Below the pieces are notes generated by a model. The model saw nothing but the letters and a program-made list of their open reading frames with translations. It had not been told where the DNA came from and ran no database searches. 64,000 nucleotides of DNA from contig OZ020487.1 of assembly GCA_963971405.1 (NCBI GenBank), forward strand, positions 39,653,039 to 39,717,038, read 5' to 3'. The translations under genes and the position numbers were made by a program. The stretch is from Psococerastis gibbosa (lineage: Eukaryota; Arthropoda; Insecta; Psocodea; Psocidae). Positions 1 to 64,000 of the stretch are shown in pieces (the first letter of the stretch is position 1; each line of letters opens with the position of its first letter).

Positions 1-210
1 TCAAGCAAGGGGTTTGGCTTTGGGGGTGTGAACGTCAGGGGGTGCGCGCGATTGTCAACAAAAATAGGCCTTTTTCAGCCGCGTTATTGTCTATATAAAA
101 AATGCAGACTACTTAAGGGCTTTTCCGCATTTCATTCTCTTTCCAGCCGTATGTTATTTAAGTTAATTAGTTATAAAAAAATATATTTATAATTTGTTCA
201 TGTATTTCAG

Positions 211-3200
211 ATTGATTTAGACACAATTGATGTATCTAATTTGAATCGCCAGTTTCTATTTCACAAACAACATGTTGGTAAGAGCAAGGCAGCCGTGGCA
301 TCAGAAAGTGCCCTACAGTTTAACCCAAATGTTAAAATCAAGCATTACCATGACAGCGTGATAAGCAGCGACTATAACGTCAGCTTCTTCGAGCGGTTTG
401 ACGTTGTATTGAATGCTCTCGATAACATAGCTGCGCGGGCTCATGTCAACAGAATGTGTCTAGCTGCAGGTGTTCCCTTGGTTGAAAGTGGAACTGCAGG
501 ATATGAAGGACAAGTAGAGTTGATCAAGAAAGGATTGACCCGATGCTATGAATGTGAAGTGAAGAGGGCGCCAAAGAACTTTGCAAGTTGTACCATAAGG
601 AACACACCATCGGAGCCCATACATTGTATTGTTTGGGCTAAGCATCTTTTTAAGTAAGTCTTGTTATGTTTTTCTTCTCCATGCTTTCTTTTTGATATGT
701 GTTCTAAAATGGACTGGTTTCACTTTATAATACATTTTGCAGTCAGCTGTTTGGAGAATCTGCCAATAACGAAGACGAAGACGTCTCGCCTGACGCAGAA
801 GACCCTGAACTCGGTGACCAGACTACCACCAATGGCGGTGTGAAGCGGAAAAATACTCGCGAGTGGGCGAAAGAATCTAACTACGACCCAGTGCTGCTCT
901 TTCATAAACTTTTCCGTGATGACATCAAGCACTTACTTGCAATGAAAAAACTTTGGGTGGAAAGGAGACGCCCGAGACCGCTGGATATCGATGCTGTCCC
1001 CGATGCAGGTTCGTTTCGCACCTTGAAACTATTGGAACGGTAACATTGTCCGATCCTTTCTTGCAAGTGATGCCTCACCCAAATTATTTTGATTTCAATT
1101 TCTGCACATGGTGTTTACCATAAAAATTTGGTGTTCTTATAAAAGTCTTGATTAGTAGTATTAGGCATCTTATAACTGCACTATTTTGTCGTTTTCATTT
1201 TATTGGATGATGGTGATATGGGCTACTTGCATCTCTGCCCGGATGTCCTCGTTTCTCTTCCTGTCTGTTAGTTTGGTTGTCTTAAAGATAGCATCTGTTT
1301 TTTTTAAATTTCAGTTGCAGGGAGCAGTAAAGATGTAGAAGGTCCTAATCTGAAGGAGATGAAGGTATGGAGTGTGGCGCACTGTGTGGAGGTGTTCAAA
1401 AAATCTGTCACTGAATTGAAGGATGAGTTGAAGCGACAGGGAGATGGCGCCCATCTGATTTGGGACAAGGACCACAAAACGGGCATGGATTTCGTCGCTG
1501 CTTGCGCAAATATACGCTCACATATCTTTGGAATCGAGATGAAACCTCGGTTCACAATTAAATGTAAGTTATTTTGCCGTTTTTCCTACGCTCTAGTGTT
1601 AAATGCATGACTTATTATAATTGAAACCTCAGTCCTCAGTCAGTTGGAACATATGGCATACAGTACCATCAATTATCTTACCTGTACCTGTATCTTTGAC
1701 CTATTTTTACTTATTTTTTTTCTTACTGTATAGACTACATATAACTTGTCAGAAATAATGAGTAACTTAATTCTTATTGTAATCTCACATAGCCTAAATC
1801 ATACTATTAATGTAAAATATTGTTTGATTTCTCTTTACGCGAAGGGATCATCTCCCTGGAGAAAAATGGTGTATAGGAAAACAGTTATTCTTATCGAAAA
1901 CCACCAAAAGGCGAAGTTACGAAACCCGTCTCCGCCGTATCACAACAGCAGCCCTCATGGCGATAAAAATACCGGGGTTAATATAATACCATATCACGAT
2001 GGTATTAATTCAATTGTTTAAAATAAATGAACAGTTAATTTCAGAATTTATTAAATTGTGATGTTAGGAATACTGAAGAACTAAACTGACAGCAAATATA
2101 AATAGCAAATAATATTTATTCTATCCCCCCAATTACACACTCGAATAATGGACCAATATTCGATTCAATGTACAAGGTACATGTATTTTTTTTCCTAATT
2201 AAATCAGAACTTTATGAACATAATGTCAACAACATTAACAATGTTAAAATGCAAGGTGGCCCAACTTCAATATTGCAGGGTTGTACTAGTGTCGTCAGAC
2301 TTACTTATACTGTATATTTTCTTTCTTTCTAGTTTATTTTACTGTTTTAATTTTCTGAATTTATGTATTTTAGTATTCAAACAAAGATGATATATTTTAT
2401 ATACCGTATTGGGGATGGGATGCAATGCTTTTAATAGGAATTACTTGAAAAATTAATTTTGGTAAATGAAATTATTTATTTAATTTAAGCAATGATAAAA
2501 ATATATCTTATATTATTGGGGTTTTTATAGTGTTAGCCACAATAACTAAGAGTGCTCAAATTCATTTTTCTTCTTGACTTCCAGCTGCTATAGCAGCTTC
2601 CACTCCTGTTGCAACCGAAATTTTTTTTCAATATGACAATTAGATCATTCATTTTGCTTACAGCTATGGCCGGCAATATTATTCCTGCTATTGCCAGTAC
2701 AAATGCCATTGTCGCAGGAGTGGTTGTACTGCGCCTGCTAGAAGTGATTCGTGAGAAGTTTGAGAACTGCTCAACTGTTTACCTGAGAATGAAACCCAAT
2801 CAAGTGGGCCAGGTGGTGGTACCTGAAAAAAAGGTCACTCCCCCTAGCGCGACATGTCCGACTTGTGGCCCCGACCCGCAAGTCACACTTGCCTGTAATA
2901 CAAACAAGATGACTATTGGAGAGTTACAGGACTCTGTTCTGAAGAAGACACTTAATATGGTTGCACCTGATGTTGTAATACCGGCGAATCAGGCGATTAT
3001 TATCAGTAGTGAGGAGGGCGAGACCGAAGCCAACAACCCAAAGACGCTTGCCGTAAGTTTAACGTTCTGCTATTTTATTATATTAAAATTGGTTTTATAG
3101 TTACGTCTATTAATAAAAACCAAGGTACGCTTTCCTTCGAATCAAGGGGGGGGGGGGCTTACTTACTTAACGTGTCCGGGTTTAGGACACGTTATCCAAA

Positions 3201-5865
3201 ACGTTGCGGTCTGGATGGCCTAGTCATTGGCGTCTAAAAGATCTGTCCGGGACAGAGCTTCCCCTTAGGCGGGGTTTCCACCGACCTCTCATTGCAGAGT
3301 GCAAATGACATTGACGGTAATTTGAATTTTTCTTCTCATAGAAATCTATTAAAATGTTTGTACTTAACATATCCCATGACGCCATTTTTTAATTGTAGTT
3401 TGTTTGTTTGTGATTTTACTGTATGATCATTGATCAATTTTAACTATGGCATAGAGTAAAACAAAAATTTCCGTCAATGTCATTTGCATTCTGCAATGCG
3501 ATGTCGGTGGAAACCCCGCCTTTATTAATGATATCTGCTACCACGTCAACGTATGTGTGTTTTGCAATGAGAGGTCGGTAGAAACCCCGCCTAATCTCGG
3601 GCAAATCAGAAGTCGGGTCTTCCGCCAGTCCCCACTTAAACAGGTTCACGCGGCATCTTGTAACCCCCGTTCTTAGCCTATTGAGGCTCCGCCGTGTAGG
3701 GTATGGTAGTTGAGCTCCTGTGGGGGGCTTTTGATAACTGGTTCAATCCATTTCGCAGGTTATACCAACGTGAGAAAGATTCTAAAGTAGTGCTCTCTGC
3801 TATGGTTACTGCGTTGTGGGTTTGTCATGCCAACTTATAAGAAAGTTCTAAAAAGGCCCAGTATTCTATTATTACTCTAATGATGCTTCGATTATGTAGC
3901 CTTCCTTTAATTTCAGCTGTTAGGTTAGAGTAATTTTCATTGTAGCCCAAGAGCCCGCGACGGTCAGACCTTCGTTATTGCTTTTCTATTTATACATATT
4001 ATAAGGGAACGTTTATGATGGTTGAAATTTTCGATTGCCGGATTTCAGTGGATTTACACGTTTTGATGTCCCAGGAACCCAAAAAGTGTACTATTTTCGA
4101 TACAGTCTGTGTTTTTTTTTTCAGGAAATGAAACTTGTTGATGGCTCCGTTATCAAGGTGGATGACTTCCTACAAAATTTTGAGTTGAAAATAATAATCA
4201 AACATTATGAAGCTGAAAGGGACCAGCCTGAGTTTGTAGTTGATTCAGACGGCAAAATGTTTGGTCCTAAGCCGGAAGAGGAAAATAAAGGTGTGTTTTC
4301 AGAAATTTTTGATGCACTTATTGGGTACAGATAGCCTAGTTATTATTTATAGTTTGTGATTAAGTTGAGTAGGTCATGTCATTGGAGGGCCTTCCCCCTA
4401 AATAGTGCTGAAGATACTTCTAAAGGGCTTTCTTCAATTTCCCAGACAACCGAAGTGTTATCAGTAAGGATATTCATAATGTATGTACCTGTAATTATAA
4501 TGTAATGCAATTAAACCTAAGCAAAACCAAAATTATGGTGATCACCAAGGCGGGGGCTCAAGCAAACGTAACTATCGACGGTGCTGCAATAAATAGCGTA
4601 AAATGCTTTCCATACCTAGGCAGCAAAATAACACTAGAAGGAAAGTCATCCCAGGAAATATCCAGTCGAATAAACTTAGCCAGACTTGCTTTTAACATAA
4701 AGTCAAAGATATTCGTATCTAACAACATCGACTTGGAAATAAGGAAAAGACTTCTCAAAACTCTAGTGTGGAGTGTGCTCTTGTACGGAAGTGAAACATG
4801 GTGCATTTACGAACATGACAAAAAAAAACTGGAACCCTTTGAGTTGTGGTGCTACAGAAGAATCATGAATCCCATGGAGAGACCACATAACCAACGAAGA
4901 AGTGCTCCATAGAATAAACGAAAAAAGAGCTATTATGGCCACTATTTCAACAAGAAGAGGGATGGGGCATATTCTGAGACGCGAAGGGCTCCTCAAAAAC
5001 ATAATTGAGGGTATGGTTGATGGCACCAACTCAAGAGGACGACAGAGGAAGGAGTAACTAGAAGATGTCATGAAGAATCTAAGGTGCGACACCTACAAAG
5101 AACTGAAAAGGACCGCACAAAACAGACAAGAGTGGAGGAGAAAAATACAACATTCGCTGCATACCAATCCTTAAAATAACTAAATAAATAAATCTTGACT
5201 TTTTGTTGTTCTATTACTAAGCCAACCTAGCGGAGTTAGTGCTATAAAGCCCTCTCTTACACTCAACTAGGATGACTCGGGACCGTCTGCTTTGCGTGCC
5301 TTCCGAAGCATGGCCCGAAAATGTAGCCAGTGTGTTATCCAAGTTACCACACATCGTGAACATCGTGAGTGGACCTCTGGGGGTTTCAGGTTCACCATGA
5401 TAAACAAATATGGCTGGCAACTGACGTTACATTCTATGAAACTAGATCACAGCGCCGATTTAACCTACCCTAAAGTGCGTTTAGCTAATACTATGGTTAG
5501 CTTTGTTCGCCGTTTCCACGAGTGTTAATTTAACTCGACTACACACTTAACTAGCGATAACTATTTAACGCCTACATTGTGAATACCCTTACTAGTTAAT
5601 GGATATTATCGACAATGTCCTACCTATCAGAAGATAAAATGGATGTAAACTGCTGTGTCGTTGGTAGTTTGTAGTTTTGTGTTTTCAACTAATTTTTATT
5701 TCTGTCCCAGATGTAATTGAAGATGATGCCGAACCTACGGTCGTGGACGAAAAGCAAATTTCTGGCTCGAAGAGGAAACGTGTCGAGACAGCTAGTTCTG
5801 CTGTCAGTCCGCCAAAGAAACGACTTCGCGATCTGGAGATTGAGCCTGATGTTATTGTACTGTGA
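211..5865 (+). CDS. UBA2: UBA2, SUMO-activating enzyme subunit 2 (5' partial)
   Basis: Catalytic subunit of the SUMO E1 (SAE1-UBA2), which adenylates SUMO, carries it as a thioester and passes it to UBC9, mainly in the nucleus. Exons I infer: 211-653, 743-1008, 1315-1563, 2664-3052, 4125-4290, 5711-5865. All have AG/GT borders and agreeing phases, giving 555 residues. The reading begins inside the Rossmann nucleotide-binding fold ([17 protein letters not shown]), so roughly 50 N-terminal residues lie left of the window. Visible are the zinc cysteine pairs CYEC (about 543-554) and CPTC (2855-2866), the active-site Cys in CTIRNTP (codon 589-591), the [11 protein letters not shown] segment in exon 4, the ubiquitin-fold domain in exons 4-5, and a basic tail (KRKR, PPKKRLR) that resembles a nuclear localisation signal. 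The stop is TGA 5863-5865. Introns carry MITE, repeat A, LINE and SINE insertions, none breaking the frame. Family identity is secure. Confidence 0.95.
1564..2663 (+). other. UBA2 intron 3, AT-rich, no feature seen
   Basis: This intron lies between the donor AAT|GTAAGT and the acceptor TTACAG|CTATGG. It is AT-rich, and I see no conserved reading frame or recognisable mobile element in it. Confidence 0.5.
3268..3591. mobile_element. Harbinger-like foldback MITE (copy 1)
   Basis: The terminal motif GGCGGGGTTTCCACCGACC at 3268 is answered by its inverse at about 3502-3520 and again at 3573-3591, so the right arm is partly duplicated. Flanks are TTA on the left and TAA on the right. The core shares the segment with TGATCATTGATCAATTTTAA found inverted in copies at 32.5, 40.4 and 53.5 kb. 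No ORF is present. It lies in UBA2 intron 4. Confidence 0.75.
3975..4105 (+). repeat. Repeat A fragment next to UBA2 exon 5
   Basis: About 130 bp match the start of the dispersed repeat A (compare 8865-8990): a TATAAGG motif, then a GGTTGAAATTTTCGATT-like block and CCCAGGAACCCAAAAA. It ends about 20 bp before the acceptor of UBA2 exon 5. Confidence 0.65.
4505..5176 (+). pseudogene. LINE reverse transcriptase 3' fragment (RTE/BovB-like)
   Basis: An open stretch of 135 codons (4505-4912) has the typical post-catalytic RT region of RTE-like LINEs: [27 protein letters not shown] and [10 protein letters not shown]. After a frameshift near 4885 the next frame continues with [21 protein letters not shown] and an EWRRK-type end, then a TAAATAAATAAAT tail near 5175. 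The catalytic YxDD part is absent, an in-frame stop occurs near 5056, and it lies in UBA2 intron 5. It is a dead 5'-truncated copy. The clade assignment is tentative. Confidence 0.8.
5190..5315 (-). mobile_element. tRNA-derived SINE, 5'-truncated copy
   Basis: On the minus strand this carries the SINE body seen at 51.6 kb: CTTCGGAAGGCA-like block, AGTTGAGTGTAAGAGAGGGC, TTTATAGC, CTAGGTTGGCTTAGTAATAG and an AACAAAAAGTC-(TTTA)n tail. The tRNA-like head is missing. Its tail directly abuts the A-rich end of the LINE fragment in UBA2 intron 5. Confidence 0.75.
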
Positions 5866-6062
5866 ACGAATCCCGAAGAGTGGGTTCTTATTTAAAATCG
5901 TTCAGTTTTAATCAGAGTTACTTTCAGTTTATTGCTTATTTACTAGAGAACTAAGAATGATGTTCGGGACGTTTAAATTAGACTATAAGTGAATTAAGTG
6001 CTTTCATACAGCACGACACGAGGTGGGAGGAACACCGTGAGCCTGTGTGAATTACCAGTAGC

Positions 6063-6068
6063 AATAAA
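6063..6068 (+). promoter_or_regulatory. UBA2 polyadenylation signal
   Basis: AATAAA lies 198 bp after the UBA2 stop codon, in the expected place for a short 3' UTR. Confidence 0.6.
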
Positions 6069-6099
6069 AATCGGCTTGTGTAAAAGATTGAGTAGTTGC

Positions 6100-7310
6100 G
6101 AATTTTTGGTATATGATAGGTACCCATATGACTAGTAAATTCGAAAGCCTATTACTTTTGATAACGTAGCAGTGGCATTGATTGAGGCGAAAAACAACCA
6201 TATTATGACAAGTGAGTGATAAGAGGAGGTGTATGCAATCTGTATTAGCCCTAATTTTATTACCTAATAGAAATTCCTCAGAATTTTGGTTTATTTATTG
6301 ACTTTACAAGAAAAAAATCCATTTCAGCTCTGGCCAATCAGGTGTAGGGAGATTTCATAAAAGCGCCACTGCTTTGGGGGGCGGAGGTTTCTCTTTCCCT
6401 TGTAAATGATATCATATTGCACTAGTAATGTACACTATAACATATTTCGCACATTCGCTGACCCAGCTTTTGCCATTTTAAAACGCTATTTAGGTGTCTA
6501 TGAACTTTTGTGCGTATCACATTATTTTTACGTTGACTGGTAGCCATCATGAAATCGTTCATTCGTCTTATGTTATGATCGTTGATCATGGATAAAAATA
6601 CGGTCTTTCAGTCACATTTTATTCCATCCTTCTGCCGACCGGACGCCACATCGTATAGCGGCGTCAAATTGGACAAAAAAAGTCAACATGCATATTGTAA
6701 GTAACATAACAATTACAACATAAAACTAATTCAACATTTAAAAATAAATGTACCAAAGTATGCTGTATAATTATTTGGATTTCATTGCGGAATGGGGGTT
6801 TATGTAGGCAGCTCCCTGCTGGTTTACAAACATTTGATTTGGACAATTCCTCTATCGCTTCCTATGAATAAAAAAAACAACTATCTTGCTATAAACCGCA
6901 ATGTATCAAGAGGCAGGGCGCCCCTCCATTAAGCGAATTTGGCGGCCACTTAAAGCTCGGCCTTTTTGTAGAAACTCACTATCCTGCGCCTATTCAAAAA
7001 ATTTTGCGACCCCGGCTGTTTTGTTAATAAATCTACAAAATCTTAAATTTTTTTTAGCCAAATGCGTAAAACCTCACTATTTCAGACCTATTTAATAAGA
7101 AAACATTCTCTGGGGAGCCCCCCAAACCCTCCTTGTTTGGAGTAATAATCTTCGACTAATATTTAACCGTTTAGGCCGTTGAAATGTTACATGAGCTTTG
7201 CATTTTTTAGAGGCAGCAATTTTATTTTTGAGACATTGTGAGGGGGGGGGGGGGGGGTCAATAGGAGCTTAACCTCAAGTTTGTGGGGTCGCCACCAATG
7301 TCCCCCGGCC
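6100..7310. other. Intergenic stretch, no gene seen
   Basis: I see no conserved exon here. At about 6990-7090 there is a repeated segment with TGCGTAAAACCTCACTATT, which recurs at 8280-8303 and, diverged and inverted, near 33.3 and 33.6 kb. A 16-base G tract lies at 7242-7257. Confidence 0.4.
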
Positions 7311-7344
7311 GCCATATTGAAAAAAGGGGTAAAACATTTTTTCA

Positions 7345-8262
7345 GATATCTCGGAAACTATGCGTCTTACAAACCATTTGTTAAGACATAATTTGTAGCA
7401 AATTGTTTTGCCTACAAATATGTTTATATAACTTTTCGCCCTAAATTAAAAATTAAAAAATTAAAGAAGTTATAAGCAAAAAAGTAAGAAAAGTTTTATC
7501 ACAATTTTCTTTTTTATACATCTTGTAGATGATCTTTTGAAGAAAATTTTTCCCTATAACTTTTTTTATTTCATTAATTTAAAACGCTGTTACAGCGCTC
7601 CAAAGTTGACCGGGCTCGTCAATGCTCATGAGAATCCGGTCGAAACGAAATGTTTAACTTATTTTTTATTTTTATTTATTGTAAATATATTCTTACAAAT
7701 TTTTTGTTAAATTCGTACAACTTTACTTATTCATTCCTATAAGCAAGATGTCCGTGGAGTAGGCCTACTGGGGATACCACGTAACAAAACGCGCCTACAG
7801 ACTCTACCTCATAGGCAGCGGGGAAAAGAGTTAGGAATGAATAAGTAAAGTTGTTCGAATTTAACAAAAATTTTGTAAGAATATATTTACAATAAATAAT
7901 TAAAATAAAATATAAGTTAAACATTTCGTTTCGACCGGATCGTCATGAGCATTGACGAGCCCGGTCAACTTTGGAACGTTGTAGCAGCATTTTAAACGAA
8001 TGAAATAAAAAAAAGTTATAGGGAGAAATTTTCCTCAAAAGATCATCTACAAGATTGGTCTGAGGTAATTTTTTGTAAAATGTATAAAAAAAGTTATAGA
8101 GCAAAAAAGAAAATTGTTATAAAACTTTTCTTACTTTTTTTCTTATAACTTCTTTAATTTTTAATGTAGGGCGAAAAGTTATATAAACATATTTGTAGGC
8201 AAAACAATTTGCTACAAATTATGTCTTAACAAATTGTTTGGAAGACGTTTGGAAGATATAAC
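7345..8262. repeat. Foldback (long inverted repeat) element
   Basis: Two arms of roughly 380-420 bp are inverse copies. The left runs from about 7375 to 7735 and the right from about 7830 to 8250. Matching pairs include the block around TACAAATATGTTTATATAAC, the block TAGATGATCTTTTGA and CATTTCGTTTCGACCGGAT with GAGCATTGACGAGCCCGGT. A ~100 bp spacer separates them. There are no coding signs. It is a large palindrome-type element between UBA2 and the TEX47-like gene. Confidence 0.75.
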
Positions 8263-8854
8263 CGTTACTGCTATCAAAGTGCGTAAAACCTCACTATTCC
8301 AGGCCAATTTTTCCACACAAAAAATAAAAATCCCCGGGGGAGATCTCCGTGCCAAACCCTCGGGCGCCTGCGCAAGCGACACTAATGACATGCCCCTAAT
8401 TTAAAAGCTGCGTAAGGTCATGAGAACTCGAAGACATCGTTACGCCACTGACCAAGTGTGACAGGGGGTGTAGCTGACCTCGTAATTTTATGATCGCCTT
8501 GTAAAACTCCTGTACGTATTCATAGAATAATTTTCTGACCAGTTATTAAGGCATCAAGGAGTGATGATAGGTGCACAGAATACTATAATATATAGGTGTG
8601 TGCAAAAAAGGCAAGCAGCTGGACCTCTTAATTTTATGATTACCTACTTAATGTAATTCCCCTGAATTTTGCTCTTTATTGGGCATTATCCACGGGTATA
8701 TATTATTAACTTTACCGCGCAGATACTAGGGGATCAGGAGTGATATAGGATTTTATGATTCGTAATATAATTTCCCTAAATTCTGCTCTTCTTTAGCATG
8801 GAAGGTTCCTAATAAATAAATGGACCTATAAATACCTAATGAAATTCCCTAGTT

Positions 8855-9676
8855 GCTTTCCAATTTATACGTAGTATAAGGAAAGCTTTGTGACGGTCGA
8901 AATTTTCAATTCCGAGATTTCAACGGATTTACACGTTTTGAGGTCCCAGGAACCCAAAAAAGTGGTTTTTACGAAATGTCTGTCTGTCTGTCTGTGCGTC
9001 GATTTCCGGGCAAACTACTCGGTCGATTTTGATGAAATTTGGCATGTAGGTTCACAAAAATCATACCTCGGGGCCATTTTTTTTATTTCGGGCTAACTCA
9101 ATTTGGGGGGTTTTTATTTTCAAAAAAACGTCTAAAAAAATTATTTCTCAAAAACGGCTCCAATGATTTCTTTTAAATTCACATATATTGTAGTTGTTAA
9201 TGTTGATAAAATGCGGGGGGTCGCTTGCCCCTTGATAGTTTGCTTCTGGGGGTAAAAAAATAAAAATGACAAAATTTTAATGAAAAATGACTAAAAAATA
9301 ATTTTTCTGCGAAACCTTTCTATCGATGATTTCTAACTTCAAGCATGTTTTAGGTGTTAAATTGAGTAATGAAACCGGATAGTTTGGTTTCCAAAAAACT
9401 ATTGGGTTTTGTGCAAAAAAAAATTTTTTTTTTGAAAAAATGAAAGCAAATTCACGCTCAAATGCATTGCGTGACCTGCCATTATTGCTGTGTGGTAATG
9501 TGTAGGCCTGACCTATCTAGAATTTAAGTCACCTTCAGGTGGTGGACGACCCCCCCCCCCCTCCGTGATATCCGAAATGTAACCATAGGAAAATTATTTA
9601 CCATGAAATTAATCATTTTCTCTCTCTACTAATCGATAAATTGGAAAGCATGTTCGAGTAAACTCGGACCGGTTCT
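8855..9676 (+). repeat. Repeat A copy 1 (~0.8 kb dispersed repeat)
   Basis: Begins GCTTTCCAATTTATACGTAG and ends ATAAATTGGAAAGC followed by an outer block to CGGACCGGTTCT. GCTTTCCAATTTAT is thus present as short inverted termini. Inside are a GTCT microsatellite, the block TCGATTTTGATGAAATTTGG, a C tract and several A/T tracts. Further copies lie at 19.9-20.75 kb (-), 21.8-23.1 kb (+), 35.1-35.8 kb (-) and a fragment at 3.98 kb. It has no long ORF, and the family is unknown to me. Confidence 0.75.
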
Positions 9677-9981
9677 CTAAATAATTTTAATCATTATTTG
9701 GCATTAAAAGACGAAAAATAAGCATTATCGGCTACCGTATAGTGGACTAGGATATACGATGCATAGGTGTATACAACGAAAGTAGACTTCTTAATTTTAT
9801 GCTTCCTAACGAAATCAACTTAAATTTTAAACCACTTATACTTAGCTTATGGATAGGTTCACCCTCTAATCAAGAAGCAACCTCATTTCTCACCATGGTA
9901 ACCAGGAGTAAAGAAAATTGGTTACTCTATCGCCTATGCTTGTTTGATCAGTAAAATATGTAAAAGGCCTGCCAACGAACA

Positions 9982-12900
9982 ATGTCTGATTCAAAGCATA
10001 TAAGTCTTTTGGATGTTGTACAAAAATCCTTAAGTTACGCAAATAAGGTAGGTAGGGTACCGTAATTTAATTTTTCATTTCCTTAGGTACTGTATTTCAT
10101 GGCTCCATTAACACTGGATGATTGACTTGGCCCCTTCTCAAAAAGCAATCAGCTATTGTTCAGTAGGCTACACAAGAATGACGGTGACTTAGCCCCGGTA
10201 CATATTAGGTACGGACGTTTCCGGACGTAAAATTTAGGCTATTATTAATTTTGCTACGATATATATAACTTACACATGAATTGGGCTAGATTTGATTGAA
10301 TATCCTTATTTTCAGAAATCCTTCATCCATAGAGTGATTTATCTGATATCTTGTGGTAACCATGCTGCTGATACATGGGTTAAAGCTATTGAACAATCCG
10401 TTAAAATGGCCAATGATGAAAAGGGTTGTGGTGTTGGGAAGTGGGATCCATTAGCCTGTCTTGCTTTGGTGTCCCCTAAATATGTGATTGCAATATTTGA
10501 GGTATGTGCATATATATGAGGTATAAATAATGACTGAGAAAACCAAAAAGATAATATTTATATACTGCATGTTCTACCGGTCTTACTATATCCTACAAAA
10601 TTTATGATTGTAGCCAAAGGGGTAAGTATAAGTCTGTTAGTGACGTCAAATGGGGTAAAAGTGTTCAGTCTATAAGTTTTATGTTGAAGAATACATTAGA
10701 AACTTGGTGTGTTTTAGGAGGCAGATTACAGGCCCTGTTTACTACGTCTCTCGAATCAGTTAGATAATTATTTTAGACAGGGTCCTGAAAATGGTGCGGT
10801 AGGACTATTGAACCCCGGTGTACCAACACGGAGCTTGCCGCGGTATTTTCCCAATATGATAGCAATACATTTTTAATGCCTTTATGCACACCAGGTCTTA
10901 GGATCATTGAAATCCCCCTCCATAGGCTAAAAGTAATTAAATGTCTATCTAAAGACGTGATACTAACTTATATTTGTACAGGGTGCGGAAGACGTTTACA
11001 ACAAACATGCCGTCCTCCTGCGTGAACTTTTGCAAGACAGTCAATCAATCAGGAGTATAAAAATCTTGTCCTATATTCCGCATATAAACAAAGTAAGTAA
11101 GTGAGACTGCGATGAGAGGGGGCGGTATTGTCACTCAATCCTCCCCCGAGTGGCATATGGGGAGGGTGGTTTGAGTCTCTAAAGTTGTCACGAGGCGTGA
11201 TGACAGCCTCGTCAATATATCAGGACACACCATGACGAAGTGTCCCCTGCAGCGAATGTCAATTGTGGACTCTGCCTCGTCTTGCGATCAGGGGGCTGTC
11301 AACGCTGTATAAAATGGAATTTTGCCCTTCTTCCACTAAGAACCGTCTTCTGCTAAGTGGACGGAGATTATTTTTTCCGCACCGCGGCGCTTGCAGCGTT
11401 CCCGCTTAAATTCAAATTTTGGTCTGTAACATTTTAGTTGCCATATTCCAATTCTTCCAATTTCTTTTATATTCCATTATAATGACAGTTGACTGTATTT
11501 CAACGCTTATATTATGTAATGTGCCATTGGCAGTGTAAAGTCTAATAAGCTTACGTATGATAAGTATCGGTAATACAGTAGGCAGCGTTAGTCAATTGCA
11601 GTTCAAACGTTAAATTTCCACATTTCAATTTTATTCATATACTTTTATACTGTACTGAACATTCCCATTAATACGGTAGTTTATTTTTACTCTTTGGCGC
11701 TACAGTCTAGAGCCCGTAATGTCCTAAAAAACTTTTTCATAGCCCGTACGTAGCACATTGTTTATTACTCTAGATTATTATTAGTAGGTAACTCATTCGT
11801 CCTATGTCGAATGCCTCATACCAACGACCAAAATTGATTTTTTTTTCCATTAGCAATCCGTTAAACGTCTTCGATGTCAACTTATGCTATCTACTATACG
11901 AGGGATAATGGACACGATGAGAGAATGAGCCATGGACAAAATGTACATAGTCGTATGAATGACTTTACCAAGTCAAAACTGAAACCCATGAACGACCTTG
12001 GTCTACTAGGCAAGCCACAGCTACCCCGAATGACCCTAACCCCGATGCCTTGTAGCCATTGCATCCGTGGTCGTCCCACTACTACCTATTCCTTCTCCCT
12101 AGGATTTATCACCCTTTTGACTGGCATATTAATTGAATTGAAACAGCCCACAACCGAGCAATATCGGACTCTTCTTTTGCTAGCTTTCGGCATTTTTCTA
12201 CTAAAACTCAAATCTAAAATATAATAGTGCCCAGTTGAAAATGTAAACAAAACAATGTCAGTAATGGCTGGTAGGCTGGGGGCTGGATGGAGTGCGTCCT
12301 TCAGTCCTTGATTTTGGACTATCTTTTTGAAAATATGTTTCAAATTGAGATTTTAGTGATAGTTTCAGAATTTGTAAAAAAATCATTACAATTTTTAAAA
12401 TACATTTTATTCCCATGAATATTTAATTTGACATTTAAATATTTACAAAAGAATTTAACTTGAGCTCTGTTGTTCAAGGAAAGTGGACGGAGAAAAAATT
12501 TCCGCTGCGCGGCGTGGCGCTGCTATCGCGAACTGAATCCCTATCCCGGTGACGAGTCTAGTTATCTGTTGTCTATGCTTGCGATCAGTGTAGCCAACCA
12601 TACACTTAATAATAATCGTATTTAATGAGAAAAAAAAAAACAATGTTCGCAAATCGAAGCGAATATTAAGGCCAGAGACCCTCTCTTACAATTAACTGCT
12701 TAAAATAGTATAAATATAATGTAATATAAATATAAATATAAAAATAATATTCTCATTTACACTCATTCACACTTAGTGACTAGGTAAGTTTCGATGGCCG
12801 GAAAGGCCCTAATTGTCAAGTCCCAAATTGCGATAACTTAAGCATGCTGCTAACGTTATTATGGCACCTTACGAGTCGTAATTAATATCGACCATATTTT

Positions 12901-14542
12901 AGAGATGGCTGATAGGCTGGATAAGCGTGGTTGTTCAACTTCCTGTTACGCTAGACTTTACAGAAGACTCAGAGGACCCCGCTCGACATGCTGCTCTTCT
13001 CCTCAGTCTAATACATGACCTTTACTACGTTTTGAAATTTGTCCATGAAATTCCATTGGTAAGTTGTCTTTCCTCTAAGGCCCAGTCCCACCATGGCTCG
13101 AACAGTCTAGGTAAGGAATACTGAACAACGGCACTGTCTTACATTGGTAGATGACAGTGCCGTCCAGTATTCCTTACTGAAGACACTTTTGAAGCTATAA
13201 TGGGGCTCCCATTAAAAAAAAAATAATAATGAATACAGACGAAGCAGGAGCTTATTCGCCATCAACAATGGCATAAAATTAACTAAAATCTTGAACCCTT
13301 TTTCCTTAATCGCGACATTTTGAAACTGTTTTTAACTAGGCCTAGTAGTAGTATTTGTAGTAGTCGGGTAGGGCTAGGTGAATTCCATTAGGTCGGTGCA
13401 AAACCGCAGAGTCTAATTCAGAAGATTTCTATGATCTGGCGTGGCTAGGGAACACCCGTGCACTTTTGTGCAGTCGGCTTCACGCCAACATCCGAAATCG
13501 AAAAGAAATCTTCTGCTAGCCCTATTGCTACAATGGAAAAGACGTCGGCGAATCGTGACTGGGAGAATCGCCCGTGTATCCCGGGCTATTTCTCAAAGTC
13601 TTGGTAAAGGTTGCTTTGGGTAAACCTTGCCCTGAGGTAGGCTAGATGCTAATACCAACTGCAGTAAGGTCTTTGGTTATGGAAAATTGAACTTAATGCA
13701 TGCAAGCTAACTTATGCGGCAAAGTTCATCTGCTGGAACGTTTACCGAGAGTCCGAGACATGATGGAAATCACCCTCATAATGTTGATGCCTGACCCCGC
13801 CATTGCATGAAAAGTCGATGTAATAAGGACCGTCATGCACTATTCGTTTGTAGATAATTTTCAAGCGATGATGGTATCTGCTCTAAAAGCCGTGACCCAT
13901 GGTAAATTCTGTTGTTTCTAACGCCTGCTTTCAGCATTTCTGGTTTAAGCAACCCTGTCAGCCTGGTGAGAGAGTGAGTCTCTTTGTTAACTTGAGGCAC
14001 CCTAAGGGCAGACTCTTTCACCTCGGGGAAAGGGGAAGTGACTGACAGGGTGGACCTCCTGATTATAGTAGATTCCGAACCACTTGGGGAGTAACGTCAG
14101 TGGTAACGTCACACGATTAAATCGGAGGTGACCAGGACTCGACACGCCCGTAGACTGCCTAAGCGCGTTATCATGTCCCACCATGTTCCCCTGCCAACGC
14201 TGTGCACACTACCAAGTTTGCCGCAGTTTGAAACATGCTATGCTCTAATGGATGGTAAATTCTAGTGACAAACAAATGTATATGCGTCAATCAGGTACAA
14301 ATAGGTATAGTAAAGAATTTGTCAGAAGTTAATTCCTCATATTTTTACATTTGAAGCCGGAATTCAGACAACGTATCGGAGCCCTTTGTAAAATATGTGG
14401 CCAGTACCTACCGCCAGGCGATCTCCTTGATCTACTATACGACTCGCCCTTACTGATTCCATTGGAAGATACCTATGATGATGTGGTACCCAGTTATATG
14501 CCCGATCAAGAAAAAGTTTGGCCGGCGCCTCTTTCAAGATAA
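9982..14542 (+). CDS. TEX47-like protein, 234 aa, five exons
   Basis: Exons I infer: 9982-10047 (ATG, MSDSKHISLLDVV), 10316-10501, 10982-11092, 12903-13058, 14357-14542 (stop TAA). All joins are phase 0 with AG/GT borders, and the last acceptor is weak (TTTGAAG). The product is small and has no signal peptide or obvious membrane segment. From memory it resembles vertebrate testis-expressed protein 47 (BLUF-fold-like family) along its length: FIHRVIYL near the start, LVSPKYVIAIFEGAEDVY in the middle, IPHINKRWLIGWISVVVQLP, then HDLYYVLKFVHEIP, and LPPGDLLDLLYDSPLLIPLED at the end. Biochemical role unknown; vertebrate TEX47 is testis-expressed. It is convergent with the astacin gene, whose stop lies only 0.45 kb away. 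The assignment rests on recalled similarity, not an alignment. Confidence 0.65.
11335..12560. other. Repetitive intron, possible THAP-like remnant
   Basis: This is part of the large intron between exons 3 and 4 of the TEX47-like gene. The block AAGTGGACGGAGA with a following TTTCCGC and GCGGCGC occurs twice (about 11355-11400 and 12480-12520). On the minus strand near 12100-12192 a short reading has VRYCSVVGCFNS, recalling the C-x4-C start of a THAP zinc finger, but the rest of the domain is not visible. I do not annotate a gene. Confidence 0.25.
13110..13178 (+). ncRNA. Intronic ~69-nt hairpin, pre-miRNA-like size
   Basis: GTAAGGAATACTG at 13111 pairs perfectly with CAGTATTCCTTAC ending at 13177, and ACGGCACTGTC pairs with GACAGTGCCGT further in. 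There is a small asymmetric bulge between the two stems and a ~14-nt loop. Size and form fit a pre-miRNA, and it lies in the fourth intron of the TEX47-like gene. It could equally be a minimal palindromic MITE. I do not recognise a known miRNA seed. Confidence 0.3.
13930..14225 (+). repeat. Dispersed repeat B, copy 1
   Basis: This is about 85-90% similar by eye to 44905-45140: AACTTGAGGCACCCTAAGGG, then GACTGACAGGG, GACCTCCTGATTA, ACCACTTGGGGA and CCAACGCTGT in the same order. No ORF is conserved between the copies. Unclassified. Confidence 0.65.
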
Positions 14543-14626
14543 AAAGATGATTAAAGGGACACTACAGCTTTATACGTATATTGTACGTTTGTCGTGTACA
14601 AATTTGTGAAAGTAAAAGTTTCCGAT

Positions 14627-14632
14627 AATAAA
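14627..14632 (+). promoter_or_regulatory. Polyadenylation signal of the TEX47-like gene
   Basis: AATAAA lies 85 bp after the stop, a good position for a short 3' UTR. The next 350 bp up to the astacin stop show no other feature. Confidence 0.55.
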
Positions 14633-14983
14633 CTGCATTGCTTTTCAATAGCCTGGCTTAGTTTACATAAAAATAGCAGTGAGTCACCGAAAAAGACGAG
14701 AGACGTTCACATGATAGGTGTAGGTCGTAGCCTCTGACGGACGTTTAAGTATGGAGGACATAATATAAAGTTTTCTATAGCTTGGGATTCATATTCACTT
14801 ACTTACACTCCTTGAGCTTGCGCTATGAAGTTCTGACTTCAGGTAATGGTTTCTATAGCTATATTAACTTGCCTAAAATCATTATTCTTCATCATAGCAT
14901 ACACTTCAGTTCCTTGAGACCAAAGCGCACGGCAGGAGAGTTCTTAGATACTACCCCGATTTCTGAAATTATTCTTCCGCGCC

Positions 14984-17900
14984 TTATAATCCTAAATTCT
15001 GACATAAACTGTAATATTTTCGTTGACTTGCCGCGCTTTTTGTCAAACAGCCATAGAGATCATTCACTTTTAGGCAATCTGTCTTGCTCAAAGCTTTTCG
15101 TTGGCCCAAACGACGAACACCAGGCATCTTTGGTGTTATGGTCGGTTTCCCCTTCTCTTTACTGGAAAAAAAATTATACCATCGTCACTAACATCTTGAA
15201 GTAGCCTATGTTGAGGCGGCGGGGAAGAAGGTATCTGAACCAAGGGCGGATTTTGCCTCCAATTTAGGGGGGGGGGGGCGGGTCAGCGGTCAGGTTCAGT
15301 GGATTATAACATTAAAGAACATAGATCTAATCATTTTTAATTCCCACTGTAAACCCATTGTTATCAAGTGTAAAATAATCCACCCGTGATCTGATCCTAG
15401 AAAAGCTCTTTCCTTGCAAGCAGCTGCCATATTGGGGTTGTACACATTTTTAAGACTCACCCACCACAGAACCTGGCCCACACAAACATCCCTCTCAACC
15501 CTACTACGTGACGACGAAACCGCTATCCGAACTATCCTCTCATTTTTTACAATTACGAACCTCATCAACCTCCTATAATATCCAGAAACTGAAAAAAACA
15601 AACTTACATTATCGAACCTAACCTACCGTACATAATAATACAATGTACCTGGGCGTGTGTGGCCTAGACGGCATTGCGCAAAAAAAAAAAAAAACATTTT
15701 AAAGACTTATTCATAAAGCTTGAGAAGGGGGAAGAAAAAGTTCCAATATGATATATAGATACACAATGCGCGAAACCTACCAAACCTCGAGGCCTGAAGC
15801 AGTTGCTTCATTCCCCTCATGGACAACGAGCAGAACAACTCCTGTGATTAGTTTGCAAGAGAATTGAAAAGAGCGGTTGCGGTGGCCCTCAAACGTAAAG
15901 TATTAGCCTACGTAAATTAAAGTTCTCTGGGGTTTAGTGACAAAATTTTGCAATACTTCGCCTTGCCCCTCCCTGTGGATACCATTGCAGTGGAAGCAAT
16001 GTTAGGCGTTAAAGTGAGACCTAATTTAAAAAAAAAAAAAAAAACACTGAGGCAGGTGAAATAAAAAATTACCTAAAGTTTAAAGATGCCATTAAATACT
16101 CATTATAAAACACTTTGGTGTGGTGATAGGCCTACTTTACCTAACTAAACTAGGCCCTACTTCAATAAATAAAATATTTGGGGCCGGCCGGGGGGAGTAA
16201 AAAAGTCATTGCTATACCCACCTAAAGAAGTACCGTCCGTAATGCATTATACTGTCGTAGTCGTATTCAAATGTGTACGTAGTATTTTCCAAGCTTTGCT
16301 TATCAAAATTGATGTGAAGTTCTGGTGGCACATTATCCAGGTGTATATCCACAAAAGTATCTCTATCTGCACGTGACTGCTCATGGAAAATACCTGCAAT
16401 TATTCGGGAATGCCAAACATTATAAGCTAGGGCGATTTCATTTGGATTTTATGCAGCAGCCTAAAGGTAGGCTACTAAGCCTACGTTGGCATAGTGGTAG
16501 CATGCTGGTACTTCTGCAAGTCTCCACACACACCATGCGACCGGAGACCTGTCGCAACTCAACACAGGTATACAGAGGAGACTGAACAGGTTATTCTTGC
16601 CTATTATCTCTTGTCTAATACATTCATCAAATTTGCTTGTGAGTGATAGCCTACATCTTTTTTTTGTAGACCTTAAGTCATGACAGGCAATCTCAAAATT
16701 ACGCTGTAGTTTACTATCTTCCTCTGTTTCCTGTATAGATTCAACACTGCTACATATTTTGACCTAATTTGGTGTTCATTTTCATGAAAAAAATATATGG
16801 TTAACATGAAAAAAAAAACACTTTATAGTCTTATATATTGTTCGCCATTTGTATTGCAATAAAGTCGTTTATTCATTCATTTTCCAGTTTTTAAAGCTGT
16901 AATGAATCCATTAACAGTGCTGTTATCTGGCGGATTTAGGCCAAGCGGGCCACGCTTAGAACATCTACCGTATGCATTGGAGCATGGGGTGCCGCCTTAC
17001 TGCTTAAATGAATTTACCGTGTTTATTTCTATGCAGAAAGTTCCAATGCATAGCAGTGCGGTGCACCAGTATTCCTCACATAAACACTTCTAAGCGTGGT
17101 GGGAGCGCTCCTTACTTTGCACAGGGGGATGATAGCCTATCATGCAGTCATACATATATATACTGTATTGTTGTTGCATTTAAAATTGTATATCAATGAA
17201 TCCTTATTCCAAATATTCTGTAATTTTTTGGAGGAAATTTTACTTTACTTTAATTTTACTATATATCATATGTTCTTCATTGCATTATGAAATCACTAGA
17301 CTACCGCCCATAGAACAACACCACAATAGACTACATGTACTGTACATCTTTCTTCTGATGTCACAATGTCGGCGACTGGTTGGCAGCAACTCTCCGCACA
17401 TAATCCTCCAGCTCTCTCGGTCCTGTACCTCCCTCTTCAACTCTTGGTGCGTTCCAGCTCCTGTTGATCCATGAATTATTTCTTCGGCCACCCTCTTCCA
17501 TTGGTTCCTTCCACTGTATATATACATATACAGTATATATATACTAATAACTAATACAATATACCACCGACGAAACTCACCTAAAGCATGTAGCAATTCG
17601 TGTATTGATCTGCCTTCGTTGCCCAGGCAGTTAGGACCATTAGCATCAGGTGCCTGGAGGGAAACTATCTGTGGTCCACCGAACTTTCCAACAAATGACC
17701 AGCAACCTTTTGGGTATTTGATCGGCCATATCAAAAGAAAGTCTTTTGCTTTTCCGTCCCAAGGTACCATTTTGACACACGTCATGAAGTTAATAGTCCT
17801 GATGGCTGTGTAGATAGTAACATAATCGTCAGCATCTACAAAACAAAAAATAAATGGAAAAGTATTTCTTTTTTTACATGCGGTACGGTACTGAATTCTT

Positions 17901-19339
17901 TCTTAAGATTGTAGTCTACGTCCTGTAGGAAATCGGCAGCCCAGCATTCAATAGGTACTTCTTATTTAATTGAATGAGCAAGTTATTAAAGATTTTGCTC
18001 ATTTAAGTTGTGGAATCATATAGGCCTAATAGGGAATTTTATTGTAATTTTTGGCACGGTACCGTAGCCTTTTCGTAAAAAAATTATTGAGGGCTAAAAG
18101 TTAACGTAAAAAGGTGTAATCTATTTGTAAAGGTTAATGGCAATGGTGTACTATTAACAAAGGGTTAGTTGAACTTACATTGCCTGTTGTGTTAATAGTC
18201 ATTAGAGGATTGGGCCTCATGGTCATCGAACAATTAAGGCGGAGCCCATTGCCAGGGGTCCCCTGGCAATGTAAGTCCAACTAGCCCTAAAACCAAAAAT
18301 TAATTGTACCCAATGATATGATGCATGAAGTAGTCTTCTACAACGTAAATGAGCCAAATATTTAATAAATTGCCAAGTTAAATTAGACAAAAAAAAATTA
18401 TAAGTAATAAGTTATAGTTCGGGCTGCCAATTTCCTACGGGACGTACTCTCTTAAATGCAAAAAAAGTAAGTAACTTACCTTACAAGCTAAATAACCATT
18501 CAGATGATAGATATCTTACCGTATAGAGGACTGATTACATATGGTACAGTATTATTGGTCCATAATTTCTCAGGGAAAACATCCCACTTTAACCCGACCC
18601 TCCAGTATTTATACACCTAAAAGGTAAAATTATTCGTTATTTTTTTGGAGCGAAAATTACTTGACTAACATGTGTCGTACCAGACCCAAGCAACTCATTT
18701 AAATAAATAAAGTAAGATATAATGTAACAGTCTACGACCCACAATAATTAACTACTTGCACTAAAACCCACTGTAAATCGTCCAAAACTACATTGGGGCG
18801 GGTCGTGGATTTTTATATTATAACATTTGGCTCTTTGAAAAGCTGTTTGCCGCCCATCCCTTCCCGGGTGTTGCCTTTTATGCGATACCCGGCAAGAGAT
18901 GGACGGAAAACACCTTAAGACGCGTCCAGCTCTCGTCAGTAGCAGAGGTTCACCAGATTATGTATTGTATTGGGCTGCAAGAAAGCTGATGGTGGAAGCC
19001 TAATGCTATGGTGTAATAAATAAAAAAACTTTGAAAAGCTGGCAAAAAGTTAACGTGGACACAATTACGATAATTAAATTATTCAGTTTTTGAATATGAA
19101 ATACAATCAAATGCAAAACTTACCTCATTGGTGAGAGCCATATCGCCCTGGAAAAGGCCGGGCCGTGCCTCGGGGTCTTCGGCGGTATCCTGCAGGAGTT
19201 GTACTTCTTCGTCGCTGAGCCGAACTTCATCGGGGACAGGCGGATGGACGACTTGAGGAACTTTCGGCAGCCGGATGTTGGGGTTTATCCTGAGGGACAC
19301 AGCGAGCGACGCAAAAATCAGCAACAGAGGAAGCTCCAT
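14984..19339 (-). CDS. Astacin-family zinc metalloprotease, secreted, 305 aa
   Basis: Exons I infer on the minus strand: 19339-19124, 18616-18520, 17835-17581, 16393-16222, 15161-14984 (stop TAA), with phases 0,1,1,2 all consistent. Residues 1-16 (MELPLLLIFASLAVSL) are a signal peptide. FQGD at 63-66 is the propeptide motif whose Asp blocks the zinc in astacin zymogens. The catalytic domain opens near VPYVISPLY. The zinc site HELLHALGIFHE spans an intron: His183, catalytic Glu184, His187, His193. SIMHYG at 237-242 gives the Met-turn (Met239) and the zinc-binding Tyr241. The domain closes with LGQRKALSKTD and LYGC, then a ~19-residue tail without EGF or CUB domains. It is a simple one-domain protease, probably digestive or extracellular. 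All catalytic residues are intact. Confidence 0.93.
16470..16590 (+). repeat. Possible tRNA-derived SINE head, different family
   Basis: TTGGCATAGTGGTAGCATGC matches an RNA polymerase III A box (TGGCATAGTGG), and a degenerate B-box-like GACCGGAGACC follows about 50 bp later. There is no cloverleaf, so it is not a tRNA gene. It lies in astacin intron 3. Confidence 0.3.
17345..17515 (-). pseudogene. LINE 3' coding tail fragment
   Basis: The minus-strand reading contains RNQWKRVAEEIIHG and DRESWRIMCGELLPTSRRH, the kind of ending seen in the last residues of RTE/CR1-like reverse transcriptases. Only the end of the ORF remains. It lies in the astacin intron downstream of the HExxH exon. Confidence 0.5.
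17903..18455. repeat. ~550 bp foldback element in astacin intron 2
   Basis: Terminal arms 17903-17942 and 18420-18455 are inverse copies (CGTCCTGTAGGAAATCGGCA against its inverse). Pairing continues inside (TTATTAAAGATTTTGCTCAT against ATGAGCCAAATATTTAATAA). A second inverted pair sits at 18167-18190 and 18262-18285 (GTTAGTTGAACTTACATTGC). No ORF. Confidence 0.65.
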
Positions 19340-19909
19340 GCTGAGCGACTAATATTACAAGCGGTATTATGGAGGTACCCGAAATAAAAACATGTCAAGA
19401 TCAGGTTTTCGCACCAGCAGGTTCACTGGTCTCTATAGGTGAATACACCTAAGCCAATGATCCAAAGCAAGTTAGGTTGTAGGATTGGGATTAAGTCCGC
19501 TTCACACTTCAGCTCGAAACGGTCAAGCATGTAGATTATATGATTCTACATTTCTGCCAAGCCCATCTCACACCTAAATACGTCTTTTAGGGAGATTCAT
19601 CTACCTACTGCGACGGCGACCAATGTTCAACTTCCAAAAAATGTCTTCACAACTTTTCCTTTCATGAGCCTAAAACCACCCTCCGTTCAAAATGTTACAT
19701 ATAGCCTATATATAAGTATATTATATTGCTACTTCGGAAGAAAAAAAGACAACTCAAAAATGGTCGATTTCGACTTAATAACGCCAAAATAATATTAAAA
19801 GAAATCTGTATCCTGCTAGTAAAATGGCGTTAATGCAGCGTGTAGCCTATATTTTCCGCACGAGAGCAGTTGTATTTGGCGGAAACTGTCAGGTAATTCA
19901 TTATTTAAA

Positions 19910-20754
19910 AGAACCGGTCCGAGTTTACTCGAACATGCTTTCCAATTTATCAAAATTAGTAGATAGTGAAAATGAGTATTTTCATTGTAAATAATTTTCC
20001 TATGGTTAAATTTCTGATATCTCCGGGGGGGGGGGGGGGGTTGTCCACCTGACGTCACTGGAGGTGAGGTAAATTCTAGATAGGTCAGACCAACACATTA
20101 CCACACAGCAATACTGGCAGGGCACGCAATGCATTTGAGCGTGAATTTTCTATCATTTTTTCAAAAAAACATTTTTTTTACAAAACCAAATACTTTTCTG
20201 GGAAAGCAACTGTCCGGTTTCGTTACTAAATTTAACAACTACAACATACCTGAAGATAGAAATCATCGATGGAAAGGTTTCACAGAAAAATTATTTTTTA
20301 ATCATTTTTCATTAAAATTTAGTTATTTTTTATTTTTTTACCCCCAGAAGCAACCTATCAAGGGGCAAGCGACCCCCCGCATTTCGTTAACATTAATAAC
20401 GACTACAATATATGTGAATTTAAAAGAAATCGTTGGAGCCGTTTTTGAGAAATAATGTTTTTAGACTTTTTTTGGAGTTTTTTGAGAATAAAACCCACCC
20501 CAAATTAAGTTAGCCCCAAATAAAAACAATTATTCCGAGGTATGATTTTTGTGAACCTACATGCCAAATTTCATCGAAATCGACCGAGTAGTTTGCCCGG
20601 AAATCGACGCACAGACAGGCATTTCGTAAAAACCACTTTTTTGGGTTCCTGGGACCTTAAAACGTGTAAATCCGTTGAAATCTCGGAATCGAAAATTTCG
20701 ACCGTCACTAAGCTTTCCATATAGGTAGTATATGTATAGTATAAATTGGAGAGC
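19910..20754 (-). repeat. Repeat A copy 2
   Basis: Inverse orientation of copy 1, opening with the outer block GAACCGGTCCGAGTTTACTC and closing at ATAAATTGGAGAGC. It contains a 16-base G tract at 20025-20040, with GACGTCACTGGAGGTGAGGT directly after it, shared with copy 4. Confidence 0.75.
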
Positions 20755-21795
20755 AAAAAACTTTAACTTCAATTTCTGTGATTTGATGGATTTTAAGTTG
20801 TGCCCTTTTTCTTCCGGGGCAGCGATATATATATATATATCTATGTATGTACTGTATGTAGGCCTATATCAGGTTTTATCATGGAGTAATGGAGGGTTCG
20901 GGTTTGGTCGACAACGCCTTCATCCTCGTATTCCCAGCTGCATGAGATATCTCTCGCTCACTCCATAGTCCATCCTCCCATTGCTGTCCAGCGCAGGCGG
21001 TGGCATCCTTCTGACTTCTGTGACCAGACCTTCTTCCCCACTCTCCGACATCCTATCCAGGTGCCCTGCCTACCAAAATATTAAAAAAAGCAGGCCCGAA
21101 ATAGTGGGGCTAACGTATTTTGACAAAATTAATACTTTACGCTTTACTGACGAAGACAAGGACAACATCCAAAGTATTTAAGAACTGACATTTTAGCGTT
21201 GAAAAATCTGCCACCCCTAAAAATTTGGGCTATAGCCTATATGTAAATGGGGGCCTGTTCAATACATTTTCTAGTATTAACTACAAATTTATATGATCTT
21301 TTTTTCCATTTGATTACGTGTGAACAGACCTTGGAACTAGTTTGCCCATCCTGACTCTGCATCTCGATTAGTTAGAGCTGGAGTTGTCCCATCGATGTTG
21401 ATATTCCAGCGACGCCCAATGTAATTTATGGTCGCTCGAATATTGCATATTTAATGAGGATTTTGAACCGACCACCGCCGGTTAAAATAGGCCTACGTTC
21501 GCCAGGAAGACGTTCATGATTAAGCATGCCAACCTATTAACTCATGAAAACTCCATGAGAAACTTTCTCCAACCATACAATGATATATCATGGGAATTAA
21601 AGTAATTTAGGCATAGATTTAGCCTACAGGGTGTTCTACAACTTGTCCGTGTATAAAGCGTTGAATGTCTGTTAATGGTAGATTAGGCTGTTTTGCTACC
21701 AGTCGAAACAATTCCGAATAACTATCATTTTATCATCTATATAGTGTACTGATGTCTCATCCAGCCAGTATTGGACCATTTGTTGTTTTATTAAA

Positions 21796-23099
21796 GTTTA
21801 TTTCTACGTAGTATAAGGAAAGCTTTGTGATGGTCGAAATCTTCGATTCCGAGATTTCAACGGATTTCCACGTTTTGAGGTCCCAGGAACAAAAAAAAAG
21901 TGGCTTTTACGAAATGTCTGTCTGTCTGTCTGTCTATGTTCATCGATTTCCGGAAAAACCACTCGGTCGATTTTGATGAAATTTGGCATGTAGGTTCACA
22001 AAAATCATACCTCGAGATCATTTATTTCTTATTTTGGGCTAACTCAATTGGGGGGGGGGGGGGTTATTCTCAAAAAACTCCAAAAAGAAGTCTAAAAAAA
22101 TTATTTATCAAAAACGACTCCAACGATTTCTTTTAAATTCACATATATTGCAGTCGTTATTACTGTATACAAAATGCAGGGGATCGCTTGCCCCTTGATA
22201 GTTTGCTTCAGGGGGTAAAAATTCACGTTCAAATGAATTGCGTGCTCTGCCAGTATAACTGATAGGTAATGTGTTGGTCTGATCTCTCTAAATTTCTTTT
22301 AAATTCCCATATATTGTAGTCGTTATTAATTTTAATAGAATGCAGGGGGTCGCTTGCCCCTTGATAGTTTGCTTCAGGGGTAAAAAAATAAAAATGACTC
22401 AATTATAATAAAAACTGACTAAAAAATAATTTTTCTGTGAAACCTTTCTATCGATAATTTCTACCTTCAGGCATGTTTTAGGTGTTAAATTGAGTAACGA
22501 AACCGGACAGGTTGCTTTCCCAAAAAACTATTTGGTTTGTGCAAAACATTTTTTGTTTTGAAAAAATGATAGAAAATTCACGTTCAAATGAATTGCGTGC
22601 TCTGCCAGTATAACTGATAGGCAATGTGTTGGTCTGATCTCTCTAGAATTTCTTTTAAATTCCCATATATTGTAGTCGTTATTAATTTTAATAAAATGCG
22701 GGGGGTCACTTGCCCCTTGATAGTTTGCTGCTGAGGGTAAAAAAATAAAAATATCTAAATTTTAATGAAAAATTACAAAAAAATAATTTTTCTGCGAAAC
22801 CTTTTTATCGATGTTTTCTAACTTCAGGCATGTTTTAGGTGTTAAATTGAGTAACGAAACCGGACAGTTTGCTTTCCCAAAAAACTATTGGGGTTTGTGC
22901 AAAAAAAATGTTTTTTGAAAAAATGAAAGCAAATTCACGCTCAAATGCATTGCGTGCCCTGCCCTTATTGCTGTGTAGTAATGGGCTGGTCTGACCTATA
23001 TAGAATGAATTTGCGTCACCTTCATATAAAATTAATCATTTCCTCTCTCTACTAATCGATAAATTGGAAAGCATGTTCGAGTAAACTCGGACCGGTTCT
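21796..23099 (+). repeat. Repeat A copy 3, internally amplified
   Basis: Same orientation and ends as copy 1, but ~1.3 kb long. The block with GTCGCTTGCCCCTTGATAG is present three times (about 22180, 22350, 22710), and a block with TTCACGTTCAAATGAATTGC occurs at 22227 and 22577. The element has therefore gained internal tandem copies. Confidence 0.7.
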
Positions 23100-23909
23100 T
23101 TTATTATATATCTGAAAAGGAAAAGCTTTATCAAGAGGCTATATGAGATTACACACTGAAACTGCGTTACCAATTAAACTACTCCTTGTAGGACCTTAGT
23201 AAAACACGGATATTTTTACGAATATTACATAGATATTACAATACAGTATTAATTGTTGCTCAATAATAATTCATAATATTGATACAAGACATTCTTTTTG
23301 TTTTTACATCGTTTTGGTAGAACTTGGTTTACTGCCATGTTTTATCCCGTAAAAAGAAAAATAGTTTGCTTCAATTTATTGTATATATTGTAGCCTACAA
23401 TATCGGAAGTCATCGTACGATAAAATATGATAGCCTAGCGTTATTTTCTTCGAATACAATAATACTGAATGATTAAAAAAACAAACATCAGATATAGCCT
23501 ACTACACATTTAGTCTCATATATAATTTTCTATGGCGAAAATGGAAAGGAAACAATACAATATACTAAAATACAAAATCCAGGATTAATTGGTAATTATA
23601 ATAAATTAATGTAAAGGATAATTGTAAAAAATTAACGAAGTTAAACGATTTTCTAATATTATTACTCACAGTAAGTGTCATTTGGGGGAAATTAATATAA
23701 ATGGCGGGAATTCACCTTTAATAAAGCCATGTAAAAGGGGGCGTTAGAAATGTTTTTCATGCCGCCACTATCCTACTACTGATAGCTTGTCGTTATGGTG
23801 CAGTTACGGACGACTGGGCACTATTGTACACTCTGTATCATACGGTACTATATTGTTTGTGGGAGTAGACAGTCTGGAACCAGAACATTTCTCCTGGAGT
23901 GAGTGTAAG
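23100..23909. other. AT-rich gap upstream of the unknown gene
   Basis: I see no exon or known repeat in this stretch. It would contain the promoter of the gene starting at 23910, but no clear TATA/Inr arrangement can be supported. Confidence 0.35.
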
Positions 23910-26900
23910 ATGGAGTCTACGAGCCAGCGCTACTGCATTCTCCTCTACAGTATAATACGGGCATGTCTGGCAATTTTAACGAATGCCTCGGATCCCTTAG
24001 ATGTCCGCATTATCCAAAATAATGGTAAGTACGGCATTGTAGTTCAGTTCTAATCACTCCTCATGACCCTCCGATGGTATGGTTGTGGGTAACCTAATTG
24101 AACGGTAGTAAAAAATAAAATAAATTGTTCAAGTAATAAGTTACAAAAGTATTTTTTATTTTTGGCCTAGTGCCGAAACCGGTCGCTTTAAATATATTTT
24201 CAGAAACACTTAAAATACAACATATATTTCTTTTAAATTATACGATACATGTAAAGTATAAAATAAAATCGTCAGAGTATCGTCAAAATCAGGTAGTTCT
24301 GTCATTGTGCTAGTACCTCAGTGACAGTGTAGAAAGCTTTCTCTAAGAGGTGGTCTCTAAGCAATTTAGGGAAGTTAGAAGCATTCCTCGCCGCTCTCAG
24401 TTCAATCGGGAGTTTTCTAAGGTAGGCGAAACCTTGTAGTATAGGATCCAGTCGCTCACACTTGGCTGTGCGTGGCGCTGGCCTTACAAGGTCTCCCCGT
24501 TGCCTCGTGTTGTAGGTGTGAGTGTCCCCGTTTTGTTTAAATGTCCCCCACACCGCAGGCTTTAAGATATGTAAGACATGTAAGATGCAGCTAAATTGAC
24601 AAAGTAATTTTTTTTTCTTCAATGAGACTGAAAATACTTAAAGTTATTGAGCGGATTGTCATTAAACCCGGTCGCAACCAACGATAATAAAATACAATGG
24701 GAGATGCAAACCACAGGATAGGCTAGGTATTGCCCATAGCAGTGAAATGTAGGGGGAAATGGCAAAGTAAGTGTTTCTACATTGCAGGGTTTCCACATAA
24801 GAAAAGAAAATAGTGGCAAATGAAAAACAAAGAATCGGTACGAGTGAACCCGTACTGCGTCAGAATCTGTTGTCAGCCCTGTCTATTGAATTGCCCATTG
24901 GTTAATCATTTGCTGCAATTTTCTTTTTCTTTTATGTTGGAACACCACAAGTACCTAATTATGGTAAATTTTTTTCCCATTTATAAAACAAAAAAGGTTA
25001 AATCTTATTCAAAGAATTTAATGAATGTATCTGATTAACCTTTTCAATCGCCTCACTAAGTCACCTAATAGGTACTTGTGTCGAGTTACGACACGTCTCC
25101 GATCGCAAGATGTGTAGATACTCACACAAGTACAAGCACGCTACCACCTTGCCACCCAGGCCTACTTAATAGTGACCCATAGGTCTCTTGTCCAATGCCG
25201 ACGACCCCATGGATTTCAGGCATTATTTGTATTGTTTCCGTATGCATTTTGGGCCATTGGCAAACTGGTATACGTCTTCGATCAACACCTGCTGACCGAC
25301 ACCGGCTTTATGGGATAAGGGATAAGAATAAGCTGAGACAAGCTTACCATTGACGCAATGAAACAGGCGAAAGCATGACTTAACCAAGTACAGATACGAG
25401 TCTTGGAAGAGTACAAACTCACTCACATTTTATTTTCCCACCTTGGCATTTTCCCCTTACGTTTAACCACTATCGGCGTTACTTGGCTGTTATGGTTAAG
25501 CACTATCTATTCTATTTTATTATCGTTGGTATATATATTGAATATACGGTACATACAGATCGATTTTTCTTCTTTATCTACTCCTAGAGTCTCTAGACCC
25601 AAGCTCGTATACCTGCACAGACCAGCTCCACGCTAGTTTAGAGCATGTTCGTCGCCGTCAGACTGCGGGGCGCACAGCAGCGGTCATAGATCTGTCGGGG
25701 TATGCCCTGCACCAGCCAATGCGGACTTTACCGGCGGATTTCTATGTCACTGACATAAAGGTAAGGCAAGCCCTGTCAAGGCTCAAACTTTTCAGCAATA
25801 CAAAGGACTGCAAAACAACGCATCTAACTGGAAGCTAACCGAAATGCAAAACAGATCAGGGGTTCGAGAGAAGTCCAGATTTTTCTTGATACACTAAATT
25901 CAGTTATATATCGTAAATAGGATCATAGTGAGATTCTCCAAACTCCAAAGTCACTTCGTGGAACTTCATTATACTTAAAATGATTGAAAAAAATAAGTGG
26001 ATATAAGAAATAAGTGAAAATAATTTCAATAATTTTAAATATAACGAGGAGAATGCCTCTTCAACATAAGTCAATTTTATGAATAAAAAATAAAAAAATT
26101 GATAAAGGAAGCCAACAATATTCCAATAGAGGCTCCTTTATGAATTTGCGAATGAATGCCAGGTGCGGTACCTACAATAGTTAGCTATCTGATATAATCA
26201 GTTTCAGAGTGAATGAATCATGCCATCATGGACCAGTCCCAAGTAATGGAGCATTTTTTAATACATAATTCTAAAACAATAGATAACTTTCCTTACAGAG
26301 ACTATTCAACAGATGGCAATTTAACTACATATAAAACATGATGGCCCGAAGGTAAGTCCGACGAGAACAAATCTTTAGCCAAGAACATTTATCTAATTAA
26401 AAGGCATGGGACTATTTTTAGGTACGGATGCCAGGTGTGGGGAACTGGGTGCAAGTTCGGCGATGCCGGTCCTCACGGCGAGGTGAGCTCTCAACTCACC
26501 TCGAGTTCAGTGATCTTCTGGTCTCCGGATTGATCAAGGTGGTTCCGTCAGCAGCCCACACGGCGCCGTGCCGGATGACTGTAAGGTACGGAATCTGATA
26601 ACAGTGGCGTACCGTGGCGTATATGGGGGGGGGGGGGGCAAATGCATATAAACGTAATGGGAAAGTGTACGACGAAATTAACTAATATGAGTTGTTGTAA
26701 TGCATAATTTGCCGGATCTAATAGAATGTAATTACAAAGACTTTCACGGCCGGAGTTACGTGACGAAACAGTAGAATCTGGTTTGATAGGTCGTGGCCGT
26801 TCTGAAAATGAACTTCCAAACGTTTCGTCAACATCTGCGGTCGACATCTTCAGTGGAACTGCGTAGACTTCTATGATTGTATTTCGGAGGCTCAGCAGCA

Positions 26901-29900
26901 ACTGAGTTGAGAACGACCACGACCTATTATTCCGGATTCTACTGCTTCGTCAGATCTAATACTAATAGATGTTCGGGTCTACAGTGTGCGGTAAGCGGTT
27001 TGTTTGGCAGAATTCAACGTCGTCTTGGGTCTCTACCCGCGGCAAGAAATTGATAGCTAGATAGATAGATAGATAGCTCTGGTCTTGCCCCACTCCCCCA
27101 AAAATATGTTTTTCATAAGCCACTGCCTGATAACACAATAAGGGGAAACACTACCTCGGCACAAGACGCCCTCAAGCTTCTTTGTTCATAGGCGGCGTTT
27201 CCTCGCGACCTCGCATTGCAGAATGCACATGACGTTGACGTGGTAGCAGACATCATTAATAAGTCTTTAATTTCTGCTACCACATCAACGTCATGTGCAT
27301 TCTGCAATGCGAGGTCAATGGAAACGCCGCCATAGATACATGGCTATGCACCAAGCCGTTGACAAAACTAATAGTACTGTATACGCTAAATATTTTGACT
27401 GTTCAACAGGTACGATAGCTGGGCTATCTTCCAAATTACCTAAGGTATGCCAATAGCGTACCAAAAATTGAAGAGGAAAGCGAACGGAATTGAGGAGAAT
27501 ATGTAGGGAGTTGCTGCTAACAAAAAGTTGAGATTGTGACCTCAAAAGAAATAGGAGAAGAAAGAGTTTGTAGGGAATTGCTGCCTAATTGAACCTTGTC
27601 TTAGTTTAGGCTGCGGAGGGCCGGCCTGGACCTCAAAGCTACGGCTGGGGCGGACCGGTCTGCAGGTGTCCAGCTGCGGACAGAGTCGACTTTCATAGAG
27701 CCTAACTTCCTCAGCGTGCATGCCTATGGATGCTGGGATGGCGGACCGTGGAGTCGTGATAATGACCTTGTGTAAGTTACAGTCAAAAAAAGCCAACCTA
27801 CATGACGTGTTAATTGCCATTATCGTGGATAAAAATACGGGGTTTCAGTCAGTATAATTGTATAAACTTTTTGATCGGCCGCTATCTTAAAACAAAATGG
27901 CGGATAAAACTGGTTAATGAACATGATAATGACATTTGCAACATACATTTTTGTGCCAACTTTTTATAAAAATCGGATTATATCTACCGATGTTGCAGTG
28001 TTTCCTTAATGATTGTTATGGGATATTTAATGTTATGCATAACATTTTGAAGGGGCGGGATGGTTTTAGGCTCAAGAGGTGTTGAAATAAAAAGTTATGA
28101 AGAAATTTTCGGAAGTCGATTATTCAACGTCTCAATCTTGTTCTGGAGTTCAATTTATCGATTGGTTTGCAGCGAATGTTTTAATCTCCTTCTCCACTCT
28201 TGTTTATCTTGTGCGGTCCATTTTAGTACAAGGTAAATGAAGTAGGTAGAAGAAATCTCTCTAAAATCCGCCTGGCCTCAGTGCATTCAATCCTCATACG
28301 CAGGGTAGGGGAAAATGCGGCACCCTCAAGGGACCCCTGCAATCCTAATACCTTTTATAGTATGTATTGAAATAATTAGAAACATCATCCGTCCGGGAAC
28401 TCTTGCTATTCGTCTATCCGCAAACATAATTGCAGGCCACCTCTTAATAACTCTTCTAGGTAATACCGGCCCTAGACTATCAATTATTATATTGAATATT
28501 CTTATTTTAACCCAAATTCTTTTATTAACTTTAGAAACAGCCGTCGCTTTCATCCAATCATATGTATTCGCAATTTTAGCCACTCTATATTCAACAGAAA
28601 CTAATTAATGTTAACACAAAATCACCCTTACCACTTAGTCAATGTAAGTCCACACCATCTCAAGGAATGCAGTGGTCAGGCCTAGATTCACATTGGGTTG
28701 TCGTACCCCTGGGTTTTTTCATCACTGGAATTCGCATATCTGTGTACATGGGGTGTAATTTAAAATACCTACTATAATAGGCATTTATCATTAGATGTGA
28801 CATTTAGAGTAGTGGTACAGATTCCGAATTTCACTCGAAAGGTTATTGGTTCGAGACCCACACTTGCTACATTTTCTGGCTATACTTTGGAGGGAATGTA
28901 AAGCTTTCCTAGTAGAGGGTAGGAGAGGGCTTAATAATAGAACAAAAAGTCAATATTTATTTATTTATTACTACAAGTGTTTATGATTGTATTCCGGATT
29001 ATGACAATGACACTTAATCTCTAATATTAATCCCACCAGTTTTTTATGGCAAGTCACTTTTTCAATGTTATTTTATTTAAAATCGCTTCTGAATCATTTA
29101 TTTTTACAGCATTTAGCATAGAGCCTGCCTAGGCCAAAATTAATTTGAAGTAGGTAGTATTATTCCATAAATTGCATAACTGTGGTATATTACATTATTA
29201 TATATTAGCTATGAATTTCAATAATCACACAGCTTTCATTCTCAGTGATCCTGATCTAGAAGACTTTGAACGACTTGGGCGTTCAATGGAACCTGTTCCT
29301 GAAGTTAGAATAATATCTATGGACGATATCAAAGATGAAAATATCGAAAAGAGAATTCTTCCGGACAAACTAGCAGCAGTGCTCAGTGTAAAGCAACAAA
29401 TAGCAGAACAAACAAACAAAGTGTTTCAAGTATGTATGCAGTGCCTAAATATAATAAATAGTGTCTAAATATGTAGGAGACATAATATTATTATGTAAAG
29501 GGGATTGGCTCCTCAACGTAAGTTAGTTTGAATACAGTACCATATAATACTGCAATATATACGATTATAATAGTCGTAACTAGTCGTAATTGTCGTAAGC
29601 CTACTCACTCTCCATAATATCATAAGACTCATGTATTTATAATTTATCAAAAAAAATGTGATTGTAATGTCTAAAATATAAAAATAACAACCAGCGGGCT
29701 TACTATGCTGTTATGGGGTCTTAGGGTTAAAAATGTAAACAATACAATTTTTTAATACTATTTTCCATTCTAAAATTATATTGTTAACATTTTTTAACCC
29801 AGGTTAAGATATCGCCAAGGTAGGCCCGCAGAGGGATTAATTCAAAAAGAAATTAAGCAAGCAGGAATACTATGCATAAAAGCACAAGCCATTTCTTTAC

Positions 29901-30369
29901 TAGTTCTTAAGCTATTTCTTAATTTCCTAAATTCTAAAAATAGCGATGTTATGTAAATCCTATTAACAAACAAAAGCTACTGAAGCTACGCTTTTCCAAT
30001 ATCTCTAGCTGCAACGAAGTCAAACAAAGAACGCGATGCGATCCCTAAAATATAGTAGCTATACTAGAACATAATAAAATTAAGTAAAATTTCCATTTTA
30101 TTGTATATTTCCAGGCACATGGGCCCTTCTCCAGGTATTCCACACCCCCTCCTCCTCAGTCCCTATTCTCTCCACATACGCCACTTTCGCAGCAGAGTCC
30201 TGCAGAACCACTACAGGGAATCAACCCAGGACACGTTTCCGCAGAAATGGAAGACATCTTTCTTCGAGGGTCAAAAGCACTGTTGGCTAAATACCTAGAA
30301 AAACAGCTGGAAGCTCCATTGAAAGAAACTATCATGCGTCAAATTGGCTACACTGTTTCCTATGGATAA
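23910..30369 (+). CDS. Unrecognised conserved-looking protein, 274 aa, five exons
   Basis: Exons I infer: 23910-24024 (ATG, first in frame), 25588-25760, 26422-26482, 29209-29429, 30115-30369 (stop TAA). Phases are 1,0,1,0 and each fits, which supports the short 61-bp third exon even though it has no homology support. The N-terminus has a hydrophobic run ([15 protein letters not shown]) that could be a signal peptide or anchor. The middle is charged ([37 protein letters not shown]; a lysine/glutamate-rich helix [16 protein letters not shown]), then comes a proline/serine linker (STPPPPQS) and a helical end with [18 protein letters not shown] and the unusual terminus GYTVSYG. The regular splice structure and poly(A) site argue for a real gene. 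I do not recognise the family and assign no function. Confidence 0.55.
24302..24622 (-). pseudogene. LINE reverse transcriptase C-terminal fragment
   Basis: A 106-codon minus-strand reading has the ending typical of jockey/CR1-like RTs: [12 protein letters not shown], then [17 protein letters not shown] and [16 protein letters not shown]. The RT core is absent. Just beyond its 3' side (24170-24190) lies GACCGGTTTCGGC (minus strand). It lies in intron 1 of the unknown gene. Confidence 0.7.
26731..26955. mobile_element. Penelope-like terminal-repeat derivative (no ORF)
   Basis: This is close to the inverted terminal repeats of the element at 55-57.6 kb: CTTTCACGGCCGGAGT, CTTCCAAACGTTTCGTCAAC, GCGGTCGACATCTTCAGTGG and CTCGGAGGCTCAGCAG-like blocks in order. 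Its right end returns in inverse form (GACCACGACC, GGATTCTACTG), so it is a short head-to-head palindrome without RT. Confidence 0.7.
27057..27076 (+). repeat. (TAGA)n microsatellite
   Basis: About five tandem TAGA units in intron 3 of the unknown gene. Confidence 0.7.
27191..27331. mobile_element. Harbinger-like foldback MITE (copy 2), TSD ATA
   Basis: Near-perfect 141-bp palindrome with ends GGCGGCGTTTCC / GGAAACGCCGCC, flanked on both sides by ATA. The arms include CCTCGCATTGCAGAATGCAC and its inverse. It is the short form of the family. Confidence 0.8.
28318..28655 (+). pseudogene. Nuclear mitochondrial insert (ATP6 end to COX3 start)
   Basis: The sequence encodes the C-terminal ~95 residues of ATP synthase subunit 6 ([49 protein letters not shown]) up to TAA, which overlaps the ATG of COX3 (TAATG at 28606-28610). 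COX3 then continues with NHPYHLV before homology fades. Under the invertebrate mitochondrial code AGA becomes Ser and ATA becomes Met, restoring the usual arthropod ISNIIRPG and GNTGPSLS. It is a non-functional nuclear copy with no frameshift in the ATP6 part, so it looks young. It lies in intron 3 of the unknown gene. Confidence 0.9.
28803..28970 (+). mobile_element. tRNA-derived SINE, full-length copy
   Basis: The head has TAGAGTAGTGGTA (A box) and a perfect B box GGTTCGAGACC at 28848-28858. The body has CTACATTTTCTGGC and GAGAGGGCTTAATAATAGAA, then AACAAAAAGTC and a TATTTATTTATTTATT tail. Same family as 51.6 kb. Confidence 0.8.
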
Positions 30370-30472
30370 CAAATCAGACTGTATACTGTGCACTGAAACA
30401 TTGAAATGGGTCGTCAAATTCAAATTATGGCCACCATACGCGGTATACGCCTCGTTAATAGAAAATGTGACC

Positions 30473-30478
30473 AATAAA
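30473..30478 (+). promoter_or_regulatory. Polyadenylation signal of the unknown gene
   Basis: AATAAA lies 104 bp after the stop codon of the gene at 23910-30369. Confidence 0.5.
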
Positions 30479-30719
30479 ATGTTTCTTTTCTGTTTTTTCG
30501 TGTAATTCATGTTAAGGGAAAGGAGAAAGTAATTGATAAAGTAATAAGTTTGCAATGAATCAGATAGATAATATTGTAGTTGTACTATTACTTATCTCTT
30601 TAAAAATCAGTATCAATCAGGTCAGGCCGCTGAATATTTATTATGACTTACGGTAAGTAAATAAATAATAATTTGGAATTTATTATTTTCGGTAAGGTAT
30701 ATCGTAATAGCAGACACTC

Positions 30720-31475
30720 CAGCAAAACTACAACGGAATGTTAAGAAGCCCTAAAGATGAAAGGGATGCGGGTGAACCTATCGAAAGTCAGGTAACGATG
30801 GTGGCATGCACAGATGACCAGGTAGAGCCGCTGACTATAATATAATGTGCATGGGACAACAGCTGGAGCAAGTGGAGAACTATAATTATCTGGGCACAGT
30901 GAACCAGACAGGCAAGCTCCAGACCGAAATAAGAAACCGAGTCCAAAAGCAGCCTACTTTTCTATAAGCACCACCTTTTTCGGCAAGAGAGAAGCCGAGC
31001 GGAAGACTAAGACCAGAGTCCAACAAGCCGATTCTCCTCTACGGGAGCGAAAGCTGGACACTTACAACAAGCGCCCTGAATAAAATAAACGCGACTCAGA
31101 TGAAGTGCCTAAGACGGATGGCTGGTCGAACAAGGTGGGACCGAATCCAAAATGACCGCATCAGACAAGACTTACAAGTGGATTCCGTAGAGAGAAGAAT
31201 GGAGAACATGCTGCTGCAATGCTTCGGCTACGACCAAAGGATGAACGAGAACAGGACCACCCGGAGGTTGGCGAAGGAAGACCCATCGGCAGTCCGAGGA
31301 TGACCCTCAAGGGAAGGATTCAACAACTCGCCGGAGCCAGAGGGAAAACAATAGCCGAGCTCAAGGCGTTAGCGACCGACCGGGGCGAGGTCAAGAAATG
31401 GGCTCGGGGCGTCACCTCTCGCTGCGCACGCGGCACTAAGGGGAAGGAAGCAGAAGAAGAAGGTATATCATAAAG
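30720..31475 (+). pseudogene. Decayed LINE reverse transcriptase 3' half
   Basis: With stops and frameshifts, the plus strand reads as a post-catalytic RT region: YLGTVNQTGKLQTEI, then ILLYGSESWTLT, MKCLRRMAGRTRWDRI and a degenerate end with GLGASPLAA. It fills the gap between the unknown gene and the first receptor gene. It is not functional. Confidence 0.65.
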
Positions 31476-31820
31476 GCAAATCTCAAATATTCGATCGAAT
31501 TGTAGCGTATAGCCTATTCTTTGAATGATTCTGCGATTGAGTTTGAGTGAAGGCGTCAGCAATTTAGGCTTTGATCTTCCGAACAGACAGTTTGCACAGG
31601 TTACCAATTACCCAGAAGACTAGAAAACATATCAAAATTTACCTAAAAAACAAGGATATATCATGCTGGTTGTGACGTGTTGCATACAAGAAAAATGACG
31701 CATAGGCTAATTGCGGTGCAATACTCAACTGGACTTTCCAATCACGGAGTGTACGAGTATTATCAACAGAGGATGCGGTTTTTGCAGTAGATACGAGCTG
31801 GGAGTTAGTGCAAAGTTACC

Positions 31821-34800
31821 ATGTTATCAGTCCTAAATTTATTATTTCTTTTAATTGTCGCAACCAACAGCCACCTCAGTTTAAAAAAATGCTGTCCTTT
31901 CGACTCGCAGATTACGGCCGAGAGCATGACCTGCTCGACAGAAAGTATTAACGAATTAGACAATCTATTCTGGATTCCAATCAACAGCACTTTAAATGGA
32001 ACGAGTCGCCTGAACTTGGACCACTATGAAATTATACAAGTTAAACAGTCGCTTCAAACCTATAATTTCAGTTATGGAAACCCAGATTGTTTGCCGCCAT
32101 ACGATGTGTACCCATCGTTTTATGAAGACGAAAATAGCAATGAATTCAGGCTCGTTTGGGGTGAAAATGAAAACAAAATTGGCGTTTTTGTTGTTAACAA
32201 TACCAATACGTCAGTTATACGTGATATTAAGGATAATACCAGTAAGTATTATAGTTATAACTTCTAGGCAAATAAGTAAGTTAAGAGACAATCGCAGGAG
32301 AAAAACCTTATATGCATAGAAATTAAATATCTCAAAGTACCAATCAAATAGGTGCCCATTCCATTGACCGGCTAGGGCTATTCCCAAAAACGGTGACGTG
32401 GTAGCAGACATTCAAGATTTAGGTGGCACTTCCACCGACCTCGCATTGCAGAATTGACGGAATTTTCCTCTATGCCATAGTTAAAATTGATCAATGATCA
32501 TAGAGTAAAATCACAAACAAACTAACTAAAATTAAAAAATGGCGTCATGGGATATGTTAAGTACAAACATTTTAATAGATTTCTATAAAAAGAAAAATTC
32601 TAATTTCCGTCAATGTCATTTGCATTCTGCAATGCGAGAGCGGTGGAAACGCAACCTAAGTCTTGAATGTCTTTTTGGAAATAGCCCTAGCCGGTCAATG
32701 GAATGGGCGCCATATCGGGACATACAGTTGAACGGCATTTTGATGTATGGTATATCCAGAGGCGTAAAGTTTTAGAATGGTGGCGGGGGCAAAACTAAGT
32801 AGACCATATGACGTCATCAGGATAAGGAAAAATTGAAAATATAAGTTCAAAATAGAAGGGTTTTACGCATTTTAATAGTAGTAAAGTATAGCGGTAGATT
32901 TTACAAAGCTAACAAAGGAATGCTTATAGTCATATTGCTGCAAAGGGGCCCGGGGGTCTCCATGAACCACGTCTTACAATGCTCGAGGTTGGGGGGGGGG
33001 GGCAAGATGGACCGTGCCCCCACCAACTTTACGCCCCTGGGTGTATCACCTTCTAACAGAGATTAGCCAAAATTAGAAAAAAAAATATCGATGGCCTATA
33101 TTACCCTATATACCCCCCCCCCATTTTCATAAAAGTGTATATAAAATGGGGAAAGCCGTTCTCATGGACGTACGCAGCTTTTTAATTAATGACCTTCGTG
33201 TCTTTTGCGCATGAGTCAGAGGGTTCATTCAGAGGATATAAAGGTCTCCCCCGGGTGAAATTTTTTGAAAAATAGGGTTGATATACCGGGGTTTTACACA
33301 CTTTTAGAGCAATAAGGTTTCAATATTGACTTAACTTGACTTAGGTTGGCGCGTCCAGCCCGGGGGGACTTTTGGCCGCTACCACTACACCACGCCACCT
33401 CGGACGATCTTCCGCCGCTCGCTTCCAATCTCGGGTGCCGGTGGCGTTCACATCTTCGAGGACTTGGTCTCTCCATCTTAGTCTTGGCCCACCGGGACGC
33501 CTAGGTTTCTATATTATAGGGAATTAATATAATTGGGGACAAGGACACCCGGGCCCCCCCCCCCCCCGGTAGATGTTTTTTTGAAAAAGGGCTGAAATAA
33601 TAGGGGTTTACGCATTTTGAGTGCAGCAACACTTGGATTTTAGAGGCAAAGAATATAACTGCATTCCAGGGGGGGGGGGGGGCAGGCAATTGCCCGCAGT
33701 GCCGGTCGCTGCGTCCGCCTCTGAATATAATTAATGAATTAGGTTACCTTACGTTAGTTCAATTGGCGCCAAATTTTTAAAACTTCAGAACTTAAAACAG
33801 TATTTTTATGCCTTTTGTCTGTTGATTGGTAGTAGAGGTAATGTAGATCCGTAGATCCGGGCCTGGTCACCGTCAACAGGTACTACTAGTACCGTGTATG
33901 TGTACTGTATATACTCTGTTTCAAATATGAGTTTTGACTTCTCTGATGTTTGTTTGAAATACCTGAAGATGACTTCTATGTTTTAAATTAGATATAGTGA
34001 CACAAAAAAGGTGTTTGTATTCAAATAGTCTAGCATTTTAACTTTGCGATGCCGTTGCGCAGTTGAGCCTTGGCTAATACCCCTGAGCGACGTATGTCTG
34101 GACGTGGTTTTCGACCCAGACAAGGGCCATTACATCTACATAGCCCAGCACTGTCCGACCAACGCCACGCGATGGATAAAGAAATGCTGCCCCATACAAC
34201 AGATCTACAACGTCAGTTCACAAAGCTGCGTGAGCGTGCCTGACGATGTACAACTAACCGACTGGCGGCCTCAGGTAATATGAATTATTTTCTGCTGCCC
34301 TAATATGGCAATATGGGATTAACGCAACACCGTGGTTTATTTTTTAATACCGCATTAGTAAGGTGCTTAAAAAAAAGTTCAATAATAAACGAGTGCAAAA
34401 TGCGCGGGAAATTCAAATTAATAAATTATCGAAATACAAGAGAATGGTTGCGTTGTTTTATAATTGAAGGAAATACAAATAAACATTGAACTGTACAAGT
34501 AGAATTTTGAGATATAATAATAAGAATTTTAATTATTGTGTCTACAGCTAACGGAGAAATATTTGAAAACTCACAAAATATACCCTAGAAATGCAAAAGA
34601 AATGCAAGTCATTCTTATTTGAACACCCGGATATTGTTATAATATACTACCCTAACCAGCTCAAGTTCGGACACTTGAATTTTTGTATCACTTATTTTAC
34701 AAAATATTTTTTTTCATAAATTGCGACAGATTAATATTTACTTTACTATAATACATTAAAACATGGACCATTAGGTAGATTTCAAATACAATATTTTTAA

Positions 34801-37800
34801 AATCTATGGAAGCATAACCTCAGGGATAATATTTGGATATCTCCACCCTTGCAAGGACTATGAAAATGATCCACTTCCTAGGACCTGGCTTTTGCGTTAA
34901 AAATTAAACTTACCGGGTCAAAAACCATCTAAAAGTAGAAAACAATTTCATTTTAACAATCATAGTTTAAAAAATTTCAATAACAAAATTGTTTTGTGAT
35001 CATGGCGAGAGGAATCGCGTTAACCGCGGATTTACGCGAATAAGTGATAACGCTATCGTAATTGGGGAAAGGCGTACGGGTGGGGGGGGGGGGTCCATCT
35101 GACGTCACTGGAGGTGAGGTAAATTCTAGATAGATCAAACCAACACATTACCTATCAGTTATAATGGCAGTGCATTTGACCGTGAATTTTGTATCATTGT
35201 TTCAAAAACATTTTTTTTTGCACAAAACCAAATAGTTTTTTGGGAAAGCAACCGGTCCGGTTTCGTTACACAATTTAACACCTAAAACATGCCTGAAGGT
35301 AGAAATCATCGCTAGAAAGGTTTCCCAGAAAAAATATTTTTTAGTCATTTTTCTTAAAAATTAAGTTATTTTTATTTTTTTACCCCCAGAAGCAAACTAT
35401 CAAGAGCCAAGCGACCCCCATATTTTATCAACATTAATAACGACTACAACCTATGCGAAAAAAGAAATCGTAGGAGCTGTTTTTGAGAAATAATTTTTTT
35501 TTGACGTTTTTTGGAGTTTTATGAGAATAAAACCCCCCCAAATTGAGTTAGCCCAAAATAAAAAAAAATGGTCTCGAGGTATGATTTTTGTAAACCTACA
35601 TGCTAAATTTCATTAAAATCGAACGTGTAGTTTGTACGGAAATCGATGAACAGACAGAGCGACAGACACACAGAGCGACAGACAGACATTTCGTAAAAAC
35701 CACTTTTTTGGGATCCTGGGACGTCAAAACGTGTAAATCCGTTGAAATCTCGGAATCGAAAATTTCGACCATCGCAAAGCTTTCCTTATACTACGTATAA
35801 ATTGGAAAGCAAAAAAAAAAATATATATATATATTTTGTAAAATAAGTGATACAAAAATTGAAGTGTCCGAACTTGAGCTGGTTAGGGTAGATGTATATT
35901 ATATTGTTCTGTGATTGTTACCGTGTACCTTTAATGTATATTACGTATCTAAAAATGGTCACTTATTGTACAAAGCGCACTATTGTTTATTTGCACTAAT
36001 GTAAGATTTTGACAGTTTCTACTTGGTATTGTAATTAGGGGGGTATTCCATATACGTACAACGTCAACGAAAAATTGAAAAATGACGTTTTAGCAGACAT
36101 TAAAGACATACTAAAAATTCTGCTACCACGTCAATTTACATCATTTTGACGTCATTTTTCAATTTTTCGTTGACGTTGTACGTATGTGGAATGGGCACCT
36201 TATCGGCTGCACCTCACTTCTATGTGCTAAAAAGCACACCTAGTGAGGGATCCCAATCATCTACTTTGCTGATAATCCTGTATGCATTGTACTATTTGGG
36301 AATTAAATGATTATTAAATGATAAATACATTTACAGGTACCAGATTTAGACAAATTGTACGTTAAAGCGGGGTCTAAACCACAATGTGAAGAAAAAGCAC
36401 TTCTAATGAGTATGGACAGGAACTGGCGATGTCGAGGAGTCTCAGACACAGAGATGGAGGTTGAGTTTTTGCCTACAGGAGCTCTTAAGGTGAGAAACAT
36501 TATCGTAAGAACATAATTGGATGATGATAAATTTTCCATACTATTATAAGAACCCTGTTTAAGTATATTTTGGGTATTCGCTGTGTTGGGTTTACCCTAA
36601 GGGAAAATAGGAAACAGAGGGAAAGTGCAAAAATGGAACTCAAGTTTTTCAATTAGAAAAATGATGCCATAAGGAAACCGGTTTCCCTTAGGCCGGCGAC
36701 ACACTATCCCTTCTGACCGTCCCGCCAAAAGGGACAGGTTTGAAGGGATGTCATGAATGTATGGAGCCTAAGGCCGGCGACACACTATCCCTTTTTGCCG
36801 TCCCGCCAAACGGGTCTGGTTTGAAGGGATGGCATGAATGCATGGAGCCTAATGAGCGCGGTCACACTGTTCCGGTGGCACCGTGCCGTCGATTATCGAC
36901 CGGGCAGTGCTGCGGCTGGGAATGTAACCGGACACGGGACAAATAAATAAACATTCAGTTGAGTGAGGCGAGATAGCATTTCAACACATGCGACACTGTA
37001 ACTTGAGTAAGATTGATCGGATCAAGACTATAAAATACAAATATCAGCAATTTTTAATCGGTCGCACCGGACAGTGTGTCCACGCCGTGTCATCCCGCCA
37101 GAATGCATCCCTCTCAGCCGCATACGGCAAAAAGGGATAGTGTGTCGCCGGCCTTACATTCCCACTTTTAACTACACTTGGGGAATCAAAAACGGTCATA
37201 TTTGTGGTCGATATGCTTTTGAATTATCCGTTTTATTTTTATTAATTTAAAAAATTAGCTTTGCGACAGAAATTAATAAAAACAAAAGGAAACATGTGGC
37301 AAGAGGTGGACTACAGCAGATGTTCATCAGTTAATAGTCACAGGCAAAGAAACTTTGGAGGTAAGTTAGGTTAGGTTTTTCTATTTCTATGGTTGGTGGA
37401 GGTATCCTCAAGCTGAGCTATTTCTCTAATTTCCCTTTTCTACCAACACAGAGATGAGAGAATACCCCTATCATCATAAAATTATGACATGGGAAATAGA
37501 CTTTTGTTGATAAAATGTCACATATGTACTGAAAAAATATTAAAATAACTATTAGGAAACCAATTACAAAACCTACAATGACCGAACTTAAATTATCTGA
37601 TTAGCCTAAAAACCCGTATAAAGAAAAGAAAATGCCATAACCTCAGATATTAAAGTTCATATCACCCCGTAGAATTTATAAAACAGAACTGACACTGTAT
37701 CACACTCCTGTATGTATAGTGTTATTGCTCTGAATTCAGATAAATGGCAAGGCAACGTATGAGACAGATGAATACTGCGGGGAAAGTACTTGGCATGAGG

Positions 37801-40800
37801 GAAACCGAATCCTTCATGAGAACTTCATCGTCTGTGGGAAGAGCCCATTGAAAACAGCAAAAGCCAGTGGGTATTAAAAGATTTTTTTTTTTAGAATCTA
37901 GAGGAGATTGTTAATTCAATATAGTGCAGTACCGATGGGATCAAATTTAAACGAAAAGGGGGCCCATCTAACTGAGGACATTAAAATTAAAAATCAACGC
38001 CACATTTTGGATATAGTTTCTATGCGTCAACTCGCAAATGTTATGTTCCTCTGTGGTCTGCGTAGTTTGGAAATAAAATAATCATAGATGTCGTTTTACT
38101 GAAAACAAAGTTTTGACTCCCTGGTCAATTGCGAATGAAGCACATGCAAAACGCAAAATCTATTTTTCCCCCTTCAACCAGTTAACGTTAACTAATCAGA
38201 AATTTGAGCGTGCTATTGAATGCCAATAGAATTGTGCATATGGCAGTGAGAGCTAAATGTTTTCGCTTTTTTCAGCCAATTCCAGGCTTACAATCAGCAC
38301 TGTCAGAAAATCGAGTTGTTTTTTAAATTCATGAACCGATTCCGACGTTTTCACACAAGATTTTCTTTTTAAAATACTGAAGAGTCAGCATTAGGATGAT
38401 TGCATCTTCTATTCTACCTATACGAGTAAACTACTGGGTCTAACAAAATTTATGTCATAATTGCAGTAACGTACGGAGTTCTTTTCATTTTTGGCGGGAT
38501 CTTTCTCCTATTGACAGTGGCCCTGTCCTTGTGGTTGCCAGAACTGCGAACAACAATGCATAATAAGGTAGCCTTAACACACAACGCTACACTCATGTTT
38601 GCCTACTTCGCATGGGGTATAAGTCAGATAGCACCTCGACTTGGTGTCATCCAATGCACCATACTTAGTAAGTTGCAAGCCTAAACATACTTTAATTTGT
38701 TATGTAAATTGATAAAATTAACCGACTTGAATCAATGAAAATCGGTTTAGCAACAAAGGAAGTGGTCAAAGTGGTTTACAGTATAGCATTTAAATATGAC
38801 ACTACAGTAGGTTATATGAAAAATATTTGGGTTCATTTCATGTGAATACCAGATGCTTTGCTATAGAGATCTGAAATAATTAAGAACAAATGGACCCCCG
38901 CATTTTCCGTTTTTTTTTTTTTTTTGCGCAGTCAAATTTCTCATGACATTTTAATCGTATAGTTATAAACTAGGTGTTACACAGAAGAAGAAAGGTTCCT
39001 CTTCATTTTGATACATAGTATCCCCCCCCTCCCCTATCAGTCAAAGTTTTGGAGTTTCTTCCACTTGACACCCTCAGTGACCGTTATTATTAACCAATCA
39101 AGTTCTATTACTGTGGTCGGTGTTGGTGTGCATCAAAACGTGGAGGAATATTGTTTCTAGCTTGTGACACCTTATTTATTTCTCTACAAACAATATTTCA
39201 TGAGAAATTTTACTTTGTGAAAAAATTGAAAACGGATAGCTCCATGGGCCTTTATACAGTACAATACAATAATAAAAGAGCAAACGCTTCAAATTGTGTA
39301 TTCGGTTTTCTCTTCAGGCCTTATAATTCAATTCACCTTCCTGGGATCATTTGTGTGGCTGAATGCAATGTGCATTGAAATGTCATCCAGTTTCAGGTAT
39401 GTTTACCAATAAGAAAATATAATAGAGTTCCCATAAAAATTACAAATCCTTAGACAAGAACTAATAAAAACCAAACGGGCAACTATCAACTATTTTAAAG
39501 ACTTCTGCTCAACAAGCCATTAGAAATTACACACAACAATAATATTTCTTGTGTGTCTATATCCTTTTCAAATTGCAAATGCCAAATTATTTTGCATTTT
39601 CAATTTGGAGAGGTGAGGCACACTTAGGAATAGCCTATTATTAAGCATTATTAGAGAGAAAGAAAGAAAATTGGATTTATTTTCTATTACTGCTGTGGAT
39701 AGTATTCAATGGCCAGACGTTAACAACATCATGGAAAATTAGACAACAGGCGGCCAAACTTTGACCTACAAATTCCGCCAAATTCAAATTTTTAATAAGA
39801 AATCATAATAAGCATTATGGTCGTTAAAACTTGCCCCCCCCCCTGAAAAATATTGAAATGACGCCCCTGTCACGGACATTGATAAGTATCATCATTTTTT
39901 AACAGGAAAGCAAGGCTAGTTTCAAGAGGTTCATGGAAGAGGTATTTGGTCTACAGTGCATACGCTTGGGGCCTGACAACGTCTATATTGATTCTAACAG
40001 TTGTTATGGAATTTGTTGAGGAACCTCCTTGGGGCATACCAAGGCCTGGAATCTCGTGTTACTGCGGTTTTGCTCGGCGTACGTATTAAAGATGAGCGAA
40101 AATCCATAAGGGAAACATGCCGGTCACTAGCAGAAATAGTTCAGGAACACAAACGGTGACTAGGAGAAACAGAGAAACCCCATTTAGCCATCCATGACTG
40201 TAGACCATAAAATCAAACGGAGCAAAGGAAGGATCATTCTTAGAGTGATAGATTTCAACCAGAGGAAGCTAAGGCGGGGTTTCCACCGACCGGCTAGGGC
40301 TAAATACAAATACGGTGACGTGGTAACAGACATTCAAGACTTAGGCGGTGCTTCCACCGACCTCGCATTGCAGAATGCAAGTGGCATTGACGGAAATGTT
40401 TGTTTTACTCTATGCCATAGTTAAAATTGATTAATGATCATAGAGTAAAATCACAAACAAACTAAATAAAATTAAAAAATGGCGCCATGGGATACGTTAA
40501 TTACAAAAATTTTAATAGATTTTTATAAAAAGAAAAACAAACATTTCCGTCAATGTCATTTGCATTCTGCAATGCGAGGTCGGTGGAAACCCCGCCTAAG
40601 TCTTGAATGTCTGCTACCACGTCACCGAATTTGTATTTAGTCCTAGCCGGTCGGTGGAAACCGCGCCTAAAAGAAGCAAAAGTCATGACTGAATACTGAT
40701 CCCAAAAGGCGCCCATTCCACATACGTCAATCGTCAATGAAAAATTGAAAAATGACGTTTTAGCAGACATTAAAGACATACTAAAAATTCTGCTACCACG

Positions 40801-43243
40801 TCAATTTACGTCATTTTTCAATTTTTCATTGACGATTGACGTATGTGGAATGGGCGCCTAAGCCAGTCCAGCATGACATTGGACACGATATGGCTGCCAT
40901 TAGTTAGAGATAGTTTGATTAACAAGGCAAGCAATGCATGTCCAACTAACCCTTCGTTAAATAAAAATGAGCAGACGAGATTGTGACTCACTACTAAAAT
41001 TGAGTTGGATGCGGTTAGTTTGAATGAGAAGGTGCAAGTAATTTTTCACGGATCTTCCACACACAAGATAAAAAGTGAAATCATTTTCATTACTCACGTG
41101 AAAAGATTTCAAAATATTTAGTAAACAATGAGTGGTCGTGTACGTTTGACGAAATTTATTAATTTTTCGTTCCACTACTGCAAAGATAATATGTAAGTGG
41201 TCAGACGAAATAATTATAAAAAACAAGCTTACGCGCAGAAAATTTACACTTTCTCGCGTGAAATATCATCACTTCTGAAAAACCCGATAATGTTCATGAA
41301 ACAGATGTTATAGTATAGCAGGGTAAATAGACAACTTTTAGAGAAAGCTTGCTTTGCTAAGAAATTTTCATCGGACCGAATTCATATATTTGTAGCTGTA
41401 GAACGAAAAATTAATTTATTTCGTCAAAAATACACGAACCTTTCTTGTTTACAAAATATTTATTTCATATATTAAAATTTAATTATTAAATTAACAAAGG
41501 AAAAAAAATCCACGTTTTGCTTCAATCCAACCTAGCCATGTATACTGTACTATTCCTGTTTCAGACAACATCTCAATCCTCCTCTATTTCTACGGGCCTA
41601 TGGCGATTGCTCTAATGCTAAATCTAGTTCTTTATCTATTAACAACATGGAAAATCATAATGTTGGGCAGAGCAGCAAAGATTTTAAATAATGCGAATAC
41701 GACAGGAGGAACTGGTCCTTCAAACGATAAACAGAGGTAAGAATAAAGAAAGAGAGAAAGAAAGAAAGGAATTGTCTTTATTATCCATATCAAATATTGC
41801 GCTTTAAAACAAATGTAGGAGAACGTATGGCTAATAATTGATAGCAAATTGGAGTACACCCACTACATGTTTTTCACAGAATATAGCGATCGTAGAGCCG
41901 CCATTAACACTATATAATGGGTCACAGTGCTTGAAGTCCATCCTCGGGGCTATCACATGATGCGATTCACATCAATAGTTTTTTGTACAAACCAAGTTCA
42001 ATAATTGTGGCCAACGTGTGTTAGGAAGAGGTGCAAATAATGTATCAAAATGTTCAGAAAAATTTCTTCAGTTTGTCCTGATATTTTTGACATTGATATT
42101 TCATGAGATATTTGATGTTTACACTTAACCCCTCAGATTGTCACTTAACACGTGTATAAAATGCCCCTGGCGATTGGGAAACCTTGCTTCATTTCGCGAA
42201 CTGAGATAAAAAGCAACGTATAGTATGCAACAATCTGAATTCTTATGTATTTGTCCTAAGATGGCATTGAATAACTTTACTCCACAATTTTTTGCAGGCT
42301 TCCCAATATAACATTATCTATTTAGTATCTTTCACCAAAACGACCATTACAAATTATAATAAGCCTCTAGCAAAACCATTGCTTGAAGAAAACAATTCCA
42401 CCATAAATGAATAAATGCTGACTTTTTTTGTTCTATTACTAAGCCAACCGAGTCCCGGAACCACCTGCTTTACATGCCCTCGGAAGCATGGCCACAAAAC
42501 GCAGCAAGTATGAGACTCAAACAAACAAAAGACTACTCTACATGCCCTGACCATAAACGAATCAGTTTCTTGTACCAATTATGGAAAAGGGAGATCATAG
42601 AGATCATATTATGTGTAGAAAGCACCAGCATTGGAGTAACCTAAATTCAGATGAACGAGAGGTTACAAGACAAAGTGGCCAATTTTAAATGAAAACGCTG
42701 CACGAAATAATAATAGGGGCGTCACACTATGTTAATAGTAAAATAATACTAAAGATGTAAACACTTATGATAACCTAACAACTGGGGTACCTACCCTAAA
42801 AGAGTAAATGCGATACATTGTTCAAGCGCGTATAGAGTAGCACTAAATGTTCATTTGTTCTATAAACATAGAATTTATTGCCTACGCCTGTTTCTATTGT
42901 TGATAATTGTTCCAGATTGATTGTGTACACGAAGCTCTTCGTTCTTATGGGTTTAACATGGATTACAGAAGTAATAGGCTGGGGGGTACACGGAGACAAT
43001 GCCTTTTGGTTTATAATGGACATCATAAACCTCCTGCGAGCTATATTCATCTTCGTCATATTTATTTGTAAAAGACCCATTCTACAAAATATTAAGCATC
43101 GCATAACTGTTTTTATAAGGAGAGACCAAGGCCGTGGCGTTGTTAACCTAGCAACAATTCATGGAAAAATGCGTCCGTCAGTCAACAGGAGGACAATGCA
43201 GGGTTTAAAAGACGTAGAACTGAAAGAACAAAATAGTCCCTGA
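31821..43243 (+). CDS. Methuselah-like class B GPCR 1, complete, 621 aa
   Basis: Exons I infer: 31821-32241, 34063-34274, 36337-36489, 37740-37866, 38467-38667, 39318-39396, 39906-40078, 41565-41736, 42916-43243 (stop TGA). All are AG/GT with matching phases. Residues 1-20 (MLSVLNLLFLLIVATN) form a signal peptide. The ~300-residue ectodomain has Cys-rich segments (KKCCPFDSQ, IKKCCPIQQIYN, NWRCRG, EYCGESTW) and several NxS/T sites. The seven-helix part begins TYGVLFIFGGIFLLLTVALS and carries family landmarks such as LPELRTTMHNKVALTHNATL, SFVWLNAMCIEM, YSAYAWGLT, LYFYGPMAIAL, TKLFVLMGLTWITEVIGW and INLLRAIFIFVIFICK. A cytoplasmic tail of ~60 residues follows. It acts at the plasma membrane; the ligand cannot be inferred. 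Exon 4 probably uses the donor CCA|GTGGGT rather than the next GT, to keep phase. Confidence 0.92.
32351..32711. mobile_element. Harbinger-like foldback MITE (copy 3), TSD ATA
   Basis: Ends GGTGCCCATTCCATTGACCG / its inverse finishing GGGCGCC, flanked on both sides by ATA. Long-arm form with the conserved core containing AAAATTAAAAAATGGCG. It lies in GPCR 1 intron 1. Confidence 0.8.
32757..33039. mobile_element. hAT-type MITE with 8-bp duplication
   Basis: Termini CAGAGGCGTAAAGTT and AACTTTACGCCCCTG are inverse with one mismatch and fit the CAG...CTG ends of hAT elements. Flanks GGTATATC (32749-32756) and GGTGTATC (33040-33047) match at 7 of 8 bases. There is no ORF, and it contains a G tract at 32991-33002. 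Confidence 0.75.
33100..33720. other. Repetitive intron with C/G tracts
   Basis: Two diverged blocks (about 33255-33320 and 33575-33645) share GAAAAA, a GGG(G)TTTACRCA motif and following A-rich sequence, related to the 7.0 kb and 8.28 kb repeat. Poly-C or poly-G tracts occur at 33113, 33554 and 33669. No gene. Confidence 0.4.
34637..35902. mobile_element. 1.27 kb element with ~70 bp inverted termini
   Basis: 34637-34705 (TACCCTAACCAGCTCAAGTT, TCGGACACTT, TTTTTGTATCACTTATTTTA) returns inverted at 35833-35902. Repeat A copy 4 occupies most of the right half. There is no transposase ORF, so it is non-autonomous; class unknown. It lies in GPCR 1 intron 2. Confidence 0.7.
35082..35810 (-). repeat. 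Repeat A copy 4
   Basis: Opens at a 12-base G tract followed by GACGTCACTGGAGGTGAGGT, as in copy 2, and ends ATACTACGTATAAATTGGAA. It contains an expanded GACA microsatellite. It is nested in the inverted-terminus element 34637-35902. Confidence 0.75.
36038..36199. mobile_element. Palindromic Harbinger-like MITE (copy 4), TSD TTA
   Basis: The arms ACGTCAACGAAAAATTGAAA and their inverse make a near-perfect hairpin of 162 bp. Flanks are TTA at 36035-36037 and 36200-36202. Nearly the same hairpin lies at 40708-40858. Confidence 0.8.
36691..37153. mobile_element. TIR element GGCCGGCGACACAC, TSD TTA, duplicated left end
   Basis: GGCCGGCGACACACTATCCC at 36691 and again at 36772 (an 81-bp tandem copy of the left end), with the inverse ending at 37153. 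TTA flanks the outer ends (36688-36690; 37154-37156). No transposase is present. The 3-bp TTA duplication suggests PIF/Harbinger. Confidence 0.75.
37160..37739 (+). other. GPCR 1 intron 3 remainder, nothing seen
   Basis: Between the TIR element and exon 4 of GPCR 1 I find no repeat or coding signal. Confidence 0.4.
40273..40667. mobile_element. Harbinger-like foldback MITE (copy 5), TSD TAA
   Basis: A 395-bp element with ends GGCGGGGTTTCCACCGACCG and inverse ...GGTGGAAACCGCGCC, flanked by TAA on both sides. The arms run ~150 bp each around a core with ATGGCGCCATGGGATA. It lies in GPCR 1 intron 7. Confidence 0.85.
40708..40858. mobile_element. Palindromic Harbinger-like MITE (copy 6)
   Basis: GGCGCCCATTCCACATACGT and its inverse bound a 151-bp hairpin nearly identical to copy 4. 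The right flank is TAA and the left AAA, so the duplication is imperfect. It is only 41 bp from copy 5. Confidence 0.75.
42414..42500 (-). mobile_element. tRNA-derived SINE, short fragment
   Basis: The minus strand shows CATGCTTCCGAGGGCATGTA, AAGCAGGTGGTTCCGGGACT and GTTGGCTTAGTAATAGAAC, with an AAAAAAAGTCAGCATTTATT tail. The internal body and tRNA head are lost. It lies in GPCR 1 intron 8. Confidence 0.7.
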
Positions 43244-43425
43244 GGGAAAATTGGGACATACTCGTATATCAATTCGTCGATGACTCTTTTAATGGTGTCG
43301 GCAAGCTTGGGATGGTTTTTAAAAGGACTGAGTTGTTGGTGGTGAATTGCGAATTGTCTAGGTACGATATTAACAACTTCCTTTAAATATTGTTTTGTTG
43401 GCGAAGAAAAATAAAATTATCATGC

Positions 43426-43431
43426 AATAAA
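43426..43431 (+). promoter_or_regulatory. GPCR 1 polyadenylation signal
   Basis: AATAAA lies 183 bp after the stop. A second AATAAA lies at 43410. Confidence 0.55.
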
Positions 43432-43541
43432 AGAATTTTATTCCTATTCATTTTCTAATTTCATATCCCTCTGGTATTATGAAATATCATACTTCCAGTA
43501 CCCATCATAAATGAATTATACTCACTGGGAATTAGTACTAT

Positions 43542-43612
43542 CAGTGGCGCCATTTCAGATTGTCTTGGGGAGGGGGGGGGGGGGGCGGTAGCAGGCCCTA
43601 ATGGCGCCACTG
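43542..43612. mobile_element. 71-bp hAT-type mini element with 8-bp duplication
   Basis: CAGTGGCGCCATT and AATGGCGCCACTG are perfect 13-bp inverted ends. Flanks AGTACTAT and AGTACTAC match at 7 of 8. The interior includes a 14-base G tract. It is one of the smallest elements in the window. Confidence 0.75.
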
Positions 43613-43670
43613 AGTACTACTGTGCACACGGACGATTCTCACAGTCGCGATTTGCGGGGCCGTATGCTTA

Positions 43671-43812
43671 GGCGGTATTTCCACCGACCTCGTTTTGCAT
43701 AATGCACTTGACATTGACGTGGTAGCAGGCATTAAAGCCTTATTAATGATGTCTGTTTCCACGTCAATACGTCACCTGCATTATGCAAAACGAGGTAAGT
43801 GGAATTGTCGCC
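43671..43812. mobile_element. Harbinger-like foldback MITE (copy 7), TSD TTA
   Basis: A 142-bp imperfect palindrome, GGCGGTATTTCCACCGACCT to its inverse ending GTCGCC, flanked by TTA on both sides. The arms carry GCATAATGCAC where other copies have GCAGAATGCAC. Confidence 0.8.
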
Positions 43813-43819
43813 TTAGGCA

Positions 43820-44513
43820 TTGAATATATAACACTAGTGTCATATATTCAGGTTTAGTTATTAGTAGGTTAGGTGAAGCGTGGAAATAAAAACCGGGTTA
43901 ACCGCCAAAATCAATATTTCGAGGTATCACTTTTTTTTATGCCATAATGCATGACGTGATATGACACACTTGCCTTCTATTTGCCTACAACTGGAACTTC
44001 AATTTTGCCACTGTCGCTTGGTGCCGTTTTCAGGATATTGGCCATGTCACTTGGATCGTATTGAAGTGATACGACTTATTTCGAATTTTTGGCGGTTATC
44101 CCGGTTTTTATTTCCACGCTTCAGGTTAGGTTAACCTTAGCTAACGTCTTGTCCATTGCCTATGATGTTCAAATAATGTAAATTACTTCATATAGTTAAA
44201 TGAACCATATTTAATTATTACAAATTTAATGTATTTTTTAGAATTTGATAACAAACAAATAAATCATGGCTTTGAGACACATCAGATGAGCATGACATTT
44301 TTAAATATATAAAAAATAATAAAAATTAACAAAAACAATAACAAAAAGAACTAGAGCACAGAAGGCGAAAATCTCTTATCAGATCATCCTACAATGCATG
44401 ACGATTCACAGCCAACAAGGGCTAAGCACGCAACATGCATAAAGCATGAGAATAATACTGCGTATGTAGCAAAACTAATTTCTTCGCAGAAACATCAAGT
44501 AAAATTCTAATAC
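43820..44513. other. Intergenic gap with an inverted pair, no gene
   Basis: Between GPCR 1 and SLC25A19. A short inverted pair bounds ~260 bp: GAAGCGTGGAAATAAAAACC at 43875 against GGTTTTTATTTCCACGCTTC near 44104-44123, followed by AGGTTAGGTTA-like flanks. This is probably another non-autonomous TIR element. Beyond ~44130 it is AT-rich with no signal. Confidence 0.5.
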
Positions 44514-47500
44514 CTATCTATGGTGAAGAGAAACTAACAATTTACGGAACTGATCATAACTACTTAAATAAACCGCATTTGACACAGCAGCTTTAATTAG
44601 ACTAGGCGTAAAACCTTTATAAAGCCCATACAATCTTTCCGCCTTCCATGTACGTTTAATAGTTGATAAAATACCTGAAACCCGTAGGAGAGGCACTGCA
44701 CTGGCTCCTTCGGGCATGCCCGACGCTTGCATTCGCTTCTTTATTACATCCATTGGGTAGACAACCGCCTTGCCGCATACACCCGCTACAGCACCACAGC
44801 CAAGGGTTCCTGCCAATGTCGCATCCCCTGCGAAATAATAATAATAATAATATGTTTGCAAATGTTTTGATTTCAAATGTTCTGTCATGTTTTCCAACGC
44901 CAGCGTTTAGAATTTCTGCTTTAAGCTACCCTGTTAGCCTGGTGGGAGGAAGTGAGTCTGTTTCTTAACTTGAGGCACCCTAAGGGCAGATTTCTTCCCT
45001 TCAGGGGGGGGGGGGGGTTGACTGACAGGGCAGACCTCCTGATTAAAGTGGATTACGAACCACTTGGGGAACAACGTAGTCACACTATTAATTCGGATTA
45101 CACCCTGCCAACGCTGTACACACAGTTTTGAACAAGTTCTGTTAGAGTGGATTCAACATGGTTTGGCCGCTGGCATTTAAAAATGTGAAAATATGTTTCA
45201 TAAATCCTATGATGGCGATGGCGCTTAACCATAAGTTAAGTATTGCCAATAGAGGTGAAACATAGGAGAAAATGACAAAGGTAGTCAAAGGTAATAGAAG
45301 GAAATGTGACCCAAGTTGCAGGGTTCAAGCGTAAACAAAAAAAATAGAAAAGGAATTAAACAAAAGAACAATTCAACAGACAGGGCTGACAACAAAATCG
45401 AAGGCAATGAATATTTTATACCCATAATTGGTAGGGTCGGCATGCACACTATTCAGGTTGTCCCTGATGAAAAAAAAAAAAAAATTGACAAAAAGTATAT
45501 CCGAGCAACAGTGATGCATGGTGGCGGTTCCACCATGGTGTTGGCCTGTTTTTCGAGATCGCAGTTGGACCATTGGACTACATCCCCGAAATTATGGATC
45601 GTTTTATTTATCAAGACATTTTTAGAGACAATGTTGAGCCATTTCTGTTCCAATAAATGCTGATCCTCTTGAAAATCCACGGGAAATTATTTCCGGTGAA
45701 GTCCACCAGAAAAAAAAGGAGAAATATTAAAGAACTCAGAAAAGCTATGGAAGACGAAGACGAAGAACATCCCCGTTGCAACAATCACTTCCCTGATACA
45801 GTCAATGTCCAATTGATGTGTTGAGGTGAGTTTTTAGAACTAACATTTTCGGCGATGTCAACGGACTAAATAAAAAAAAAAATCTAGAGTACTTACCTGT
45901 TAAGGACCGAACAATTGAAATAAATATGTTATTAAATCCAAACACCAAAGCCGATAAAGGGGTAGTTGAAACTAAAGCTGGTATGATACCCCGTATTAAG
46001 ACAGGAGCACCTTCGGCTGCGATTATTTTTTTGGTTGTATCAATCATCCCGAAATAAATCTAAAAATATAATAATAATATATTGATACCAACACAAACAA
46101 TTACAATAATTTATTACAATGGATATACCGCAAGGCACTTGCCCTTGTACGGTTTAACGTTGGTTTAATTAATGTTCATTTTCTGACTTCTCTTTTAATT
46201 TAATTAAATAACTATTATTTATGAAATGAGTACATAATGAAACGAGTCGTTCAATATGAAGCCGTAAAAAATGGGGGGGGGGGGGGAGGGAGAGGAGAGG
46301 TATATTAGACTATTGTTATTTGTGATCCAATCCATAAGAAATGAACGGATGGTATTACTTATTTAGGTCAAGTTGTCATACTTAACTTACATACTTCATA
46401 CGCCTCACTGTGTTTGTCAAGTTTCTGTGTGTTAGTACGACATATTACTGCTGGTATATACCTTCTTCTTTTCTTTAATATCGAGTATTAGCAGAATTGA
46501 CTAGGTTAAGATTGCATGTATGATCATATCATACATACCAAGTAGCAATAATAAATTTAATCTTGGCTTAATTTTTCCCCATATAATTACAAAGACATTC
46601 ACTTTTCACTTCCATGATGAATCAGTAGAATCCGGTATGATAGGCCGTGGTCGATCTGAAAGCATACTTCCAAACCTTTCGTCAACACATGCGGTCGACA
46701 TCTTCAGTGGCGCTGCGTAGACTGTAGACTGTAGATTGTATCTCGGAGGCTCCACAGCAGTTGCTGCGCACTGTAGATGTCGACGACAGATGTTGACTAA
46801 ACGTTTGGAAGATTGATCGACCACGGCCTGTCCTCCCGGAAGCTACTGTTCCATCGCCTTCTCCCCGAATTTGGAAGAGTGTAGTCAAAGTGAAATTTTT
46901 GAGCTTTGATCTTACGACTGCTCATCTTTGTTTATTAGCATTAGTCTAATCTCTTCTGTTTTCATTACTAGGCTATTTAGTGTGGATCAATGCCCAAGAC
47001 ACTATGTAAAATGCACATTTTTAAGGCCGGGTACACCTGAACGATTCGATTCTAGCGATTCGCGGACAATTTGTCATAGGAACAAATGGGATGGTGCAGA
47101 ACGAAAATGTTTGAAGCCGAGGCGTGTCCTGGGCGTGTCGATGGGAAATCCGTACACCTGCGTGCGTTCGGCTTCACACCAGTTTCAGAAATATTTTTAA
47201 GTCAACTCTGTCGTTTCCCAACTACCCATTTGATATAATAGCAAATTTCTCAGCGAGTTACCGGCGTGCGAATCGCCAATGTGAACCGGACCTCATTTGC
47301 TTAGTGGACTTCTTACATAAGTGTGCGTCACTTGTATAATGACAGTGGCTTAAAATTCTTTATTTAATTTATTAATTTAATAGCTGTTAAGCTTCTATAA
47401 GTCCTCACAAATGTGTAGAAGCACGGAATAACTTCCAAGTGTTAAATATAACGCAGGGAAAAGGGCTAAGGGCAAATTTTATTACCTTAGGTTCTCCCTG

Positions 47501-48502
47501 AGCGACCAGTCTTGTTCGGATGATGTCAAAAGGATAAGACGCAAGAACTGCTACTATGCCACTTGCTGCACCACCAGCAAAATGAGCACCGGGTTTGTTT
47601 TGCCAGGGTCTCGTTAGTTTCTCGTACGTAGCAAACTGTGCTGCACCATAAACTGCAGACAGCACTTGAGCAGGAACATGGCCCTTCCATAGCGACTTAA
47701 AACCTTCTTCCTTTCCAATTTGCCGAACGGTCTGAATTATTGATTTATATTTCCTCGCATGTCTACTACTTGTTTGCAACTGTAAGAATTTAGAAAAATC
47801 AAGCAACCAAATTTTGTTGTCTGCTGGATAACGCTCTTTGACTTTATATAGATAAAGAGCCCGACGCGACGGCTGGCAGCTTCAACAGGATTGAGACTTA
47901 CCGCTTACTGCATTTTTTGCCTAGTTGAAATGGAACCAGTATTTTTAGAAAAACTTTTCACTTAATAATTAATGAAATAACAACTGAAAACTAGAGCCTG
48001 GCGCAACTTTCGATTCAGAATTTTTAGGGTGTGTTAAGGACTTTTAGTGGGCCCCCCGTGCTTCATAGACATAGGTACCGATACCATTTACTTTATTTGC
48101 ATTATTTGAATTGTGTTCTGTATTAATTCTAGCGACTCAACCTGGCCCATGTTCAGAGCATGCATGGTATAGGTTGACATTGAGAACAAGTGAACAGAAC
48201 ACAACAGTGTTCTCCACTCCACTCACACCGGCTGCAAGTTTAGCGTAGCGTATAGGTACGAGTCATGATAAGATACAGACGTTCTGGCTGTAGAACCAAG
48301 TAATACAGTGTAAATAGAAGATAATAGAAGCACTTGTATAGATCAATTATAATTCTTCATTTTAGAGTTATCATACCTGAAATCTGATTTTGATGACGTC
48401 GAAAGGCTGGCATGTAAATCTTGTAAATACGCCACTGATAGCTCCGGCTAGGCCGCAGTCAAACGCTGATAAGTTATCCGATGATTCATTTATATTTTTC
48501 AT
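44514..48502 (-). CDS. SLC25A19: SLC25A19, mitochondrial thiamine pyrophosphate carrier, 298 aa
   Basis: Inner-membrane carrier that brings thiamine pyrophosphate into the mitochondrial matrix for the 2-oxoacid dehydrogenases. Exons I infer on the minus strand: 48502-48377, 47779-47486, 46059-45897, 44827-44514 (stop), phases 0,0,1. All three mitochondrial-carrier repeats keep the P-x-D/E-x-x-K/R signature: PFDVIKIRFQ (exon 1), PFDIIRTRL (exon 2) and PMDVIKKRM (exon 4). Diagnostic for this subfamily are the start PFDVIKIRFQ, SLWKGHVPAQVLSAVYGAAQ and VAQGEPK. It is slightly shorter than the ~320-residue human protein. The last exon begins GDATLAGTLGCGAVAGVCGK and ends near SLIKAAVSNAVYLSSYDQFR. 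Introns hold a Tc1-like remnant, repeat B, a Penelope-derived palindrome and a TIR element, and coding is intact. Drosophila Tpc1 is the likely orthologue. Confidence 0.93.
44905..45140 (+). repeat. Dispersed repeat B, copy 2
   Basis: Shares AACTTGAGGCACCCTAAGGG, GACTGACAGGG, GACCTCCTGATTA and ACCACTTGGGGAA with 13930-14225. A 14-base G tract at 45004-45017 replaces the GGGGAAAGGGGAAG stretch of copy 1. Confidence 0.65.
45475..45810 (+). pseudogene. Tc1/mariner-like transposase remnant
   Basis: The plus strand reads VMHGGGSTMVLACFSRS, then across frameshifts LDYIPEIMDRFIYQDIF and NVEPFLFQ, matching the Tc1-family stretch that contains the central catalytic region (MVWGCFS-like, then a methionine-aspartate rich segment). 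It is short, frameshifted and lies in SLC25A19 intron 3. It is inactive. Confidence 0.65.
46273..46302 (+). repeat. G-tract plus GA-rich simple repeat
   Basis: A 14-base G run followed by AGGGAGAGGAGAGG, within SLC25A19 intron 2. Confidence 0.6.
46587..46868. mobile_element. Penelope-like terminal-repeat derivative (no ORF)
   Basis: Shares GCGGTCGACATCTTCAGTGG, the CTCGGAGGCTCCACAGCAG-like block and GGCCGTGGTCGA with the terminal repeats at 55.2 and 57.4 kb. The right half is inverted (AACGTTTGGAAG, GACCACGGCC), so two repeat ends face each other with no RT between. It lies in SLC25A19 intron 2. Confidence 0.7.
47024..47292. mobile_element. ~270 bp TIR element (AGGCCGGGTACACC ends)
   Basis: The left end AGGCCGGGTACACCTGAACG with CGATTCG nearby is answered at the right by CGAATCGCCAATGTGAACCG then GACCT, an imperfect ~25-bp inverse. 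No ORF and no clear target duplication. Confidence 0.55.
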
Positions 48503-49159
48503 GTTTGACTACATTTTACGTCATGTTAGAAGAATAATTGTATATTTCTACACCGGATAGATCGTGGGATAATTTTAATTCTAAATATAGCGATGCAATT
48601 TTAGAAGAGCTCAGGCACCATTTTGTTTGTTTATAAATGAATAAATGATGGCGGTTAAACTGATCAGCAGAAGACAAGCGAATTCAAATGGCGCCTAATT
48701 TGTTTTTACTTTCATGAATGCAGGTGACATCAATTCTTCTTGAATTTGATCAATTAAACGGCTTTAATACGTTTGTGTGTATCAAGTAAGTTATTATTCA
48801 GACGTTCGGAATAAGGAACGAACATATATTTTTTGAATTTCAGGTGCTTCATGCCAGTTTTGAGTTTCCTACGTATCGCACACATATGTAAGCTACCTAC
48901 TTAGAAGTCTACCCGGGTCTCGGTCAACGAACATCCATGGTCCATGATCTATTGTCTGTCGATAAGTTAAAAGGCAAGCTTTGATATCACAATCATGCAA
49001 ACGCTAGATATTTATTTTAAGACAAGCCGCCCACATTTCATAAATTTTTCAGTAGATAGGTACCTAAACGATAACTAGAAAGAATCATGGTCATAAGTCA
49101 TGTATTGGCCATTTTAAAAATACAATGGTATTCTCGGCGTCGTTACAACTCTATTACGT

Positions 49160-49515
49160 CAAACAGAAACATATAATACATGAGATATATATAAACTCAA
49201 CTGTTGTAGTTGTGGCACGGAGTAAGGGCGGTTCACACCAAGAAGCCTAATCACGCCCTTCCTTAATTGGGATGGTGTTAAAGTTGGAAGCCTTAGGAGG
49301 CTGGGTAGGTGGTTATACAACCTCGCACCTAAGTGGTGGGGTGAATTTCCCATGGCGGCTGTACGGTATTGTTCCTGGTGCAAGTCACCCCCACTCCGTG
49401 TCTGATGGTGGTAAGTTTCAGCATTAAAAGCATATTTGTGCAAGTGCCTACGAGTATATGTCAGGGTCTCGAGTATGAACACTGCTGATGCCAGAATGGA
49501 ATCATGGAACATCTT
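49160..49515 (-). pseudogene. LINE reverse transcriptase C-terminal fragment
   Basis: The minus-strand reading contains YHHQTRSGGDLHQ, GARLYNHLPSLLR and LRKGVIRLLGVNRPYSV, the ending of jockey/CR1-like RTs, and no catalytic part. It lies between SLC25A19 and GPCR 2. The rest of 48503-49894 shows no gene. Confidence 0.6.
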
Positions 49516-49894
49516 TTTCCATTATAGCCATAGCTCAACAGGGGACTTCTTGTCGATTTCTGAAGCTGACGCCAAACCGACTGCACTGTTTTCCCGCGGG
49601 CACGCCAATTAATAGAAATCTGAGTAGACTCTGTGGTTTTGCACCAACCATTCACCATTAGGCCTATGGCTACAACGGAAATGCAACTCCCGACCATATA
49701 TTATATATATATAGATATATATTGTATTATAGTATTCTGTGCTCCCGACTACAGACTCGATCGTGCATACCGAGCCTACTCACGAATACGATAAAAGATT
49801 GTGCTGAACGCCAATTATGATTATTAATTACGGTATGATGAAAATTCCCAGCACCGAATTAATAATACAAATAAACTTTGCTGCAGTCCTGTTC

Positions 49895-52800
49895 TTATAT
49901 AGGCCTAGGCTCCGCTGCCACTAGTGTTTGCAATTCCGAAATGTTTCTCTCCCTCCACTCCTTTAACTCGACATCTCTTGTATCTTCGCTGACCTTACGG
50001 CTGACGGTCGTAGAAGTGCTAAATGCGTCTGTAGGAGCACTTCCAGATGCCCTTCTTCTAAATCGGTCACTGGCGGTTTTCAGTCGATTGTGGATGCTTC
50101 GGAGAACAGGAGGCTTGCATACGAAAAGCACGAAAATGAGGACGGCGCGCAGCAAATTGATCACGCCCAAAACAACCCAAAAAGAGCCTTTCCCACCAAC
50201 TGCCCATCCTATGATTTCCGTCATCCACGTCAGTCCCATTAAAAGAAACAATTTAGTGTAGACAATCAGTCTGGAAAAAGAAAATCATTTTTGTCTAACG
50301 GAAACGAAACTCTATCTCTATCCTTTATTTGAAGCTTATTGCTGGCGCTAATAAAATAGGCTTTACTTGGATAGGCTCATACTATTGCATGGCCTACTGT
50401 AGATTATGGCATGGCTTAGACACGTCTATTAGGAGGTTTAGGCTATAGCTCATTAATTCATAAAATTTGGTGTACAGTATTTAAATTAATTGAATTCCTA
50501 CCTTTGCTTATTTCCTTGAACAGAAGAACCGCCTGTTGTTTTAGAATCTGTATGGTGAAGAATGGCAGTTTGTCGGTGAACACTCATAATTTTCCAAGCA
50601 GTGAATACATATAAAACAAGATTGAAGATTAACAGCACAGCCATTGGTCCATAAAAGTATAGCAGAGGAGATATAGTATCTGAAAATAAGCAATAAGAAA
50701 TTTAAATTTTAAAAATATGAATAGCCGCATGTTAAAACAATGCATCCTCCTATAGATATACCGTATAGGTACTTGCATAGGGGGTACTGGATCAGCATGC
50801 ATATTGAATTGAATTGAAAACGACTTTATTGAATAAAAACAAAACAAAAGGCGAACAATAAGACTATATAGTCTTCTTTTCGTGCTAACCTTAAAAACAA
50901 ACATATTGTATTTATATATATATATATATATATGCTTAAAATTAAATAGAGAAGAAACAAGAGAAAAAGGGGAGAAGGGGATCCATTGTCGTCACCATTA
51001 TAAGACCGGAGAGAGTCTCAAGCGTATATGATAAGCCAACTGCGAGTATTCCTACATTTATAAAAAAATGAGTTTCAAAAATACCAGTCAGGCTATTTCG
51101 TGGAATTTCAATTAATTAAAAAAAAAAAAAGTTTCAAATAGATTGCCCTGCCCCTTAATAGTCCACATGTTACGGGAATTATTTAATTAAGATTTTTAAT
51201 CCAGATTGAACAATAGGCTACTTGACAATTTATGAAAACCTGTTTTAACGCATTGCCTATAGTTAATTATAGGCCTGTAATATATTTATTTTATAGTATA
51301 TTTATTTTATAGGCCTACCCCTTAAAATTATTATTTTTCCTATAAAAAAACGTTATTTAGTAGGCTTGGGTAAAAAATTTTTTTCACGTTTTTTCCCATC
51401 AATTTAATTTTGATGGTTAAGAAATAGGGGGTCACGTGACTGCAGAAGGTGACGTAATTTGTGACACCGGAAAGTATCCGCTAGCTATAGGGAACTAGGG
51501 AATTACTATAGCAATTGTAATGGTAGTGACATCAGTGTGCCATGTCGTTAACCTGCCCTTAAAGCTACCTATATAAACTGACTTATTTATGCAGGTGACG
51601 TCAAGACATGTAGAGTAGTGGTAAGGACTCTGACTTTCACCCGAAAGGTTGTTGGTTCAAGTCCTATACTTCCTACATTTTCTGGCCATGCTTCGGAGGG
51701 CATGTAAAGCAGGCGGTCCCGGGTCTTCCCAGTTGAGTGTAAGAGAGGGCTTTATAGCCCTAACTCCGCTAGGTTGGCTTAGTAATAGAACAAAAAAGTC
51801 CTTATTTATTTTATTTTATTTATTTATCTAGCATATTTTATATTTTATTCTTACATTACTGTCGAGTAGCCCATTGGTTTAATTGCGGAAAATGAACTTC
51901 ATATAAAAAATTTGTTCGGTATCATTATTATCGACTTGCCAGACTTGCCTCGCGAAACAGTCTTTGCTGTACATGTAGCTTATTGAGCATAGGCATATAA
52001 ACTTACGTCTGGCAAAGTCACAGTAGCAGGAAAATCCAGGCCTCGGTAATTCAAAGGGTGGCATCTCCACCATTTCCATGCTGATTGTTACAATTGAGAT
52101 CAAAGCTGTAAGGCCCCAAGCATAGGCGCTATAGCAGATGTATCGCCTCATTGAGCTTCGAGATATCAGGCGAGTTGATCTACAACGTAAGAAATAGGGT
52201 TTGTTTAGAAAAGACAATATACCTATTGCACAATAACGTACCATTTTAATTATTATTTTGCTCCTAAGATAAATCATGCGGCATTTAGCAAGCCTGGAAG
52301 GAAGAAACAACGTGTACCAGGAAGGCGACACAGAAAGGATCCTAAGGAAACATGAACTCAAGAGCTTAGCACGGATGGTGTACGCAGGACAAGACGTTAC
52401 CAAGGAGAACAAGCAGTATGCCAAGATCCCGTTCATAGGAGAAGTCAGCATGAAAGTAGGAAGACTAATAACCCGAACCACTAACAAAGTTGTATCCTTT
52501 AGCTGCCCGCCCAACTTAGGAAAATTCCTCATCAACTGTAAGGATAAGGTTAATAATAATAGGAAATCAGGGGTTTATAAAATTTCTTGTAATGAATGTA
52601 GTGCGAGTTACATTGGACAGAGTGGACGCAATTTTAAGTTCCGCTTACGTGAGCATAAAAATGCGATCGGTAAAAATGACTGTACCTCAGATTTTGCGGA
52701 CCACCTCTCAAGTAACTCGCACTCATGTAATTTTGAAGATTTGAAAATCCTACATTGTTGTAGTAAAGGTAGACTATTAGACAGGTTAGAAAGCTTAGAG

Positions 52801-55800
52801 ATTAGAAAGGCTATTAGGAATAACGAGGTTCTCACGAATGATATAATGTTTCAAACTGTATCCCCACTACTCGATTTATGTACTCAACCCCCGCCTCCTC
52901 CTCCCACTCCCTTCCCGTAGTATATAAGCTGGCGTTTTTTCATGTGTTGTTAGTCTGATGATGGATTTTATTCGAAACCGGTCACTATTAAAGTATTTTA
53001 CTGTGGATCATTGCGTTCTTCTTCCTCTACTCATAAAGCCTGGAAGTTCACAAACCGCACCAGGGTCATCCGTTTTCTTAGATTTTACAAGCTTTAAAGT
53101 ATGTTTTAATAGTTTTTATAGGCACTCACCTAAAAGTAGACGACATGTCTATGCACATTGCATTCAACCAGAATAAAGACCCCAAGCATGTAAATTGTAT
53201 CATCAAGCCTGTATATCAATAAAAAATTGCTGTAGACTCGAGGAAAATATTCTTCATTTTAAGGGCAAGTTATTTAATGTTTGTAACCTACTTAACTCTG
53301 ATTATTTTTCTGTGTCAATGAATACCATTGGCCTTTTTATGACATAAGGCACATCAATTGACACTATAAATACGAAACCTTATTGAAATTCAAACTCTAC
53401 GTTAGGTGCCCATTCCATTGACCGGATAGGGCCATTTCCAAAACGGAGACGTGGTAGCAGACACTCAAGACTTCGCTGGCGTTTCCACCGACCTCGCATT
53501 GCAGAATTGACGGAAATGTTTATTTTCCTCTATGCCATAGTTAAAATTGATCAATGATCATACAATAAAATCACAAAGAAACAAACTAAAATTAAAAAAT
53601 GGCTTCATGGGATATGTTAATTACAAACATTTTAATAGATTTCTATAAAAAGAAAAACAAACATTTCCGTCAATGTCACTTGCAATCTGCAATGCGAGGT
53701 CGATGGAGACGCTACCTAAGTCTTGAGTGTCTGCTACCACGTCACCGTTTTGGAAATAGCCCTAGCCGGTCGGTGGAATGGGCGCCTTAGATCCGGCTCG
53801 TGGAACAGGTTATGGGGGCAGCAGTTCTGCGGAGGAAAGTAGGCCAGTAGAAAATACAAATTATAGTTGCTAAATTTAAAATCAGAGTGAAAATTTAATT
53901 ATTTGGGTACGGTAGTTGATGGCAGGTAAATAACGACATTTATCGTTAATTTAATCTTATAACTTACAGGGAACAACACATTGAGAAGCATCCACACTTG
54001 TGAATTTCATCGCGCCCCAAACGAAGTAAGCAACCATGAGAGTGGCATTATGAGTCAAAGCTATTTGGTTATGGAGACGGCAGCGAAGTTCAGGTAACCA
54101 TAATGACACACCCACAGTAACCAGTAGGCATAGCCCTCCGATGATAAACAATACACCGTAAAGTTCTGAAACAGATCAAGCTCCTCATTCTCCATATATT
54201 ATTATGCACCTTTATACATATAACACATATTTTAAAATCTGATGGGCTAGGGGAAAAATAATCAAATGGGAAAACCCACACAAAGCAACGGGGAGACCTA
54301 GAAAAAGGCAAGCCAAGTGCGAGCGACACTACATGGTTTCACCTGTTTTCGAAACCTTCCAAATTAACATTCGGTATGCGTTTTATTTATTGATTTTATA
54401 ATCTAGCAATATATAACATAATATATTTACAACAGAATACCTCAAAATATCAAAATAATCCCTTACATAAAAAAATTTGAACGTGAAGTAACGAGATATC
54501 TCTACACCAATTTACAAATTAATAGTTAATACAGACCCGAACACAGGATTAGCAGAGTGGCGATTCAGTAATGACATACTTTAAATCTACCTACCGTATG
54601 CAATATACATACCGTATATATATATAAATATTATATATACTGTACACACATCCACTCATACAGCCTACATATATATATATATACATACCGTATATATATA
54701 TGTATACATATAGATACGTAAAAGTATATATATATATATGTAGGCTATATGAGTGGATGTGTGTACAGTATATATAATATTTATTCTAAAATATTCACAC
54801 TATACCTCATATTACTCTTTGTCTTGCATTTTATTATTGTTTGCTATATTATTATCTTGTTTGATTCCTTTTATTTCATTTTATTTATTTATTTCTTTTC
54901 ATTAAATCTAATATAGTAACGATTATAGATTGTAAATTTATTATATTTCACTTTAACTTTTGTAAAAGGGGGGCCCAGCACGGGACTTGTCCTTTGGGCT
55001 CCCCTTCCAAATGTAATTAAATTGTAACTGTTGTACTCAAAGAAAAAATAAAGATTATTATTATATTATTATTATTATATTTATTTATTTATGTAGTATT
55101 GTATACTGAGCACGCAGGCGCATCAGATAGAGGAGATGGCGGCAAAGGAAGCCTGATGAGTCAGTCTTATAATTTCAGGACTCAGTAAGGTATATAACTA
55201 CAAAGGCTTTCACGGCCGGAGTCGAATGAGGAACCAGTAGAATCCGGGCTGATGGGCCGTGGTCGAAGTGAAAGTGAACTTCCAAACGTTTCGTCAACAT
55301 CTGCGGTCGACATCTTCAGTGGAACTGCGTAGACTTCTAAGATTGTATCTCGGAGGCTCAGCAGTGACTGTGAGGGCAGGAGGTTGTGCTCTGAAATTTA
55401 TACTAAGATGCGGGGTGGTGGGGGTTGGAGGCGGAGTCATCCTCGCTCCTGATTGGCTCCCTACTACCTCAACCTGATTTCCAGATGATGACACCAGTTT
55501 CTTTGCTGTAGTCTTCTTTAAGGCTGGATACCAAATTCTATTGACCTTTAATCCTTCTTCTTTCCTATTGAAGTTATGCGGGTGCTTGTGGATCTCTATA
55601 GCCTCTCTGTGTAACCGAGGGTGGTATGAAGAAGTTGTAGAAAGTACTGTAGCATCTTGAAATTGTATTATGTGACCGGTTTGTGTTAGAACATGCTCAG
55701 CGATTGCAGACTTCTCCGACTGTAGAAGACGGCAGTTTCGTTTATGTTCATCAATCCTGGTTTTTAAGCTTCGTTTCGTAGTACCTATATAGACTTCTCC

Positions 55801-58800
55801 ACACGAACACGGAATCCTGTAAACACCTGCTGACGTCATCGGGTCCCGGCTGTCTTTGGCTGATCTGTACAAACTATTTAATTTTCTCGTAGGCTTGTAA
55901 ATAGTCTTCACATTGTGCCGTAAGAAGAGTTTACCTATACGGTCTGAGACTCCCTTGATGAATGGAAGGCAGAGTAGGCCAGTAGTACTTGGGGGTGCGT
56001 CTTGCCGAGCGGATCTATTCATGCGGGGTCGGATGGCGCGGGCTATTTCTCGTGCGCTGTATCCATTCGATTGCAGTGCCGTGTCTAAGTGCTTGAGTTC
56101 CCGTTGAAGAAATGTTGGTTCGCAGATCCTGTTGGCACGGTGGATGAGTGTCTTTATCATGGCTCGTTTTTGGCTCGGATGATGGTTAGAATGCTTATTC
56201 AAGTATCTATCCGTGTGGGTCGGTTTTCGATACACTGTGTGGCCCAGAGTTCCGTCTTCTTTCTTCGTTACCAACACATCAAGAAAAGCCAACCGACCAT
56301 TGTTTTCCTGTTCCATCGTGAATTGGATGTTTGCATGGATCGAGTTTATATGATTCAGGAAATTCTCCAGGTTCTTTTGGCCATGACTCCATACCACGAA
56401 GGTGTCATCAACATACCGGAACCAACATTTCGGCTGTAGAGGGGCTGAGTTCAAAGCTGTATTTTCAAAGAACTCCATGTAGAAGTTAGCGACTACTGGA
56501 CTGATTGGGCTGCCCATCGCGACTCCATCCAATTGTTCATAGAAGGTCGAATTCCATTGAAAATACGTCGTTGTCAGCACATGGTGGAACAAAGCAGCAA
56601 TGTCATCCGTGAATTTTTCTTTTATCAACTCCACAGTTTCCTTGATGGGTACCATTGTGAAGAGTGACACGACATCAAAGCTTACCAGTATATCATCAGG
56701 TTCCAGGCGGATGGTTTTCAGTTTTTCGATGAAGTGCGTAGAATCCTTGATGAACGAGTCATTATCCCCTATGTGTACCTGAAGGAGTTTCGTAAGGTAC
56801 TTCGCTAAGCCATAAGTGGGGGATCCGATCGCACTAACAATAGGGCGCAATGGTACATCCGGCTTGTGGATTTTTGGTAGGCCATATAGTCTCGGTGGCA
56901 AGGCTTCTGATTGAACCAAATCCCGTTTGTCTTCAGTGGGTAATGAGGAGTCTTTGACCAGCTTCCTAGTTTTGGCCAAGATTTTCGAAGTTGGGTCGCG
57001 GTTCAGAACCTTGTAGGTAGCCGGGTCAAGTAATTCTGTAATCTTCCTCTGGTAGTCTCCCGTGTTCATGACCACCGTGGCATTCCCTTTATCCGCCGCA
57101 AGAATTAAGATGTCCTTGTTGTTGTTTAAGCTCTTTAATGCCGCGCGTTCCTTGGTGGATATATTGGGCACCGGGGGTTTGGCGTAGTGAAGAATTCTAG
57201 CAGATTCCCGTCGTATTTCTTCAGCTGCCGTTGGGGGTAAATGTCTAAGTGAGGACTCAATGTTGGCGATGATATCTTCCGTCGGGATGCTCCTTGGTAC
57301 CACAGCAAAGTTTCCACCTTTTTCAAGAAGAAGTTGTGCTCAAGAAGAGCACAACCTCCTGCCCTCACAGTCACTGCTGAGCCTCCGAGATACAATCTTA
57401 GAAGTCTACGCAGTTCCACTGAAGATGTCGACCGCAGATGTTGACGAAACGTTTGGAAGTTCACTTTCACTTCGACCACGGCCCATCAGCCCGGATTCTA
57501 CTGGTTCCTCATCAGTAAGGTATGTCAGCTACTACAATTATCCTATCGACTGCGCCAATTCTAGTAGCTAACATAGCTTTCTGAGTCCTGGAATTCGACT
57601 GACTCATCAGGCTTCCCTTGCCGCCATCTCTACCTGATTCTCAGTATTCTACAATTTACTTAACTGGTTCGGTCTTTTTTTGCTCCCTCGAAGCACAGCA
57701 ATAGGCCTACATCGGAAATGATTGTCAGTGAGATTTCCAACTTACTTGTTTTTGTCTCTTTCGATGTTGCAACACCGCAGTGGATTATGTTGTTGAGAAC
57801 TATGTTCCCATCATGCCACGTTTTTTCGCCACAGTATTCGGTCGTGTTGTATATGAAGTCATTCACCTGTAACAGACGTGTTAAAATGAAATAGGACTAA
57901 GTGAGAGTAGCTCAACCTATAGGATACAATTAACCGCCAGTCAGTTATCAACATACATGACCTTGAGAAAGCCAAGACTTTCAAATACCTGGGAGCAACA
58001 AAAAACGAGGTGGCGGCTGTGAACACGAGACTCGACGTCAGAGCACGGGTTATCTCAGGCTGGACCAAGTGGAGAGATATGGTGGAGATATTGAAGGACA
58101 GGAGAATGCCGAAAAAAGTAATAAGCCTCATTTAAAAACAAGTAGTGAGACCGCGTGTGATTGACGGGGCGGCGAAGTGCTGGCCACTGAGGAAGGACGA
58201 AGAGCAACTCCTACGTCATATGGCGGAGATGCGAATGTTACTACTCTCTCAGATACAAGATAACGGTTAGGAGGAAAAACTAAGATACTTGAGCGGAGAT
58301 GCAGGTAGCCCCTATCGCCGAAAAGGTCAGGGAACCGTAGGTCAGCATGTTAAGGACGCACGAAGACGAGTGAAGATGGACATCTCTCAGACTTTCAAAT
58401 ACATGGGAGCAACATAAAACGAGGTTGGCGGCTGTGAAAACCTCACGGATAACCTCACTCTGGACAGAGATTCTGAAGACAGGGGAATGCCCAAAAAACC
58501 AAAAGGCCGTTTATGACTGACGGGGCGGTGGAGTGCTGGCCACTGAGGAAGGACAAAGAGCAACTGTTACCTACATATGGCGGAGTTGCGAATGTTGCAC
58601 TACTCCCTCTGGTAGAAGTTAAAGGATAGCAGAAGGAGAAGTATATAGCAGAAGATACTCGAGCGGAGATGCAGGTAGCCCCTTTCACCGAAAACTCAGG
58701 GAACATATGGTGGGTACACACAAAGACGAGTGAATATGATATAGGCACCTACTACAACGTGTATGTGACTATTTGGTGGACCAGGGTGACCAAGGATGTC

Positions 58801-59477
58801 CCTACTGACACAAAAGTGAGAGAGAACCTCCGGACCCATTGGTTTCTCGCCAGAGGATGCACATGAACACCTAGAAATTCAAGATTCCCATGGGAGGGAC
58901 AAGGCTACGTTAAAGTAAAGTAATTATTTTTGTGGAGTATTACGGTATCGATTTAGCAATCGACAAGGCCGCGAAATTTTTCATATTATCATAAGTTATG
59001 GCTAACGGTACTTTTGTATTAGGCTTACTAGCATATAACATCGAATTTCCATAAGCGTGATTTCCTTATAAATGGGCTATGCTTAGCCTATATTTATAAC
59101 AGGCATGTCTATAACTTTTAACAATTAATTAATTGTACTGTCACTGGGGAAAAAATTTGAAATCACTGGATTATAGTGAGTTTGATGTAGAGGTTAGAAT
59201 ACGCTGAACTGGAACCCCACACTCTATTTTCTCTCTCGAATAATTTCTCCCACCTTTATTCAAAGCGAAATTCAATAAGAAACTGATCATTGGCCCACGG
59301 CTAGTTTGGAAAACAAATTCGCACACAAACCTTAATTGAACCAGATGCTAGAAAGGTGGCTTTCCCCGTTGAGAATCCTCGACATCGCCAAGCCTTGTCA
59401 GCACTTAACAGCAAGCTGTGAACATCACAATTTGGAATCTTCTTGTTGGCTACGTAATGACGGCCTAAGCTTGTTGC
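49895..59477 (-). CDS. Methuselah-like class B GPCR 2 (5' partial, 423 aa seen)
   Basis: Exons I infer on the minus strand: 59477-59331, 57866-57746, 54165-53968, 53208-53130, 52179-52007, 50679-50502, 50270-49895 (stop TAA). They correspond one to one with exons 3-9 of GPCR 1, with the same phases, and two have the same length (79 and 173 bp). Paired landmarks are AWRCRGFS, EYCGEKTWHDGN, LYGVLFIIGGLCLLVTVGVS, LPELRCRLHNQIALTHNATL, GSLFWLNAMCIDMSS, YSAYAWGLT, LYFYGPMAVLL, LMGLTWMTEIIGW and INLLRAVLIFVLFVCK. The first two ectodomain exons and the signal peptide are not found before 60769 and must lie beyond the window. Introns host two Penelope-like elements, MITEs, a SINE and LINE debris; the ORF is uninterrupted. 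Plasma-membrane receptor, ligand unknown. Confidence 0.9.
50915..50935 (+). repeat. (AT)n microsatellite
   Basis: About ten TA units in the intron preceding the sixth GPCR 2 exon listed. Confidence 0.7.
51608..51805 (+). mobile_element. tRNA-derived SINE, full-length reference copy
   Basis: The head has GTAGAGTAGTGGTAAGGACT (A box) and B box GGTTCAAGTCC at 51654-51664, as in a tRNA. The body has CTTCGGAGGGCATGTAAAGC, GGTCCCGGGTCTTCCCAG, AGTTGAGTGTAAGAGAGGGC and CTAGGTTGGCTTAGTAATAG, then AACAAAAAAGTCC and (TTTTA)n. It is the most complete of four copies and lies antisense in a GPCR 2 intron. Confidence 0.85.
52262..53000 (+). mobile_element. 5'-truncated Penelope-like element, GIY-YIG part
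   Basis: A 214-codon reading (52276-52920) ends a Penelope-like ORF: a linker (KVGRLITRTTNKV), then a GIY-YIG endonuclease with SGVYKISC, ASYIGQSGRNFKFRLREHK and a conserved Glu region (LESLEIRKAI). The RT is missing, so it is a 5'-truncated insertion. The 3' UTR (52921-53000) holds a hammerhead-like motif. It differs clearly from the element at 55-57.6 kb. It is antisense in a GPCR 2 intron, and its left end lies ~85 bp from an exon. Confidence 0.85.
52951..52987 (+). ncRNA. Hammerhead-ribozyme-like motif at Penelope 3' end
   Basis: CTGATGA (52955-52961) and GAAA (52974-52977) frame a 12-nt weak stem-loop. GAAA runs into the palindrome ACCGGT, then C at 52983 as the possible cleavage site. 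TAGT before the core pairs with ACTA after it. Stem II needs a bulged T. Penelope-like elements are known to carry hammerheads, but activity of this one is inference. Confidence 0.45.
53405..53786. mobile_element. Harbinger-like foldback MITE (copy 8), TSD TTA
   Basis: A 382-bp long-arm copy: GGTGCCCATTCCATTGACCG to its inverse ending GGAATGGGCGCC, flanked by TTA on both sides. Very similar to copies at 32.35 and 40.27 kb. It lies in a GPCR 2 intron. Confidence 0.85.
54627..54786. repeat. AT-rich foldback
   Basis: TACTGTACACACATCCACTC returns inverted as GAGTGGATGTGTGTACAGTA. The arms also include the ATATAATATT ends, and the centre is (TA)n. It is a ~160 bp near-perfect hairpin. Confidence 0.75.
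54790..55085 (+). mobile_element. LINE-like 3' UTR with (ATT)n tail
   Basis: No coding sequence, but the segment CAGCACGGGACTTGTCC, GGCTCCCCTTCCAAATGTAA, TTGTAACTG, AATAAAG and a TTATTATTATTATT-type tail is the usual form of CR1/L2-like LINE 3' ends. 5'-truncated. Confidence 0.45.
55127..57645 (-). mobile_element. Intact Penelope-like element with inverted terminal repeats
   Basis: The outer blocks 55127-55180 and ~57590-57645 are inverse copies (GAGATGGCGGCAA, GCCTGATGAGTCAGTC, CAGGACTCAG). A second inverse pair, ~55200-55390 and ~57340-57515, holds CTTCCAAACGTTTCGTCAAC, GTCGACATCTTCAGTGGAAC and GAGCCTCCGAGATACAATCT. One intact ORF runs on the minus strand between them, and its last codons lie inside the left repeat. 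It sits in the same orientation as GPCR 2, in the intron between its exons 57866-57746 and 54165-53968. Confidence 0.85.
55294..57303 (-). CDS. Penelope-like reverse transcriptase with GIY-YIG endonuclease, 669 aa
   Basis: The ORF is uninterrupted. The RT core shows ILAADKGNATVVM (~66-79), PPRLYGLPKIHKP (~136-148) with PLRPIVS, VSFDVVSLFTMVPI (~207-220), DGVAMGSPISPVVANFYMEF (~259-278) and the catalytic YVDD at 297-300. The segment AFLDVLVTKKEDG, YRKPTHTDRYL is typical of Penelope rather than LINE RTs. The GIY-YIG nuclease spans ~490-585: GVYRIPC (493), YIGTTKRSLKTRIDEH (505-520) and a later Glu in REAIEIHKHP. The C-terminal tail (PRYNLRSLR) is encoded by the terminal repeat. The start ATG at 57303 lies just inside the other repeat. 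It would copy the element and nick its target. All key residues seen are present. Confidence 0.93.
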   Translation of the reverse strand: MVPRSIPTEDIIANIESSLRHLPPTAAEEIRRESARILHYAKPPVPNISTKERAALKSLNNNKDILILAADKGNATVVMNTGDYQRKITELLDPATYKVLNRDPTSKILAKTRKLVKDSSLPTEDKRDLVQSEALPPRLYGLPKIHKPDVPLRPIVSAIGSPTYGLAKYLTKLLQVHIGDNDSFIKDSTHFIEKLKTIRLEPDDILVSFDVVSLFTMVPIKETVELIKEKFTDDIAALFHHVLTTTYFQWNSTFYEQLDGVAMGSPISPVVANFYMEFFENTALNSAPLQPKCWFRYVDDTFVVWSHGQKNLENFLNHINSIHANIQFTMEQENNGRLAFLDVLVTKKEDGTLGHTVYRKPTHTDRYLNKHSNHHPSQKRAMIKTLIHRANRICEPTFLQRELKHLDTALQSNGYSAREIARAIRPRMNRSARQDAPPSTTGLLCLPFIKGVSDRIGKLFLRHNVKTIYKPTRKLNSLYRSAKDSRDPMTSAGVYRIPCSCGEVYIGTTKRSLKTRIDEHKRNCRLLQSEKSAIAEHVLTQTGHIIQFQDATVLSTTSSYHPRLHREAIEIHKHPHNFNRKEEGLKVNRIWYPALKKTTAKKLVSSSGNQVEVVGSQSGARMTPPPTPTTPHLSINFRAQPPALTVTAEPPRYNLRSLRSSTEDVDRRC
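57930..58870 (+). pseudogene. Decayed LINE RT fragments in tandem
   Basis: Two related segments, ~57955-58370 and ~58385-58870, repeat the same blocks: CTTTCAAATAC(C/A)TGGGAGCAAC, GGCGGCTGTGAA, GACAGG(A/G)GAATGCC, GACGGGGCGG and GAGCGGAGATGCAGGTAGCC. The frames read FKYLGATKNE, RMLLLSQIQDN and AGVAPIAEKVRE-like phrases of RT C-termini, broken by stops. It lies in a GPCR 2 intron. Confidence 0.65.
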
Positions 59478-60225
59478 CTGAAAATTAGCCACTATTTTGA
59501 TGTTTCTTATTAACAAATTCTACAATGTACAGTACCTATATACTATACAATGTATGTCGCTCCTTGATTTGCCAACTATTTTAACTGGAAAAATCAATTT
59601 TTTTTATTATGATACATCAAAAAATTTCAATTTTTCCCTCTTATTTTACGTTCAATCGTCGTATCTGCAAGCCTGTAAAATTTCTTGGCTGCGAACTGTA
59701 AGTAGACACATAAATTAAAACCACCGGAAAAACCTTTGGAACGGTCTCCTGAAAAGTTAGCATTTTTCAGTTAGAACAGTTAGCAAATCAAGGAGCGATA
59801 TAAAGTACAGTATATTACAATAACCCAGCCTTCGGACCCCATTGTATTCGTGGGAAGGTACCTACACTGCAGTATAAAAACCATGGGTATAAGCTATGCA
59901 TTTCATAAAAAATACCGTATACTTTTCAAAAAAATGATTTGTCTTGTGGGTGGAACTAATGCGTATAGTAATAAGTAATTTAAATAAGATTTCTGTTAAT
60001 AGAATAGAATATCGTACCGTATATTTCTGTAGGTGGGGCAAGACACATAAAAACCCGTCATATTACATGCATACATTACCTACTATATGTAATGATTTAA
60101 ATGGTGGTAAAAATATCTTATCCTTAACTTATACAACAGATATGGTCGAAAACAAAAAGCAAATACATTAAAGGTCATACCCACTCATACCATGCACTCA
60201 TCTCAGATACCTATGTCATATATTC
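59478..60225. other. GPCR 2 intron, nothing seen
   Basis: I searched this stretch on the minus strand for the missing ectodomain exons (pattern with paired Cys and a W-rich start) and found none. It is AT-rich without recognised repeats. Confidence 0.4.
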
Positions 60226-60425
60226 CCTAGCTCTTCAATCAGATACTCTTTAAGTCGGGCACTAGAATGGTTACTCTTCGCAGCGCTTTGCAGGTTCCTG
60301 GGCAACTTATTAAAAAATGTTACTCCAGCGTAGAGGTCTTTATTTTGAAACAGCGCTGTGTCATGTGGTTCAACGAATAGGTTTAATGATCTGGGGTTAC
60401 GCCTAGATGCGAAAAACTGCGAACT
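60226..60425 (-). pseudogene. LINE reverse transcriptase C-terminal fragment
   Basis: The minus strand reads RRNPRSLNLFVEPHDTALF, then DLYAGVTFFNKLPRNLQSA and RLKEYLIEELGNI followed by a stop, a clean CR1/jockey-type RT ending with no upstream RT core. A 17-base G tract lies just beyond at 60507. Confidence 0.65.
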
Positions 60426-60768
60426 TTTTCAATCTCTTGCAATTTCCACACCACAACAATGCGTAAACTCTCACAATGTTACACCGATTTTTTGGAAAGT
60501 CCCCCCGGGGGGGGGGGGGGGGGTTGTAGAGTATACATGTCTTAAATAGAGTACGATACTAAATAGATACGATACGAGATTTGTATTGGCGCGCTAGAAA
60601 GGCAGGTAAACTCGCAAATTGGTCTTACGTATGGTGGAACAGAGGCATTTTGGCCCGTAAAAATGAACAGTCGAAAATAATAAAAATTATATGCGAAGAA
60701 GATCTAAAGAATATAAAATAATTATAGTTTTAAGTTCATAAGTTCTTAAATTTTATATTTATATTTGT

Positions 60769-63729
60769 ATGGATAATTTCCTAAATGATATAGACTCTCA
60801 TTTTAATGAAACAGTTGAATTTGATGGTTGTAACCAATTTGATTGGAATGATCTACCTAGCTCTCTGCTCATTTTCCATCTAAACATAAGAAGCGTAAAT
60901 GCCAATTTTGACGAATTTTTAGTTTATCTAAACTCATTAAGTTCTAGTCCTGTCTTTGATGTTATCATATTAACTGAAGCTCACCTTTCACCACATGATG
61001 GTAGTGTGTACCAAATTCCTGGCTATCAAACCCACTATTGTACAACCAAGATTAATAAAAATGGTGGTTTGATTATTTTTTGTCGTACAAATTTAAATGT
61101 ACAATACTATACCCTAACCAATATTAGAGAATGTGATGCTGCAAAGATTAGTTTCTCAATTGGCCCACAGCCTTTTGATATCCTCGCTGTTTATCGCTTA
61201 CCGTCATGTAATGAAATCATCTTTGTTGAAGATTTAAATAATTATTTAAAGAACATTAAATCTGAAACATCATCTATCATTATTGGTGATATGAATTTTG
61301 ACATTCTTGACCATTCCAAAAATATTTACACCTCTTGTTATGTTGACATGTTGGAAAGTCACGGCTACATCTCCAGCGTCAATAGTCATACTCGAGTTGT
61401 AGGGACCAGTAAATCATGTTTAGATCACATTTTTTGCAGAATGGATTATTGTTTTACTGGAGCCGTGGTTAAAACTTTCATTACCGATCACTTTGGCACT
61501 TGCCTCAGAGTTGATGGTATACTAAACAAAATTGAGCCGGAAAATAAGCGTAAAACTTACACCTTTGTTGATTATTCTCTAGCTGACTATCTTTTAACCT
61601 CTGAGAGATGGGACTCGATTCTATGCCAGACGGATCCCGTGGTGGCTAGTAGAAATTTTATTGAAATTATGAAAAAGTATATCAGTGAGTGCACACGGGA
61701 AAAAATCGTTAAACATAAAAATCTAAAACTTAAACCTTGGATTACACAGGGTCTCATGATCTCAATTCGGAAAAGAGATAAACTCTTCAAAAAATCCAAA
61801 AATGAGCCTGAAAACATTAATTTGATCAATTTCGCCAAAAATTATAGGAAAATTTTATCAAAAATGCTTAAAAAAGCGAAAATATGTTACTATAAAAATA
61901 AATTTATCTCAGTTGGTAAGGATTCTGCAAAAACATGGAGGCAAGTTAATGAAATATCTGGCAAATCTAAATCGCAAAAGGATATTCAGAAGATTCGAAC
62001 AGAAGGCAACAATATCATCACACAAAGTAACCCTTTAGAAATGGCGAACTATTTCAATCAATTTTTTGCATCAGTTGGTACTAGACTGAATCAACTCACA
62101 AATAATAACCCTGTATATTATGAAGAAATAAATCCTAGAATACAAAGCATAAACAGTTTCGAAACATTTGATGTGAATGAGGTACAGCAAGTGATAATGA
62201 GTTTGAAAAACTGTGCTTCGCCGGGTCTAGATGGAATATCCACAAAAATACTTAAGAAATTCTCCGAGTATATTAAAGTACCTATCACTCATATCGCCAA
62301 CATAATTTTAATCACTGGTAAATTCCCTGATGTATTAAAAATTGCGGTTATTGTTCCTATTCACAAGAAAGGTGATAAGGCGCAAGTTACGAACTACAGA
62401 CCTATATCGTTAACCTCTAATCTCGCTAAAATTATTGAAAAATTAGTTAAAATTCGATTATTGTTTTGGGTTGAACCTCAATTAATGGCACAACAATACG
62501 GCTTTAGATCAAAACTCTCAACTACTGATCCAATCTTAAAACTAACTAATGCGATCTACTCCGGTCTTGAAAGTGAAAAGAACCCAATTGCTATCTTCTT
62601 AGACCTTCAAAAGGCTTTCGATGTGGTTAACCACAATATCCTATTGAAAAAACTTAAAAATGAATTTGGAATATCTGGAACAGTACTTAAGCTTTTTGAA
62701 AGCTATTTAGATGACAGGTATCAGTGTGTACGGATTGGAGAAGTTATTAGCGGTTATGAAAAAGTATGTTGTGGAGTCCCGCAAGGAACAGTGCTTGGCC
62801 CAATTCTTTTTATACTATATATAAATAGCCTTAAATATTTACCTTTGCTAGGGCAATTATTTTGCTATGCTGATGATACTGTAATTTTTTGTACTGGAAA
62901 AACATGGAATGAATCTTTCTTTAACGCAAATCATGACTTAAATATAATTAATAAATGGCTGTCATATAACAAATTAGTGCTCAATGTTGAGAAGACAAAT
63001 TTCGTATGTTTCAGCTACACTAAAACGAGGCAGCCTTCAACTGATAGAGTCATACAGATACACGAGCCTGACTGTTTAGGGGTAGAATGTAACTGTTCGT
63101 CTATTACTAGAGTAAAATCAGTAAAATATTTAGGAATGTTAATTGACCAACATATAACATGGTCCGAACATGTAAGACAAACGTCTATGCGACTTAGAAG
63201 AACGATATACATTTTTAGACGATTGAGAAATGTTCTGAATGTTCATCTACTACGTATGATATTTTTCGCCATCACTCAGCCAATTGTAAACTACGGCATA
63301 TGTGCGTGGGGAGGGACCTTTGGATCACTTATTAATAAAGTAAATATATCCCTGAACATTATCCTACGAGTAATGTTAAATAAAAGCAGAAGAGAACATG
63401 CCCAACCCTTATATAATCAATTACAAATTCCGTCAGTTTACCATACCTACACCTGGGAAATGTTAAAATTGGTCCACAATAATAAAATTTGCCTACCACC
63501 AGCCTCCGTTAAATATTACAACACAAGATCAGTACAGAACATTAGTTATTTCCCAAACATCACCAAAAGCCGCACGACTTTCTCGCCTGTTTTCTTGTCA
63601 ACGAAAATTATAAATGCTCTCCCCACTCATATTACAGATTTACTAAGAAAAAAAGATTTTTTACCATCAACAAAGAACTGGCTCAATAATTCGGAAATAA
63701 CATTTCTTAAATCACTATTAAATGAATAA
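60769..63729 (+). CDS. LINE ORF2: AP endonuclease plus reverse transcriptase, 986 aa
   Basis: One unbroken ORF of a CR1/L2-group (Daphne/Crack-like) non-LTR retrotransposon. The N-terminal AP-type endonuclease shows FHLNIRSVNANFDEF, ILTEAHLS, IIIGDMNFDIL, SCLDHIFCR and TDHFG. The RT shows PIHKKGDKAQVTNYRPISL, QYGFRSKLSTTD, IFLDLQKAFDVVNH, GVPQGTVLGPILF and catalytic YADD at residues 700-703 (62866-62877). After the RT come YLGMLIDQHITWSEHV and an ending with NTRSVQNISYFP. The first ATG in frame is at 60769, and sequence before it has no ORF1. No stop or frameshift is present, so this is a recent copy. It lies antisense to GPCR 2, probably in an upstream intron. The exact clade is uncertain. 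Confidence 0.92.
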   Translation: MDNFLNDIDSHFNETVEFDGCNQFDWNDLPSSLLIFHLNIRSVNANFDEFLVYLNSLSSSPVFDVIILTEAHLSPHDGSVYQIPGYQTHYCTTKINKNGGLIIFCRTNLNVQYYTLTNIRECDAAKISFSIGPQPFDILAVYRLPSCNEIIFVEDLNNYLKNIKSETSSIIIGDMNFDILDHSKNIYTSCYVDMLESHGYISSVNSHTRVVGTSKSCLDHIFCRMDYCFTGAVVKTFITDHFGTCLRVDGILNKIEPENKRKTYTFVDYSLADYLLTSERWDSILCQTDPVVASRNFIEIMKKYISECTREKIVKHKNLKLKPWITQGLMISIRKRDKLFKKSKNEPENINLINFAKNYRKILSKMLKKAKICYYKNKFISVGKDSAKTWRQVNEISGKSKSQKDIQKIRTEGNNIITQSNPLEMANYFNQFFASVGTRLNQLTNNNPVYYEEINPRIQSINSFETFDVNEVQQVIMSLKNCASPGLDGISTKILKKFSEYIKVPITHIANIILITGKFPDVLKIAVIVPIHKKGDKAQVTNYRPISLTSNLAKIIEKLVKIRLLFWVEPQLMAQQYGFRSKLSTTDPILKLTNAIYSGLESEKNPIAIFLDLQKAFDVVNHNILLKKLKNEFGISGTVLKLFESYLDDRYQCVRIGEVISGYEKVCCGVPQGTVLGPILFILYINSLKYLPLLGQLFCYADDTVIFCTGKTWNESFFNANHDLNIINKWLSYNKLVLNVEKTNFVCFSYTKTRQPSTDRVIQIHEPDCLGVECNCSSITRVKSVKYLGMLIDQHITWSEHVRQTSMRLRRTIYIFRRLRNVLNVHLLRMIFFAITQPIVNYGICAWGGTFGSLINKVNISLNIILRVMLNKSRREHAQPLYNQLQIPSVYHTYTWEMLKLVHNNKICLPPASVKYYNTRSVQNISYFPNITKSRTTFSPVFLSTKIINALPTHITDLLRKKDFLPSTKNWLNNSEITFLKSLLNE

Positions 63730-64000
63730 ATCGGTATACCTAAATAAAAAATTAATATAAGTACTAAATTACTATATAAGTAAGTATGTAAAAGAACTTA
63801 TTGTGATGTGATCCAAAGGCCTGGTTCCCCCACGTGCACATGTATTGCTTATACATATATGTGGTGTGGAATGTGTTTTTTTGACAATTTGTAGTCTTAC
63901 TGGTTTAATATAATTTACTTACTTTACTTTTTTACTCTGATTCAGAAAACGGTTGGCAATCCTAGGGGGGGGGGGGGACTCCCTGTTCGGAGTCATTTCA
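63730..64000 (+). other. LINE 3' flank and poly-G tract
   Basis: AT-rich sequence with AAATAAAAAATTAAT after the LINE stop; I cannot place the element's 3' end. A 13-base G tract lies at 63965-63977. Confidence 0.4.

Follow-up and report, generated by a model that had tools for sequence, protein, structure and literature searches.

Paired A and B start sites in head-to-head cDNAs point to two-ended priming of Penelope-like elements in Psococerastis gibbosa

The window analysed here, a 64,000-nucleotide stretch of P. gibbosa DNA (OZ020487.1), carries on its minus strand a Penelope-like element (PLE) encoding reverse transcriptase (RT) and GIY-YIG regions, with real limits at 55194-57511. As a member of its family the window copy is ordinary and truncated; its relatives are more informative, revealing a strict start-site rule for the two halves of each insertion. 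As read from the assembled copies, insertions comprise two arms with one outer end at start site A and the other at start site B, a target-site duplication, mostly unrelated inner breakpoints, and source variants shared between the arms. Two-ended priming of a Penelope/Poseidon-type PLE RNA, with the two cDNAs joined head to head, probably explains the window insertion, and the counts from three families favour such priming with each start site used once on a shared template. The initial annotation had proposed that the layout bears on how these elements prime, and in this it was right.

Comparison of the window with seven sister loci revealed that homology ends at ~55192 and ~57512, and a 12-bp target-site duplication, TCAGTAAGGTAT, flanks the element at 55182-55193 and 57512-57523. 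The limits first assigned, 55127-57645, thus include target DNA. An outer inverted pair at 55133-55193 / 57573-57630 (87%) was rejected as part of the element and assigned to the target because the 12-bp duplication lies at those positions, and terminal inverted repeats as a DNA-transposon feature were rejected with it. Within the element, alignment of 55226-55392 with 57346-57512 gave an inverted repeat of 167 nt that is 100% complementary, in agreement with the inverted end repeats originally described, and the end of the ORF falls within this repeat, as had also been claimed. The parts of the insertion are as follows:

55182-55193, unstranded: left copy of the target-site duplication, TCAGTAAGGTAT
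55194-57329, minus strand: B arm, the 5'-truncated main cDNA, starting at site B, tail present
55194-55225, minus strand: tail, the segment between start sites B and A, in the B arm only
55226-55392, minus strand: left inverted repeat, the element 3' end, containing the ORF C-terminus
about 55311-55313, minus strand: ATG of the following unit, inside the left inverted repeat
55294-57303, minus strand: 669-codon ORF, encoding RT and GIY-YIG but short of about 213 N-terminal residues
57330-57345, unstranded: head-to-head joint, 16 inserted bases, with a 9-nt snap-back palindrome with the A arm
57346-57511, plus strand: A arm, the inverted element 3' end, starting at site A, lacking the tail
57512-57523, unstranded: right copy of the target-site duplication

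We propose that the facing terminal repeats of the window copy result from a B cDNA of 2,136 nt and an A cDNA of 166 nt.

The 669-codon ORF reported initially was confirmed on the minus strand (57303 to 55294). Its RT contains YVDD and matches Pfam RVT_1 (E 9.6e-12; 1.5e-11 for the L009 protein), and its GIY-YIG residues, GVY..YIG..R..H, align with those of a Pfam-positive GIY-YIG protein at 52276-52920 (BLASTP of the window endonuclease, E 1e-7, 26% identity). Pfam called no GIY-YIG domain in the family-1 protein itself (window, L009), and a PDB sequence search returned only distant RTs and chance hits. The earlier description of the element as intact does not hold, as complete ORFs in L009, L011, and L020 span 881-882 residues (882 from an ATG start in L009) and other copies show an upstream in-frame continuation of the window ORF sequence. 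The window copy has no full-length ATG-to-stop ORF; its open frame of 681 codons lacks the N-terminus, and the ORF opens at GTG as a result of the truncation of the copy at 57329. The window element is therefore 5'-truncated and cannot encode the complete protein.

The element is probably of the Penelope/Poseidon type within PLEs, an assignment based on its layout. Tandem or partial-tandem units with pLTRs are present in family 1, with the unit boundary crossed in 7/37 loci (L009, L011, L016, L020, L022, L029, and L033), and the window copy is non-tandem. In family 1 the 3' repeat contains the ATG, with a 20-nt overlap onto the stop region, some 3' ends carry a tail (A-B spacing 34 nt in family 1 and about 45 nt in the other two families), and both 5' truncation and short target-site duplications were seen in the PLE copies examined. 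Core-like strings visible by eye may be hammerhead-like. Rfam searches detected no hammerhead in window 50000-60000 or L009 5600-6300 at E up to 5, nor in L046, L047, L068, and L069 at E up to 1. Clusters of arm ends occur at FL 2405-2431 (6 ends) and immediately 3' of a hammerhead-like cut (3 ends); as these sites were picked post hoc (simulation p about 0.06 and 0.01), we make no claim for them. Separately, miRNA-like Rfam hits in the window correspond to an AT-rich palindrome at about 54600-54780.

The element had been placed in a receptor intron, which remains likely from exons recognized by eye. Two of these, at about 54,000-54,170 and at 49,898-50,284, share a strand and are similar to a 7TM paralogue encoded on the plus strand; another probable exon lies at about 57,740-57,850. 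The domain evidence is weak: the joined exons of the plus-strand paralogue gave a weak Pfam 7tm_2 match below the curated cut-off (E 0.0036), the minus-strand receptor pieces gave no 7TM match, and Pfam found no receptor match in single receptor exons.

The family-1 set comprises 37 loci, the window and L009-L044; L001-L008 coincide with the window or with later loci and were not counted again, and L042 was merged into L043 because their joint is identical. Copies were selected for one long arm. Among the 36 other fetched copies, which were chosen by similarity, all share at least 95% identity and 21 at least 99%; the window element is thus not a lone diverged copy, and this similarity marks its insertion as recent, as the initial annotation had supposed. 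The near-identical copies with target-site duplications sought there were also found.

All 22 independent family-1 insertions with a duplication consist of two head-to-head cDNAs with one A end and one B end, site B lying 34 nt downstream of site A, and none of the 22 is A+A or B+B. Ten close minus-plus pairs were listed, of which nine were fetched and the C15 pair left out. The same pairing was found in diverged families of this genome, in 8/8 fetched pairs of family 2 and 1/1 of family 3, the latter sharing only 26% identity with the window element in the endonuclease region; all three families come from one genome. Under equal, independent choice of ends, 22/22 would arise with a chance of 2.4e-7 and 31/31 with 4.7e-10. 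The duplications are 9-15 bp long (mode 11), and random flanks gave a 9-bp match in 1/2000. Where an end is damaged or absent, as at 12 loci (L009, L011, L014, L016, L026, L028, L030, L033, L035, L036, L037, and L039), no duplication was detected. L013, which lacks a duplication, stands outside the 22; the pattern scan labels both its ends A, and we interpret the right one as a B end that has lost part of its tail. The left end of L017 lies outside the locus, L015 has the B end twice, and L023 and L039 have an extra degenerate same-type end nearby, taken as belonging to other copies. In L024 the duplication lies in AT-rich sequence and the B end is 2.5 kb beyond the arm.

These outer ends bear on whether the inverted repeats arose by recombination after insertion or by two independent nested insertions. 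Repeats are common in the genome and L042/L043 represent one rearranged or duplicated insertion, as such an origin would allow, yet a single duplication encloses the entire two-armed structure in 22 family-1 and nine other insertions, always A+B. Recombination or nesting is disfavoured by these duplications, and we consider it very improbable.

The inner joints address a different origin, fold-back self-priming, which PMC3846280 proposes for Adineta vaga elements and in which one cDNA or antisense template folds back and is copied into an inverted repeat. Hairpins of at least 7 bp occur at 4/23 joints, the window joint included, versus 1.8% of simulated joints, and near-matching breakpoints, within 121 nt of each other, occur at L012, L029, and L035, as self-priming would have it. 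Fold-back nonetheless predicts matching breakpoints, yet those of the two arms are >300 nt apart in 20/23 joints, and it does not predict a duplication flanking outer ends of which one is A and the other B. We therefore reject self-priming for most copies and regard it as improbable overall.

Comparison of the two arms across 24 insertions, keeping L036, L037, and L013 and excluding L038 and L042, revealed agreement within an insertion at 116/120 variable-site comparisons, versus 67% on average and 81% at most over 500 shuffles, with an arm-to-arm divergence of 0.25% versus 0.94% between insertions. The arms were no closer than average in L024, L032, and L037, three of the 23 insertions that offered 50 or more comparable sites. 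These data weigh on a variant of two-ended priming in which the ends use two separate RNAs, with A and B set by order (B at the first cut, A at the second) or by target sequence. It would accommodate arms that are both long and overlap by >1 kb (L010, L020, L022, L027, L043, and L044), as well as the stronger cut preference on the B side (0.58 versus 0.36 bits on the A side at the best position), which leaves room for a role of the target in the choice of A or B. Random RNAs, however, would not share source variants between arms unless one locus dominates or RNA is used in cis, and we consider two RNAs possible but doubtful. The shared variants could alternatively reflect different transcripts of one source locus or gene conversion between arms.

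We infer that the two cut ends of the target each prime a cDNA and that both cDNAs are copied from one shared RNA. Endonuclease cuts in the two target strands, about 11 bp apart, would leave 3' overhangs, and each target 3' end would prime reverse transcription of the element RNA, one starting at internal site B and the other at site A, which lies 34 nt nearer the RNA 5' end. Extending toward that 5' end, the cDNAs would halt at unrelated points, and end joining that uses microhomology or short templated inserts would unite them head to head, with overhang fill-in yielding the duplication. These enzymatic steps, and the supply of both start sites by one RNA asymmetrically bound by a protein pair, are inferred; such an RNA would explain exactly one tail per insertion, and copying it twice needs strand displacement or a tandem template. 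A PLE protein dimer is a prediction of PMC11167929, which reports for an Anolis PLE in vitro that both strands are cut and extended from internal starts, two adjacent starts bounding the tail, and calls further steps "yet to be validated experimentally". The same paper reports that top and bottom strands do not differ in start site, which is compatible with A+B pairing only if both sites are open to both strands. The A+B counts predict the makeup of linked in vitro products. With about even confidence we extend this to a one-tail rule: a single RNA with two bound protein copies offers two non-equivalent starts, one per cut strand, whose cDNAs are joined head to head, such that the "optional" tail is the imprint of one asymmetric RNA held by a symmetric enzyme, the reaction regularly yields inverted copies, and duplication-free copies are failed second-end reactions.

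In LINE-1 twin priming, each of two target ends primes a cDNA, the two products are joined in opposite orientation, and the second start is internal and variable; here, in contrast, there are two fixed starts 34-45 nt apart, and both arms have the element 3' end. Penelope of Drosophila virilis, the type element of the clade, has a tail of about 34 bp in addition to inverted repeats, a likeness of description. An optional 30-40 bp tail is cited in PMC11167929, and the layout of inverted repeats with a tail is already known for PLEs (PMC3846280; PMC11167929); strict A+B pairing was not found described in the PLE literature within reach of our search. Poseidon_Ac (PAc) of Anolis carolinensis, in the available part of PMC11167929, likewise has RT and GIY-YIG in a single ORF that begins within the repeat, close to a hammerhead motif (a candidate one in P. 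gibbosa), cutting and extension of both strands (as proposed here) from two adjacent internal RT starts separated by the tail, and an AT-rich target, a likeness of layout; it differs in host animal and in that start sites are given per strand, unpaired within insertions. Penelope elements of Adineta vaga (Pen2a_Av and others), as presented in PMC3846280, share direct and inverted pLTRs, a 31-bp tail on one inverted pLTR, 9-10 bp duplications, an ORF start inside the pLTR, and palindromes at head-to-head joints, so the facing repeats are not unusual for the group. There, copies are few and the tail is termed optional, whereas in P. gibbosa dozens of near-identical copies can be counted and each duplicated-target insertion carries one tail, evidence against the self-priming put forward for A. 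vaga.

The initial annotation described an intact Penelope-like element (PLE) with facing terminal repeats inside a receptor intron. We resolved this minus-strand element into two head-to-head, cDNA-derived parts, which are named for the reverse-transcription start sites, A and B, at which they began:

55194-57511, minus strand: PLE insertion, comprising a main part and an inverted second part
55194-57329: B arm, the main part, carrying the 669-codon ORF
57346-57511: A arm, the element 3' end repeated in the opposite direction
55182-55193 and 57512-57523: target-site duplication TCAGTAAGGTAT, directly outside the PLE

The facing repeats were thus borne out, as the A arm is the inverted element 3' end and the inverted repeat between the arms is exact over 167 nt; 16 nt lie between the arms, with a 9-nt snap-back palindrome formed with the A arm. 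The element limits had been drawn to include an outer inverted pair (55133-55193 and 57573-57630, 87% alike), which was rejected as part of the element and assigned to target DNA because the seven sister loci compared cease to be homologous inside it. The ORF contains an RVT_1 domain (Pfam, E 9.6e-12); Pfam made no GIY-YIG call on the element's own protein, and its GIY-YIG residues align with those of a Pfam-positive GIY-YIG protein at 52276-52920.

When 1.5 kb of the element was searched against the genome that contains the window (409 Mb, 68 contigs), at least 52 matches came back with 40 of 673 candidates scored, and among these at least 28, the window's own counted, span the whole query at 97-100%. 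The mitochondrial code points to a host that is probably an invertebrate, a COX1 piece of 601 bases reading open under table 5. The expected near-identical relatives were found: all 36 other loci fetched (L009-L044), which were picked by similarity, are at least 95% identical to the window B arm, with 21 at 99% or above and a median of 99.0%. The description as intact did not hold, as the window copy lacks ~213 N-terminal residues and the fetched loci that reach further share in-frame sequence upstream of 57329. The L009 ORF has 882 residues and an ATG inside the 3' repeat, and complete ORFs also occur in L011 (881 residues) and L020 (882 residues). As the start and stop of the ORF overlap by 20 nt, only copies longer than one ~2.63-kb unit can encode the whole protein.

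The receptor surrounding the PLE is plausible from sequence, as a paralogue at 38,430-43,240 on the plus strand resembles the minus-strand exons at ~54,000-54,170 and 49,898-50,284; the joined exons of this paralogue match 7tm_2 weakly, with an E of 0.0036, below the curated cut-off. We presume the receptor to be 'Methuselah-like'. Other features of the window are:

60769-63729, plus strand: LINE-type open ORF of 986 codons, carrying RT and matching an endonuclease below the cut-off
28309-28605, plus strand: open frame resembling mitochondrial ATP6 by eye, probably a nuclear mitochondrial insert
54624-54784: AT-rich palindrome that sets off many sub-threshold miRNA models
52276-52920: remnant of a different PLE family, carrying GIY-YIG (Pfam E 3.5e-5); ~150 relatives in several sub-families were scored

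When copy ends were placed by alignment on the L009 unit (coordinates FL), 3' side ends fell at FL 2594-2597 (site A) or FL 2626-2628 (site B), ~34 nt apart, the intervening stretch being the 'tail' of the PLE literature. Outer ends were classed at 37 loci (the window and L009-L044), and all 22 independent insertions with both outer ends and a duplication carry one A and one B, for which the chance is 2.4e-7 under equal, independent choice. These include L038, whose A arm of only ~14 nt was found in a separate inspection; L042 was merged with L043 for counting because they have the same joint. L042 (C13) and L043 (C1) have identical joint coordinates and B flanks and different A flanks and are, judged by these matches, one duplicated or rearranged insertion. 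A pattern scan labelled both ends of L013 as A, and no further locus of the 37 pairs A with A or B with B at its outer ends. As the right end of L013, TTTGACTTTGCAGTTA, holds the two ends of the tail without its middle, we take this locus, which has no duplication and lies outside the 22, for A plus a damaged B.

Duplications are 9-15 bp long with a mode of 11 (31 insertions). They are absent from all 12 loci at which an end is missing or damaged (best match 5 bp), and a 9-bp match occurs in 1 of 2000 random flank pairs. A duplication around an insertion whose 3' element ends both face outward would mean that the cuts left staggered 3' overhangs and that each target 3' end was extended. Read from each primer, the bases immediately outside the two cuts are rich in T; at the best position this preference reaches 0.58 bits on the B side against 0.36 on the A side, perhaps partly because the element's own AT there can count as duplication. 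Given this stronger B-side preference, the target possibly influences which end receives A or B.

A protein search of the genome with the remnant at 52276-52920 (150 of 2,667 candidates scored) gave at least 151 matches in several sub-families, and 10 head-to-head (minus then plus) close pairs were counted by hand among the matches listed. Outer ends were fetched for eight pairs of a family ~60% identical to the remnant and one pair of the remnant's own family (families 2 and 3); in all nine, one end has a ~45-nt tail and the other has none, with duplications of 10-14 bp. As the window element protein shares only 26% identity with the remnant in this endonuclease region, the pairing holds in three families of one genome, giving 31 of 31 A+B (chance 4.7e-10 under equal, independent choice). 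Single ends of family 2 (n=6) are B in four and A in two, so both kinds are common. By eye, site A lies at or beside an ATG in L047 and L069 (families 2 and 3), where the tail could supply roughly the first 15 residues, with KFHEVT in both; in these families a single stretch may thus serve as coding sequence and be delimited by RT starts as well. Short fragments of the same PLE group lie at 26729-26952, 46582-46852 and 25907-26137, the last carrying MKFHEVTLE, which resembles this start peptide.

Divergence between the arms of an insertion is 0.25% (35 of 13,918 bases; 24 insertions), versus 0.94% between insertions. Of 120 comparisons at 14 variable columns, 116 give the same base in both arms, while shuffling of partners gave a mean agreement of 67% and a maximum of 81% (500 trials). 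Of the 23 insertions in which 50 or more sites could be compared, 20 have arms nearer to one another than to the rest, the exceptions being L024, L032 and L037. This agreement and low divergence thus indicate a single RNA, or RNAs transcribed from a single source copy, as the origin of both arms, with gene conversion between arms a possible confounder.

An inverted layout could also be made by one molecule folding back, as suggested in PMC3846280, but in 20 of the 23 joints examined more than 300 nt separate the inner breakpoints (492|2431 in the window), and only L012, L029 and L035 have them 121 nt or less apart. The overlap or insertion does not exceed 12 nt in 19 of 23 joints, some inserts resemble copies of bases close by, and hairpins of at least 7 bp occur in 4 of 23, versus 1.8% of simulated joints. 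The pattern at the joints resembles that of two cDNA ends, formed independently and brought together by end joining, with snap-back synthesis now and then. Arm ends of L009-L044 cluster at FL 2405-2431, near a TATA-like box, and at FL 2537-2543, just 3' of a hammerhead-like cut, both of which are suggestive only. Five of the 37 loci contain a run of exactly 200 N within the element, close to the arms or between them, which suggests that the assembly broke where inverted repeats are long:

L010, 4845-5044
L017, 2076-2275
L020, 3167-3366
L022, 5135-5334
L044, 2419-2618

The window element belongs to a known kind, of which it is an ordinary copy, young and truncated, and its layout is known. In PMC11167929, purified PLE protein, a predicted dimer, cuts and extends both strands, reverse transcription starts at two adjacent internal RNA sites bounding the tail, and no difference in start site between strands is reported. 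On the simplest reading, one asymmetrically bound RNA would present its sites B and A to different active sites; besides the target effect, two RNAs taken in fixed order could possibly set A and B. We found no statement of A+B pairing in the mostly open-access literature searched, including passages of PMC12910113 and PMC3636483, and subscription papers may contain one. In passages of PMC3846280, PMC8969392 and PMC11167929, the tail is called optional or a peculiarity of single copies. To these accounts the present counts add that each of the two start sites is used once within one insertion, and the strict A+B pairing, its tie to duplications and the common source of both arms are worth following.
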